Of a stretch of 64,000 bases of DNA, positions 1 to 64,000 are shown in pieces. Made by a program: the position numbers and the translations under genes. Under the pieces are notes generated by a model, which had not been told where the DNA came from, did not search any database, and saw nothing but the letters and a program-made list of their open reading frames with translations. Position 1 is the first letter of the stretch; each line of letters begins with the position of its first letter. The DNA comes from Mayamaea pseudoterrestris (lineage: Eukaryota; Bacillariophyta; Bacillariophyceae; Sellaphorales; Sellaphoraceae), in contig BROI01000005.1 of assembly GCA_027923505.1 (NCBI GenBank), positions 372,001 to 436,000 on the forward strand, in the 5' to 3' direction.

Positions 1-1
1 C

Positions 2-865
2 TATGGCGCTTTGTATTTGTTGGCGCCACACTTTTTGTATGGAACAACTGCTCAGCGGACGATGGTTATGGCGGCGTTCATTGGAGTCGTAAATCGTTGG
101 TCGCGACTAGCATTGATTGCTGTGGAGTCGGCGGACGAGGAAGGTGCTGGTTCAAATAAGATTGATGTTAATTTGGCTGAGACGATCGACAGCCTCATAA
201 ACTACGTCGAGGACTTGTGTTTGACAGCGCTTCTGCTGGAAAAGCGTGAAAATGAAGGACTGCGAATGTTGATCCTGGACTTCTATGAGGCAGTGTTTGC
301 GGCATGGGACACTCGCCCAAACATTTCGATGTCAAAAATCAATTTTGCGATAGTGCAGAGGCTCATTCTGTCCCCATCTGCCATTATTTTGGAGAGGTTT
401 TGTCATCTGTTGACGAAAGTCGCCTTAAAGGAGTCTACCAGTTTTGTCATCGCTCAGGACGAGCAACACGTCGCAAATTCTTTTCCCTTTGATGCGGCCG
501 TATCTCATGCCTTATGGCCGTCTGCAAACCAAAAGCCAACTTCTAGTTTATTTGATGAAGTAAGTGAAGAGACGCGACAAGCGATGAGTTTTGGCGTTGA
601 CGAAGAAGTACCAAACGCTGTGAATATTGTTAATAGTGTGGCGTTTGCTGGCTATGCGCTCGGCTTTATAAAAGAAAGACCAGGTAACGGCCTGCCGAAC
701 ACAAGTACATCAGTAATACTTGCAGATATGTGTGAGGGGAACCTGCCTGACTATCTTGAATATTTGCGACGACAAGGTTTCAGTGGGATTCCTTCTCTTT
801 GGCACCATCACAACGGCAATTTACAGACGCTCGATCCGTCAGTCCGTCATACAGCGGCGTTATAA
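2..865 (+). CDS. CENP-I/Mis6-like centromere protein, C-terminal part
   Basis: The frame is open to the left edge of the window, so only the last ~288 residues are visible and the true start lies outside. CENP-I/Mis6 is an inner-kinetochore (CCAN) subunit at centromeric chromatin. The call rests on the order of family-like features: a helical stretch with LILDFYEAVF, then LILSPSAIILERFCHLL, then FPFDAAVSHALWPS (compare the family's MDICNxLWR), then VNSVAFAGYALGFIKE (compare SHSASLxGFSxxFLRE), and finally YLEYLRRQGFSGI near the C-terminus. The similarity is of pattern, remembered rather than computed. No intron is needed in the visible part. The alternative is an unrelated all-helical protein. 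Confidence 0.5.
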   Translation, partial: YGALYLLAPHFLYGTTAQRTMVMAAFIGVVNRWSRLALIAVESADEEGAGSNKIDVNLAETIDSLINYVEDLCLTALLLEKRENEGLRMLILDFYEAVFAAWDTRPNISMSKINFAIVQRLILSPSAIILERFCHLLTKVALKESTSFVIAQDEQHVANSFPFDAAVSHALWPSANQKPTSSLFDEVSEETRQAMSFGVDEEVPNAVNIVNSVAFAGYALGFIKERPGNGLPNTSTSVILADMCEGNLPDYLEYLRRQGFSGIPSLWHHHNGNLQTLDPSVRHTAAL

Positions 866-1132
866 GAGGCTTTTAAGAAAGGTTACATTTGGCATAGTCT
901 ACATGAGTATGTCTTGTCTAGGACATGAGAGAGATAGCTAAGCAGATGAATGCAATGCTGCCACGCGAATGAACAATGTCGCACCGGGTAAAAGCGCGAG
1001 TCGCATTCCAAAAAAATGCCGCGGCGTCGTCATCATGGCTGGGATGTGAAAGGATCCTTCATCCATCAAGCGCCCTTGTCTTTCATAGCTGCATCTTTAA
1101 CCGAACCTTCACAGTTGGCTGAGCTGAATATA

Positions 1133-4100
1133 ATGTTCCAGATGATTTGGATTCATCTGATTGTCCTTTCATGGCTGTCGATTGCGACTAATGCTTCGAG
1201 CAATCGTCATCATGACGCTGCGGCACCATCCGCGCCGAGCGCTGCAGATACTTCCTTGGCGCAAGGCACAATGCTGCAGATACAAGTCAAAATTCGACGC
1301 GACATACCATCAGATCCTGAAAATCAATATTATGTATCCATTGATCCTATCATTGAAGGAAATGATTCGCGATTAGATTCAGAAACGACAATGACGGCTG
1401 CTTCCTCAAGTGAATATACACTCGCCTTGAAATGGACTACATCTACCAGCAATTTACGCTCTTCTGCCGCTGATATAGCAGCTGTCTCATCTGGTCTGCC
1501 TAAAACCTCCGAGCTTCTATTGACTGGGAGTAATTCCGTCTCGCATTTGATTCCTTTTGAACAAGGAAAGAACAGCAAGTCGACCGACGTTGATGACAAT
1601 GATTCCATTTTAATTATCATCTCGCTATGCACACGACGGCGACGCCAAATGAATGAATCTTCCATGGCGTCTGGGCCGATCCAGTACACGGACTTGCGCA
1701 CCTTGAAGCGTCACATTAAAAGGCTGCCGAGAACCATGGCGGCTGCGCTCCGGCGTCGGCAAGATTTGCTCACCACTGTCGAGCTGGAATTTGAGGAGCG
1801 AGGACACCAAAGCGATCTAGCCGATGCTCCGCCTTTCGTCCATGATGCAGCGAGACCGCCACTAATCAAGTCAGCGACGCAACCAGTCTGGCGCGGCAAC
1901 CCAGATACTATCTGCACCGACGCTGGCAATATTTCATCCATTTGCACCGCAGGCCCATCTAGCACGTACTCTACCATGACGACAACAAAGTCTTTTAAAG
2001 TTTGGGCTATCATTAGCAAGATGTTTTTTGGTTTCATAAGTGTCGCCGTGGCATGCAAGTTCGTGTTTTACTGCTTTGTCACCAACGATGACATTCAACA
2101 ATGGGCACTTTACTATGCACAGGCAGTTGTGACGGAAGAAGCCACTGGTGAAAGAGATCATGGCGTGATAGCACGTGGGGGAATTGCAGATTGCAATGCT
2201 GCGAATGATCATGCGCAGCGACCATTATTCTCTTCTCGAAGCCAGTATGGGGCAAAGGCAGCACAGGATAGTCAATCTTTAGGTGAAGGGAGTTCTATCG
2301 GCGACGACAAATCTAAAGGAACTATTGAGGATGAAAATCAGGAAGGGGTTGATCAAGATGTTGTCAGCAACAAAGTAAATGAACATTCTGGAAAAGGGTC
2401 AAACGAAAGTCACATCTTCAGCCCAACCGACGGACTCGACGAAGCTTGTCATTCGAGTTCGACAAATCGATCCTCTAAATCCGCTGCTCCGGGCTTGTAC
2501 CGAGAGGAGCAAGCATCCGAAAAAGATGATTCATCTGTAAAATCGCTGTCGCCTCCGACAATGCATCGACGAATGGGCGTCAACGCAGGCGCTTCCTTTG
2601 AAGATGCGATTCAGCATGCTTTTTCGACACATTCCAACGTGCCACTCTTTGTCGAGACAAACCAGACTCCTCAGCAACGCCGGCTCAATGTCACGCTGGG
2701 AGGTGAGACACATCTTCGGACGCCGTTGGTCGGTCCACATGACGGTTATCAAGGGCACAATATTCAGCGACATATCTCTCAAGGAGACCTTCCGAACTAT
2801 GCCAATGAACAACGGATGTCAACCGCCGGACAAGTTTTTTACTCACCATCAAATCAACGCGATGCTCAAACAAAGTCTTTTGCGCCCGACTTCCAACGCA
2901 TTGGGCCTGAAGCAAGAGATACTTCTTCTCGAGGTCAGCTCCAAGAATCTACTGTACCTGGTCTTTCGGATGCTACTATGCTGCTAACTTCCCCAAACGA
3001 CAGAGATCCTTCTCAGCGATTAAATCCCACCGTCCTCGTGAGTGATGCACCGAATGCAGCAGTGGCTGCATTAGCAGACGGCACAGAGGCTAACGTTCAT
3101 AACGTAGTTGGCGTTGGTGGATGTCATGGCTTGCAACTGGACGCTAATTTACATGAACTTGATCAGCATGCCTCTGAAGCGGCACTTGGCATAATGCTCG
3201 ATTCAATTGCACCAGCAACTGCCGATACCGTCGAAAAGGCAGACGAGCCGCGCTCGCATTCTCTTGGCACGCCATCGCAAAACACTACAAGGCATTTTGA
3301 ACTGACAGGTACTCTGCTTGTGGAGAATGAGGTCGCAGCAAACCTATCGTCCGGAGCTGACTTGAAAATGAGCAAGAGTATTGATTTTTGCCATGACAAG
3401 AATGGTGTTGTTCAAAAATGCTTTTCCCGCGACAAGTCACCGCGTCCTGCCTTCGCACAGCATGTGCCGCCGCATTTGGCTTCTATCACAACAGGGCAGG
3501 ATACATCAATGGCACTGAATGACAAACGCGCCAATAGTCACGGCTTTATGAAAGAAAACTTGCTGCCGAAACCAAATGCGTCCACCTTTGAAAATGGTGC
3601 GGCTAACGCAGCATTAACTGACGAGTTGTTGCAAGTAGCTCCTCGAGCAACCTATCAATTTGAGACATCATTGACAAATGCTCAATCAATAACTCAAGTA
3701 CAACGCTGTTCAACACATTCGCCAAAGTTTTCGTCGGCGGTTTTGAATTGTCGCTCGATGGCCTCTCGTTCATCGGCGACAAGGAGCGCTGCACTAGAAG
3801 ATGAACCAGATACGGCCATAAACGTTGACTCGTTTTCCGTACTCGAGACAAAAGTAGCCGAAGCCAAGAAAGAAGACGCTGCTGGCGTTCATGCAACGGA
3901 AAAAGAGGCTAACAACTTGTCATTGGGGTCGGATAATTTCATTCTCCCGGATGTTCCAGAACCGCCGAAGGCCACAATGCACGATTTTACTCCTCTTCCC
4001 ACGTCGTTAACTGGCACGCACGAGTCAAGACTGGTACACGCACCGGCAGTGACATCTGAGATATACCCGACTTTATTCCCCGTCGCGCAGGCAATGAATG

Positions 4101-5101
4101 TTGCTACGATCCCCCGTTGCCTCGACATTCATTCTGATGTTGGCGACACTCGCAAGCGGAGTCACGTGGATGCAACGTCACATGCGTCAGATGATGAGAA
4201 GAGTGGCGTAAAAAAGCATAAGCGCAATCAAGTGATGCACAAAACCGCCGAGCAACCCAACCCAACTAGTCAAAACACGTCGCCTGGAGTTTCGTACGTG
4301 TCGACACTTCCTCCAGATAGTCGAAACTCCGCGGACACGCTTCTTTCGGACAATCTCGATTGGGAGCTGAGTGGATCTGATAGATCCCATTTAAATAAAG
4401 TTTCGCCGGCGGCTGGCGCTAGCGACGAGGAAAGACGCGATCGGCTGGATAAGCTTCTGTTGTCACAAGCGCCCGATGACCTTTCTAAACCTGGCTCCCT
4501 TATCGTTCAAAAGCGTAGTAGAGTCAATGAGGGAATTAACGCTGTGGAAAACAACATGATTTCGAACTTTATGTCTCAAGACGAACTCGGCTTTCTCGCC
4601 TCGGCCGCTAGCTCGTCTCCTGAACGAAGCAACAAACAAGATTCGCAAAAATCAATATCTTCGCCTCCGGAGGTTTGTATTCCGGACTATGCGCCCTCCA
4701 TCTACCTCGAGGCGGCTGCAGTTGCGTTTAGCCACAGTGCCACTCTTGGATTTACTGCGAAAGGAAACATGAAACTAGAGAAGAAGGCAAGGTTGAAAGG
4801 GTTGCAAATTTCGACTTGCATGAATCAGGAGGCCGATGACAAGATTGGTTTACACGGAGCTAAACGTAAAATATTGAAAGGCATGGCAAAGTCGAGAGCG
4901 ACAAGTCAACGGTATACTATGATCAAAATTGAAGGAGGGAGTGCTGCCAACAAGGCGAAGTTTGAGTCCCGAGGGGAGATCGCAACTGAGCACCAGCTTC
5001 GTGGCAAGCCAAAGCCTTTGAAGATGGCTAGATCATCATTGTCACGACGCAGCAATCGCATTAACAAACCACAACCACTTGTTCCTTTGCAGCCACTTTA
5101 G
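1133..5101 (+). CDS. Large serine-rich single-pass membrane protein, unknown function
   Basis: Not recognised. An ATG at 1016 opens the same frame, but the ATG at 1133 is followed directly by a good signal peptide (MFQMIWIHLIVLSWLS), so I prefer it; this gives 1,322 residues. A lumenal or extracellular part of about 280 residues is followed by one hydrophobic segment (roughly residues 290-310, FGFISVAVACKFVFYCFV). After that come nearly 1,000 residues of low-complexity Ser/Thr/Asp/Asn-rich sequence, presumably a disordered cytoplasmic tail, ending in basic patches (VKKHKRNQ, RSSLSRRSNR). No intron is needed. The layout (signal, ectodomain, one TM, long tail) resembles a type I surface or receptor-like protein, but no domain supports a specific role. 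Confidence 0.6.
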   Translation: MFQMIWIHLIVLSWLSIATNASSNRHHDAAAPSAPSAADTSLAQGTMLQIQVKIRRDIPSDPENQYYVSIDPIIEGNDSRLDSETTMTAASSSEYTLALKWTTSTSNLRSSAADIAAVSSGLPKTSELLLTGSNSVSHLIPFEQGKNSKSTDVDDNDSILIIISLCTRRRRQMNESSMASGPIQYTDLRTLKRHIKRLPRTMAAALRRRQDLLTTVELEFEERGHQSDLADAPPFVHDAARPPLIKSATQPVWRGNPDTICTDAGNISSICTAGPSSTYSTMTTTKSFKVWAIISKMFFGFISVAVACKFVFYCFVTNDDIQQWALYYAQAVVTEEATGERDHGVIARGGIADCNAANDHAQRPLFSSRSQYGAKAAQDSQSLGEGSSIGDDKSKGTIEDENQEGVDQDVVSNKVNEHSGKGSNESHIFSPTDGLDEACHSSSTNRSSKSAAPGLYREEQASEKDDSSVKSLSPPTMHRRMGVNAGASFEDAIQHAFSTHSNVPLFVETNQTPQQRRLNVTLGGETHLRTPLVGPHDGYQGHNIQRHISQGDLPNYANEQRMSTAGQVFYSPSNQRDAQTKSFAPDFQRIGPEARDTSSRGQLQESTVPGLSDATMLLTSPNDRDPSQRLNPTVLVSDAPNAAVAALADGTEANVHNVVGVGGCHGLQLDANLHELDQHASEAALGIMLDSIAPATADTVEKADEPRSHSLGTPSQNTTRHFELTGTLLVENEVAANLSSGADLKMSKSIDFCHDKNGVVQKCFSRDKSPRPAFAQHVPPHLASITTGQDTSMALNDKRANSHGFMKENLLPKPNASTFENGAANAALTDELLQVAPRATYQFETSLTNAQSITQVQRCSTHSPKFSSAVLNCRSMASRSSATRSAALEDEPDTAINVDSFSVLETKVAEAKKEDAAGVHATEKEANNLSLGSDNFILPDVPEPPKATMHDFTPLPTSLTGTHESRLVHAPAVTSEIYPTLFPVAQAMNVATIPRCLDIHSDVGDTRKRSHVDATSHASDDEKSGVKKHKRNQVMHKTAEQPNPTSQNTSPGVSYVSTLPPDSRNSADTLLSDNLDWELSGSDRSHLNKVSPAAGASDEERRDRLDKLLLSQAPDDLSKPGSLIVQKRSRVNEGINAVENNMISNFMSQDELGFLASAASSSPERSNKQDSQKSISSPPEVCIPDYAPSIYLEAAAVAFSHSATLGFTAKGNMKLEKKARLKGLQISTCMNQEADDKIGLHGAKRKILKGMAKSRATSQRYTMIKIEGGSAANKAKFESRGEIATEHQLRGKPKPLKMARSSLSRRSNRINKPQPLVPLQPL

Positions 5102-5462
5102 CAAGCACACTGCAAAGGTTATCAGATCACAAAGCACTGTGTGGCGGGCTCAGTGCTTCACTTGTAAGTAGTTGGTACTGTCTGGCTCGCGACGGTACAA
5201 TGACCTTGCTAGCAATCTTTACTGCGCACTTCATTATTCTTGGATCTCAACTACAAGTTCCTCCAACCAAGATTACTTCTACTATAAATAATATACTTCA
5301 CGGAGCAACAATCGTTCTGCGTATAGTTGCAGTACTTGTACAACGTAAAACAAGTCGAGTAGCACATGAGTTCGTACGACACTGATGCGACATGATTTTG
5401 TCTTTCCGCGAATCGCACACCGCCACGGAACTACATACGACGTAATGTCGTTCAAATTCACC
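5102..5462. other. Intergenic gap before GPN1
   Basis: This stretch of about 360 bp lies between two plus-strand genes and should hold the 3' end of the first and the promoter of GPN1. I see no ORF that looks real, no tRNA and no repeat. Confidence 0.4.
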
Positions 5463-6618
5463 ATGGCGAGCAGGAGTGAAGAAGCGTCCACCTTGCCTCC
5501 CATCGTGGGAAGAATTGAAAGAGGAGAGGAAATGCCAGTATGCGTCCTTATGGTGGGAATGGTAAGATTGAAAACATGTTTATTGCTTAAATTTCAAACT
5601 TTCTCACGTCTCACGCTTGTCGTATCCATCATAGGCAGGCAGCGGCAAGACGACGCTCATGACGCAACTGCAGCGTTCACTGTCTAGTTCTAAAGATGGC
5701 GAAGGCGGAGGCAATGCTAGTAGCTCCTCTTATTACTGCGTGAATTTAGATCCAGCAACAATTGCCATGCCATATGACGTTTCGATTGATATTCGAGACA
5801 CTGTCAATTACAAGGAAGTGATGAAGCAACATAAACTTGGACCCAATGGTGCAATCATGACGTCTCTGAATCTATACGCGACAAAGTTTGATCAAGTCAT
5901 GGGTATCTTGGAGCGTCGGGCTTATAGCAACGCGAGTAGTAGCGAGGAGTCAGAGTCGAGTTCTGGAGCGGGCTTAAAAGAAGCAGCCTCCGAAACAAAA
6001 CCAGATGAAGCAGCTGACAGAGCTGTACAACCATCTATGGACTACATCCTCGTTGACACTCCGGGTCAGATTGAAGCATTCACATGGTCAGCATCAGGAA
6101 GCATTATATGCGAGTCGCTAGCCTCGGCTTTTCCCACCATTCTTTGCTTTGTCGTTGACACGGTCCGGTGCGCGTCATCGCCAAATACATTCATGAGCAA
6201 CATGCTATATGCCTGCAGTATGATGTATCGGACGCGACTGCCTCTGGTTGTTTGCTTCAACAAGACGGACATTGTAAGCGCCGACTTTTGCATGGAGTGG
6301 ATGAAAGACTATGAAACCTTTCAGGAAGCCTTGGATGATGCGTCGGAAACGTCGGGATTCTATGGATCACTGACACGAAGCTTGAGCTTGGTATTGGATG
6401 AGTTCTACTCGAGTTTTGCAAATGCATGTGGAGTGTCTGCGGTGACGGGTGACGGTATTGAACAGTTCTGGACGACTGTGCAAAAGGCTGCCAAAAATGA
6501 CTTTGCTATGGATTACGTCGATGATTTGAAGTGCCGTATCGAGGAACAAGAAGCTCGCAAGCGTGCTGTTGCTCGCGCTGGATTAAGTCGACTGCAACGA
6601 GACATGGCTGGGGAATAG
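5463..6618 (+). CDS. GPN1: GPN-loop GTPase 1 (XAB1/NPA3 type)
   Basis: GPN1 chaperones assembly and nuclear import of RNA polymerase II. There are two exons: 5463-5561 and 5635-6618, with a 73-bp intron (GTAAGA...ATAG) falling inside the P-loop. Spliced length is 360 residues, close to the usual ~370. Visible motifs are the P-loop GMAGSGKTT (residues 32-40), [15 protein letters not shown], the diagnostic LGPNG loop (~101-105), [15 protein letters not shown] (~174), NKTD (~242) and the family's [10 protein letters not shown]. The order and wording match GPN1 rather than GPN2 or GPN3. One oddity is a Ser/Glu-rich insertion of about 40 residues (roughly 130-167) before the DTPG motif, probably a surface loop. 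The gene converges on the TGT gene with a 66-bp gap. Confidence 0.93.
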
Positions 6619-6684
6619 GGTTGATGATCTGTACATATATCGGTATTAGGTGCATATCTTTAGTTACATCACTTCATATGTTCA

Positions 6685-8121
6685 TCATATTTCGTTTCGC
6701 ATAATTTGCTGCCTGATTATGGTCATCATGTCATTCATGTAGTGGATATTATGGATCGCAGATAATGATACTGCCACTTGTTCGTTTGCCCGGTAGAGAT
6801 GCCATAGATAAGCCCGGTCGTAATGTTGACAGGTGCTGCACGAGCACTTGTCATCAATAGGAACACCAAATGCGGTCTTGCAGGGCCTGCTTCTGAGATG
6901 AAACTGTCCATGCCGACTGAATACGGTGGAATGACGCGCCAATCTTGTTGGATAGCAGGAGTCGAGAGTGTCGACCCCCAGCGGCACTGCATTTCGTATA
7001 CTTTCTTCGTCAGCAATTCCAAGCAAGTGTCGAGGCTTCTTCTTCCGATCTCCCTCGTCAAACATGGGCATTAACCAAGACAGTAATTGTTTTAACTCCT
7101 CACGTCCGTTACCGAGTGAGCCACCAATGCCAAAACCGTCGAAAGGTAGCGATGTCAGGTAATCGACAGACTTTTTTCGCAGTTCAAAATCCACGCCACC
7201 ATGAACGACGCAATACATGGCCTGTTGCTTGACATTCTTCAAATGTTCCTTGAGGCTGCGCGCCTCCCACCGGTGCGTGCGCTCGACGCTTTCCACGAGA
7301 CGGTCATGCTCTACATAGTAGCCCGGCAGCTCATCCAAGGGTATGATAATATCGGCACCGATCTTCTTTTGGTTTGTCACGGTCGACTCTGGCGTCAGCA
7401 GAAACTTACTTCCGTCGCGATAGCTTTTAAAGTAGGCACCGTCCTCTGTCACTTTGACTGCATTTTCTCCATGAACATCTTGCGACGAGCCACGACGGGC
7501 CTTGGAGTTGGATCGTTTCAGTTCGCCTTTTGACGAGAGTTCCTCATGCACGCTCCCATATGCAAGCGAAAAGACTTGAAAGCCTCCCGAGTCTGTAATA
7601 AACGGCCGATCCATTCGATTCGTCCACTTGTGAATGCCGCCAGCTTGCTCGATAATATCGGCTCCAGGATGCAACATGAGGTGATAAGTATTGGCAAAGA
7701 CAAGTTGCTGGCCTGCCTTGGCGGCGTCACGAAAGTCAACTCCCTTGAGCGCGGCGTTGGTGGCGACGGCAACGAATCCGGGCGTGTCGACAATGCCATG
7801 GGGCGTATGGATGCGACCAACACGGGCGCCCGATTTGGTGGATTCGTGCAAAATTTCAAAGCGAAAAAAATCCCGAGGCTCGTAGGCCCAATCGGGGAAG
7901 TCTTCTGGACCAGGAGGTGGAGGATACATCACTGGTTCTTTTTGTCGTTTCTGACTTAATGATGAACTGGTGCCAGCAGTATTTGACTGTTTATTTGTGC
8001 TACTGCCGCTATAATGTCGATTTCGGTAGCGTCGTGGCAAGCTTCGCTGAAGCGGCAGAAGAAACGCTCGAATCATGGCAACTTCTAGAGACAACAGAAT
8101 CACCAGCAGCTTATGATTCAT
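6685..8121 (-). CDS. tgt: Queuine/preQ1 tRNA-guanine transglycosylase, probably plastid-targeted
   Basis: This enzyme exchanges guanine 34 in tRNAs with GUN anticodons for preQ1 or queuine. The first ATG in the frame is at 8121, giving 478 residues. The core is bacterial-type TGT: HTPHGIVDTPGF, FANTYHLMLHPG, FITDSGGFQVFSL (active-site Asp), FGIGGSLGNG, GVDTLDSCYPTRLARH (nucleophile region) and the zinc site CSCSTCQH. The N-terminus (MNHKLLVILLSLEVAMIRA, then FLLPLQRSLPRRYR) reads as a signal peptide followed by Phe and a basic transit peptide. This is the arrangement used for import into red-type secondary plastids, so I infer plastid location. There are no introns. It is convergent with GPN1. 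Confidence 0.9.
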   Translation of the reverse strand: MNHKLLVILLSLEVAMIRAFLLPLQRSLPRRYRNRHYSGSSTNKQSNTAGTSSSLSQKRQKEPVMYPPPPGPEDFPDWAYEPRDFFRFEILHESTKSGARVGRIHTPHGIVDTPGFVAVATNAALKGVDFRDAAKAGQQLVFANTYHLMLHPGADIIEQAGGIHKWTNRMDRPFITDSGGFQVFSLAYGSVHEELSSKGELKRSNSKARRGSSQDVHGENAVKVTEDGAYFKSYRDGSKFLLTPESTVTNQKKIGADIIIPLDELPGYYVEHDRLVESVERTHRWEARSLKEHLKNVKQQAMYCVVHGGVDFELRKKSVDYLTSLPFDGFGIGGSLGNGREELKQLLSWLMPMFDEGDRKKKPRHLLGIADEESIRNAVPLGVDTLDSCYPTRLARHSTVFSRHGQFHLRSRPCKTAFGVPIDDKCSCSTCQHYDRAYLWHLYRANEQVAVSLSAIHNIHYMNDMMTIIRQQIMRNEI

Positions 8122-8459
8122 TTGGCGTTCAATGCTGTTCAATCGCGTCGTAATATGATGGGCTCAGAATGTTGTCGCGTAACCATCCCCTGATCCCGTC
8201 TTCATCGCAAGTCAGTAGTTTGTCGGAAAAGCGTGATGGATGGAGGCGAAGACTATCACATTCTCGGCTCGCCCGGCTCGTTCCATCCCCCATCTTGCTG
8301 TTAGTCAACGAAGAATGTGCACGAAGACCGGGTCTGACCTGACTGCGTGACACTTCCTTATGCGCGTGCAGTGTGAGTGGCAAACTGGGTACAGATGAAC
8401 AACAGTACTTAATTTGGTAGAAATGTACTGAAAACAAATAGAAGTGCCCGGAGACAAAC

Positions 8460-10035
8460 ATGCAACCACAGATGGCGACAAGTTTGGTGCTCCACTGGGA
8501 AGGAGAATGGATCCTGGATTAGGTGAAGCTGCTTGGTTGAGTGCTTGGAGACAAACCAGAGGGTGACAAGCTTGATACTGCACTGGAAGTAGACCGGTTC
8601 CTGCGACATGTACGTACTGGGCTTGGCGCTTGGATCACGATGGCAAACTTGATGGCCAGCTGCTGGGTTGTGAGTGCCTTGGAGACAAACCAGTGGGACA
8701 AGCCTGATGCTGCACTGAAAGGATGCTAGGTTCTGCGCTAGGTGACTAAATGGGCGGCACTTGGATCATTTGACAGAGGGCAACAACTTTAGTCTTGATA
8801 CTGGGAGTTTTGATAGGCAGTTGAGTCGCTTAAATGGCACACTTGATGGCAAGCCGCGTGGGTGAGTGCTGGGAGACACACTGGAAGCCACGGAGGGTGA
8901 CAAGCTTGGTGCTCCACTGGGAAGAAGACTGGGCCTGCGCTAGGTGACTCACTTGGCTTGGTGCGTGGGTCACTTGACGGCACACTTGATGGCAAGCTGC
9001 TTGGGTGAGTGCTGGGAGACACACTTGGGAACCACGGAGGGTGACAAGCTTGGTGCTGCACTGGGAAGAAGACTCTGCGCTAGGTGACTCACTTGGCTTG
9101 GCGCTGGGGTCACTTGACGGCACACTTGATGGCAAGCTGCTTGGGTGAGTGCTGGGAGACACACTGGGAGCCACGGAGGGTGACAAGCTTGGTGCTGCAC
9201 TGGGAAGAAGACTGGGCCCTGCGCTAGGTGACTCACTTGGCTTGGCGCTTGGGTCACTTGACGGCACACTTGATGGCAAGCTGCTTGGGTGAGTGCTGGG
9301 AGACACACTGGGAGCCACGGAGGGTGACAAGCTTGGTGCTGCACTGGGAAGAAGACTGGGCACTGCACTAGGTGACTCACTTGGCTTGGTGCTTGGGTCA
9401 CTTGACGGCACACTTGATGGCAAGCTGCTTGGGTGAGTGCTGGGAGACACACTGGGAGCCACGGAGGGTGACAAGCTTGGTGCTGCACTGGGAAGAAGAC
9501 TGGGCCCTGCGCTAGGTGACTCACTTGGCTTGGCGCTTGGGTCACTTGACGGCACACTTGATGGCAAGCTGCTTGGGTGAGTGCTGGGAGACACACTGGG
9601 AGCCACGGAGGGTGACAAGCTTGGTGCTGCACTGGGAAGAAGACTGGGTCCTGCGCTAGGTGACTCACTTGGCTTGGCGCTTGGGTCACTTGACGGCACA
9701 CTTGATGGCAAGCTGCTTGGGTGAGTGCTGGGAGGCACACTGGGAGCCACGGAGGGTGACAAGCTTGGTGCTGCACTGGGAAGAAGACTGGGCCCTGCGC
9801 TAGAAGACTCACTTGGCTTGGTGCTTGGGTCACCTGAGAGACCACTTGATGGAAATCTGCTTAGGTGAGTGCTGGGAGACACACTGGGAGCCACGGAGAG
9901 TGATGACAAGCTTGGTGCTGCACTAGAAAAAATATTGGGTCCTGCGCTAGTTGGCACACTTGGCTCGAAAGTCATTTGATAGCACACTTGGTAGGCTGCT
10001 GGAGTTAGTGCTGGGAGAAACTGGGAGCCACACAC
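8460..10035 (-). repeat. 144-bp coding minisatellite (PSxxPS repeats)
   Basis: About six nearly identical direct repeats of 144 bp run from roughly 8980 to 9830, with degenerate copies on both sides down to about 8460. Each unit encodes 48 residues, i.e. twelve PSxx tetrads. There are no spacers, so this is not a CRISPR array. Core units are much more alike than edge units, as expected from unequal exchange or slippage. Confidence 0.9.
8830..10035 (-). CDS. Pro-Ser repeat protein fragment (PSxxPS type)
   Basis: An open frame of about 400 codons is built almost only of PSxx tetrads (for example SPSVAPSVSPSTHPSS and SSVPSSDPSAKPSE). Such tracts are common in diatom and other stramenopile secreted or cell-wall proteins, where they probably act as extended, O-glycosylated linkers. 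No signal peptide, catalytic domain or clear start is present. The 5' end stops where LINE-like sequence begins (~10,036), and the 3' side loses frame in degenerate repeats (8460-8830). It looks like a fragment of a larger gene, perhaps cut by the retroelement. It may be a pseudogene. Confidence 0.5.
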   Translation of the reverse strand: MCGSQFLPALTPAAYQVCYQMTFEPSVPTSAGPNIFSSAAPSLSSLSVAPSVSPSTHLSRFPSSGLSGDPSTKPSESSSAGPSLLPSAAPSLSPSVAPSVPPSTHPSSLPSSVPSSDPSAKPSESPSAGPSLLPSAAPSLSPSVAPSVSPSTHPSSLPSSVPSSDPSAKPSESPSAGPSLLPSAAPSLSPSVAPSVSPSTHPSSLPSSVPSSDPSTKPSESPSAVPSLLPSAAPSLSPSVAPSVSPSTHPSSLPSSVPSSDPSAKPSESPSAGPSLLPSAAPSLSPSVAPSVSPSTHPSSLPSSVPSSDPSAKPSESPSAESSSQCSTKLVTLRGSQVCLPALTQAACHQVCRQVTHAPSQVSHLAQAQSSSQWSTKLVTLRGFQCVSQHSPTRLAIKCAI

Positions 10036-10620
10036 CTTTTCGAGTCCGTGACCATCTACCTTCCGAGCAGGAGATTGCGTCAGCCGTCACACGCCTTCGA
10101 ACTGGCAAATCGCCAGGTCCGTCCGAGCTGCGTGCAGAGGACCTCAAGGCGTGTCTACCAGCATCATAACGAAAAAATCCAAAACACGCATTTATGATGG
10201 GTCAAATCCCTGATGAAATGACGTGGTCCGTTTTGGGTTCTCATCCCTAAGGGCAGCGGAGGCCATCGGGGGTTTGGGCTATTTGACGTGGTTTGGAAAA
10301 TGATTCAAGCATTATTAATGCTCGGCTAAACCCGCAATCTGCTTCCATGACTCTCTCCATGGATTTCGTCCTAACTGAGATACAACTACCGCTATGTTTG
10401 AAGCGAATTTCCAGCAACTTGCTGCAATTTAGTAGTCGGGCCGCAGAAGTGCCGATAGCTTCATATCCTTGGGATCGGCAGCAGGTGGCGGAGAGGCTAG
10501 GTGGATTTCATGGGGAGCCGTTCGCGGTTCGCCCTGGCGTCACACAAGCGGATATTGTCTCGCCTACCATTTTCAATAGTGTGGTCGATCAACCCTTATA
10601 TCTAAAAGCATGCCACAGAC
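10036..10620 (+). mobile_element. Non-LTR retrotransposon (LINE) reverse-transcriptase remnant
   Basis: Two separated stretches read as LINE reverse transcriptase. At 10,060-10,165 there is SEQEIASAVTRLRTGKSPGP followed by SELRAEDLK (family pattern: I..AI..L..GKSPGPDG). At 10,515-10,600 there is FAVRPGVTQADIVSPTIFN (family: GVTQGDxxSPxLFN). The catalytic YxDD block is absent, the two pieces are in different frames with lost sequence between them, and no poly-A tail or target-site duplication was seen. This is an old, dead fragment directly abutting the PSxxPS repeats. Confidence 0.75.
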
Positions 10621-10699
10621 CTATTGTTATACCAATCAGTAAAACTGTAAAGCCTTCAGCTACACATCTAGGACTACTCCCAGATAATTAAAAAGCGGG

Positions 10700-12430
10700 A
10701 ACGCGGACATCAACAGGCAAGTATCCAGTGGCCTCATCGATCCATCGGACACGAACAAGACTGTTGCAACTGCTGCATAATAGACCGGAGACGGACAAGC
10801 TAACCGGGAACGGCTAGTCTGCAGTTAACACAGCCTATCAGATTGCAACCGGATTCACTGAATTGCGTCAGTGATACTTAATCCACTGCGACACCCAGAC
10901 CAAGCTCACTTCTGTGCAAGCTTGTTCTTACAACAAAAACAAAAGTGATGACTTGATACCCTGGCTTCATTAGTGGTTAAATTTCAGATCTTGCGTACAA
11001 GCGGCGAGATTATTATCGCAATCTTATTCATTCTATGTGATTCTTTTATTTTTTTTAAAAAATAGAGAAATTTTCAAAAAACTGATGCTTTCATTGAATC
11101 CGTTTGTTCAGAAGAGGACTAGTCTACTACACTGCGGTCCAAATGTTTTAGCTTCTTTGTCTGTTTTCGGTCAATTATTTTGCAGAATCAACAATCTGGT
11201 TGGTGGCCGACAGATCTACGGGACCACTGGATTTTCTGGTCGGTTTTCGTATAGAGCTTACGATACAATAGGTCTAAGGCATGCAAATAAATTTTTTTTA
11301 ACAAGGAAATGGAGGTTTGACTAAAATTCCAAATCCCCGACAGTTATTCCTCCCTTTCAAGACATTGACAATTGTAATAAAAAGTTTTTGTTCCGCCGTG
11401 CTCAGGACACTGGAATGATTCCATCATCGGATCGCTCAACGACTTTCAGGACTCTTACCCCAATGCAGCACACTCTCCTGGGGGAGCAGCGGTTATAATA
11501 CCTTCCCATTGACTGTTGGCAAGTTGCCGATGGAGGAGTATTCTTCTATTGCCTTAAGCAAGGCGTTGATTATATCGCAACCAGGCCTATCTTTGATCAC
11601 GCACCAACACCAGACGAGCGCATGGCTTGTCCCGCTTGCAGCTATGGTGAGTACTATAAGTTTATTAGCCCTTGGATGGAGGCAGGCTGCTAAAGCGAGC
11701 TCGATACCTCAGTATCTTTAAGCCTCGTCCTTCTGGAGACAAGTTTAACAACAACAAGTTTTAGTTTCCACCCTACATTTGGCTGCTTCCATCACCGCTG
11801 TGCACAGGATTATCGAGACATCCGCCTGTGTTCGTGCAAAGTTCAAAGATTGGCCGCGTATCGATGTAGTTGGCGGCTGCGTTGCGATGACTTCGGAAAA
11901 TGATTGGCATTAAGGTAGCAGCCTGCAATGCCTTTAAACCAGGTGGGGTTCCCCTTGATCCTAAAATTGGGCATGCGATCAGAAAGCAGACGAGCAATCC
12001 GATGATTGAAGCCTTTTAACATCTTCAGCATAAGGAGCCTCGTGTTCTACGATTCCCTGCCGCAAAGTGTACAGATTGAACAATGCCTGGAAAAGCGTTC
12101 CGGATACTCTGGGACTGGCGTTTGCGGATTTTGTCATTACAGCTTTCTAACGTCCCTAGCTAGATTGTTGTGATCAAAGTCAATGTTTGGTTTGGACTAA
12201 CTTGGTTGTAGAAGCTAACCCGCAATTTGTTTTGTAGAAAGAGTTTTGGATGCGAGGTTTTCAGTGGCTTCATTAATAATTATTGAGCAACGTTTTCTTG
12301 TTGTGCCTGAAGAAGAAATTTTGGATGTTTTGGTGATTTAAAAAAAATTATAATTTGTCCTACCGGTACTCATGATCTTTCTTAGTACCGGTACGTGTCT
12401 TCGTTGAATTGCGCCACAATTCTCCACAAC
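10700..12430. other. Gene-free decayed stretch, probable transposon debris
   Basis: This stretch of about 1.7 kb has no supportable gene. Short stop-free runs occur (for example about 60 codons near 11,520-11,690, plus strand), but none matches a family I recognise. AT-rich patches lie at 11,030-11,080 and 12,330-12,360. Its position next to the LINE remnant suggests remains of mobile DNA. Confidence 0.5.
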
Positions 12431-12431
12431 G

Positions 12432-12651
12432 CAACAGCTCTGCAGAAGACTAACACAACAAAGTAGGTTATCAGCAGCGACAGAAAGAGAACGCTCTAAT
12501 TTACAACTGATGATCGATCAGTCCAGGTCAAATGGGGAGGTCAACAGCTCTGCAGAAGACTAACACAACAAAGTAGGTTATCAGCAGCGACAGAAAGAGA
12601 ACGCTCTAATTTACAACTGATGATCGATCAGTCCAGGTCAAATGGGGAGGT
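12432..12651 (+). repeat. Exact 110-bp tandem duplication over the MgtE leader and start codon
   Basis: Positions 12,432-12,541 are repeated without visible change at 12,542-12,651. The unit carries the 5' leader and first 32 bases of the Mg-transporter reading frame, so the start-codon context exists twice. Perfect identity suggests a recent event, or an assembly slip. Confidence 0.95.
12510..12563 (+). other. 17-codon upstream ORF created by the duplication
   Basis: The upstream copy of the transporter's ATG reads ten shared codons and then runs across the duplication joint to TAA at 12,561-12,563. If transcription starts upstream of 12,510, this uORF would precede the real start at 12,620 and could lower translation. 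It may be incidental. Confidence 0.5.
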
Positions 12652-13835
12652 TTCTGCTGTGCGCACCGATCGTCGGCGCCCATCAGCACCTCAAGTCGGA
12701 GCGTTTGCATTGTCGGACGACAATGGTTTGAAGCAAGAGAATGAGCGTCTTAAACGTGAGTTGGACATTATAAAAACCCAATTTAGTATGCTGCAACAAA
12801 AGCAGCAGCAGGATCGACGGCTGCAGGCATCATCGATATTAGACGCGACATCCCAATCCGCCAGAAACGTCGTCATCGAACAGCCAACTTCCCGACCTGA
12901 TGGAGCCCATCAAGTTTACAATAGTCACGAGAGTGAGCCAGTTGTGAGACGGCGCAAAGATGATCATTTACTACAGCAACAAGCACTTCACCATCGACAC
13001 CATAAATCGCCCAAACCGATGGACTACGATGCAGATTGTGAACATGGCATGGTCGAAGTGGTGGATACCACACAAGGTGCACATCTTCCTACCATGCCAT
13101 TATTGACAAACTCCGCCGTCTCACAGCCATATTCAAATTCACTGGCGGATTCCATGGATCCGACGTACTTTCTTTACCAGGTTCAAGACCGCGCGCAGTG
13201 GTTGGTGGGTCTTTTAGTTCTGCAGTCCATGTCATCCTTTATCATCGCTCGCAACGAAGCGTTGCTGCAAAAGCACTTGGTTCTTGTCCAGTTTCTAACC
13301 ATGCTCGTAGGTGCTGGAGGCAATGCAGGGAATCAAAGCAGCGTCCGCGTCATTCGCGGTCTTGCGACAGGACAAATTACTAGCGCCAACATACGAGGCT
13401 ACCTTCTCGCAGAACTCAAAATGGCTGGTATACTCTGTACGATTCTCGGTACCACTGGCTGCGTTCGCACCTTGCTCTTTCTGGTGCCTCTGCCGGAGAC
13501 AGTTGCCATTACGACGAGCTTGTGCATCATTGTCATGACCTCAATCGTTTTGGGAGCCCTTTTGCCTCTTGGAATGCGCTCAGTCAACATTGATCCAGCT
13601 CATTCCAGCACAACGATTCAAGTTATCATGGACATTTTGGGCGTCACTATCACAGTCGGTGAGTATATCAGAGCGGCAATTCCGTTCCGCAGACTGATGT
13701 TAGTTCCCCTATGTGTGTGAACGTCCTCGATAATGCCATGGTATAACTCACTTGACCAGTTGCTCTTGCTGCGCAGCTGTCGGTACATTCATCCTGGACT
13801 CTCCATTGCGACAATGGTTTGTTTGGCGGCAATAG
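12620..13835 (+). CDS. MgtE/SLC41-type divalent cation (Mg2+) transporter
   Basis: Two exons, 12,620-13,658 and 13,777-13,835, join in phase 1 across a 118-bp GTGAGT...GCAG intron; spliced length is 365 residues. The first ~170 residues are hydrophilic, with a Glu/Lys/Gln-rich coiled-coil segment (LKQENERLKRELDIIK). The membrane part follows, with about five helices, and carries the MgtE signature GAGGNAGNQSSVRVIRGLA (~residue 235) and the closing DPAHSSTTIQVIMDILGV. It has one MgtE transmembrane domain and lacks the bacterial N and CBS domains, as in many algal and SLC41 relatives. Expected role is Mg2+ transport across a cell or organelle membrane. The last exon adds only 19 residues. The leader is duplicated. 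Confidence 0.85.
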
Positions 13836-14085
13836 ATGTACATCTTGATGTAAATGACACCTGCCCAGGCATGGTCATGTTACGAAACCGCAGGGCTGGC
13901 CTAAGTTTACAATTTCCTATTTGCACTGAATCATAACAGTAAGCTTAAGGTTTGACGTCGTGACGGCTTTGCTTGTACACACTACGCGTAATCACTACTT
14001 TGTTACAACTTCTACTTCGTCGTCAACAAAAAAAATTCTTTTGGCAATCCTTCTACAGAAAAACGCGCGTCAAAAGACCTCGAGG

Positions 14086-15618
14086 CTACGAACCAAAACT
14101 CTGAAAAAAGTCACCCGAGTTCATCTTTTTTGGTGCCGTCCTATTTGGAGGTGTCTGGCTGCCCGATGACTGGGCCGATGCTGCCGCCGGTGCACTGCTG
14201 CCGACCCCGCCCATTCCTTGACCTCCAAACTTGGCGGCCATGCGCTGACGAGCTTCTTCGCGCAAACGCGTCTGTCGAATAACATATTGCTCGTCGGACT
14301 CGCCTGTCAGACGCTGAATTCCGTTGCGATCCTCTCCGGGCAAACCAGGACACTCTTGAACGGTTCCACCACTAGATCCGGCGCCAACTGATGGAGCGGC
14401 AGAACTGGCAACAGACTTATTACCAAACTGCTGATCCGAACCAAAGCCGCTGTAAACACTTTGCATGGGTTTCTTCTGCGCAAACTCTTGTTGCAACGCT
14501 GAAAGACCATCATCGCCACTTGGTTGCGCCAAAGAGGACGCGACACCAGACGCAGCACTCGTCAGGCTCCCCCAAAAGGAGCCACCAGCTTGCTTGATCG
14601 AGTTGGTGTCGACAACGCTCGTGACACTGCCCATGAGACTAGAAACGCCTCCAATCAAGCTTCCAACACCCATGTCTCCAAAGCCTGCATTTGGATTGTA
14701 GCTTGGATCGCTGCCAACTCCACCCATTCGACCGCCGCTTGATCCAAACTTGGCTGCCATTCTTGCTTTGGCTTCCTCCCGGAGTCGCGTCTGTCTTGCC
14801 ACATAGGCTGATTCGCTCTCTCCAGCCATGCGCTCCATGCCGTTCGGGTCGTTCGACGGAGCCTTTACAACCGGATTGCTCGCTGCTGCACCTACACTGT
14901 TACTGTGACTCCCAAAGCTTGTTTGTCCCGATGGTCGGTAGTTACTTTTTGGCGCTGGTTTCGGTATAGACGTAGGTTCTGGCTTTCCTTCCACTCGCGC
15001 TTTGAGAACAGCCTTGTACAATTGAGCCGCATCAGACTCGTACTTCTGCTTAATGGGATCCCTAGCATTAATGCCGCGCTGCTTGAGAAAGTCGTTGCAC
15101 TTTTGATTGCCTCCCGTCTTCATTTGAGAAAGCTGTTCCGGCGTCCAGGAGTCCATGGCAATGGATCGGACAAAGGAAATATGGACACCAAGAGAGCTGT
15201 TGCAATGAGATTTGACAGTAATAAATGTTAGTAGTTGCGCAAAGGAGCAGATGGATGATGAATTTGTATGAAGGTTGTTACAGACCGAGTAGTAACCATT
15301 CAAGCATCGTTATATCTTTCTTGTCGTGCATCTAGCTCAACATAAAACGAGCACTCCCCCCGTTGTAACAGTACTAAACAAAATCGGCATTTTTAACAAA
15401 TCGGTCACAAGACTCGAGTACAAGCGGCACAATCAGTCTCTGAACTTTCAATGCATGCCTAAATACACTTACCGATGAACTCCCGAGCACTCTAAACAAA
15501 AGATATTTCCAAAGGAAACACTAGCCCACTGTGGATTCTTCATGCCACAGTCACAGCACTGATCGTTGCCAGGAAGTGCCTTGACGACCGACTGGTCGCC
15601 GGCGGTCATTTGAACCAT
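14086..15618 (-). CDS. ADP-ribosylation factor GTPase-activating protein (ArfGAP)
   Basis: ArfGAPs stimulate GTP hydrolysis on Arf1 during COPI vesicle traffic. Exon 1 is 15,618-15,473 and exon 2 is 15,196-14,086, joined by a 276-bp intron, giving 418 residues. Upstream codons in the frame lack an ATG. The ArfGAP zinc finger is CCDCGMKNPQWASVSFG...CLEC (C-x2-C-x16-C-x2-C), and the intron interrupts GVH-R-SLGVHISFVRSIAMDSW, which holds the catalytic Arg. The tail is Gly/Ser-rich and contains two copies of a GE(S)(D/E)..YV.RQTRLREEA..RMAAKFG motif (around residues 170 and 340). These look like amphipathic helices and may be membrane-sensing. The gene is divergent from the purF gene about 450 bp away. 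Confidence 0.92.
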
Positions 15619-16064
15619 AGTCAAATTGCTTTCCTTGTTGTTATTCTGCAACTAGACAATGCGATCTGCAATGCACGCCGTCTAAGTAGAAGGCGAGTCC
15701 TTTACAAAAGAATATGCAGTCGGTCATGCAAAAGCTTCTTTGTCATGGTCGAAGCTCAACGCACTCTGGTCGGGTCATGGGTTTTCACATTCGGAATACT
15801 CTCAAGTGTTTTTATCATGTCATCGCATGATTGTTTTCTTCACTTCCAGGCATCCACAAACGCTAGAGAGTGTTCGGTCATCCTTTATAATGTCGGAGCG
15901 GTTTTCATTTGAGTCTTGCCGCGCTGGGAACATTCGCAACCAAGCAAAAAGCACCTTCGAGTCCACCATCCGAATCGCCGACGGTAATCAATCCAAGTCG
16001 AAGTGCTGCCCAAACCAGACCAGGCAGTCAAAAGTATAGTTGTTGACGGAGTTAGACAATCAAG

Positions 16065-17962
16065 ATGTGCGGAATCATTGGAGTCCTTTTGGCCGACAAG
16101 GATCAGTTTGTAAGTAAAGTTGACCGCCCCTCGAGCTGTCAATCGGGCTCTGCCGACAACTTATTTTTACCAAAGGTTTAGTTACTTACATGTCAATCCA
16201 TCTAAATTATTCAGGTAAATCAATTGCTGTACGATGGACTGACTGTTTTGCAGCACCGCGGTCAAGATGCTGCTGGTATTGTCACAACCACCAAGGACTT
16301 GCGATTGCACCTTCGCAAGGATAACGGACTCGTTCGCGACGTTTTTCAGCAGCACCACATGCTTCAGCTTTACGGAAATTGCGGTCTCGGTCACGTTCGA
16401 TACCCTACCGCCGGAAACACGTCGGTGGTTGGCGAAGCGCAGCCGCTGTACACAAACTATCCATACGGCATTTGCGTTGTACATAATGGAAACCTTGTCA
16501 ACACGGAGGAACTGACGGCGCACTTGCGTGACGATATTGGAAGACATGTCAATACTGACAGCGACAGCGAGCTGCTGTTGAACTTGTTTGCCGAAGGCAT
16601 GACCAAGGAGCACCGAAGTTCGGACCAGGCAAGCATGGCAGACCAGATTTTCAAGGCCATGACAACGGTCATGGAACAGTGCAAGGGCGGGTATGCGGGT
16701 GTATACTTGATCAATGGCATGGGGCTGGTTGGGTTTAGAGACCCTCATGGTATTCGTCCGCTCGTGTTTGGATGTAGAGCAACCAAAGCCACGGAAATGA
16801 ATGGAGGCAGTCATGCGGCTAGGCCGACTAGTCCCCGGCAGATGGAGGATGAAGTGTATGACCATGTCTTTGCCAGCGAATCGGTTGCCATTGATACGCT
16901 TGGTTTTAACCTGGTCCGGTAAGTCACTTTTTGCCGTACGTCTTTATTAAAAATCGAGTCCAGAACTCACGCTAACACTTTTTTTTATCGCTTCACATTA
17001 TCAGCGACGTGAAGGCGGGAGAAGTCATTTTCGTTGACATGGAGGGGCATGTCCACTGCAAAACTGTTTCGCCAGTCGCAAAGCTCAATCCATGCATCTT
17101 TGAGTATGTTTACTTTGCGCGTCCTGACTCGATCATGGACGGAGTGTCTGTGTATCAAGCGCGCCTGAATATGGGGGGCAAGCTTGCGAAGAAGATTCTG
17201 AAAAAGTTTCCCGACCACGACATTGACGTTGTGATTCCCATTCCAGACACCAGTCGCACATCGGCTCTCCAAGCAGCCTACGTTTTGGACAGGCCCTTTC
17301 GAGAAGGCTTTATTAAGAACAGATACATTGCACGAACGTTTATCATGCCCGGCCAAGCCACGAGGCGCAAATCGGTGAGGCTCAAGTTGAATACGATCAA
17401 GAGCGAATTCGCGGGCAAAAACGTTTTGCTTGTTGACGATTCAATCGTTCGAGGAACGACGGCGAACGAGATTGTACAAATGGCTCGTGATGCTGGCGCG
17501 AGAAAGGTTTACTTTACGTCTGCCGCACCGCCTATTCGGTATCCGAATATTTATGGCATCGACATTCCCACTCAGAAAGAGTTGGTGGCCTTTGAACGAG
17601 ACGTCGAACAAGTCGCGGAAGAAATTGGAAGTGATTGGGTAGTCTACCAAGACTTGAATGATCTGGAAGATGCCGTCACGGAGGCAGCCACGTTTCCCAT
17701 CGAAAAGTACGAGGCGAGTTGTTTCAGCGGAGAATATGTAACGGGTGAGAAGATTGGCGACGGATACTTTACCAAGCTTTTTGCATCGCGTAACGATGCG
17801 GCGAAGTTGAATGCACTTCTCGATAAAAGTGAAACAAAGCAGCAGCGACAAGGGGGAAGTGGATGCGAATCTGTTAACAACGACAAACGAATTATTCCTC
17901 GCGGCGATGCACGATCGTGTGAGACGCTGACCAACAACACCAATGCAGGAGAAGTGCATTGA
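16065..17962 (+). CDS. purF: Amidophosphoribosyltransferase
   Basis: This enzyme makes 5-phosphoribosylamine from PRPP and glutamine, the first committed step of purine synthesis. Exons are 16,065-16,109, 16,215-16,918 and 17,005-17,962; the introns of 105 and 86 bp keep frame. Translation starts MCGIIGVLL, placing the class-II glutaminase nucleophile Cys at position 2 after Met removal. The glutaminase domain shows LQHRGQDAAG, GHVRYPTAG, VVHNGNLVN and NTDSDSELLL. The PRTase domain shows DSIMDGVSVYQAR, VVIPIPDTSRTSA and the PRPP loop VLLVDDSIVRGTT. Length is ~567 residues, normal for the family. The last ~40 residues are a poorly conserved polar tail. Confidence 0.95.
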
Positions 17963-18080
17963 TGTTTATCTACGAGTACACCGCAAATATAGATTCATCA
18001 AAGGTTTGTCAGGAGTATAAATTACTTCTGTTTGTGCTTTTCGCTGAGGAGTGATTGCCTTAGGGAAAATGACATTTAAA

Positions 18081-21000
18081 CTACACGATAACTAGATTAG
18101 ACGTGACTTTACTTTCTAGAGCATCAGTGCTAACGCTAATTACGGTATAGCAGCCAAGGTTGATTATTGGCTCATACTGCTCAGTCCACCAGAAAGTGCG
18201 AGCAAATTCGTCGTCTGCGTCCAACAAAAGCGATGCAATTCGATGTCAAGTGACGACGTCGCGAGGCCTTACTTACGAGCCATTGCTTGCTCCTCGCATT
18301 TGCCCGTACTGACTAAAAACCAACGAAACTGGTCCGTGAATAGCACAGGAGCTGGGTCAATCAAACTCAGCGCCACTGCCTCGTCCTCTGTTACGTCTCG
18401 CATGATCGTCGAGAACTTATCGAGACCAGAGCGTTTTTCGTCCTGCGTACGCTGGTTAACGGCCATCATCATAAATAAGCTGAGAAAGATGATCAGCACG
18501 CCAGCAGCGACAAGGACAAATGATCCAGACTCTATGGCAGCTTGCACTCGAAAACATTTAGCGTCTTCCGGTTTGATAAAGTTGAACGAGGCGAGCTCTG
18601 ATAGCGTGCCGCCTATGCTTCCCCCGCAATAGTCATCGAGAAGCAACTCGCTTACATCGCCAATTTGCCAAGCACCAACAATAAGCGACAGGACGAAAAC
18701 CTCAATGTATTGCCATGCTTGTAAAATTTCGACAGTGGAACGAAGGCGTCGTCGTGTTGTAAGAGAATGTGTTTTAAACCACTCAACCAGCAAAACCGCC
18801 ATGAGGGTTAGTGGGACAAATAATGTGGATAAAAGCAGGAGCAAGGACACTGAGAGCATGCCTACGGTGTCCTTGGCTGTGTCAAGAAATTGAGCCTGCT
18901 GCATCATGAGCTGGATCAAAGAGAAAACACTTATGTACTCTTTTGCTGGCATAAAATCCTGTCCGCTTTCAACGGCTACCCCAACAATGCCCTGGTAGTC
19001 AAAGCTGACTGATGGTAGACTGCAGCCCACAATCACCAGAATGGAGGTTGCAAGTGAGACACAGACAATTCCAATATTCACGCCTCGTCTTACAACAAGC
19101 TTTTCCAACTCGCCACGATGCGGCCGTGTGAACTGATGCTGAGAAAGAGGGTAGTCGTCGTAGCTGTGGCTGTGTCCTTCAGCAGAATCTGATGATGTGG
19201 AATGAGTTGGCGATATCATCACCTTCCCGAAACGAGCGGCATCGTTTTCTTTTTCCGTGCCGTCATGCAAGTACCCAGCCTCACATTCGACGGCCGGTCC
19301 TTTCCATGCTAACTCGTTCTGCTTCCTTCGCTCACACTCGACGTGTTTCTGTGCGTTGAAGACAGCGAGACGATGATAGCCGATGATGAAATGGCTGGTT
19401 AATTGCGAAACAATCTGTGCAAGCATGTTGGCGTAGAGCCCCCACACAGGGACTACCATTATATCGATTTGATACAGCGCGTCCGGCACAAATGACAGAT
19501 CTGGGCTCGTTATTTGAACTCGGAATGCCGCCAAGCAAACAACTGAAGAAGAATCAAGTGTTAGACGATGCTTTAACAAGGTACCCACGACAGCACTCAC
19601 CCTACTTACTCATCACAAATACGTCCACCATCGACCATTTCGCAAGAAAATCAAGAACCAACAAGATCGATCCGCGTCTTTTTGTGGAAAGCAATTTTGG
19701 CGGAAGAAACCAGAGAATGATTGTAATTAACTGTTTTGCATACGGCCACACACCAGAAACGATCAGCATTAGCATTGCTAGCGGTTTGTAGCCAGCATTC
19801 CAAAGCTCAATACCAGATTGGGCAATCGAGAAAGTGTAGAAATCGGTAAAGGCAATCTTCTGGCCGCCAACGTCGATGTGAAGCTCAACAGTACCACCTT
19901 TTGACAGGTGACCCGTCAGGAAAAGAGCTATGTTGCCAAGCAAGGCAACAGGCGCGAACCATCGAATGATGGCAGGTATCTCGAAGCTCCGGAATAGCGA
20001 TCGACTGCCGTTGTTCACTGCAGCTTCATCTTCTTTTTCCCGCGTCTGGTTTTCATAGACAACCAAAATTTGTTCCTTGGAAAGCGACGACAGCCAACTC
20101 CTATGTCGCTTCCTTACGCACGTCCGCACAGATAAATAAAGAAGCGGAAGTATAATCGCTATGACAATCATTGTCGCAAGAAGGGCAATCATATACTCCA
20201 AGTTAGAATTGTCTTGTGGAATTGCAGCAGAACTGTAAATTGTTTTTGTAGCATTTAAATCATACTCGGGACTGTGTGGACAGAACCTTGCCGCGTCGAC
20301 GACAAGTCGATCGAGCGTGGTCTGAAGAAAGGAAGCCCGACCGGACATTTTCTTAACAAGCGTGTTGACAACATTGGTCGCTGACCTGACCACGTCCGCA
20401 TGCAAAGTGGCGGACGATATCATTGCAGCAAACTCTTCCATTTTGGTGCTTGAGCAATTCGTGCAATCCACTGTGAAGTTCATGGACGCAATTGATACGG
20501 CTAAGTCAGGCAAAGAAAGGGTTACGTCGCTGTCCTGTTGCCGCAAGCCAAATTCGTCTAAAGTCGGAGATGGGATGCTTGCCAGCCAGCAATCCCAGAC
20601 AAATAGATCCTGCAATGGGAACGTCATAATGGCCTGCTCTGATAATTTCATCAACATTTCAACAAAAGCAGTGGCGCCTTGAAGCCCGACGGACACGCTA
20701 ACATCGTTGTGAATGTGCTCATCATCCATTTCAATGTCGATGAGAACCTTGCCTTGTAAAAGGAGGGCTTCAGTAACTCCCAAAGTGATAGTATTGTTGA
20801 GCAAATTGGCTTCATTCCGCACCGGATCCAAAAGTACGAGAGGAAGCCCAATGCTATCAAGGTGGTCAATTCCGACGTCACGAACATTTAATGCAAGTGA
20901 CGCCGATTCCTCACCAACATCAATGGTACCAGCAAAGCTAACAATATCCTTCATCACTATTGATCCAGCCGTACCAGACTGCTTTTTCGTCATTGGTACG

Positions 21001-22841
21001 ATGAACATCTCCGCCAAGCCAGTACGACCGGTTTCATTGTTGACCCGTAAAAGTTGGTCGTCGACAAACTGCTTGACTATGACAGCCAGTTCGCCATAAG
21101 GCGATGCTCCCGATGCGCCGTATTCCTTGGCTTTTAATGGCGATAATAACAAGTCTCGAAAATCAACAAACTTTCCAGGCTCCATCGGAGTCGCTGACAA
21201 ACATGTGTTCTTGCTCGTATCAAGCAAGCCGCTCAAAGCTTTATCCAACATGTCGACGACAGTCGATTCCACCAAATTAGGCAAGCTTTCGGATAAGAGT
21301 GGGTTGTAAGCCGCAAATATAGCTTCCAGCCCCTCTGACATTATTCGTTGCAAGCCTGGCGATGTAAACCCAGTAATCGTGGGCGCTTCAACAGTCATGG
21401 TCGAAATGTCAAGCCCAGTGCCTTTCAATCGATAGATAGACGTCATCATGCACGGAAGAATATTTGCCATGTCCATGAATGCTCCAAGAGGAAGCTGGCC
21501 AAGAGTATTCATATCAATACCCAAAAGCAGCGCCGTCGACAAGGATATATCGCTGAGCGAAATGTCCATTACAAACGTCTCCGACAAGCTCTTGTCATCA
21601 GTTTTTACTTCCAGTTCAGCGTCCAGTTGGATTGCAATTCGATCCATTGTCATGGACGATTCGAGTGTATGTTTGCCAATTGGTCGAAGAGGATCAATCT
21701 TGGTAAAGGAATCCAACCCTTTAATTCTAGCCGATGTAAATATCAGCGTATAGTCGCCAAGGTCATTTGTATTGTCGAACAGTGTCAGCCCTTGGCTCGC
21801 GCCGTCGCCATTGCTCCCAAACAATGCGGTTAAATCCACCGAAATGCTTCCATTTTCATCCAGCAAAGAATCTTGAAGCAAGCGATTCAGGTTCAATTCG
21901 CCGTCGTTCGTCGGTGCGCTCAAGTAGGCACTGACTTGATCAATGAGCGTTTGAATAATTTGCGGATCAATCGTGGTGCTCGCTTGCGGATTCTGCAAGT
22001 CGAGCAAGTTTACACTCCTTGGCACCTTCATATTTGACTCAACCAAGAGCGGTTGGTAGGCTGTTGCGTTTGCCTCCAGCATGTTTGTAAACTGCGACAG
22101 TCCAGATTGCAACGGAGCCTGGAATTGACCGAGAAAGCTGCACAAGTATGCCTGCATCTTATCCGCCACAGTCGTCCGGACCAGTCCTTCCACGGTGTTT
22201 AGTGCTGATCCAAGTAGTCCAAGTCCGTCGCCATCAAACTGCATATCTTCAATCTGAATGTTGGCGCGACAGGACGTCATGTTAACATTGATCAATGGCG
22301 GCTGCTTCGCTGCGTTTGTAACGATATCCGTGTTTGTCACAATCGTATTATTCGCCGTTATCAAATTTAATCCGCCGCCGCCACTGAAGAACAAGTAGCT
22401 GTACGTGTATGCCATGCTGCAGTCCAAGTCAACCTGCTTGAGTGTCACATTATTGGAAAGAAGAATCGTGTCGACCGCCGCAATAGTTTGCTCCTGCTCC
22501 CAGTCAATCGTCACATCACCCAGTTGCAGCTGACTGCAGGTAATATTGTCAAGTGTAATGGTAAGAGTCGATCCACCAAGCGTTTCTGTAATAGTGGGTG
22601 ACTCGTCAATATCGAGTTGGACCGATTGAAGGACCGTGTTCAATGAGGAAAAGTCCCCAAAGGCGAGAGCGCGTTGCAGAATGGAGAGCGATGGATGAAA
22701 ACTTTCTTCTTCGTGCGTTTCATGGTTGAGCATAGGGTTTATCGGCAAAGATGATGTAGCAATGACTGTCCGAGTGGACGAAAAGACGAGTGCAACCACT
22801 GCCACGAATTTGTTTGTCATGGCAGGCATATTTTTGTGCAT
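18081..22841 (-). CDS. Giant PqiA-domain membrane protein with a large lumenal region
   Basis: Three exons (22,841-19,610; 19,542-18,277; 18,214-18,081) join in frame across 67- and 62-bp GTAAGT introns, giving 1,543 residues. A signal peptide (VAVVALVFSSTRTVIA) is followed by ~850 residues of Asn-glycosylation-rich, beta/helix-looking sequence. A membrane helix follows near residue 885-905, then several more. The first intron falls in LLVLDFLAKWSMVDVFVM-I, which is the hallmark of paraquat-inducible protein A domains. Bacterial PqiA works with MCE proteins in lipid movement between membranes, and a lipid-transfer role here is inference. The N-terminal part may bind lipid (BPI-like), but I could not confirm this. 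Large PqiA proteins of this kind are, to my knowledge, typical of stramenopiles. Confidence 0.75.
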
Positions 22842-22973
22842 AAAGGTGCGCCTTGCCTTGCTGAGTGATGAGTGTTGAGACTTGCGATAGAAGCTGTTGC
22901 TAACGAGTACAATAGTAAAATGGCTTTCTCTCTACCGGTAATTTGCACTATATATCAAATTGATTAGAAACAG

Positions 22974-23375
22974 ATGGGTAATCCCGTTCACCTTGACGCA
23001 ATTTGTCCTAACTACAAGCACATGTGCAACCCGCGAGTTGCCGACGGAAAATTGCGCACGCCAGCAGACCCGTTCGACGAAGCAAGATTCGGCGACCCAC
23101 GAGTACTTTCAAGGATACAGTTGCGTCATTTGACGGTTAAGTTAATTAACGAAACGTGTTTCAAAGCAAGAAGGAACTCGTTCACAGCTTCCGAACAATT
23201 CGCGCACTTTACATCGTACTGGTACTCAAAAAGTATCTTACGCGCGCCGGCCAAGTGGAATGATGATCGCGCCGCCATGATGAGAAACGGATTTGCAGAT
23301 TCATATAATCGCTTTTGCAGGAGCCGCCACTTCCTTTTACAAGAACACCTGGTATTATTCAAGCAAAGAGCTTGA
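22974..23375 (+). CDS. Small ORF, doubtful
   Basis: A 133-codon ORF starts at a real ATG, between the divergent promoter region of the PqiA-domain gene and the next plus-strand gene. The translation is basic and has no domain I recognise; overlapping minus-strand ORFs are equally long. It may be a leader, a small orphan gene or chance. Confidence 0.2.
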   Translation: MGNPVHLDAICPNYKHMCNPRVADGKLRTPADPFDEARFGDPRVLSRIQLRHLTVKLINETCFKARRNSFTASEQFAHFTSYWYSKSILRAPAKWNDDRAAMMRNGFADSYNRFCRSRHFLLQEHLVLFKQRA

Positions 23376-23456
23376 CAGAAGGGCAGATATTTGAACAAGA
23401 GCAAGAAATTGCGAACCTTTGAAGTACGGAATAGCATTCGCAAGCAGCAGGTCAAC

Positions 23457-25178
23457 ATGGCGGACAGCACTAGAAGCGCGTCGCTGGACGAAAATATTGC
23501 GGCAAACTCCATCGCGGCGCCTCCGCCTCGCAAGAAAGGATTGGTAGCTTTCAGCGATGATGCATCATCTGCAAATATTAATTATACGGCTGCGGCGGGA
23601 GCAAGTTCCCGGAAGCTTCGGACACATGCACCATCCTCATCCGCCAATGCCAGCGCCACCACTGATGACACGAATATTTGCTCGACTATCAGCAATGCGT
23701 CCATACCGAGTCCTACGCAGCGAGATTGCATCAAAATGAGTTTGGAGAGTCGCGGCGCTCCTTCGAATACGCTCTACGACGAGTCCAAGTACAATGACGC
23801 CATGAGCATGCGCCGCCGACGGCGCTCCATCAACTTGCGATCATTGTCGACACTGCAGCAGCAGCCTATCATTCAATCGCGACCGAGCGCAAGCTCGGAA
23901 ATCTCCCAAGAAAAGACGCTTGGTGCTCAAACGGGTGTGCTTTCAGCTTTTCGCGCCTCATCCGCTGCGCGACGCATTCCACGACTGCCAGAGGTTGGCG
24001 CAAGTACATCAACGACGCAACTACCACACGAGCATCATGGTTCTACTAAGAAAACCGCAACGATTGAGTTGGCGCTGTCAAATACATTGCTTGAGCCAAA
24101 ATTGATATACGACAAAGTCGCAATGGAGGCTGATAACACCGACGCCGACATTGAGAATGATCGGCATTCACAATCCGACTACCCTGTGCAAGATTCGTCG
24201 CGGAGCAAAAGCCAACCGACCATTATAAGTTCCGTGCACATCGACTACTCGGATGACGCCACGAGTTCGCATGGTATAAAGTCCATTACACTTCCTAGTA
24301 TTCTAACGCCCGACATGATGCTCATGCCGACGGAGGTGCGACGTGTATGTGCGAGTCTTTTCCCCGCAGCATCGAAAAAACCTCGTGCATCTGCCTTGGT
24401 GAGAGTCTTGGACAGCATGCTTGATCTCCCATATACGGTACCTACACCGGAAACAGTATGCCTCGCGGAGGAGCTTCTAGTTGTTATGGGTATGTCGACA
24501 ACGTTTGCCTTCAAATTAAGTGTCATGCATGAGTTGAATGCCCTGTCTCGCTTGCGCTTTTTGTATAAGGTATATCAACCCATGACATATCAGCCTACAT
24601 CGCGACCTCAAGCCGGTCAGACGCAACGAGAAACATGTGGTCTTATACGCGACTATCGGGGAAATGAGTCGGTATCGGTCCCGGTTCTCCAAACGGCTCG
24701 GCGCGGACCTGCTTATCGCCGTTCATTTCTCCGTCAGTCTCGGGCCAGTTCTACTATTCAAACTGCAATCGAAGGAGTAAAGCTACATGACGAAGTAATT
24801 GGCGATGATACGGGGCTTGGAATTCTTGAAAGCGACTCGGATATTGCTACTATCGGTTCGGTTGCTGATCCAAAAGAATCTTTGATTTTGCCATCCCCTG
24901 CTAGAGCTGTTGGCCAGGGAAAAGTGAATCGCGTTGCCATTTGTGAGACTGTTTTGCGACTGGGCAAGAGACTGGGAATCATCATTTTTCGGCGTCGTAC
25001 GGCCAAAAAATTTGCTCGCGAGGCTGACTCCAAGATGCCATCAACTTCATTATCAGCAACAAGCGCTACCGATGGATCATTCTTCACATCCAGCGCAGTG
25101 GCGCTCCCTGTTAGCGCTGCATTTGAATGTATACCTGAAGTTTTGGCGACTCAATCGGATGATGCAAGCAAATGTTAG
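23457..25178 (+). CDS. Mostly disordered protein, unknown function
   Basis: Not recognised. The first ATG of the frame is at 23,457 (MADSTRSASLDENIAAN), giving 573 residues. It is Ser/Ala/Asp-rich with a basic patch MRRRRRSINLRSL (~residue 118). One more compact segment (about residues 285-385, from MMLMPTEVRRVCASLFP to ELNALSRLRFLYKVYQP) looks helical and folded, and may be the conserved core. The C-terminal region has KRLGIIIFRRRTAKKF. There is no signal peptide or TM helix. It may be a regulatory or nuclear protein; no function is assigned. Confidence 0.5.
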   Translation: MADSTRSASLDENIAANSIAAPPPRKKGLVAFSDDASSANINYTAAAGASSRKLRTHAPSSSANASATTDDTNICSTISNASIPSPTQRDCIKMSLESRGAPSNTLYDESKYNDAMSMRRRRRSINLRSLSTLQQQPIIQSRPSASSEISQEKTLGAQTGVLSAFRASSAARRIPRLPEVGASTSTTQLPHEHHGSTKKTATIELALSNTLLEPKLIYDKVAMEADNTDADIENDRHSQSDYPVQDSSRSKSQPTIISSVHIDYSDDATSSHGIKSITLPSILTPDMMLMPTEVRRVCASLFPAASKKPRASALVRVLDSMLDLPYTVPTPETVCLAEELLVVMGMSTTFAFKLSVMHELNALSRLRFLYKVYQPMTYQPTSRPQAGQTQRETCGLIRDYRGNESVSVPVLQTARRGPAYRRSFLRQSRASSTIQTAIEGVKLHDEVIGDDTGLGILESDSDIATIGSVADPKESLILPSPARAVGQGKVNRVAICETVLRLGKRLGIIIFRRRTAKKFAREADSKMPSTSLSATSATDGSFFTSSAVALPVSAAFECIPEVLATQSDDASKC

Positions 25179-25427
25179 TACAATACCGGTGCCCTTACAA
25201 CATTGGGACGATGCCTACCGTAGCATAGCTAAACCTTTAAAGCACACCTACCAACTCGTGACTCTTGTTAGAGCGTTTTTGAGCGCGAAGAATCTGCTTC
25301 CGCTGCATCATTCACGTCAAAAGGGCCATCGATCGCAGCGCGTCGAACCGAACAGCAAGCCGTTCCTTCCTTTCTTTCGCTCTCTCTCAATCGGACAACT
25401 TAATTAATATCGAAAGATCGAAAGAGC

Positions 25428-26369
25428 ATGACGATTGTTTACTCCCTCATTTCCGTCGGGCAGACAGTACTGGCCGAGTATGCGGCGTCGGCGAGTAAGT
25501 TTGATGCTTGTTGCTGCAGTGAGCGAGAGGCTTGTTCGCTGGTTCTTGATTGACATGCGCAGCAATCAACACGTTTCATTCAATTGAAAAATACCATCAC
25601 GAGAGTTTTTTCCGAAGAGTAAATCTAGCTCGCTTCATTTTTATTATGTCTAGCATGTATGCGCTGCTTGCTTGCTCCTTCCTATATTATTTTCATTTCA
25701 CTCTCTAACCCTCCCTATCATTATTACCCCCTTGTCCTCCCTTTATATTCAACAGCAACTGGAAACTTTGCAACGGTTACTCGCGTCCTTCTTGCCAAGA
25801 TTCCGTCGCAGGATGGTCGCATGACGTATCAATACGATTCCTACCAATTTCACTACGTTGTCGAGCAAGGCATTTGCTATTTGTGCATGTCAGACACTCT
25901 CAACAAACATCGCTTGCCCTATGCCTTTTTGAATGAAATGCGCGACTTGTTTCTGGCGCAGTATGGAAGCCAAGCTCCTCTTTCGGCCATGGCGTTTGCT
26001 TACAATCAGGAATTTTCACAAGTGTTGCAGGAACGCATGAATTACTACAATACCGACGAGGCGGAACGGTCCATTGACAATATTGGCGCTGTCAAGTCAC
26101 AGATTGATCAAGTCAAGGAGAATATGGTACAAAACATTTCTAGTTTGTTGGAACGAGGCGAGCGATTGGAACTATTGGTCGAACGAACCGATGGATTGAA
26201 CCAGCAAGCCTTTCGCTTTGAAAGTAGCAGTCGCTCTTTGAGACGATCCATGGTTTGGAGGAAGATGCGATGCTACATTACTGTTGGAGTTGCAGTTGTC
26301 TTTTTAATCATCATTGGCTCAGCAAGTCTTTGCGGCGGTGTCGATTTTCGTCATTGTCGTCGTGCATAG
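25428..26369 (+). CDS. VAMP7-like longin R-SNARE (synaptobrevin)
   Basis: R-SNAREs drive fusion of vesicles with endosomal, vacuolar or plasma membranes. Exon 1 (25,428-25,494; MTIVYSLISVGQTVLAEYA) joins exon 2 (25,756-26,369) across a 261-bp intron, giving 226 residues. Residues 1-120 are a longin domain (YQFHYVVEQGICYLCMSD). The SNARE motif is IDNIGAVKSQIDQVKENMVQNISSLLERGERLELLVERT and its continuation, with the zero-layer Arg in SSLLERGERL. A single C-terminal TM helix (VGVAVVFLIIIGSASL) follows. The layout matches VAMP7/VAMP71-72. The tail after the helix is slightly long, with two Cys. Confidence 0.92.
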
Positions 26370-26593
26370 AGTAGGGACGAATTTGGGGATGAAGGTGGCG
26401 GAGACGAATGGTTCGAGCATTCGCAGGTTGGACACACTAGCTTGGGGTCCATAAATACTATATATATATTTGGCTTTCTTTAGTGATCCTATTAATTCAT
26501 TGTTTACTGCAGTGTATTTGTTTTGCTGTCAGCTGCCGGTAATCATCTCTAATAGCAATGCTTCCGTTTCTTAGCAACTACAAACTCTCAGAT

Positions 26594-28233
26594 TCATGCC
26601 ACAAAGTCGACATTGTATTCGCCCTTGAATCCCATGTCACTCTCGTCGAACCCGATTGTTGGAAATGAGCAGGAAAAGTCGCAAACTTCTCGACGCAAGG
26701 CGACCAACTCTGGATCGACAGACGGACCAACGGCGCAAAGCTCCTTGAATCCCTTTAGCTTCTTGCCTTGCTCGGTATCATTTTTTAATCGCAATGCAAT
26801 AGTAACGGCTCGATCAAAGAAGTGAGCCACCTTGGCGAAATCGTCTTCCAAAAAGCCTCTTGACGTTAGTGCTGGCGTGCCCATGCGGATACCACCTGGC
26901 ATTAGTGCAGATGTATCACCAGGAACTGTATTCTTGTTGGTGGCCATGCAGGCAAGTTCCAAAATTCGCTCCACGCGGGCGCCATCAATCTTGCGACTTG
27001 CCTTGACGTCAATCAGGACCAAGTGATTATCGGTTCCACCACTGACTAGTTGGTAGCCAAGCTTGGTCAATTCGTCCGCAAGGCGGGCGCAGTTCTTCAA
27101 TACTTGGTGCTGGTATTCCACAAACTCTGGCGTATTGGCCTGCTTCAAACAAGTGGCCAATGCACCAATCGTGTGGTTGTGTGGCCCGCCCTGCAAGCCA
27201 GGAAACACGGCAAAGTTAATCTTGTCTTCCAAGTCGTACATGATTGGTTTCTTCGTCTTGGCGTCGACGCTACGCTGTCCCTTGCGGTAGAAAATCATGG
27301 CGCCTCGCGGACCTCGCAGACTCTTGTGCGTCGTTGTTGTGACAACATCGGCGTGTGGAAAGCATGATGGAATGACTTGCGCCGAGATTAATCCGGAAAT
27401 GTGCGCCATGTCGTTCAACACGTAGGCTCCAACCGAGTCGGCAATCTCGCGAATGCGCTCATAGTCAATCAGTCGCGAGTAGGCCGACGCACCCGCAACA
27501 ATCAGCTTGGGACGAAAAAGTTCAGCGCTCTTGGCCATTTGATCATAGTCGATACGACCAGTGGTTTCGTCTAGTCGGTATGGCATGGATTCAAAGTAGC
27601 GCGAAACCATGGATATCTTTTTATTGGCTGTCTGATAGCCATGCGATAAATGACCTCCATGCGGAAGATCAAGTGAGAGAATGCGGTCATGAGTCTCGAG
27701 CAGCGCCGTGTAGACCTGCAATGATGGCAGTGTGAAGGCGTAAATGGGAAAGAGTCAGAATTGGCCTGTTAAGCAATCGTTAAATCTCTCAGACAGATGA
27801 TCACCCCTCCACGCTGACTCACCTGAAAGTTTGCCGGAGAGCCCGAAAGACTTTGAACATTAACACCCCATTCATTCGGATCCAAATGAAAGGCTTCCAA
27901 GGCTCGCTGCTGACACAAGAGTTCGACTTGGTCAATGTTTTCATTGCCGCCATAGTAGCGAGCGCCCGGATATCCTTCCGAGTACTTGTTCGACAAGACA
28001 CTACCAAGGGCATCCAAGACAGCCTTGGAGGTAAAGTTTTCACTCGCAATCAACACCAAACTGTTGCGCTGACGAGCCTTTTCTTGCTCAATGAGTTGCG
28101 AAAGTTGCGGATCCGTGTCCGCCAAGGAAGCATTCAGAGTGGTACTGCTAGTGCTGGAGGCAAATGAACGACTCAGTAAGCGACGACTCGTGCCGGCAAG
28201 AGCACTTGATCGAAGCATGGATGATATCAGCAT
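26594..28233 (-). CDS. SHMT: Serine hydroxymethyltransferase, mitochondrial type
   Basis: SHMT interconverts serine + THF and glycine + methylene-THF, a PLP enzyme. Exon 1 (28,233-27,823) and exon 2 (27,715-26,594) join across a 107-bp GTGAGT...GCAG intron; the product is 510 residues. The first ~30 residues are Arg/Ser/Ala-rich without acids ([20 protein letters not shown]), a mitochondrial presequence. Family motifs include [47 protein letters not shown] and [14 protein letters not shown], with the PLP-binding Lys. It is divergent from the next gene, whose product also looks mitochondrial, so a shared promoter of about 200 bp is likely. Confidence 0.96.
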
Positions 28234-28432
28234 GGTGGTGGTGCTTAATGGGAAAGGGCCTTGGAAATCGACGATGGATCGAGATGCAGAGGTTGGATGA
28301 TGCGAAAAGGCCGAATCACGACGAATTGAAAAATGTCAGAGCGGTAATTAACCAACGTCGTAATGGTACTTCTGCGACATGGAACGATGAGACGCGTCGA
28401 CCACAACCAAGAACAAAAACAATCGACCATCC

Positions 28433-29173
28433 ATGATGGCTGCTCGAACATGCCTTTCTACCGCCAACTTTCGGATGGCAACGCGTCTCGCTTCGCAAAG
28501 GGCAAATTTACACATTTCATCTTTACATGGATGTGACACTTTTTCGCGTTCTCCATCCCTGCCCATTTTCATCACACGCCACTGCCAGCAACAACAGGCG
28601 TTTCTTTCGACAACATCGCCGCCTTCTTCTTCCTTCTCCTTCAGTCCTCTTGAATGGTGGCGTGGTCGTCAAGAGCGCAATGAGGCTACCAAATACAAGG
28701 AGAGGCTCAATGACATGGCACAAAAGGAGAAATGGACGGTTGGTGACATGCAGAATGAACTAAAGGAAGTGGAAAAGAGCTGGCTGGCCAAGATTCAAGA
28801 CTCGGCGGAGATTCGACAAGCCAAGCAAATGAGTTTCACTGTCAATGGTATTGTCAGTGTCATGGGAGTTGACGCGACGGATGAACTATTGAGCAGCATG
28901 ACGCGGACGCAAAAGCTGCAGGCAGCGGCGCATACTGGCGTTGGAGTGGAACAAGTGAATATGCTCATTCAGCAGTTTCAAACCATGGGACTCATGCATC
29001 GAGTGTTGAGGCAGCGTCAGAGTTTGGGAAAGTCGATTCCGACGACTCCTGAAGCTATGCAAAGTATCATGCAGGTGGAAGGACCGAAACTGATGAATGC
29101 CGCGCACAAGAAGAGCATGGTGCAGACACAGCAAAAGAGAATGAAGCGGGCACTCGGTCAGAGGAGGCGGTAG
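28433..29173 (+). CDS. Mitochondrial protein resembling the SRP54 M domain
   Basis: The product is 246 residues from the ATG at 28,433. The N-terminus is Arg/Ser/Ala-rich (MMAARTCLSTANFRMATRLA), a probable mitochondrial presequence. The second half is helical and Met/Gln-rich: MTRTQKLQAAAHTGVGVEQV, then LIQQFQTMGLMHRVLRQRQ, and a basic tail KRMKRALGQRRR. This resembles the Met-rich M domain of SRP54/Ffh (pattern: R..RIA.GSG.....V..LL..F..M..MM) without the NG GTPase. A role in RNA or signal-sequence binding in mitochondria is inference. There are no introns. It shares a divergent promoter with SHMT. Confidence 0.5.
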   Translation: MMAARTCLSTANFRMATRLASQRANLHISSLHGCDTFSRSPSLPIFITRHCQQQQAFLSTTSPPSSSFSFSPLEWWRGRQERNEATKYKERLNDMAQKEKWTVGDMQNELKEVEKSWLAKIQDSAEIRQAKQMSFTVNGIVSVMGVDATDELLSSMTRTQKLQAAAHTGVGVEQVNMLIQQFQTMGLMHRVLRQRQSLGKSIPTTPEAMQSIMQVEGPKLMNAAHKKSMVQTQQKRMKRALGQRRR

Positions 29174-29354
29174 ATACGTGGCACTGAGGTGGAGAAAGGT
29201 AGTTTGTAGGGGGTAATAGCGCGGCGAGCAGAGGTTCTCCGTCCGCTTTGCGTTGCCAAGTGATTCATTTGTATCGTATACTCAACGCATAATTATAATA
29301 ATTACTGCCTTTCTATCGCATCCACATTCTTAACTATATGCCGCATCCAAACGT

Positions 29355-30140
29355 TTACTTCTTATTGCCGGTCGTTGGTAAAGTAAACTTCCCACCCTTT
29401 TTCTTGCTGAGAAAGTAGTAGTAGAAAAAGTCCACATAGAGCAGCGTCTGCAAGACTCCGCAAAAGTAAACCACCCAGTGATGCTGGTAATTCTTCTCCG
29501 TATGTGAGCGATAGATCCAATTCAATATATATAGCGCTCGATAGGCTCCCATGAAAAAGATGTAATTCCCAGTCAAGTTCTCCACCTCGCGGTATCGCTG
29601 CAGAACGACGAGTTGCGGCAAAATCGCGACAGCCTCCAAGAAGATGGAAAAAGTCCAAAGTAATTCAATAAACTTGAAGCTCTTGCTAAATCCATGACTG
29701 AGTACATAGGTAAGCAGCGCCAAAATGGAGCAGGGCGCCACCAGATATTTCCAATGCAAAAAGGAATCTTGTGCCTTGTCGTAGGTACTCTTGATTGGCT
29801 CCTGGAAGCGAATCATGTAAATGATTGCGGCAGTGGCGCTGATGTAAACCACCTTCATGACGGAATTGTAGATGGAATAAAAGGACGTGAACAAATCCAA
29901 GTAGCGAGTCAAAAAGACGACCAGAAAGAGTTCGTGCGTGCGAACCGAAATACCTGCAAGGGAACGAGCAGGAATGAGATATCAGCAAGTACGAGCAATT
30001 CACAAATACAAATATACTGCTATTTCATTTCTCTTTCGCTTACCCTGCGCATTCTTGGCGACCCGCAGTCGCAGCAACAGCACGATAATGCTGAAAAGGT
30101 GCGACATGTCGCCGGCTAAGCGGAAAATGTTCATGGACAT
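29355..30140 (-). CDS. ERD2: ER-lumen protein retaining receptor (KDEL receptor)
   Basis: It retrieves K/HDEL proteins from Golgi to ER. Exon 1 (30,140 or 30,134 to 30,044) and exon 2 (29,953-29,355) join across a 90-bp intron, giving ~231 residues (ERD2 is usually ~212-220). Seven hydrophobic segments are visible. Family wording includes MNIFRLAGDMSHLFSIIVLL, ISVRTHELFLVVFLTRYLDL, EAVAILPQLVVLQR, NLTGNYIFFMGAYRALYILNW and a lysine-rich cytosolic tail for COPI recycling. It is the last clear housekeeping gene before the orphan-gene island. Confidence 0.96.
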
Positions 30141-30439
30141 TTTGCTGCTACCCTTTCGCTGCTGCTACAAGAAGGTAGTGAGCAAGCTAGATACAGCGAG
30201 TGATGTTGTATGTATTGCCGCTCTTTAAAACTCCGTATGACCAGCGGCGCGCAAGTGCCATTGTGAACCGCAACGGGTGTGCCGCGACGACCTTCCTAAC
30301 CGCTCGACTCATGACCTTGAAAACCGTTCGCTTACACGTGGATAGCTTTGATTCTGTCTAGGGGGCTCGGTTTATGGTTGTGGTTGTAAATGAATAGATG
30401 TAAATGAATAGTGTATTTGTCTACACTTAGTTTCACAGT
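30141..30439. other. Transition between host genes and the orphan island
   Basis: This 300-bp gap holds the ERD2 promoter and the left edge of the tandem duplication. A short direct repeat (GTAAATGAATAG twice, ~30,388-30,414) lies next to the edge. I found no tRNA and no clear terminal repeat. Confidence 0.4.
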
Positions 30440-30644
30440 GAGTATGGAATGCACGTCCATAAATAAATTTTTTCGCTGACGTAAGAAACATCCGTTGACG
30501 TTCGGCGTCGCTCACGATACTTTCGCTGAAAAATCGTGCCAACTGGAAACGAGCGGACTGGAAGAGGTGAAGAATCCTCAACGTTCCCTTCGATAGATAT
30601 ATGTATGTTGCCTCTCCACGCTTAACATCTTCGCTACAACCACA

Positions 30645-33339
30645 ATGCCGAGACGAGTTACTTCCACAAAAGCGAAGAGCAAAAAAGCAGCACGTATCGT
30701 ACAACAAAAGAACCAGCTTCTTGTACAGGAAAGACCCATGGTGATTCCCATGATGCAATCTTTTATCAACTTAGTAACCGGTCTCAATCACCAACAGAAC
30801 CACCGAGACACCCCATTGCCTGCAACCAACGAAGAGGTCGACTCCGGCAACCACGGAGACGAAACGGCCATTACGGAGAATCACACGGCGTCAAAGACAA
30901 CAACAACAATCTCAGACGCAACCCCACAAGAGACAGAGTCGGAGACAATGGATTCTGATCCTCAAGAAATGAATGAACTTGATTCCAATCAGTCAAATCT
31001 CGAGTCCAACCCCGACGAGGTTGACGACGACCATCAGTTCAATACTGACGAGGCTGAATACACGCCCGATGATGACGATGACGAGGATGATGATTACATC
31101 GATGCCGGAGTCTCTCATTCGCGTCGAAATCAATCCACAGGCCACACTTCCACATTAAAGGAGATATCGTCTCGGACACGGCCGACAAGAAGCTTAACTA
31201 CACCAAAAGGAATCAAAGCAGAAAGTAGCAATCCCTTATTCGAACTTGACTCGGAAGCAAATTTATCGGACAACCCGTCATACTTCGAACTCGAAGAGCA
31301 CGAACAGGAGATGCATCTGAGAGTTTTGGAAAAGCTCGAGGAAATCGAGTCTAGTCTTGGTGAAAATAACATTGAATCCATCCTGAAGCTCCCTGTGCCT
31401 GACAAATACGAGTCGTATTTTGCTCATGTCAAAAATACGAAATCACAATTCCAAACATTACGATCGGTCGCAACAACCACTGACTTCATCAACGAGTCAC
31501 AGAAACATATGTATTGGCACAATAAAATGATCGCGAACGAAGACTTCTACAAGGCCATATCCGGTCTTTTCGTGGCGTATGTCTTGTCATGCAACGACCT
31601 TGATGCGCCGCTTCTTGGAGTTGATAACGGAAATGATATATTGATGAAATATACACTAAAAGTCATTGGTAAGTGAATCGCTCTACAGTTTCTTCCTTGT
31701 TTTCTTTGCCCACTAACTCATGCTCATTTCCATCTTCTCGTCAGTCGCAGCAAAGGATAGTAAAGATTGCGATAATTTGATGTGCATGATTAACTATTGG
31801 GCAACTGAAGCAATCAAAGAAGGGTTGGAGATGGAGAGTGCAACCTGTATAATTCCCGACGCATATGAATTCGATCACAGCACGAACATTCTGGACCGAA
31901 AGGCTGATGTCATCCTGCGTATGCATTCATATGGAAACATTATGGCTCTGTTTTTATCGATCGCGAATATTGTACTTCTTGGCAACGAAGGAGCTGGAAA
32001 AGCCTTTGATGAATACACCAAACGTAACCAATGCTTTGTTCGTCGGTTCTTGACTGCTGCATTCAATCCTAAAAGCATCGACAACAAGAAATCATGGTAC
32101 TGTATGAAGCATCGTTCTTCAGCTCGCGCGATGTGCCACTTGGCATATGCGCCTATCTTGAAAGACGTAAGTGGAAAGCATGTCCTGTGCCGCGGTTCGT
32201 GTTAGGTCGTTATCTGACTGATCCATGACTGATCCACGTCTTCTCAGCCTCTTTTCAAAGACCCGTACAGTAACTTGGAAAGCCATTGCAAAAATAAACT
32301 GGAGTTTTGCAACTTGATCATCAAGACGGTGGCTCAATCGTTGATTGCGTCTTCTCTTTTTGCGAACGTTATAATTCATATCATGGGGTCGTCCTTCTCT
32401 CGTCAGCGTTGCAACCTTGTAATCGATCGCACCGGAAAAGAAGATTTACAATTCACAAAGGCGAAGCTTGATATTCTCAACAAGAAGGAGATTAACGAGG
32501 TTCGCCAGAAACAGATCCTTCAATTGTTCCAATGGTTGCAAAAGGAGTTTCCGGTGGCAGAGAAAGTAAGCGAACAAATCGCAACGGGGTTTGGTACGGA
32601 TTTGATTGTGTCGTTGCTTTTGCGTCAGTTCATAGCTCCAAAATCCACATTCTGTCAGTCACTGAAAGTTCTAAAAGAAGCGACGAAAGCATCATCTATC
32701 AATCGATCAAGTGCAAAGCGAAAATTCGAGCAATCAGATGCCGCGGAACCTGTCGGTGCAAAGACTGGTAATTGGGATCCACATAACGAGAACGTGAAAA
32801 CTGGTGGATCGTTCATGCAGGTATTCACTGAGGTGGCATTCAAGACACTGGCTGCCGTGTGCTCAGATTCGGAAGCCGAGGGTCTCGAAAAAGGTGGATT
32901 TAAAAAAATGGTCTATAATCACTTCAGGAATGATGGCGACAAGGAATATATGACCAAATGGATGAAGATGTTCTATAACTCAATGAAGGTTACCATCGAC
33001 ACTTTCAAAAGAAGCGCAGTATTCGACATGTTCACACGGTTGTTCGATTCAGCTCTGCAGCATTATGCCGACGGGGATTTGACCATGACACCCTCAATTC
33101 TATTCAGAATTGCAGCCAATTCTCTAAATGATGATGCTCGGATTACAGAAATCGAAGCAGAGTATGAAGCGGATCTGAAAGCTTGTAAGCGTTGCATTGA
33201 AAATTGCAAGGGCGATGTCAAAGAAACATTGACACTTGCGAAGAAGACTCCCCAGTTTTATATCAAGTTCTTCACCGACGACGACCCGGTCTATCATATG
33301 TTTTCAACATTCATTGATATTGGTCTGACACACATGTAA
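30645..33339 (+). CDS. 845-residue orphan protein with an acidic region
   Basis: Not recognised. Three exons (30,645-31,668; 31,745-32,166; 32,248-33,339) join in phases 1 and 0 across introns of 76 and 81 bp with GTAAGT donors and CAG acceptors; this fits so well that splicing is near certain. The N-terminus is basic (MPRRVTSTKAKSKKAARI). Residues ~60-180 are polar with a DDDDDEDDD run, and then come ~650 residues of helical, Lys/Phe-rich sequence including FKTLAAVCSDSEAEGLE and KACKRCIENCKGDVKE. There is no signal, TM helix or catalytic motif I can name. Acidic plus basic tracts suggest a chromatin or nucleic-acid partner, but that is a guess. A broken copy lies at 40,052-42,735. Confidence 0.75.
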
Positions 33340-33510
33340 TAAACCGATGTATACACACGACAGAGCGAATATGAGGAGCGAGTGATGGTTGTGCCGATCC
33401 TATAGTCTATGTTCGAATTAAAGTGATAACTTATAATCATCGTTATCTTATATCTTCACTTTCTGTATAGACCGACATTACGTATCTCCAAGTCCAAGGT
33501 CTCTGGCAAA

Positions 33511-34236
33511 TCAATGCTCCGTTGGACGACCAAATATGCCACCCAACAATTCGGGGTAGGAGGTGGCGAAGTCATGGTTAAGGACCTCAAAGTCGTACAT
33601 GGATTTGATCAAGGCCTCGATGGTGTTATCCTGGAAAACTATAAATGGATATTTTGTAAGTATAAGATTAACACACCAAACATTGAACAAACAGGAAAAC
33701 TTACAATCATCAAGTGGTCGAACCCGATCTCTGGGACTGTAGTCCATCTTGCGAATGTTGGGAGGTGGATACTTGCTTGTCTTGTCGCCACGCAGGATTT
33801 CTTCCATGATTGCCATCGTCTCCATTCGCTCCGTTGGTGCAGGAGGTGCTTCAAATTTACGAACAAACACGGCTCTTGGGTATGCTTCCCCAGATGTGAC
33901 GTTCAACTGCAACATACTCTCGCTCGTTCCTGGAACACGACGGTTGAAAACCTTGAGATCGATTTCTTTTGCGCGTGCCGACAGCTTGTGCGGATTCTTG
34001 ATGCCATCCTTCAATGGAAAGTTATACGCGTCCTTTCGTTCCGTGCTATCTTCGTAGGTTATAATCTGCAACGCAAGATCAGGATGGACAGAGTGCGTTA
34101 CAAGTCTGGCTTCCGTTCCTTTTCCTTGTTTGACGTTGCTGCTGCGGGGCGGAGAAGCCCGGACCACTGGGGACGAATTCGCCTTGGTAGGGCTTTTGGT
34201 CTCCTCTTTACTCTTGGCAGGGGTCGTCTTGGTCAT
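33511..34236 (-). CDS. Orphan protein with Lys/Pro/Ser tail (copy 1)
   Basis: Not recognised. The frame is open for 241 codons, but a consensus 66-bp intron (33,704-33,639, GTAAGT...TATAG) lies near the 3' end and is a multiple of three. Spliced and unspliced forms therefore both stay open; the spliced protein has 219 residues. The N-terminal ~45 residues are Lys/Pro/Ser-rich (TTPAKSKEETKSPTKANSSP), like a nuclear, DNA-binding tail. The rest is a compact alpha/beta-looking region ending in FEVLNHDFATSYPELLGGIF. It is convergent with the 845-residue orphan. A nearly identical copy lies at 42,907-43,632. Confidence 0.6.
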   Translation of the reverse strand: MTKTTPAKSKEETKSPTKANSSPVVRASPPRSSNVKQGKGTEARLVTHSVHPDLALQIITYEDSTERKDAYNFPLKDGIKNPHKLSARAKEIDLKVFNRRVPGTSESMLQLNVTSGEAYPRAVFVRKFEAPPAPTERMETMAIMEEILRGDKTSKYPPPNIRKMDYSPRDRVRPLDDCKFSCLFNVWCVNLILTKYPFIVFQDNTIEALIKSMYDFEVLNHDFATSYPELLGGIFGRPTEH

Positions 34237-34604
34237 GTTTCAGGATTGATTTTATGAGATGTTTCCTCGCAACTTGCTGTACTTACATCACCAATTTAAT
34301 CAATATTCGGCCTCCAAATATTCAGTGCAAGACTCGACAACATATACGGATCTTAACTTTCGTCGACCTGTTCGGTAATCGTACATCCGTTTACTAACCG
34401 ACTCAGAAATATAAGACCAAAACAACGTTCTACAACACTCAACGGATCTACGAATTTTTCGTTTGGGAAAACGACTCGGACGATTTTGACCAAAGAGAAT
34501 TCACAACTGTGGAAAAATAACTTCAACGGTTCCCCGGCGCGAATTAAATGGAATCAGCTTTCGCACGGAAGCCTCACAATATCACGGTCAAACACGATAA
34601 CTTG

Positions 34605-35264
34605 ATGGACATGAACCCACATAAACTGCAAGGATGTACAACAAGAACAGTAGATGACGTACTCATTCGAGAAATATACTTTCGCATGAAACTTTCGTCC
34701 AAAGTCATCATCGAATATATCGTTACAAATCGGAACGCAACTCACATGAATACCGCATTGCTGCAAAGTTTCACGGGTGCAATCATATACGAGACGTGCA
34801 TCGCAGCAGATTTGCTAGGAGTCAACCTTTTGATTATGGCGAAAGATAAGTCGGACTTAAATTCCAGAAAATATCCGGAAATGACTAACATTGCCCCGCA
34901 CCGAATAGACAAGTACACTACGCTTTCATGCGCAACGGGAATCACAGCGGACACATGTCCTGATGGAGCGTATCAAGACTGCATTCGACAACCTTTCTCG
35001 AGCAACTCAACTTACGTCCATAGCATCGTAGACGAACTGACCCAAATATCAACAACCTTTGCCGAAAAATGAGGCTTCCTCAAGTTTGATACGGTTGCGA
35101 ATTTAGTCATTGCAATTGACAACGAGGTTGCAGAATTCGCAGACTGCTTCAACTGGTTACCCGACAACGCATCGTCCAAGTTATACTCTATGGACCACAT
35201 TATCAAAGCCGGATATGAATTGGCTGACATTATGTTGCTTACTGTACGCTTGCTAAACAGATAG
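34605..35264 (+). pseudogene. MazG-like pyrophosphohydrolase gene, copy 1, interrupted
   Basis: This is the copy-1 counterpart of the intact gene at 43,995-44,654. It is almost identical in sequence, but the reading frame stops before the catalytic MazG-like domain, which is left in the sequence untranslated. It lies near the start of the irregular zone of copy 1, so a sequencing error is as likely as real decay. Confidence 0.6.
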
Positions 35265-35317
35265 ATAAACAGATATCAAGTCAACAGCACTAACGTTACA
35301 TCACTAGTCTTTTCGAA

Positions 35318-35566
35318 TTATCCAAGGTGGTGAATAAGAACAGAACATGGCGATTTCGTCAATATTCTCGTATTCCAACGACCGCCATTCGAATATTCAC
35401 CTGGGTCCTGAATCTGTGTTTCTATCTCTAGCACCGGTGTGTTGTGGCCCTGTGTTTCTATTTCAAGCGTCCCTGTGCTGGGTGAAGGTTCTTCCAGACC
35501 AATGGACATGACGGCATCCAATACATCCGCTTTTCGTTTCATATAATGAGTCTGCGAACGGATCAA
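35318..35566 (-). CDS. Small acidic ORF, copy 1
   Basis: Same sequence as 44,708-44,956. It is an 82-codon frame whose central part (MKRKADVLDAVMSIGLEEPS) reads like real protein. See the copy-2 entry. Confidence 0.3.
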   Translation of the reverse strand: MIRSQTHYMKRKADVLDAVMSIGLEEPSPSTGTLEIETQGHNTPVLEIETQIQDPGEYSNGGRWNTRILTKSPCSVLIHHLG

Positions 35567-35897
35567 CTATAGATTCTTCTTGAATGACCGTTACAATTGG
35601 ACGGAAACGAGATGGCTTGAGTTCTGCTTGTATATTATTAGAACACGACGATCGAGCGTTCCAACCAGAACGAGTTTATCCTCTTCCCCATGCCACAATT
35701 GGTGGGGGCGTACCGTTGAATGACATTTCCGTCATCGGCGAAAAAGAATAACAGCCCTGTTCAACAAACTGGAATTTCGGACGCTCGAACGCCTTCCAAG
35801 CCTACCATTCCACTCTCGTTGTCATCGAATATTCGTCTTCTATGCTTGAACAATATTTTAACTCTTGTCGCTACATCAAACAATACAATTCGAAATA

Positions 35898-36149
35898 ATG
35901 AATGACTTTGGCATCTGCCATTGTTCAATGACAGAGAGACAGCGCTCGATGGTAAATTCCTCGCGAACACGAATTTTGCATCCGTTGCATTCGAAAATGG
36001 AGCGAGACAGAGGCAAAGAAGAAACAATGTCCTCGTTGTCCATTATGTCGGAGATGGTACACGATAATAATCAAGTGCAAGGAATTGTCGAACCGCGAAC
36101 TATTCACAATAAGAGTTTCTTAGAGCAACCGCCGGCAAATACAGAATAG
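35898..36149 (+). pseudogene. RING-finger gene, copy 1, broken
   Basis: Counterpart of the intact RING protein at 45,290-45,541. The frame is disturbed and part of the zinc-ligand pattern is lost. It lies in the irregular zone of copy 1. Confidence 0.6.
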
Positions 36150-36977
36150 ATACTCTTGTTGCTACTATCTTTGTATCATAGCGTCTTTACAATATGTCCA
36201 GGGCGTGTCGCGCGCGTATACTTACAAAGTTGGGCTTGCATATGCGTAGAAACGAGATTTCATCAACGCCTAACTCGAGCGAATCACTATCCGAGATTAA
36301 ACGTTCCAACGGCTCGAGAAAAGCGCACGATTATCCAAACCTTCCGGACGTCGATGAGTCAATTGTCGGCGTGGCGTTCAGACAAATACTACCTATTATT
36401 CGTTGGTGCAGATGAATCGCGACTGATGCCTTTGCCTGCCGGCTGCGGAACTTTGTGGTGGATAAGGCTGGCATGTATGCGGTAACCAAGTTATGGTCAC
36501 AAGTTGAAAATAGCCAACGAAGCGATAATGTCAATGCATACAAGTATGTGTCAAGTGTCAAGTTATCGAACCTAAGAAAATCGACCTTCAATATAAACGG
36601 AGTTGGCGAATTCGACCGTTGAGTTTTCTCCAAATGAGGAAATCATGCCTTTGGATATAAACTAATCGTCAATTGTACTCCTTCAGGAACCGACAGCTAT
36701 GTAACGAGGCAATTACGATTGTCCATAAAAATCTAATCGCCTGTAAATCCCAGACAAACAAACAACACTTACACCTGAAGACGGTTGATACCTGTTTCAT
36801 ACCACGATTACTTGCGACATTTAACGGTTACGATGTGGATCTTGTACCAAGCTCCACCCGCAGTTCACACTAGCTGTAAGTCATTCGCCGATATTGTTGA
36901 CTGATATAGAAGCCTTATAATTGGTGAACAATAATGATGATTGAAGTGACAAAACAGGCAACAACAGATTAGAAGTG

Positions 36978-39101
36978 GCGATGGGAAGAGTGGGAAGAGG
37001 AGATTGTCTGGAATGGAACTGGAGCTGAAGGACAAAAGTACATGCAACACGATATAGAAATTTTGTTTCTGACCTGTGATGACTGGATGCGGCACGGTGG
37101 ACCTGCCCCGATCTCGTGATGCTATTCAATGAGATTCGAGACCAAGTGTATGGAATGCCAGAGTATTTTGTAGATGCCGTGGAACGAAATGCTAGACAAG
37201 ACAGAGCCAGAATTGTATCGTCGCATAGTATGTGAAGGCAGGGAAGGCAGTCATTGGTACTTGCTCAGGGTCATGAACCGTTTCGAGTGTTCTCCATACA
37301 ATTGGGACGGAAATGAGTGGCGTTTAGCTAAATATAATCCGGAATTGATGGAAGACTTCACCTAAACATGTCACGTTAATCTTGAGCTCTATCAAACTAG
37401 TACGGAAGATGTTATTTTCATAAGTTACTACTGCAACCATCATGACGGGTTCGCCCAATAACTCAGTAGGCCGACATTCACAAAAATCACGAGTTGTCGA
37501 AACGGAGCCGTCGCCTTTGGATATAAACTAATCGACGATTGTACTCCTTCAGGAACCGACAGCTATATAACGAGGCAATTACGATTGTCCATAAACTCTA
37601 TTCGCCTGTAAATCCCAGGCAAACAAACAACACTTACACCAGAAGACGGTTGATACCTGTGTCGTACCACGATTACTTGACTATTTAACAGTTACGATGT
37701 GGAGCTTGTGCCAAGCTCCACCCGCAGTTCACACTAGCTGTAGTTATTTCGCCAATATTGTTGACTTTCATAAAAGCCTCCTAATTGGTGAACAATAATT
37801 CTGACTGAAACAATAGCAATCGTAATGGCGAAGTCAGGAAGCAAAACAGGCAGCAACCGATTCGAGGAGACGATGGAAGAGTGGGAGGAGGAGATTATCT
37901 GGAATGGAGGTAAAGAACACAGGTCTTTCAAATACAATTTGGACATCTTGTTTCTGTCCTGTGATGACTGGATGCGCACGGTGGACCTGCCGCCGATCTC
38001 GTGATGCTATTCAATGAGATTCGAGACGAAGTGTATGGAATGCCAGGGGATCTTGAAGATGCCGTGAACGAAATGCTAGACAGGACAGAACCAGAATTGT
38101 ATCGTCGCATAGTATGTGAAGGCAGGGAAGGCAGTCATTGGTACTTGCTCAGGGTCATGAACCGTTTGAGTGTTCTCCATACAATTGGGATGCAAATGAG
38201 TGGCGTTTAGCCAAATATAATCCGGAATTGATGGAAGACTTCACCTAAACATGTCACGTTAATCTTGAGCTCTATCAAACTAGTATATAAGTTACTACTG
38301 CAACCATCATGACGGGTTTGCCCAATAACTCAGTAGGCCGACATTCGCAAAATCCCGTGTTGTCGAATTGAGCGTTGAGTTTTTCGAGTTCGGGAACTTC
38401 GATATAAAACTCGACAATTCATTACTTCCTTCGGGAACCGCAGCTATGTAACAAGGTATTTCGATCGTCCGTCAATTCATTCCTGTATTTACCCCACAAA
38501 CAATTACAGCTGATCATCAAGCATGTATGCGCTTCGCCATTATCGCGAGTTGTGTCCACGAAATATCCTGAAATAGGGCAACGACAACAAAGGAGTATGG
38601 ACTACTGATGCCATAAAATCGTCAGCATACACACATAGTCACTCTTATCCGAACAACCGCTGTAATGGTCAACCAGATCCCAACGCACATACGCACTCAG
38701 ATGATCGAAGAGGCCTGCGCAGAAGCGGAAGACAGATCGTTCGGAACGCCGAAACTACTACAACGACAAACAGAGCACGCGCTATTTGACGATGCGCATA
38801 ACTTGGACCTTATGCTTCTGGCCTGTGACGATTGGATGCGTAACGGTGGATCTGCAGCCCAACTGGAGCTATACAATCACATCCGTTCCGAGATGCCTGG
38901 AATGGGGAGATGATTTCGTTACCGTAAACGAAATGTTAGACACGACAGAACGAACTGTATCGTCGCATTGTAGTGCGAAGGCAGCCAAGGCAGTCATAGA
39001 TATCAATCATGGCCAACAACGATATCAGCAGAGAGTACACGTGGGATGGAGCACTGCGCTGTGCTCAAGCAGACATGGAATGGATACGTTAATTGTTACT
39101 T
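36978..39101 (+). pseudogene. Three broken copies of the small acidic gene family (copy 1)
   Basis: Broken versions of the three tandem genes seen intact at 46,372-48,519 lie at about 36,978-37,365, 37,825-38,248 and 38,665-39,101. Each keeps long matching blocks but has lost a continuous frame. Their upstream repeat modules are also present and irregular. Confidence 0.75.
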
Positions 39102-39159
39102 GAATTATGCCGCTTTAAAGTAGTGTTAATCTATAATACTCAATATAGAATCACTCATA

Positions 39160-39830
39160 TTATATTATTCAGATATGGACTTGTCACGATTTCGTGCAGT
39201 GATCTCGACGCGACTGCGATCGACCAAATCTATCTTACCATTTCCTGGACAAACTTTTCACTGTCGACCGCAGAACGGAACTTGAATCCGCATCTTGGTG
39301 AGATGTACATCTTGTCGACTTTTCTTGTGCGTTGGCGCGAGGAACATTAAACTGTATCCACCCAGGTCCCCATTGTCGCAGACGTATAGTCGGTTCTCAA
39401 CGACGGTAACTGATACGACTTAGCATTTGCTTCCAGGTACTGAATTGCCTTTATATGAGGAGCATTGGCATCAAACCAATAGGATTATCATACCTCGAAC
39501 AAATGTGTGAGTCTTCCTTGTGTCTCCACCACAAAACCATCCGGGACACAACATAAGACTTCAGTGGAATTCACATATTTACTATGAGTTTGATATCTAT
39601 CCAAGCAAATAATCAGCGTTTTAGAAGGATCCCGATGAAAACGTAGCATCTTCTGTTTCAAAGAACGAACTCCACATCTTCACCTGTTCTTAACAATCCT
39701 TCACTGGTCGTGGTCCGAGAGAGCTGGCACACATCAAACTATTAACGAGCCGAATCTAAACACACTGCTGTGTCTGATTTACAATTTACTTTCATAATGG
39801 ATAAGGCAGAGCACGAAACGCCCGTTAACG
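39160..39830 (-). pseudogene. MBD-like paralogue, copy 1, broken
   Basis: Irregular counterpart of the intact minus-strand gene at 48,592-49,251. The match continues to the duplication joint, but no long frame survives. Confidence 0.7.
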
Positions 39831-40051
39831 AAAAAGCATGTATTATGAGTATGAAATGCACGTCCATAAATAAATTTTTCGCTGACGTAAGAAACATCCG
39901 TTGACGTTCGGCGTCGCTCACGTACTTTCGCTGAAAAATCGTGCCAACTGGAAACCGAGCGGACTGGAAGAGGTGAAGAATCCTCAACAATTCACTTCGA
40001 TAGATATATGTATGTTGCCTCTCCACGCTTAACATCTTCGCTATAACCACA

Positions 40052-42735
40052 ATGCCGAGACGAGTTACTTCCACAAAAAGCGAAAGAGCAAAAAAGCAGC
40101 ACGTATCGTACAACAAAAGAACCAGCTTCTTGTACAGGAAAGACCCATGGTGATTCCCATGATGCAATCTTTTATCAACTTAGTAACCGGTCTCAATCAC
40201 CAACAGAACCACCGAGACACCCCATTGCCTGCAACCAACGAAGAGGTCGACCCGCAACCACGAGACGAAACGGCCATTACGGAGAATCACACGGCGTCAA
40301 AGACAACAACAACAATCTCAGACGCAACCCCACAAGAGACAGAGTCGGAGACAATGGATTCTGAGATCCTCAAGAAATGAATGAACTTGATTCCAATCAG
40401 TCAAATCTCGAGTCCAACCCCGACGAGGTTGACGACGCACCATCAGTTCAATACTGACGAGGCTGAATACGCCGGCGATGACGATGACGAGGATGATGAT
40501 TACATCGATGCCGGAGTCTCTCATTCGCGCCGAAATCAATCCCCAGGCCACACTTCCACATTAAAGGAGATATCGTCTCGACACGGCCGACAAGAAGCTT
40601 AACTACACCAAAAGGAATCAAAGCAGAAAGTAGCAATCCCTTATTCGAACTTGACTCGGAAGCAAATTTATCGGACAACCCGTCATACTTCGAACTCGAA
40701 GAGCACGCGAACAGGAGATGCATCTGAGAGTTTTGGAAAAGCTCGAGGAAATCGAAGCTCAGTCTTGGTGAAAATAACATTGAATCCATCCTGAAGCTCC
40801 CTGTGCCTGACAAATACGATGATTGTTGCTCATGTCAAAAATACGAAATCACAATTCCAAACATTACGATCGGGCGCAACAACCACTGACTTCATCAACG
40901 AGTCACAGAAACATATGTATTGGCACAATAAAATGATCGCAACGAAGACTTCTACAAGGCCATATCCGGTCTTTCGTGGAGTATGTCTTGTCATGCAACG
41001 ACCTTGATGCGCCGCTTCTTGGAGTTGATAACGGAAATGATATATTGATGAAATATACACTAAAAGTCATTGGTAAGTGAATCGCTCTACAGTTTCTTCC
41101 TTGTTTTCTTTGCCCACTAACTCATGCTCATTTCCATCTTCTCGTCAGTCGCAGCAAAGGATAGTAAAGATTGCGACAATTTGATGTGCATGATTAACTA
41201 TTGGGCAACTGAAACAATCAAAGAAGGGTTGGAGATGGAGAGTGCAACCTGTATAATTCCCGACGCATATGAATTCTATCACAGCACGAACATTCTGGAC
41301 CGAAAGGATGATGTCTCCTGCGTATGCATTCATATGGAAACATTATGGCTCTGTTTTTTATCGATCGCGAATATTGTACTTCTTGGCAACGAAGGAGCTG
41401 GAAAAGCCTTTGATGAATACACCAAACGTAACCAATGCTTTGTTCGTCGGTTCTTGACTGCTGCATTCAATCCTAAAAGCATCGACAACAAGAAATCATG
41501 GTACTGTATGAAGCATCGTTCTTCAGCTCGCGCGATGTGCCACTTGGCATATGCGCCTATCTTGAAAGACGCGTAAGTGGAAAGCATGTCCTGTGCCGCG
41601 GTTCGTGTTAGGTCGTTATCTGACTGATCCATGACTGATCCACGTCTTCTCAGCCTCTTTTTCAAAGACCCGTACAGTAACTTGGAAAGCCATTGCAAAA
41701 ATAAACTGGAGTTTTGCAACTTGATCATCAAGACGGTGGCTCAATCGTTGATTGCGTCTTCTCTTTTTGCGAACGTTATAATTCATATCATGGGGTCGTC
41801 CTTCTCGTCAGTCGTTGCAACCTTTGTACGATCGCACCGAAAAGAAGATTTACAATTCACAAAGGCGAAGCTTGATATTCTCAACAAGAAGGAGATTAAC
41901 GAGGTTCGCCAGAAACAGATCCTTCAATTGTTCCAATGGTTGCAAAAGGAGTTTCCGGTGGCAGAGAAAGTGCGAACAAATCGCAACGGGGTTTGGGATT
42001 TGATTGTGTCGTTGCTTTTGCGTCAGTTCATAGCTCCAAAATCCACATTCTGTCAGTCACTGAAAGTTCTAAAAGAAGCGACGAAAGCATCATCTATCAA
42101 TCGATCAAGTGCAAAGCGAAAATTCGAGCAATCAGATGCCGCGGAACCTGTCGGTGCAAAGACTGGTAATTGGGATCCACATAACGAGAACGTGAAAACT
42201 GGTGGATCGTTCATGCAGGTATTCACTGAGGTGGCATTCAAGACACTGGCTGCCGTGTGCTCAGATTCGGAAGCCGAGGGTCTCGAAAAAGGTGGATTTA
42301 AAAATGGTCTATAATCACTTCAGGAATGATGGCGACAAGGAATATATGACCAAATGGATGAAGATGTTCTATAACTCAATGAAGGTTACCATCGACACTT
42401 TCAAAAGAAGCGCAGTATTCGACATGTTCACACGGTTGTTCGATTCAGCTCTGCAGCATTATGCCGACGGGGATTTGACCATGACACCCTCAATTCTATT
42501 CAGAATTGCAGCCAATTCTCTAAATGATGATGCTCGGATTACAGAAATCGAAGCAGAGTATGAAGCGGATCTGAAAGCTTGTAAGCGTTGCATTGAAAAT
42601 TGCAAGGGCGATGTCAAAGAAACATTGACACTTGCGAAGAAGACTCCCCAGTTTTATATCAAGTTCTTCACCGACGACGACCCGGTCTATCATATGTTTT
42701 CAACATTCATTGATATTGGTCTGACACACATGTAA
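40052..42735 (+). pseudogene. 845-residue orphan gene, copy 2, broken
   Basis: Counterpart of 30,645-33,339. Intron positions and sites are conserved, and the last ~430 bp is clean and identical to copy 1, but the first two thirds have several small frame-disturbing differences. Confidence 0.75.
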
Positions 42736-42906
42736 TAAACCGATGTATACACACGACAGAGCGAATATGAGGAGCGAGTGATGGTTGTGCCGATCCTATA
42801 GTCTATGTTCGAATTAAAGTGATAACTTATAATCATCGTTATCTTATATCTTCACTTTCTGTATAGACCGACATTACGTATCTCCAAGTCCAAGGTCTCT
42901 GGCAAA

Positions 42907-43632
42907 TCAATGCTCCGTTGGACGACCAAATATGCCACCCAACAATTCGGGGTAGGAGGTGGCGAAGTCATGGTTAAGGACCTCAAAGTCGTACATGGAT
43001 TTGATCAAGGCCTCGATGGTGTTATCCTGGAAAACTATAAATGGATATTTTGTAAGTATAAGATTAACACACCAAACATTGAACAAACAGGAAAACTTAC
43101 AATCATCAAGTGGTCGAACCCGATCTCTGGGACTGTAGTCCATCTTGCGAATGTTGGGAGGTGGATACTTGCTTGTCTTGTCGCCACGCAGGATTTCTTC
43201 CATGATTGCCATCGTCTCCATTCGCTCCGTTGGTGCAGGAGGTGCTTCAAATTTACGAACAAACACGGCTCTTGGGTATGCTTCCCCAGATGTGACGTTC
43301 AACTGCAACATACTCTCGCTCGTTCCTGGAACACGACGGTTGAAAACCTTGAGATCGATTACTTTTGCGCGTGCCGACAGCTTGTGCGGATTCTTGATGC
43401 CATCCTTCAATGGAAAGTTATACGCGTCCTTTCGTTCCGTGCTATCTTCGTAGGTTATAATCTGCAACGCAAGATCAGGATGGACAGAGTGCGTTACAAG
43501 TCTGGCTTCCGTTCCTTTTCCTTGTTTGACGTTGCTGCTGCGGGGCGGAGAAGCCCGGACCACTGGGGACGAATTCGCCTTGGTAGGGCTTTTGGTCTCC
43601 TCTTTACTCTTGGCAGGGGTCGTCTTGGTCAT
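42907..43632 (-). CDS. Orphan protein with Lys/Pro/Ser tail (copy 2)
   Basis: Nearly identical to 33,511-34,236, including the 66-bp in-frame intron; only one residue difference was noticed. It lies in the clean part of copy 2. The conserved open frame in both copies gives no test of function, because the two are too young or falsely duplicated. Confidence 0.6.
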   Translation of the reverse strand: MTKTTPAKSKEETKSPTKANSSPVVRASPPRSSNVKQGKGTEARLVTHSVHPDLALQIITYEDSTERKDAYNFPLKDGIKNPHKLSARAKVIDLKVFNRRVPGTSESMLQLNVTSGEAYPRAVFVRKFEAPPAPTERMETMAIMEEILRGDKTSKYPPPNIRKMDYSPRDRVRPLDDCKFSCLFNVWCVNLILTKYPFIVFQDNTIEALIKSMYDFEVLNHDFATSYPELLGGIFGRPTEH

Positions 43633-43994
43633 GTTTCAGGATTGATTTTATGAGATGTTTCCTCGCAACTTGCTGTACTTACATCACCAATTTAATCAAT
43701 ATTCGGCCTCCAAATATTCAGTGCAAGACTCGACAACATATACGGATCTTAACTTTCGTCGACCTGTTCGTGTCGTACATCCGTTTACTAACCGACTCAG
43801 AAATATAAGACCAAAACAACGTTCTACAACACTCAACGGATCTACGAATTTTTCGTTTGGGAAAACGACTCGGACGATTTTGACCAAAGAGAATTCACAA
43901 CTGTGGAAAAATAACTTCAACGGTTCCCCGGCGCGAATTAAATGGAATCAGCTTTCGGAAGCCTCACAATATCACGGTCAAACACGATAACTTG

Positions 43995-44654
43995 ATGGAC
44001 ATGAACCCACATAAACTGCAAGGATGTACAACAAGAACAGTAGATGACGTACTCATTCGAGAAATATACTTTCGCATGAAACTTTCGTCCAAAGTCATCA
44101 TCGAATATATCGTTACAAATCGGAACGCAACTCACATGAATACCGCATTGCTGCAAAGTTTCACGGGTGCAATCATATACGAGACGTGCATCGCAGCAGA
44201 TTTGCTAGGAGTCAACCTTTTGATTATGGCGAAAGATAAGTCGGACTTAAATTCCAGAAAATATCCGGAAATGACTAACATTGCCCCGCACCGAATAGAC
44301 AAGTACACTACGCTTTCATGCGCAACGGGAATCACAGCGGACACATGTCCTGATGGAGCGTATCAAGACTGCATTCGACAACCTTTCTCGAGCAACTCAA
44401 CTTACGTCCATAGCATCGTAGACGAACTGACCCAAATATCAACAACCTTTGCCGAAAAACGAGGCTTCCTCAAGTTTGATACGGTTGCGAATTTAGTCAT
44501 TGCAATTGACAACGAAGTAGCAGAATTCGCAGACTGCTTCAACTGGTTACCCGACAACGCATCGTCCAAGTTATACTCTATGGACCACATTATCAAAGCC
44601 GGATATGAATTGGCTGACATTATGTTGCTTACTGTACGCTTGCTAAACAGATAG
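43995..44654 (+). CDS. MazG/dCTPP1-like nucleotide pyrophosphohydrolase with an N-terminal extension
   Basis: The first ATG of the frame is at 43,995, giving 219 residues. The C-terminal ~80 residues match the MazG-like NTP pyrophosphohydrolase pattern: an entry helix with FAEKRGFLKFDTVANL (family: FaxeRxWxqFhtpxNL), metal site 1 NEVAEFADCFNW (ExxE, then FQW in dCTPP1) and metal site 2 YELADIMLLTVRLL (ExxD). These enzymes cleave dNTPs to dNMP + PPi; the dCTPP1 branch prefers dCTP and its 5-modified forms. The first ~135 residues are an extension I do not recognise. Roles in mobile or viral contexts are usually nucleotide-pool cleaning; here that is inference. There is no intron. Confidence 0.7.
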   Translation: MDMNPHKLQGCTTRTVDDVLIREIYFRMKLSSKVIIEYIVTNRNATHMNTALLQSFTGAIIYETCIAADLLGVNLLIMAKDKSDLNSRKYPEMTNIAPHRIDKYTTLSCATGITADTCPDGAYQDCIRQPFSSNSTYVHSIVDELTQISTTFAEKRGFLKFDTVANLVIAIDNEVAEFADCFNWLPDNASSKLYSMDHIIKAGYELADIMLLTVRLLNR

Positions 44655-44707
44655 ATAAACAGATATCAAGTCAACAGCACTAACGTTACATCACTAGTCT
44701 TTTCGAA

Positions 44708-44956
44708 TTATCCAAGGTGGTGAATAAGAACAGAACATGGCGATTTCGTCAATATTCTCGTATTCCAACGACCGCCATTCGAATATTCACCTGGGTCCTG
44801 AATCTGTGTTTCTATCTCTAGCACCGGTGTGTTGTGGCCCTGTGTTTCTATTTCAAGCGTCCCTGTGCTGGGTGAAGGTTCTTCCAGACCAATGGACATG
44901 ACGGCATCCAATACATCCGCTTTTCGTTTCATATAATGAGTCTGCGAACGGATCAA
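44708..44956 (-). CDS. Small acidic ORF, copy 2
   Basis: Not recognised. It has 82 codons, or 74 from the inner ATG at 44,932 (MKRKADVLDAVMSIGLEEPS). The sequence is Glu/Thr/Pro-rich with a short internal repeat (LEIETQGHN / LEIETQIQD). It could be a small protein or an exon of a gene running leftward from ~45,430. The evidence is only its protein-like composition. Confidence 0.3.
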   Translation of the reverse strand: MIRSQTHYMKRKADVLDAVMSIGLEEPSPSTGTLEIETQGHNTPVLEIETQIQDPGEYSNGGRWNTRILTKSPCSVLIHHLG

Positions 44957-45289
44957 CTATAGATTCTTCTTGAATGACCGTTACAATTGGACGGAAACGA
45001 GATGGCTTGAGTTCTGCTTGTATATTATTAGAACACGACGATCGAGCGTTCCAACCAGAACGAGTTTATCCTCTTCCCCATGCCACAATTGGTGGGGGCG
45101 TACCGTTGAATGACATTTCCGTCATCGCCGAAAAAGAATAACAGCCCTTTTCTACAAACTGGAATTTCGGACGTACTCGAACGCCTTCCAAGCCTACCAT
45201 TCCACTCTCGTTGTCATCGAATATTCGTCTTCTATGCTTGAACAATATTTTAACTCTTGTCGCTACATCAAACAATACAATTCGAAATA
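44957..45289. other. Unresolved stretch with competing small ORFs
   Basis: A complete 55-codon plus-strand ORF (44,974-45,141) competes with a longer minus-strand frame (45,434-45,066). Neither has a recognisable domain and I cannot choose between them. Confidence 0.25.
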
Positions 45290-45541
45290 ATGAATGACTG
45301 TGGCATCTGCCATTGTTCAATGACAGAGAGACAGCGCTCGATGGTAAATTCCTGCGAACACGAATTTTGCATCCGTTGCATTCGAAAATGGAGCGAGACA
45401 GAGGCAAAGAAGAAACAATGTCCTCGTTGTCCATTATGTCGGAGATGGTACACGATAATAATCAAGTGCAAGGAATTGTCGAACCGCGAACTATTCACAA
45501 TAAGAGTTTTCGTAGAGCAACCGTCGGCAAATACAGAATAG
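45290..45541 (+). CDS. Small RING-finger protein (possible E3 ubiquitin ligase)
   Basis: The ORF is 83 residues from the ATG at 45,290. It is almost only a C3HC4-type RING: CGIC near the start, then CEH, FCIRC, and CPRCPLC. Spacing fits a RING-HC finger that would bind two zinc ions and recruit an E2 enzyme. The tail is short and basic. Stand-alone RING proteins this small occur in cellular genomes and are common in large DNA viruses; on its own this does not decide the origin of the island. The copy-1 version is broken. Confidence 0.65.
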   Translation: MNDCGICHCSMTERQRSMVNSCEHEFCIRCIRKWSETEAKKKQCPRCPLCRRWYTIIIKCKELSNRELFTIRVFVEQPSANTE

Positions 45542-45586
45542 AATACTCTTGTTGCTACTATCGTTGTATCATAGCGTCTTTACAAT

Positions 45587-45880
45587 ATGTCCAGGGCGTG
45601 TCGCACGCGTATACTTACAAAGTTGGGCTTGCACATGCGCAGAAACGAGATTTCGTCAACGCCTAACTCGAGCGAATCACTATCCGAGATTAAACGTTCC
45701 AACGGCTCGAGAAAAGCGCACGATTATCCAAACCTTCCGGATGCGTCGATGAGTCAATTGTCGGCGTGGCGTTCAGACAAATACTACCTATTATTCGCTG
45801 GAGCAGATGAATCGCGACTGATGCCTTTGCCTGCCGGCTGCGGAACTTTGTGGTGGATAAGGCTGGCATGTATGCGGTAA
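45587..45880 (+). CDS. Basic small ORF, doubtful
   Basis: 97 codons from ATG (MSRACRTRILTKLGLHMRRN), Arg/Ser-rich at the start. The end overlaps another open frame running to ~46,130 that enters the repeat module, so the true gene structure is unclear. There is no recognised domain. It could be a spliced gene or noise. Confidence 0.25.
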   Translation: MSRACRTRILTKLGLHMRRNEISSTPNSSESLSEIKRSNGSRKAHDYPNLPDASMSQLSAWRSDKYYLLFAGADESRLMPLPAGCGTLWWIRLACMR

Positions 45881-46000
45881 CCAAGTTATGGTCACAAGTT
45901 GAAAATAGCCAACGAAGCGATAATGTCAATGCATACAAGTATGTGTCAAGTGTCAAGTTATCCAACCTAAGAAAATCGACTTTCAATATAAACGAGTTGG

Positions 46001-46110
46001 CGAATTCGACCGTTGAGTTTTCTCCAAATGAGGAAATCGCCTTTGGATATAAACTAATCGTCAATTGTACTCCTTCAGGAACCGACAGCTATGTAACGAG
46101 GCAATTACGA
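46001..46110 (+). promoter_or_regulatory. Repeat module upstream of acidic gene 1
   Basis: One of several copies of a ~90-bp block: CGTTGAGTTTT, a GGAAATCGCCTTTGGATATAAAC stretch containing a TATA-like core, then TACTCCTTCAGGAACCGACAGC. It ends about 270 bp before the gene. Shared position ahead of several genes suggests a promoter or leader. Confidence 0.55.
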
Positions 46111-46225
46111 TTGTCCATAAAATCTAATCGCCTGTAAATCCCAGACAAACAAACAACACTTACACCTGAAGACGGTTGATACCTGTGTCGTACCACGATT
46201 ACTTGCGACATTTAACGGTTACGAT

Positions 46226-46248
46226 GTGGAGCTTGTACCAAGCTCCAC
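46226..46248 (+). repeat. Perfect hairpin upstream of acidic gene 1
   Basis: GTGGAGCTTG and CAAGCTCCAC pair over 10 bp around a 3-base loop. The gene starts 124 bp downstream. Confidence 0.85.
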
Positions 46249-46371
46249 CCGCAGTTCACACTAGCTGTAAGTCATTCGCCGATATTGTTGACTGATATAG
46301 AAGCCTTATAATTGGTGAACAATAATGATGATTGAATTGACAAAACAGGCAACAACAGATTAGAAGTGGCG

Positions 46372-46755
46372 ATGGAAGAGTGGGAAGAGGAGATTGTCTG
46401 GAATGGAACTGGAGCTGAAGGACAAAAGTACATGCAACACGATATAGAAATTTTGTTTCTGACCTGTGATGACTGGATGCGGCACGGTGGACCTGCCGCC
46501 GATCTCGTGATGCTATTCAATGAGATTCGAGACCAAGTGTATGGAATGCCAGAGTATTTTGTAGATGCCGTGAACGAAATGCTAGACAAGACAGAGCCAG
46601 AATTGTATCGTCGCATAGTATGTGAAGGCAGGGAAGGCAGTCATTGGTACTTGCTCAGGGTCATGAACCGTTTCGAGTGTTCTCCATACAATTGGGACGG
46701 AAATGAGTGGCGTTTAGCTAAATATAATCCGGAATTGATGGAAGACTTCACCTAA
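46372..46755 (+). CDS. Small acidic orphan protein, member 1
   Basis: 127 residues from the ATG at 46,372 (MEEWEEEIVWNGTG). It is the first of three tandem paralogues. Shared blocks are CDDWMRHGGPAADLV, a helix VNEMLDKTEPELYRRIVCEG, GSHWYLLRVMNR and a C-terminal WRLAKYNPE. The protein is strongly acidic and Trp-rich; no known domain was recognised. The first two members are very close (identical over most of the last 80 residues), so they arose by recent local duplication together with their upstream modules. Confidence 0.65.
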   Translation: MEEWEEEIVWNGTGAEGQKYMQHDIEILFLTCDDWMRHGGPAADLVMLFNEIRDQVYGMPEYFVDAVNEMLDKTEPELYRRIVCEGREGSHWYLLRVMNRFECSPYNWDGNEWRLAKYNPELMEDFT

Positions 46756-46883
46756 ACATGTCACGTTAATCTTGAGCTCTATCAAACTAGTACGGAAGAT
46801 GTTATTTTCATAAGTTACTACTGCAACCATCATGACGGGTTCGCCCAATAACTCAGTAGGCCGACATTCACAAAATCACGAGT

Positions 46884-46970
46884 TGTCGAATTCGAGCGTC
46901 GCCTTTGGATATAAACTAATCGACGATTGTACTCCTTCAGGAACCGACAGCTATATAACGAGGCAATTAC
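46884..46970 (+). promoter_or_regulatory. Repeat module upstream of acidic gene 2
   Basis: Second copy of the block, slightly shortened (TCGAGCGTCGCCTTTGGATA then TAAACTAATCGACGATT and TACTCCTTCAGGAACCGACA). Confidence 0.55.
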
Positions 46971-47087
46971 GATTGTCCATAAACTCTATTCGCCTGTAAA
47001 TCCCAGGCAAACAAACAACACTTACACCAGAAGATGGTTGATACCTGTGTCGTACCACGATTACTTACGACATTTAACAGTTACGAT

Positions 47088-47110
47088 GTGGAGCTTGTGC
47101 CAAGCTCCAC
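47088..47110 (+). repeat. Perfect hairpin upstream of acidic gene 2
   Basis: The same 10-bp arms as at 46,226 (GTGGAGCTTG / CAAGCTCCAC), with loop TGC instead of TAC. The gene starts 103 bp downstream. Confidence 0.85.
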
Positions 47111-47213
47111 CCGCAGTTCACACTAGCTGTAGTTATTTCGCCAATATTGTTGACTTTCATAAAAGCCTCCTAATTGGTGAACAATAATTCTGACTGAAAC
47201 AATAGCAATCGTA

Positions 47214-47639
47214 ATGGCGAAGTCAGGAAGCAAAACAGGCAGCAACCGATTCGAGGAGACGATGGAAGAGTGGGAGGAGGAGATTATCTGGAATGGAGGT
47301 AAAGAACACAGGTCTTTCAAATACAATTTGGACATCTTGTTTCTGTCCTGTGATGACTGGATGCGGCACGGTGGACCTGCCGCCGATCTCGTGATGCTAT
47401 TCAATGAGATTCGAGACGAAGTGTATGGAATGCCAGGGGATCTTGAAGATGCCGTGAACGAAATGCTAGACAGGACAGAACCAGAATTGTATCGTCGCAT
47501 AGTATGTGAAGGCAGGGAAGGCAGTCATTGGTACTTGCTCAGGGTCATGAACCGTTTCGAGTGTTCTCCATACAATTGGGATGCAAATGAGTGGCGTTTA
47601 GCCAAATATAATCCGGAATTGATGGAAGACTTCACCTAA
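47214..47639 (+). CDS. Small acidic orphan protein, member 2
   Basis: 141 residues from the ATG at 47,214. It has a longer, partly basic start (MAKSGSKTGSNRFEETMEEW), then the family blocks WEEEIIWNGG, CDDWMRHGGPAADLV, EPELYRRIVCEG, GSHWYLLRVMNR. It differs from member 1 mainly before residue 50. Function unknown. Confidence 0.65.
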   Translation: MAKSGSKTGSNRFEETMEEWEEEIIWNGGKEHRSFKYNLDILFLSCDDWMRHGGPAADLVMLFNEIRDEVYGMPGDLEDAVNEMLDRTEPELYRRIVCEGREGSHWYLLRVMNRFECSPYNWDANEWRLAKYNPELMEDFT

Positions 47640-47750
47640 ACATGTCACGTTAATCTTGAGCTCTATCAAACTAGTATATAAGTTACTACTGCAACCATCA
47701 TGACGGGTTTGCCCAATAACTCAGTAGGCCGACATTCGCAAAATCCCGTG

Positions 47751-47860
47751 TTGTCGAATTCGAGCGTTGAGTTTTTTCGAGTTCGGGAAATCGCTTTCGA
47801 TATAAACTAATCGACAATTTTACTCCTTCGGGAACCGACAGCTATGTAACAAGGTATTTC
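47751..47860 (+). promoter_or_regulatory. Repeat module upstream of acidic gene 3
   Basis: Third, more diverged copy: TTCGAGCGTTGAGTTTT, then GGGAAATCGCTTTCGATATA and TACTCCTTCGGGAACCGACA. It lies about 200 bp before the gene. Confidence 0.55.
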
Positions 47861-48066
47861 GATCGTCCGTCAATTCTATTCGCCTGTATTTACCCCTACA
47901 AACAATTACAGCTGATCATCAAGCATGTATGCCTTTCGCCAATATTGTCGACGTTGTGTCCACGAAATATCCTGAAATAGGTAAACGATAACAAAGGAGT
48001 ATTGACTACTGATGCCATAAAATCGCAAGCATACACATAGTCACTCTTATCGCAACAACCGCTGTA

Positions 48067-48519
48067 ATGGTCAACGTAGATCCCAACGCACATGACACTC
48101 GACTCAGAAGATTCGAAGAGGCCTGCGAAGAAGCGGAAGACGAGATCGTTTGGAACGCCGGAAACTACTACAACGACGAAACAGAGTACGCGCTATTTGA
48201 CGATGCGCATAACTTGGACCTTATGCTTCTGGCCTGTGACGATTGGATGCGTAACGGTGGATCTGCAGCCCAACTCGTGGAGCTATACAATCACATCCGT
48301 TCCGAGATGCCTGGAATGGGAGATGATTTCGTTACCGCCGTAAACGAAATGTTAGACACGACAGAACCGGAACTGTATCGTCGCATTGTATGCGAAGGCA
48401 GCCAAGGCAGTCATTGGTATTTACTTCCAATCATGGCCGACAACGATATCAGCAGAGAGTACACGTGGGATGGAGACGAAGGTCGCTTGCTCAAGTACGA
48501 CATGGAATGGATACGTTAA
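48067..48519 (+). CDS. Small acidic orphan protein, member 3
   Basis: 150 residues from the ATG at 48,067. It is the most diverged member, but keeps ACDDWMRNGGSAAQLVELYN, TEPELYRRIVCEGSQGSHWY and a Trp/Asp-rich end (YTWDGDEGRLLKYDMEW). It faces the minus-strand MBD-like gene, whose stop is only ~70 bp away. Function unknown. Confidence 0.65.
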   Translation: MVNVDPNAHDTRLRRFEEACEEAEDEIVWNAGNYYNDETEYALFDDAHNLDLMLLACDDWMRNGGSAAQLVELYNHIRSEMPGMGDDFVTAVNEMLDTTEPELYRRIVCEGSQGSHWYLLPIMADNDISREYTWDGDEGRLLKYDMEWIR

Positions 48520-48591
48520 TTGTTACTTGAATTATGCCGCTTTAAAGTAGTGTTAATCTATAATACTCAATATAGAATCACTCATATTATA

Positions 48592-49251
48592 TTATTCAGA
48601 TATGGACTTGATACGATTTCGTGCAGTGATCTCGGCGCGACTGCGATCGACCAAATCTATCTTACCCATTTCCTGGACAAACCTTTTCACTTCGACCGCA
48701 GAACGGAACTTGAATCCACATCTTGGTGAGATGTAATACTTGTCGACTTTTCTTGGTGCGTTGGCGCGAGGAACATTAAACTGTATCCACCCAGGTCCCC
48801 ATTGACGCAGACGATAGTCGGTTCTCAACGACGGTAACTGATACGACTTAGCATTTGCTTCCAGGTACTGAATTGCCTTTATATGAGGAGCATTGGCATC
48901 ACCAATAGGATTATCATACCTGCGAACAAATGTGAGTCTTTTTCCTTGTGTCTCCACCACAAAACCCATCCGGACACAACATAAGACTTCATGGTAGTTC
49001 ATATCATATTCCTTACGATGAGTTTGATATCTATCCCCAAGCAAATAATCAACAGTTTTAGAAGGATCCATCCTGACAGGCAAACGTAGCATCTTCTGTT
49101 TCAAAGAACGAACTCCACATCTTTCAATTGTCTCGAACAATCCTTCACTGGTCGTGTCCGAGAGAGCTTGGCAATACATCAAACTATTAACGTAGCCGTC
49201 GAATCTAAAACCGCACGCTTGTGGGTCTGATTTCATAATTTCCACTTTCAT
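48592..49251 (-). CDS. MBD-like protein, paralogue 1
   Basis: 219 residues from the ATG at 49,251. The C-terminal ~55 residues read as a methyl-CpG-binding domain: GPGWIQFNVPR, then KVDKYYISP, then GFKFRSAVEVKRFV (compare MeCP2 GWTRKLKQR, KYDVY, GKAFRSKVELIAYF). The three residues that contact methyl-CpG in MeCP2 (Arg of the first loop, Asp before the Tyr, Arg of FRS) all have counterparts. A second block shared with the other paralogues lies in the middle: VRMGFVVETQ, then LTFVRRYDNP. The N-terminal part is unrecognised. The role as a methylated-DNA reader is inferred from pattern only. Confidence 0.6.
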   Translation of the reverse strand: MKVEIMKSDPQACGFRFDGYVNSLMYCQALSDTTSEGLFETIERCGVRSLKQKMLRLPVRMDPSKTVDYLLGDRYQTHRKEYDMNYHEVLCCVRMGFVVETQGKRLTFVRRYDNPIGDANAPHIKAIQYLEANAKSYQLPSLRTDYRLRQWGPGWIQFNVPRANAPRKVDKYYISPRCGFKFRSAVEVKRFVQEMGKIDLVDRSRAEITARNRIKSISE

Positions 49252-49524
49252 AATGGATATGGCGTGTATACGAAACGCCCGTTAACGAGCATGTATTATG
49301 ACTAGACTCAGATTAATTCGCATTCACGCACTCAGACGTTCAAAGGCCTTGATATCAATATTTAGGCTAATACAATAAAATTCAACGGCAATTTTTCGGG
49401 CAAGTCTGCGACCGGAAACACCGGACGGGGAAACGACTCGTCGTCTTACATATCCTTAAGTAATGAACACATTCGTTCAACATATTCCAACGGCCCAAAT
49501 ATTAGTCGAGTGCAAGAATTTAGT

Positions 49525-50295
49525 CTATAGACAACAAGACAAAGCATGCTCCTCTATTTCCCAGTCACTTCCGTCGAATTGATCGAAAAGGCTTATAAAG
49601 TAGTTTACCTGATCAAGTGATATGAACATGAAACCAAATTCGGGAGAGAAGAAGTATTCGCGTCGTGGCATTGTATCATTGCCTGGTATTTGCAATCTTG
49701 TCCAACCGATACCCCATTCTTTACGACAACCAAGCAATCTAAGTGGAAATGTAATCGACCCACCCACTGAAGAGTTTTCGATTGTTGCTAGTCTTGGCCA
49801 ACGCAAATTGACAACCGGAACCTTGTAACGTCGAACAAAATAGTAAGTGTCGGAAGCAACATCCTGTATCATTTCGAACCCCATTGTCACATGGGTCGTC
49901 ATGTAGCGGGATTGTTTCGCGATAGCATCACGAAACCAAGGACTGCGGAAATCGCAAACTCTATCGATTACTTCGTCAATGCTATGGTCAGAATAATCCC
50001 CGGAGATTAGATCCAGTAGATACACTTCGAGACCAGTGCCCTTTCGTCGTAAATTATGCAATATTGTTAATGCGTACGTCCGAAAGACAATAGCATCAAC
50101 ACAGTGATCAGGCAACTCCTCCGCGTATTCATGTAGATGTGACCACAAATAAGCAGGACCACAGTATTTTAGATAACGAAAAAGGCTCAAACGACGCGAA
50201 CGGGCGACTGCAACATGATACAAGTACACTGTAATCCAACGCGGAAATGGTGCGTCATTCGGTGGAAACGGTCGTGTTTGAACGTCAATGTACAT
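49525..50295 (-). CDS. MBD-like protein, paralogue 2 (degenerate motif)
   Basis: The first ATG in frame is at 50,295, giving 256 residues. It shares the middle block (VTMGFEMIQD, then YYFVRRYKVP) and a C-terminal MBD-like stretch GIGWTRLQIPG, RREYFFSP, GFMFISLDQVNYFI. The Asp and the FRS Arg are replaced (REYFF, FIS), so methyl-CpG binding as in MeCP2 is unlikely even if the fold is kept. The N-terminus has an additional helical domain with many Tyr and Leu residues. Confidence 0.5.
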   Translation of the reverse strand: MYIDVQTRPFPPNDAPFPRWITVYLYHVAVARSRRLSLFRYLKYCGPAYLWSHLHEYAEELPDHCVDAIVFRTYALTILHNLRRKGTGLEVYLLDLISGDYSDHSIDEVIDRVCDFRSPWFRDAIAKQSRYMTTHVTMGFEMIQDVASDTYYFVRRYKVPVVNLRWPRLATIENSSVGGSITFPLRLLGCRKEWGIGWTRLQIPGNDTMPRREYFFSPEFGFMFISLDQVNYFISLFDQFDGSDWEIEEHALSCCL

Positions 50296-50601
50296 AATAC
50301 ACCAAAACAAACAAACAGATCACTCGATTGCTTCATATGATGCTGAGATGCGTTTGATATATCTTGCACTCCTTCAAAACTTATGTCGCTCTAAACGATC
50401 CAATATATCTTACACGAATCCCACCATACGATATGTAACGACTGTACAAGACATCGGGTCGTGCTACTTTACTCATGTAAAAAATTTCGAATCCTTCAAA
50501 TTCAGTCATGTAGAAATACTAACATGTAGATATACGCATAAACAGGATCGAAACGATCCATTTGAATATATCTTCCTACTGTAATTTAAACGTTATGCAA
50601 C

Positions 50602-51381
50602 ATGGACTTACATCCCTTCTTCGGTCCTCCAGTACAATATTACAGACATGGAGAGCCACCCACCGAAATTCGAATGCTGCATGGCTGTAATCTATTAGAT
50701 GTATCGATAGAAGAGCTTCCAGGACCTGATGGAGCATACACACATTGTGCTAACGCATGTCTTTTCGATGCTGCCTTAGCAAAGGCACATTTCGCGAGTA
50801 CAAACGATTGGATTGTCAGTAAAGCCCATAAAATGATAAATTGGCTCATTCAAAATCATCCTATAGATCAGATAACAGAACAAGCATTGGAAGATTTGAT
50901 ATTCAGAGAGTCACCAACATATCATTCTTCGCCCTTTTTCGAGCGCTTTCAATTCATGCTAGATCACGCCAGGATGGGGTTCAAACTTTATTGGAATAGA
51001 GAGGCCTTACGACTTGTGTTAGTTCGATCATTCTGGGCGAAACCTACGGATCAGTTTTCACCCCACCCAGTCATTTCTCACATACGCAACGACGACGAAC
51101 AGACCTGTGAACTAAGTCCAACCATGAACGCGCTAGGCGAATGGCGATCTGATTGGGGAGTTGGATGGGTTACAACAACCATACGCTATCGTAACAGTTC
51201 TCACATACACATATTTTACGCGTCTCCTGAGCTAGGATACCTATTTAGCAGCCACAACGAAGTCGATGCATATATTGCAGTTGTGAAGAGAATTGCAGAC
51301 GAGGACGAGTTACCGGATATCGAAACATCAACACTGTTTGTCATGGCTCAAGGGGAAGTACCAGGAGCAGGAGCAGCCTAG
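50602..51381 (+). CDS. MBD-like protein, paralogue 3 (most diverged)
   Basis: 259 residues from the ATG at 50,602. Kept features are the middle block ARMGFKLYWN, then LVLVRSFW, and a C-terminal GVGWVTTTIRYR, IHIFYASP, GYLFSSHNEVDAYI. As in paralogue 2, the DNA-contact Asp and FRS Arg are missing. The N-terminal ~110 residues carry a Cys/His-containing patch (HGCNLLDV, THCANACLF) with no clear zinc motif. It is assigned to the family by order of blocks, not strong identity. Confidence 0.4.
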   Translation: MDLHPFFGPPVQYYRHGEPPTEIRMLHGCNLLDVSIEELPGPDGAYTHCANACLFDAALAKAHFASTNDWIVSKAHKMINWLIQNHPIDQITEQALEDLIFRESPTYHSSPFFERFQFMLDHARMGFKLYWNREALRLVLVRSFWAKPTDQFSPHPVISHIRNDDEQTCELSPTMNALGEWRSDWGVGWVTTTIRYRNSSHIHIFYASPELGYLFSSHNEVDAYIAVVKRIADEDELPDIETSTLFVMAQGEVPGAGAA

Positions 51382-51598
51382 TGGACCGATACGTATAAAT
51401 AAAATTTGCATTGGTAAATATAAGCGATACACCATCGCGACAACAAATCTTCACAATGTCACATGAGTACTTGGAGGACTCAGTCAACTGTTGTCGCCTT
51501 GCTCAGTCGCGATAAATCAATGATTGTTACCGACCCTTTCATAAAACGATCGCATCAATGCCCTAACATAAAATCAATTCTTTACATCAACAAGTAGC

Positions 51599-52135
51599 AT
51601 GCCATCGAAAGGATTCAAGCTCAAACGCGGAACTCCGGAAGTCGGAGACCGAGTTGCGATACACACCAAAAATCCTTCCGACGCGGCGTACAAAAACGGA
51701 GTAGTTGTTATTGTGGAACAGAGACCAAGTTACGAAGCTCATAACAACGACGACAACGAAGATATCGCTGTTCTTAACACTCACCTGGTCGTTGTTTTCG
51801 ACGACGACAAGCGCAAGGAAGATAGCGCATGGTTCAAATGGCACCCCAAGCTCGACCGCCTCATGGTACCTGACAAATCTGTTGATGTAAATCCTCAAGT
51901 AAGTCATTCAATGGGAAATACAATCAGCGGAAAACGCGTCGACGACCGTTGGATCACGACTGCTCATGACAAGAAGCTAAAGACATCGCACAATACTACG
52001 ATCAAAAATGAGATATCCCACGTCGCGCAATCGATCGGCGTTCGTACAGACGACAACGAAGCAAAAGCAAAGGATGAACCAGCAGGTTGGATGAATCGCA
52101 TGGTGTCAAAAGCGAGCAAATTCTTCCATGCTTGA
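51599..52135 (+). CDS. Basic protein with a Tudor/SH3-like N-terminal region
   Basis: 178 residues from the ATG at 51,599. Residues 10-90 look like a small beta-barrel: VGDRVAIHTKNP, YKNGVVVIVEQRP, LVVVFDDDKRKED, FKWHPKLDRLMV, as in Tudor/chromo-barrel proteins that begin with G(D/E)xVxV. The second half is charged and disordered, with a C-terminal amphipathic segment WMNRMVSKASKFF. If the barrel is right, a histone- or methyl-Lys/Arg-binding role is possible. The resemblance is structural impression only. Confidence 0.4.
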   Translation: MPSKGFKLKRGTPEVGDRVAIHTKNPSDAAYKNGVVVIVEQRPSYEAHNNDDNEDIAVLNTHLVVVFDDDKRKEDSAWFKWHPKLDRLMVPDKSVDVNPQVSHSMGNTISGKRVDDRWITTAHDKKLKTSHNTTIKNEISHVAQSIGVRTDDNEAKAKDEPAGWMNRMVSKASKFFHA

Positions 52136-52259
52136 AGCAACACACAGAGGGTACTGTTTAGTAGTAGTCTATTAAACAGTCTAAGTATGAGCTTATAGAC
52201 GGGTTGACATCGATAGTTCGAAACTTCCTTTGCCTTTATAGGAACGATTATTCTATCAC

Positions 52260-52994
52260 TCAAGTGCCAGTGCGCTTGCGTTTGCCTTCCTTTTTCGAGT
52301 GACTACTGTCCATTGACTTTCGGAAATGTTGGAATCGAGCGTTACTTAGCGTAAGGGAAACCATGGTGTCCAAAATGTGGCGTCTCTCAAGGTTGCGTCT
52401 TTCTTTCTGACTTGCGTCCAGATTGCTATCTTCGATCAGGCATTGAACGAAGCGAATTCCACCATCCTGCATAAAACGCAGCATGTACTTCTCAATGTTC
52501 GGCAGCTCTACCGGTCGAGTATAACCATCTGTGTTTTGCACTTCCATCCGTCCCGAAAAGCAATCGAAAAAGAAGAATGGCAACATCGTCAATACTTGCA
52601 GGCGTGTTTTGTCATCCGGATACTTTTTCGCGCCGTGGAGTAAACCTTCTAGAGATGAATAGGGCAACAATGGCGGCAACATCGGTTGACGGTTTCGTAA
52701 AGTGACGTCAAACGTACGGCAACAAAAGGCCAAGCCACGCTGAAACACTTCCTCGTACTGGAAATAGAAGCCGATCAGGAAAAGCGTTACCTTGACGAGT
52801 TTGAAAATTGCCATCCCCTCTTCTTCCTCCATTGGATGAAGTTCGATCGCCCGGATTCTTTCGAGAATGTCATGTTCTGTTGTGTCCTTGCGAAAACAGC
52901 TCGTGTCCAGGATGTGGTCGAGAGTGAGTCCACTTGTTCCATGCACCACACTTGTCTGGGTCTCTGATTTTACCATGCTTCCTTTGGTTGACAT
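52260..52994 (-). CDS. Orphan paired-family protein 1
   Basis: Not recognised. The frame extends to 53,141, but the first ATG is at 52,994 (MSTKGSMVKSETQTS), giving 244 residues, close to its neighbour. Blocks shared with the neighbour are LDHILD, IAIFKLVKVTLFL, FYFQYEEVFQRGLAFC, YSSLEGLLHGA, LTMLPFFFFD, MLRFMQDGG and FQHFRKSM. It is helical, with several Cys and aromatic residues. The tail is basic (KKEGKRKRTG), possibly a nuclear signal. Confidence 0.6.
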   Translation of the reverse strand: MSTKGSMVKSETQTSVVHGTSGLTLDHILDTSCFRKDTTEHDILERIRAIELHPMEEEEGMAIFKLVKVTLFLIGFYFQYEEVFQRGLAFCCRTFDVTLRNRQPMLPPLLPYSSLEGLLHGAKKYPDDKTRLQVLTMLPFFFFDCFSGRMEVQNTDGYTRPVELPNIEKYMLRFMQDGGIRFVQCLIEDSNLDASQKERRNLERRHILDTMVSLTLSNARFQHFRKSMDSSHSKKEGKRKRTGT

Positions 52995-53263
52995 TCGTGC
53001 TGCAGTTGTCGGTGTTGTGGTTGATAATATTGTGGTTGAACGTTGAACGTGAGTCTGGACTCGCGGTTTTGCTTGAAAGTCGCCGGGGCACGAAGTGCTG
53101 CTACGACGCGAATTCTTAGTGCTGCTACGACATGATTTCAAGTGATTTGAAGCGACAGAACGAAATTGTCTAGCATAGTTTATTAGTTAGGGGATTTTTA
53201 GCAATTTACAACATGTAGATTGGACTGAAGGGACATCAATAAGATTACTGAATATTTGCAACT

Positions 53264-54013
53264 TTATCTACCATTGGGGTGTTCATATTTATACACCAGC
53301 TTGGCTGGTTCCTCGTCAAATGTCCTATGCAATTCTGCCATGGTGTCTTTCAGCCCTGGCAGCAGGTCTCCGAAATGTTCGAACCGTGTATTGTCTTCAA
53401 TATATGAAACAATGGCCTCAATCAACCAGAGTCTGCCCGCTCTGGTATAAAAACGTTCACGTTGCTTCATTTTAAATGGTGGAACGTCTCGAAGTAAAAG
53501 GTTCGCTCCACCATCCAGCAGAAAACGCAACATGTCATCCTCTGCGGTCGGAAGCAATTCGTGATCCTTGTCCGGCATCGCATATTCGTATCTATATTCG
53601 TAGAAGAAGTAGGGCAACATCTTCAACACATTCACATGTGTTCCAAAATCCGAATGTCTGGCAGCACCGTGAAGTAGCCCTTCCAGCGATTGGTATGGCA
53701 ACGCTGGCTGCTTGTATCGAAAACATTCCTCGAAAACATAACTGCAGAATTGTACGCCGTTCTTGAACACTTTCTTATAGTGAAAGTAGTGGGTCGTCAG
53801 ATGTAAGGCCAGCTTTGTCAACTTGAATACTATCGCCTCTTTCCCATAGCATGTTTCCTCGAAAAGAGTCTCGATTGCCTGCAACCGCGCGAGTATGATC
53901 TCCTCTGGCGAGTCGTAATGGAAGCCACGTATGTCCAGAATGGCGTCAAGTGTGATATCTACTGATCCTTCTGACGAATCATCATCGCTGTCTTCTCCCC
54001 TATTCGCATTCAT
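53264..54013 (-). CDS. Orphan paired-family protein 2
   Basis: Not recognised. 249 residues from the ATG at 54,013. The start is acidic (MNANRGEDSDDDSSEGS), followed by the shared blocks LDAILDIRGF, IVFKLTKLALHL, HYFHYKKVFKNGVQFC, YQSLEGLLHGAAR, LKMLPYFFYEY, MLRFLLDGGANLLL and FEHFGDLL. The segment LLDGGANLLL recalls an ankyrin turn, but no repeat array follows. It is a clear ancient tandem duplicate of protein 1. Confidence 0.6.
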   Translation of the reverse strand: MNANRGEDSDDDSSEGSVDITLDAILDIRGFHYDSPEEIILARLQAIETLFEETCYGKEAIVFKLTKLALHLTTHYFHYKKVFKNGVQFCSYVFEECFRYKQPALPYQSLEGLLHGAARHSDFGTHVNVLKMLPYFFYEYRYEYAMPDKDHELLPTAEDDMLRFLLDGGANLLLRDVPPFKMKQRERFYTRAGRLWLIEAIVSYIEDNTRFEHFGDLLPGLKDTMAELHRTFDEEPAKLVYKYEHPNGR

Positions 54014-54429
54014 TTTGTGTGCTAAACACTTCAGTAATGGAAAGAAGGGATTGTTGTTTGTTGGTCGCTCACTATCTCACGATATTTGTGAACGTCAAGT
54101 TTTCTGCGGATCATGATCGTCAACGCTTATCATCAACCCTAACTCGCTACTACACAATCGCGCTATAACGGTACGACAACAATCACGACTGGCACCTCTG
54201 CACGAGCCGGCGCCTTTTCGTCAACTAATTTGGCGACTATAATATAACTTCGTAGCGTATTCCCGCGACAATTATTCGTGCGAACCTCTTTACGTCAACA
54301 ACCGTTGAACACGAAGCAGGATTGATATGCTTCAACGCCACAAAGTAACATCGACCGTTGAAACAACGTTTAGCGAAAGCGTCAGAGAGTAATACTCAAT
54401 CACTTGCATGCCTCATGCAAATATAAGAC
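54014..54429. other. Divergent promoter gap
   Basis: This 416-bp gap lies between two divergent genes and presumably holds both promoters. No ORF, module or hairpin was recognised. Confidence 0.4.
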
Positions 54430-55297
54430 ATGGAGACCCACATACCTAAAATTCTGTTCCTTGGTGCGTCTTATACTGACATACGACCGTATCTGCAAGC
54501 CATTGACCCGATCGTATCGTGTGGTCAAAATCGGACACTTGAATTGGATCGCGTCATTGCCTGCGTCGAGTATAATCACATTTCGGAAATCGACGGCCGA
54601 GACCTGTCACGGATTGTCGAAACTGAGCGAGAATGTAACGTCGACGTATACACTGTATCCCTTGCGGAAGCAGCAAAATACAAAGAAAGTCGTCACTACA
54701 GCGGTAATTTTAACAACCATCGCTTTGTTTCAAGTTTAAGACGGCATTTTGTCAACGCAGCATTCGATCAGGTGACCTTGGATTATTATTGGCAACCAAA
54801 TTCAGCCATGCGGGAACACATGCGACCTGAGTTTTTCTCGAAAACACTACCCGAGTTAGCGATACATATGCTCAGTCCTCACGCATGTGTCTACCTTCCA
54901 TTCTGCGTTCATACGCTCAAGGAGACTCTGATACACAAGGCTGTACTGTCGCGACACTATACTGTAACATATCTACCAGAAAGCGAATTGGCAGAAGTAT
55001 TTATCTGGCGGGGTACACAAGCAATTGATGGCGACATAATGCAGGAGGTATTCGGAAAGAATAAATCACAGGTAACGAAACGGTAATGTTCAAGTCGAAA
55101 TTCACGCGACGTCTAACCATGTATTTGTTTATTCTCAGGAAGATAAATACTGCAAGATATCAAAGCAAGCAATTCGTCAGGACGACGAATACCCCGAATT
55201 ATCCAACAAGGATGTCATACATTTCTGTCAAACGATCGGCGACCTGAAATCAGTCCGTTTCATCAAACTAGAACGTCATGATACGGACCGCACTTGA
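54430..55297 (+). CDS. Two-exon orphan protein, possible Rossmann-like start
   Basis: Not recognised. Exon 1 (54,430-55,071) and exon 2 (55,139-55,297) join in phase 0 at CAG/GTAACG...TTCTCAG (67-bp intron), giving 266 residues. The N-terminus PKILFLGASYTDI looks like the first strand and Gly turn of a nucleotide- or SAM-binding fold, but no binding motif is complete. The middle has FVNAAFDQVTLDYYWQP and HACVYLPFCVHTLKETL, with Cys and aromatic residues. It is convergent with the Helitron gene, whose stop lies only 70 bp away, so it probably belongs to the same island. Confidence 0.5.
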
Positions 55298-55366
55298 GCG
55301 AATATATCATACGGAGTACTAATTTTAATTGTGTTATCTTTACATCGAATCGTATGTCTGTATTCG

Positions 55367-58300
55367 TTAATTTACAACACCTTCGAACAAATGCAACACC
55401 TGCTCGTCCGTGGCAAGAACCTTCGTACGAAAATATTCCATCATGTCGAGATACTCTTCGTTAGGTTCAAAATCAAGGTCAACAGGCACAGGTGCCATGA
55501 GAAACAGTCCCGCAAGTGACTTGACACGCGACAACGCAACATAAAACCAGTTCTTCATACCCTTATTTGCCCACTCGACAACAACCAACTCATCCAATGA
55601 TTTACCTTGCAGCTTATGCACTGTAGTCGCATGATTGATGACGACCGGAAACTGCTGAAGCTTTATTCCAACTTCTTTCCTCCGTTGAGACTCTAATCCG
55701 ACATCAAGAGGAAAACGCACCTTATAGTTCTTTCCTTGCGACTCCAAACGAAACCGACCTTGAAAGCGTCCACCGATCCACTTTAACTGTAAGTGGTCAA
55801 CGTCAGCAGCGTCGACCGAGTTGACCCAATATCCGTTAACCTGAATTGGCATTAATCTCACACCGGGACGAAGAACAACCTTGTCAAGTACCGCTGTTGT
55901 TCCATTGGCTATTCCATTCCGGACATCCTTGTTCTGGTTACTCATCAACGGACATCCTTTGTAGAGTTTCAAGAACGGATCGCATCTTGTGTCAGCTGAC
56001 TTGACTTCCGATTCACCGCATTTCTCGAACAATACTTTACGCTGTCCAAAGCACAACTTCTGCTTTGTGCTACTCCATACTGCACCAGCCTTAATAACAA
56101 CAGCAGACAATGGTATGGTTCCAGGCTCGGCGGTTGCATTTGAATGATAGGTAGCTAAATATCGCTCGTATAAATGCTGATTGATAGCATCACGCGACTT
56201 GTTGTAACACACCGCATATTGAATCATATTCGGATTCGATATCTGCAATGGACCCCTTTGAATGTTTTGAGGGTCGTAGCTTCCAACAACTCGAGAGTTT
56301 AACAGACATCTATGCTCATCGGAAAGTCCTGTTTTTCTAAGCGAATCCATAATCTCACCGTAAACTGGATCATTTACGAACCGCCATTTTCCTTCTAGTT
56401 CCACCATACAATTCACCCCCAACCACCAAGGTACGCATGTCTTTTCTCTGTACAAGCTATGTTTTCCGATAGGTTCAAGCTGACGGAAATCGCCCAGCAT
56501 GACAACTGGAAACTTGCCCATCAATGTATCTCGATCTTCCGTTAATTCTCTCAAATTGGAGTCCAAATCCTCAAGGAAGCTAGCATCGGCAAACGAAATC
56601 TCGTCAATTATGATCATTCTCGTGTCCTTAAACGATATTCTACTATCGTTGCTTATATCGCGTTTCTGTACGCCCTTGTGCATGGCGATCTGAAACTCGG
56701 AGTGACTAGTTGTACCTCCAATCTCACACGCTGCTGCACCCGTCAACGCAGTGAGTCTGATAGTGCCTTGAGTAAATTCATGATCAATCATCAAGCTAAA
56801 CGATTTTGCGTAGGTAATGAATTCTTTCAATATCGCCGACTTTCCTGCTCCAGCAGGACCAGTGACAAACAGCCGCAGAGGAGATCCATCGACCGATAGA
56901 GCTCGGCGTGCGAGCATCCTTAACTTGATAATATTCGTCTCGAAGTCTCCTCGCCGTGCATCATTTTCTTTCCAGTCATTTCGGGCCTCTTCCATGAAAC
57001 TCAAGACATATGTTGAAGCCAAAATATGAAAACACATCTGCTGTTTCTTGTCAAGTCCACAAGCTATGCTCCAATCAACGATAGATTTCCAGCTTCCACT
57101 AGCTATTACACCATTATTAATGGGTTCCACAATTAGTAATGGTGTAGCTTCGTTTTCGATATCCGCTGCATGATCAGTTGACAAATCATTGAATTTAGAA
57201 AACACGATGCTGTTCAGCTCCGATGTACACGAAACAAAACGCGTTGCATTCACTGTTGTGTGTTCAGGTTCAGAGACAGCAGATGTTGACGAGTCGAAAT
57301 GCAAAAGTGGTTCCGATTGAATGTCGCTCGAAAATGTTCCAGCTGTGCATTGCAAATTAATCTCCGGTGGCAATTCCTGACTGAAATTAAACGAGACAGG
57401 CTCTGCTTCCAAACCTTGAAACGCACTACTCGCGAGATATTGGTATAATTTGGCCATCTGCTGGTGACGTTGCATATTGTCGAATTCCTGATTGTCAATT
57501 TCTGAAGGACCAGATTCAGCGAGTTCAGTTTCCAAGGATACTAAATTAGGTGGAACCTGCGACGCATGCGAATTAGCCAAGGAAACTATATGATCAGCAA
57601 TTGTAAACATTTCGTCACTTATTTGTCCAGATTTCTTCGCTTCCAAGAACGTTGCTTGATAAGTACCAAGACTGGTCATGTCGCCTAAGGACCTGAAGGG
57701 CAGAAACAGAATCATAAATTTGAAACAATATTCCTCCTTGCTCTTAAAATCAGGGCTTGTTTCGTCGGGGTCAGTATGAAGAGACGTCAGAAAAGAAGAT
57801 GTATTACCCAACCAAGACCATGAAAATACAGGAACGGCCTTGACACCCTTACGCATAACAACCGACTGACACTCTGCCATCGGATGAGATTCGAGTAACT
57901 CGTATCGTTCCTCCATGACATCAAGTTTACTTGTTGCAACCACCTGGTATCCCTCGAAATAAGAATAGAGACATTCGTTCTCACATGTAACAGGTCTATG
58001 CAAATAATCAAGGGCTTTGTGGGTAATGTACGTTTTCTTGTTCCGTGTCTTGTAACTCATTATGACAAACTCGTTCTCCAACATCTTTTGCAGCCCATAA
58101 CATGGCAAATAGACGGCATCATGCGAATACTGAAAGCGCGACCCAACTAATGCAAGGTGCCGCGCCATAGGTGCAGCAACAATATGTGTACCAGTGTGGC
58201 TATAAATCCCCGCAAGCAAACGGCGAAATCCAACGCGATGGTCATCAGAAAGCGGATCCTCGAGTGTCTGATCGCGCTGAAGCATCCTGCATATTACCTG

Positions 58301-61141
58301 CGCGACTAACTGAAATGCCATCTGCTCTTCCTTTTGCTGGGACTTCACCTGATAACCAGTAACATACATTACAGCACGCCCGCTTATTCCAAAGGTTACA
58401 TTATTGTTGCAACACAGCAACTGAGTGATACCGTCATTGTTGCGGTTCATGAACACATCCCCAATATCACGCTTGGGTTGGAGAGTGAACATATACTCAA
58501 TACTTTGGAGCCCCATAAAATCCGACCAAACGTCAGGTTTTTCACAATACACAAAGTGGTCGCTAGAGGACACCGCCTCAGGAAGGTTAGCAAAACATTC
58601 ATCGCCTTTTTTGAAACATCTGGTTGTGTGTGTGGGAAAATGCGAGTTCACAGCAACATTAGCAGCGAAACGTCTCAGACATGACTCCTTCGACTCTTCG
58701 ACGTCTGAATACCAACTGAAATTCTTCTGATCTTCGTAACATTGATAGTTAAGACGCGGGACTGACTTTTCGGGGTAGTCAAACTTTGAATATCCTTCTC
58801 CATGTATATTGCTACCAAAATGGGTATCCAACGCACGCTTGATAATATCTTGCACCGTGAAAACAGTCTTGCACATTCGACAAGACGCAATAGTACCCTT
58901 GTGCGTAAGACATTGCTTCTTGTGACGCATTTGACGTATACAGTCATTGCCAACTGATTCGATTTCACCTTGTACATGACTACCTGTCCACAATCGCTTC
59001 CGCCTGCAGTCGCAATCGAAAACAGAATGCGAAGATAATTTCCCTCCGGTGCCAAAATCACCAAACAACGAAGCTGAACAAATTCCAGAGTAATATTCCA
59101 AAACATTGGAAGCAAGACGAGTAAATGACGCGGGTCCCGTTTTTTTCTGTAACGCCAACTGAACTGCAGGCCAGTGCTTAATAAACAATAGAAAATGGCC
59201 ATGAAGCGTTTTGCGGCCCTGTTCTTCCGTCGCCAAACACCACGCCACCATGTCTCCGAATATGCCGATTCCCTTACTCTTCTGATTGTCTATATCCCAA
59301 TTGAACAAATGACGAATAACAGCTTTCACAACGCGTTCATATTCCTCAGCGCACAATCCAGGATGCTCGTACCGAACATCCTGACGCATCCGAAAGTTGT
59401 CGATAATCTGTCGGTCAGTAAGGCTCGCCACGTTGACTGTGCTGTCGGGATTATAATTTTCTTTGCCGAGGGCGTAAACAACAATGCGATAGTTGCGCTG
59501 GTCGTCCGGTGAAACCGTTAGAAAGATTGCGGGCATCCCGAATTTCATGAGGAACGAGAAATATACTTTTCGAGCCTCCTGCGACGCTTCATTTGTATGC
59601 GGCAAGTTCTCACATACCGCTGTTATACTGCGCAGAAAACGATGCTCTGTAGTACTTCTTCGGCTTACACCATGCTGTTGCTGACAGTCTGTAATCGCCT
59701 TTTCAAACTGATCGTGGGACATGGTACCATATTTGTCTGCAATGGAACGACCATCTGTTTGTTTTATATTACACTGAATCACAACACTTTTAAAGATGAT
59801 CTCCTTGAGAATAAGATTTTCGATAACCAAAACAAACATAGGTCCATGAAAGACAGATTTGCGATGCCGAAGATACTTCTTGTAAACATCGATACGATTT
59901 CGACTGCATTGATTCTTGTTTCCTTTTCTCTTCTTCAATTTCAAAACGGCCGGGTCATCAGCTAGACCGGTAAATCCATACGGAAACTGCAAAATGAAGG
60001 CATCTGCAATGGTGTCCCCCTGAAAGTCCATGAATTTATCTGCAGAAGGCCGAGCGTGCATCTGCGCCTCGAACTTCCCTCCATTATGTTCCAATACGTA
60101 TCTGCGGAATTCATCCTGTGTCTGAAACGTTCCATTCATGCGACCAGGAAGTGTGACATCAGGAAAGACATGGGTGATACTCATTTCGTTCTCCACATCA
60201 ACGCTTACACTCCTTTGCCATTCCACCTTATCTTCGACAATTCTCGGTATTGGCAAGCTGGCAGGGTCGGGTATATGAAGGTCCCTGTAGCGGAAATTGT
60301 TCACCTTCAACCAATTCCAAGCATTTATCACCTTTTCCGGATCAACACGGGTCTTTTGTAATACTTTGGCTTTCTGCGTCGATGTAAAGGGTCCGCACAA
60401 GACAACAAGTAGTCTCCCATGCAAGCCAGAATCCTGTATTTGCATCATATTCGCAACGTTCGTCTCAGGATGATTTTTTAGTAGTGTAGTCCATCCTTTT
60501 ATTTGTTTGTGACAGCCTCCAAAGAACACCCATGTTTGACAATGAAGTTTGGCTTTGCATACCAATGCCAATTCAACTTCGTTAAGACACTTGAGCTCTT
60601 CAGGTTCATGACCGATAACGTAGCCGTTGGCAATTGACTGCCGCGGCGGACGGCGTCTGTCTGCATGCTTCACTTCTGCGTTAGTCTCAAGGTCAGCCAG
60701 ACACTTACGACATATGCTTATTTCATTCCTTTTGTTCACAAAAGCATCAGGTGATAGAACATAATCCTTTAACGTAGGATGAGTTGCAGTGTATTCATTT
60801 AACAACTCTATTGGATAAACATCCGAAAGATCAGTCTTCCGCATCTTAGCATTCGAACAAAGAGACGCAATTCTTGCAACTGATACCATTTTATGCCAAT
60901 ATGCTTCATCTGGTATTCCGTCACAAACGCAGCAGAAAACTGCATGAAGAGTTTTAGTCTGGGGCTCTTTAATTACATAACTTTCGAGCTCCTGAGAAGC
61001 CCTGGCTAAAAGTTCGCGTTTGGTCTCCGTCGATGGTATTGCGAGACGCATTATTGCAAAAAGATGTAAAACGAATGTGATATGCATGACACAGACAAAG
61101 ACATATGTATTATGATAACACAGCCTTCTACAAATAAACAT
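55367..61141 (-). mobile_element. Helitron Rep-helicase, intact reading frame
   Basis: A single uninterrupted 1,924-codon frame encodes the rolling-circle transposase of a Helitron. The first ATG is at 61,141, but an inner ATG at ~61,051 (MRLAIPSTETKR) may be the true start. In order it has a Cys-rich N-terminal part (CCVCDG, ICRKCLADL) and a Helitron-like N domain. The HUH site follows at about residue 650 (TLHGHFLLF), then a zinc-like cluster (CDCRRKR, CLTH, CRMCK) and the YxxxY nucleophile region at ~925 (MYVTGYQVK). The PIF1-type helicase starts near 1,425: Walker A TGPAGAGKS, Walker B IIIDEISF, LGDFRQLEP, TVHKLQGKS, YVALSRVKS. No endonuclease domain was seen. Element termini were not found. 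Confidence 0.9.
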
Positions 61142-61158
61142 ATCGAGCGTTGAGGCAA

Positions 61159-61237
61159 AATTTCAAATTTCGCCAGCACGTACCAGCAAAACGATTCCTT
61201 CTCGTTAGGCGACGCGAGCGTGCTGGCGTTTGAAATT
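61159..61237 (-). repeat. Long inverted repeat upstream of the Rep-helicase
   Basis: AATTTCAAA + TTT bulge + CGCCAGCACG (61,159-61,180) pairs with CGTGCTGGCGTTTGAAATT (61,219-61,237): 19 bp, all paired apart from the 3-base bulge, around a 38-base loop. It lies about 20 bp 5' of the ATG at 61,141. Confidence 0.85.
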
Positions 61238-61448
61238 GCTGTATAGCGGAATTTATCTATTTCGAATCCGTCAAACTACTTTTCGTGTCGAACGACAAGT
61301 GCTTTTCAGTTCATACGCTAACAAAAGGGGTTGTTCCGCACACGGTCGGCACAGTGTGGCCACAGGTCCAACACGATACACAAATCGCGAAGCCAAAAAC
61401 AACCGTCTACAAGCTAAATAACAATAGAAACACATACTATGTTGCCGA

Positions 61449-62402
61449 TTACTTAACTACGTCGACCCATTGATATCTTTTACGTCGAGCAATACCCTCC
61501 TTTTGTTGACGGCGATCTATCGCAATATGTCTGCGTGCCTCGAACTCCGACCTTGCAGGATTACGTTCCCCGCCGTACCGATGGAACAACGTCAAATATC
61601 TCTTCACTTCCGGAATGGATCGAAACTTGAAACCAAAATGATTTGTGTAATAGTAAGTGTCGAAACGAGCTTGCCTTTCCCCATTTCGCGAGACGCGCTG
61701 AACACGAGACTGTATCCATCCTCTATCCCAAGATATTTTCCTGCAATTGACCGGAGCGAAGAACTTACTTCCACACGATTCTCGCAAGCGGCTGTCCATA
61801 ATTACTCGCAGCGTGCGATATCTCTCTTTACACTCACCATCCGGAAGATAACGAAAGAATCGAGATAAATACGGCTTTTCGAATTCCTTATCGACCGTAT
61901 ACCCCATGCGCAGAAGTTCGTGAGCTCGCTCGTAAACAGCGTCAAACCGACTTCGAAACCTGTTATCCACAATACAGAATATGAAGTCCGTCAATGCATC
62001 CCCGCCTTCCTGGAACACTGATTCGTTGTCATTCGCAAGCTTCACCACATCGTTTACACCCGATGATCGAATTATATCGACGAGGGAGTGATTCAATACT
62101 TTAGATTCAGCCAACAACACTATAAACCATTCCAACAGAAGAGGCAACGCTTCAGTCTCTTCAGCCGAAACCGAAGTGCTATCCCATGAGTGACCTCTTT
62201 CAAGAAGCATCAGAGATGATCCGATCAAGCAAACTAGACGAGCCAAATGAATCGAGATGCGAAGGTAAACGGAGATGTCAAGATCGCTATCGCAGTTTAT
62301 CAAAGGACAACGATCGCTATCGCAGTTTATCAAAGGAGGACGACTGATGTTGATGGATCCGTTAGCGACCCGGCAGGAATCGCGCGCCGGGTGGTCGTCC
62401 AT
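61449..62402 (-). CDS. MBD-like protein, paralogue 4
   Basis: 317 residues from the ATG at 62,402. The C-terminal part has the clearest MBD-like pattern with paralogue 1: RGWIQSRVQR, RFDTYYYTN, GFKFRSIPEVKRYL, retaining the Arg/Asp/Arg contact positions of MeCP2. A middle block LLRMGYTVDK, YLSRFFRYLP corresponds to the MGF...RR block of the family. The N-terminus contains a duplicated decapeptide (PLINCDSD twice) from a 30-bp DNA repeat; the real start could lie downstream. The tail is basic (GIARRKRYQW). Confidence 0.55.
   Translation of the reverse strand: MDDHPARDSCRVANGSINISRPPLINCDSDRCPLINCDSDLDISVYLRISIHLARLVCLIGSSLMLLERGHSWDSTSVSAEETEALPLLLEWFIVLLAESKVLNHSLVDIIRSSGVNDVVKLANDNESVFQEGGDALTDFIFCIVDNRFRSRFDAVYERAHELLRMGYTVDKEFEKPYLSRFFRYLPDGECKERYRTLRVIMDSRLRESCGSKFFAPVNCRKISWDRGWIQSRVQRVSRNGERQARFDTYYYTNHFGFKFRSIPEVKRYLTLFHRYGGERNPARSEFEARRHIAIDRRQQKEGIARRKRYQWVDVVK
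62282..62337. repeat. Short in-frame tandem repeat (30-bp period)
   Basis: A 26-base stretch at 62,282-62,307 recurs at 62,312-62,337, giving the repeated decapeptide near the start of paralogue 4. Confidence 0.9.
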
Positions 62403-62558
62403 TATTTCGCTGAAGCCGAATCACGTCAAGCAACTCAACGGTCGCACGATATCGGGAATCGCCATAAATGGCGACGTCTGTATAACAACGCTAAGTCACT
62501 AAGAACAAAGCCTGTAAATAGCCAACGATACATCATCGATGACAATGTCTACAATTAT

Positions 62559-62705
62559 GCGTTGAGTTTTTCCGATCACGAAATTTGCTTTCCATATAAA
62601 CGAGATGTCGAAATCGAGCGTTGAGTTTTCTTGAACAGAGGAAATCACCTTTCGAAATAAACGAACTGACGATTTCTACCCTTCGGAAACGAAGAGATGC
62701 TGTTA
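62559..62705 (+). promoter_or_regulatory. Double repeat module in front of paralogue 5
   Basis: Two copies in tandem: one from 62,559 (GCGTTGAGTTTTTCC...CCATATAAACG) and one from 62,612 (GAGCGTTGAGTTTTC...CTTTCGAAATAAACG, then TACCCTTCGGAAACGA). It is the same block as before the acidic genes 15 kb away. The second copy runs into the start codon at 62,697. Confidence 0.55.
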
Positions 62706-63359
62706 CGAGTTGCACAAGTGCCAGCTTCAAAATGTTGTGCACACGGAAAATTACCCAACATTGCAATTAACTTCATGTACTGTGTTGCAGTGTCCAAAGT
62801 GTACAACATGTCGCTGATACAAGCGATTGCGAGACACGGTTCCCAAAGTCTATGCAAAATGATTCAAACATTGACTTGCTTGAGCACAGAACATCTCACC
62901 CAAGCTGTAATGAATAACGTAAACGACAACCTCCACAAGGACTTCAAGGAAACATGGACGCGAGTGGAGTCTCACGTGCAAATGGGTTTTGGAATGGAAC
63001 TATCTAACAATGAATACATGTTGTTTCGAACTCACATGCACGACAATGCGTCAGACACAAATCACTATGGAACTCTTCTTCGGTCGTTAGAGTCGACGAA
63101 AGATTGGGAAAAACTCAAATACTCCTGTCCCATAAACAACAAAACGATGAATTGGAAAATTGGCTGGATACAAATACGCAAACGACGACGCGCGCAGTAC
63201 GGCAGGAAACATAGATACGACAAGTTTTACTATTCACCGAAATTTGGATACAAATTCCGTTCGATCGTCGACGTCAAAGCGTTTGCAACCCATGTCGAAG
63301 AAGCGCAATCAAGTTTTGGCAACAAATCCGAAACAGTGGCTCAAAATAAAGTGCGATAA
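62697..63359 (+). CDS. MBD-like protein, paralogue 5
   Basis: 220 residues from the ATG at 62,697. The middle block is VQMGFGMELS, then MLFRTHMHD. The C-terminal MBD-like stretch is IGWIQIRKRRR, RYDKFYYSP, GYKFRSIVDVKAFA, keeping all three MeCP2 contact positions. The first loop is unusually basic. The start codon sits inside the end of the repeat module, at the place where the other modules read ATG-TAA. This suggests that the module is a promoter plus leader, which here became fused to the gene's start. Confidence 0.6.
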   Translation: MLLRVAQVPASKCCAHGKLPNIAINFMYCVAVSKVYNMSLIQAIARHGSQSLCKMIQTLTCLSTEHLTQAVMNNVNDNLHKDFKETWTRVESHVQMGFGMELSNNEYMLFRTHMHDNASDTNHYGTLLRSLESTKDWEKLKYSCPINNKTMNWKIGWIQIRKRRRAQYGRKHRYDKFYYSPKFGYKFRSIVDVKAFATHVEEAQSSFGNKSETVAQNKVR

Positions 63360-64000
63360 TGGATAACAATCGGCGACATTTTCACATAACACGTCATTGA
63401 AACATGGTAGCAAACATTGTATAATTAGAATCAGTATCCATGTCAGGTTATTCAATATCCATCTTTTTGAACTTCAGAAAACATGGATCGAACTGCCCAA
63501 GGATGAGCCCTCCGTGATCTTGTAACAACCGAAATATACGAAGCCAAGCTATACGGTCAACCAAAGTGAATTGTGTTGTGTACAAACGTCAGAAAAGGAA
63601 AACACAGTAGGAGCAACCAACAACATGACATCGAAACGATACTTCAATGTAGCATGCCTGGCCACAGAACGATGCAGGTGATCGGTACGAGGTCACTTAA
63701 ATGCTGCTTGAACTCCTTCCACTTTGGTAATTAGACCAATTGCGTCTGGATTGATATTAAAGAGCAAAAAACGGAATGAGAACGTGCTTATTGCAATCAA
63801 TCGAGACGAATTGTAAACTCAGTGCTTTGCACAACTCCCCAAGCATTCTCATTTGATGAGCTCATTCATTTCAAGAACTCTCCAGCATTCAACCAAATTT
63901 GGTAAACAGTTCCATTACACTATAGAACAAGTGTATGAACGGTATCAACATGCCGAGAACAGACTGTAGCAAGCAGTCGATGAAACGAATACACGGGCGC
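63360..64000. other. Right-edge stretch without a recognised gene
   Basis: 640 bp with no ORF of 60 codons, tRNA or repeat module that I could recognise. The island's right border is not visible in the window. Confidence 0.4.

Follow-up and report, generated by a model that had tools for sequence, protein, structure and literature searches.

Mammalian MBD3 is a retained MBD-type paralogue that does not read methyl-CpG, and we know of no occurrence of MBD3 or of mammalian MBD5/6 in islands with reading sisters. Helitrons have a 5' TC end and a 3' hairpin-CTRR end. PMC2917364 reports no binding of methylated DNA by mammalian MBD5/6, and Arabidopsis MBD5/MBD6 are mCG readers that recruit SILENZIO (PMC8616336). 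Retrotransposons acquired cytosine methyltransferases in dinoflagellates and charophytes (PMC5890265), some DNMT5b proteins bear CpG methyl-binding domains (PMC9998398), and one kelp candidate has an MBD (PMC6916402). The available part of PMC3145265 makes no mention of MBD, methyl-CpG or methyl-binding.

The island described here lies in a 64,000-nucleotide stretch of the Mayamaea pseudoterrestris genome (BROI01000005.1, positions 372,001 to 436,000), referred to as the window. In both sequence and fold, Arabidopsis MBD5/MBD6 come closest to the MBD part of its proteins, with the layout GW...R...D.YY..P..G.KFRS. The island proteins differ from them in their N-terminal part, in belonging to multi-gene islands, in binding that is predicted and, for 48592, in a shorter loop between the first Arg and the Asp. 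The family resembles mammalian MBD3 and MBD5/6 in retaining putative non-reading MBD-type paralogues, but its architecture is different. The retrotransposons of PMC5890265 are likewise repeats that carry methylation-related genes; those are writers in retrotransposons, whereas the island holds putative readers together with a Rep gene. Among the literature matches listed, titles and abstract openings described no MBD family with the island architecture and no Helitron-borne MBD genes.

Five single-frame genes of the window, named by their first coordinate, form one family. They are 48592 (48592-49251, minus strand, 219 aa, MBD at about 48658-48801), 49525 (49525-50310, minus strand, 261 aa, MBD at about 49576-49716), 50602 (50602-51381, plus strand, 259 aa, MBD at about 51139-51285), 61449 (61449-62402, minus strand, 317 aa, MBD at about 61587-61724), and 62697 (62697-63359, plus strand, 220 aa, MBD at about 63156-63293). 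The 49525 reading frame starts at TTG, with the first ATG at residue 6. The initial annotation had the coordinates and strands right, and single-protein searches link all five. The 48592 query retrieved 62697 at 1.5e-13, 49525 at 2.5e-6, 61449 at 1.9e-5, and 50602 at 1.9e-3. The 49525 query retrieved 50602 at 1.7e-6, and 50602 retrieved the 49525-type genes at 2.3e-7 to 2.9e-6. The genome search with 50602 gave no counterpart nearer than these. Each of the five begins with a helical N-terminal part, continues with the MGF...VRR hairpin, and ends in an MBD-like domain; in their alignment the columns for MG, R, W..GW, G, F, S, and V do not vary. No relative was found for the helical N-terminal part and the beta hairpin. 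In the genome, 11 members of the island type are open and one more is doubtful; six further MBD-type places all lie outside the islands.

The proposal that the C-terminal domain is MBD-like was supported. Pfam PF01429, with a curated cut-off of 21 bits, matched 48592 (32.8 bits) and 61449 (23.9 bits), and 62697 fell just below (19.9 bits); 49525 and 50602 had no Pfam match at E≤1. Six of nine family members matched Pfam MBD at E≤1, and the domain scored above the cut-off at seven places in the genome. A family profile of nine rows (A2), which includes no known MBD protein and one row for the doubtful member, was searched against the PDB. All 15 matches at E≤1 were MBD domains, the best being AtMBD6 (2.4e-4). 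A profile of the types that keep the reading residues gave 28 matches (best 3.8e-5), 25 of them named methyl-CpG-binding; the other three were two unrelated entries and 1ub1, an attachment region binding protein that we take to be a MeCP2 relative. The profile of the types that have lost these residues (A5, first row 49525) retrieved no MBD entry from the PDB, even with the limit relaxed to E≤10. In profile-profile comparison with the other MBD-type proteins of the genome, the kept type reached a probability of 98.1 and the lost type 95.7, whereas two unrelated island families used as null controls scored 0.1 and 0.3 (the rows of one control, A8, include a weakly similar family D gene at C5:74 kb). 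The alignment of lost with kept types spans 206 columns and includes the N-terminal part. By itself 50602 reached only 45.5 against the host MBD profile, and its placement therefore comes mainly through its likeness to 49525. Structure prediction gave 48592 the beta sheet and helix of an MBD fold. Foldseek with this AF2 model (mean pLDDT 69.9) placed AtMBD6 first (probability 1.00, TM 0.74 by target), with AtMBD5 at 0.95 and MeCP2 at 0.75; the best E-value was 0.15 and none was ≤0.001. The 49525 model (48.3) was too poor for this comparison.

The initial annotation also held that the Arg/Asp/Arg residues with which MeCP2 contacts methyl-CpG are kept in three paralogues and lost in two, and the wider family agrees. 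In the numbering of 48592, R162, D170, and R183 are present without exception in 7/7 proteins of the 48592, 61449, and 62697 types. The two Arg columns are G and I in 49525; alignments differ on its Asp column, which shows either R or a gap. In 50602 the Asp column is H, the second Arg is S, and the first Arg is replaced by a Y that has Arg as both neighbors. The 49525 type lacks the reading residues in all three clusters where it occurs. Over 45 domain residues, net charge is +5 to +12 in all seven kept-type proteins and -2 to +1 in the four proteins of the residue-poor clade. The 48592, 61449, and 62697 types most likely bind methylated CpG, judging from the two Arg fingers, the Asp, and the basic domain. 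With most or all of the reading residues and the positive charge lost, the 49525 type and 50602 are most likely non-readers of DNA.

The loss in the 49525 type is old because this type sits in three clusters: the C5 island of the window, its counterpart on C8, and the one at C5:77-80 kb. All four types with a C8 counterpart are under purifying selection. The C5-C8 pairs gave omega 0.17 for 48592 (Fisher p 1.6e-16), 0.22 for 62697 (p 2.8e-15), and 0.34 for 61449, whose dS is only 0.17 (p 7.5e-5); constraint on the 61449 MBD part alone was not significant (omega 0.65, p 0.30). The 49525 pair gave omega 0.19 over 156 codons (p 6.3e-12), a value that does not tell which copy is constrained because the C8 partner is now the tail of a fusion protein. 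In the full-length tree (12 rows, one of them the doubtful member), the 49525 type and 50602 form a clade of four at 99/99. The 50602 branch is long, and the tree program warns about its join. When the tree is built from the domain alone, only 44% of bootstrap trees unite the residue-poor proteins. The doubtful member (C5:78.4-79.0 kb, minus strand) lacks the reading residues, has a charge of +4, and sits on a long branch among the kept types. It had no Pfam match, was absent from all genome searches with family proteins, and scored 63.2 with the kept type, 20.2 with the lost type, and 0.1 with the control in profile comparison.

Three putative readers and two putative non-readers, of which the 49525 type is old and preserved by selection, suggest a reader family with non-reading partners. 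On balance we favor methyl-CpG readers and non-reading partner paralogues in duplicating islands, the five genes being a branch of the MBD superfamily with its own architecture. The 48592, 61449, and 62697 types would read methylated CpG via the Arg fingers, the Asp, and the basic domain. The 49525 type and 50602 would act through the N-terminal part common to the family, as partners or competitors of the readers. We infer a nuclear location and an effect on silencing for such a system. The island has been copied among C5, C8 and, more distantly, C5:77-80 kb, with one unit also present on C20, and on C5 and C8 the Helitron-type Rep/Pif1 gene accompanies the putative readers and non-readers. 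The split state had been called unusual. A split as such is known, as in mammalian MBD5/6 (PMC2917364); what is unusual here is its age, conservation, and setting. An old reader/non-reader split under selection would offer a natural series on MBD proteins after the loss of reading.

The island represents a block that was duplicated long ago. A colinear copy lies on C8, and two of the main paralogue types recur in the third cluster at C5:77-80 kb. The main types are thus older than the island, and the "local expansion" of the initial annotation holds only in part. The first copy of a 9.4 kb tandem direct repeat occupies 30439-39851, and the second (39846-49304, 97% identical) has the 48592 gene near its end. 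The first unit holds a broken 48592 copy (39233-39760, minus strand, 60% identity, 6 internal stop codons). The units differ by 167 substitutions (81 transitions, 86 transversions) and 88 indels, 51 of one base, and these differences look partly like assembly error. The broken state of the 39.2-kb and C20 copies accordingly carries no weight. Plain MBD birth-and-death in a repeat-rich region fits the duplications seen here, both tandem and segmental, as well as the uneven identity and the broken copies; the residue-poor paralogues would then bind DNA or protein in another way and have no partnership with the readers. The six MBD-type places beyond the islands also fit this explanation. Kept and 49525-type genes nevertheless remain linked in all three clusters, which is weak evidence against it because linkage can last by chance. 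We regard birth-and-death as unlikely, although it is the best of the alternatives.

The island also holds other gene families. Family B has ORFs at 46366-46755, 47214-47639, and 48067-48519 (all plus strand), the last with a copy on C8 at omega 0.14. Family C was found at two genome places, both in the window (52260-53141 and 53264-54013, minus strand). Family D (32275-33339, plus strand) recurs in the second unit and also on C20 and C8, with one weak match on C12. The C5:74 kb gene is only weakly like family D (18%, E 0.001 in a single comparison), and the family D genome search did not recover it. Family E (33511-34236, minus strand) recurs at 42907-43632, on C8 (L083), and at C5:80.8 kb (L072).

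The Helitron-type Rep/Pif1 gene (55367-61141, minus strand) encodes 1924 aa with Pfam DUF6570, Helitron_like_N, and PIF1 matches. Its motifs are HGH at 647, YVTGY at 926, GPAGAGKS at 1428, and DEIS at 1513. It shares with Helitron Rep/Helicase proteins DUF6570, Helitron_like_N, HGH, the paired Tyr, and the PIF1 helicase, and, as in Helitrons, the window copy joins an HUH/paired-Tyr Rep to a Pif1-type helicase. It differs from them in that the Rep part was found at only two genome places, both inside the C5 and C8 islands. The family had been placed beside a transposon. A genome search for dispersed copies with the Rep part gave only the two paralogous island places, so Rep/Pif1 belongs here to the island rather than to a dispersed transposon. 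We accordingly describe the gene as Helitron-type and do not apply the name Helitron to the island. The C8 copy is cut short and lacks the HUH motif and the PIF1 match. A deletion on C8 joined the N-terminal part of Rep/Pif1 in frame to a 49525-type gene.

These data bear on a second alternative, a mobile or selfish unit moved by Rep/Pif1 whose MBD-like cargo would sense or blunt host methylation silencing. The confinement of the Rep part to two islands, its motifs on C5, and its omega of 0.07 fit such a unit, but the Rep places are only two and one is truncated without the HUH motif. The flanking host gene on the 62697 side, the side covered by the comparison (C8 read to 409.5 kb), encodes a PqiA-domain protein on C5 and a ParA/NUBPL-type ATPase on C8, as expected if the unit moved. 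C20 holds a close copy of one island unit, 100% identical over 440 bp at its left end, which also fits, but neither this unit nor the third cluster has a Rep match. The inverted-repeat scan returned 17 pairs with short or weak arms (25-34 nt, 71-85% complementary), none at island edges on both sides; neither element ends nor a target duplication or an empty site is in evidence. A mobile unit of this kind is improbable. Its bolder form is doubtful to a greater degree: islands as mobile units carrying their own methyl-CpG readers, non-reading decoys or partners, and a Rep/Pif1 motor, which together would manage how host methylation is read, with the C8 Rep N-terminal part and a non-reading MBD combined in one protein. 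The linked islands would be a test case for mobile DNA that carries methylation readers. An integrated virus as the source of the island is very improbable and was rejected: the lower GC (about 44% versus 48-49%), the single-frame genes, and the many families without a Pfam match recall one, but IMG/VR scans with 48592, family E, family C, and 62697 (six short peptide patterns per protein, a reach limited to close relatives) gave no relative, BFVD with the 48592 model had no match at E≤0.001, and the proteins covered by the general Pfam scans showed no viral hallmark.

Among the families themselves, C, D, and E and ORFs 51599 and 54430 had no Pfam match. The single PDB chain that the family B profile matched at E≤1 belongs to a designed protein, and the family D profile matched three KaiA entries (E 0.24-0.41). 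CpG depletion, the scar of methylation, was not found in the island. Its CpG o/e is 1.19 compared to 1.01 over the window's first 29 kb, and there is thus no sign of long-term CpG methylation in the island. Only L072 was low (0.72) among the stretches measured. The genome contains three C5-methylase matches.

The island on contig 5 (C5) carries a real family of MBD-like proteins divided into putative reader and non-reader types. The five ORFs named here by their window starts (48592, 49525, 50602, 61449, and 62697) are all present where the initial annotation placed them, and alignment, genome searches, and profile comparison bear out their assignment to one family. Pfam MBD scores are 32.8 bits for 48592, 23.9 for 61449, and 19.9 for 62697 (cut-off 21), and the same search of 49525 and 50602 gave no match. 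A nine-row family profile (no known MBD protein among the rows, one row doubtful) hit 15 sequences in the PDB at E ≤ 1, every one an MBD domain, with AtMBD6 the best (2.4e-4). The profile of the kept type, comprising the 48592, 61449, and 62697 types, gave 28 PDB matches: 25 named methyl-CpG-binding, two unrelated, and one that we take to be a MeCP2 relative. We did not detect an MBD in PDB with the profile of the lost type (the 49525 type and 50602), which gave a single unrelated match (E 0.8). HMM-HMM comparison with the host MBD-type profile gave 98.1 for the kept type and 95.7 over 52 columns for the lost type, and the two types matched each other at 99.4 over 206 columns; 50602 alone gave 45.5, and the values for two island families unrelated to it, used as controls, were 0.1 and 0.3. 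Fold comparison covered AlphaFold models of two of the five genes. The best PDB match of the 48592 model (mean pLDDT 69.9) is AtMBD6 (prob 1.00, TM 0.74 by target, 43% identity over 44 columns), followed by AtMBD5, with MeCP2 fourth and no E-value below 0.001; the 49525 model is too poor for judgement.

Three genes had been proposed to keep the Arg/Asp/Arg residues and two to have lost them. R162, D170, and R183 of 48592, which presumably match the Asp and the pair of Arg fingers of MeCP2, are invariant in 7/7 kept-type proteins from three clusters. All three positions are changed in 49525, in its counterpart on contig 8 (C8), and in the C5:77-kb gene. The loss proposed for 50602 holds for the Asp and the second Arg, and the first Arg is ambiguous. 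The net charge of the 45-residue domain is +5 to +12 in all seven kept-type proteins and −2 to +1 in the four lost-type proteins. A full-length tree joins these four in one clade (support 99/99), but its branches are long and the tree program flags the node that unites 50602 and the C5:77-kb gene; a domain-only tree places 50602 elsewhere and keeps the other three together (89/83). This grouping and the changed residues in all three clusters indicate from sequence that the 49525-type loss is older than the island copies; the history of the loss in 50602 is less sure. Omega for the C5-C8 pairs is 0.17 for 48592, 0.19 for 49525 (156 codons), 0.34 for 61449, and 0.22 for 62697, and the MBD part of 61449 alone gave no significance. 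Simple decay therefore does not describe the 49525 type, though the gene paired with it on C8 has become the tail of a fusion.

The island extends from ~30.4 to ~63.4 kb of the window and has 44.1% GC versus 48.6% in the window's first 29 kb; the genome is 30.6 Mb in 41 contigs, with the window at C5:372001-436000. The left half of the island consists of two direct tandem copies of a 9.4-kb unit (30439-39851 and 39846-49304, 97% identical), and C20 holds a close copy of the unit. The two units differ by many one-base indels without an excess of transitions, and part of their differences may be assembly error. The weak matches of the family D profile (32275-33339) in PDB were to KaiA clock proteins only (E 0.24-0.41) and are probably due to chance. 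The stretch just upstream of 62697 (62513-62692) is 71-79% like stretches within the family B repeats (36505-36693, 45900-46085, and 47752-47835). A colinear, inverted relative of the island, read over C8:398.6-409.5 kb, contains families D and E, a RING gene, family B, 48592- and 49525-type genes, Rep, and 61449- and 62697-type genes. A more distant third cluster at C5:77-80 kb has a 49525-type and a 48592-type gene that flank a doubtful member, with family E adjoining. Open island-type members number at least 11 (the window has five, C8 four including the fusion tail, and C5:77-80 kb two), to which come the doubtful member and two broken copies; these counts are lower bounds because the search scores the best candidates only. 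The C5-C8 dS is 0.17 for 61449 versus about 0.6-0.9 for other pairs. Identity to C8 is 98-99% at window 34018-34468 (73-86% within 0.5-1 kb around) and 91-95% at 61512-62112 (flanks 85-89% and 61-75%), peaks that perhaps reflect gene conversion between islands.

A Helitron-type gene (55367-61141) contains DUF6570, Helitron_like_N, and PIF1 by Pfam, with HGH, YVTGY, and Walker motifs. Its Rep part occurs in at least two genome places, on C5 and C8, with an omega of 0.07 over 625 codons. Conceivably the island is itself a mobile element. C8 lacks ~9.3 kb between the equivalents of window 49996 and 59262, and the deletion breakpoint, TATTC, is found in both C5 parents. An in-frame predicted open frame of 783 aa (5015-7366 of L071, a stretch of C8) joins a Rep N-terminal part, in which the HUH motif is missing, to a 49525-type MBD tail. 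What sets the family above a local expansion is the age, conservation, and linkage of its probable reader/non-reader split, together with its association with Rep. The literature matches listed included none on an MBD family of this architecture or on a Helitron-linked one.

Binding to methylated CpG is the most likely role of the kept types; the lost types would most likely act as their partners or competitors through the common N-terminal part. The domain, the residues, the charge, the age of the split, and selection are read directly from the sequences, and binding and partnership are inferred from them. AtMBD5/6 are reported to read mCG and to recruit SILENZIO, a J-domain protein (PMC8616336), and mammalian MBD5/6 are reported not to bind methylated DNA (PMC2917364). 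Three genome matches to the C5-methylase family (194, 90.5, and 27.7 bits) make a DNA methylation writer plausible in this host. CpG is not depleted in the window island (o/e 1.19), which counts against a heavily methylated island. The stretch C5:74001-82000 has 39% GC and a CpG o/e of 0.72, the sole low value among eight stretches measured. The host is photosynthetic, judging from 53 genome stretches matching the light-harvesting chlorophyll-binding family (exons counted apart). One such protein matches multi-domain LHCI chains best; of the single-domain chains, its best matches are fucoxanthin and related proteins.

Beyond the islands, MBD-type genes occur in at least six places, on C25, C37, C16, C34, and twice on C1. 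Pfam MBD matched those on C25, C37, and C16 and did not match C1:131 kb; C34 and C1:2.34 Mb were assigned by similarity. The MBD-type proteins of C25 and C37 are 88% identical and those of C34 and C1 are 98% identical, each pair lying on different contigs, and both pairs are either duplications or haplotypes.
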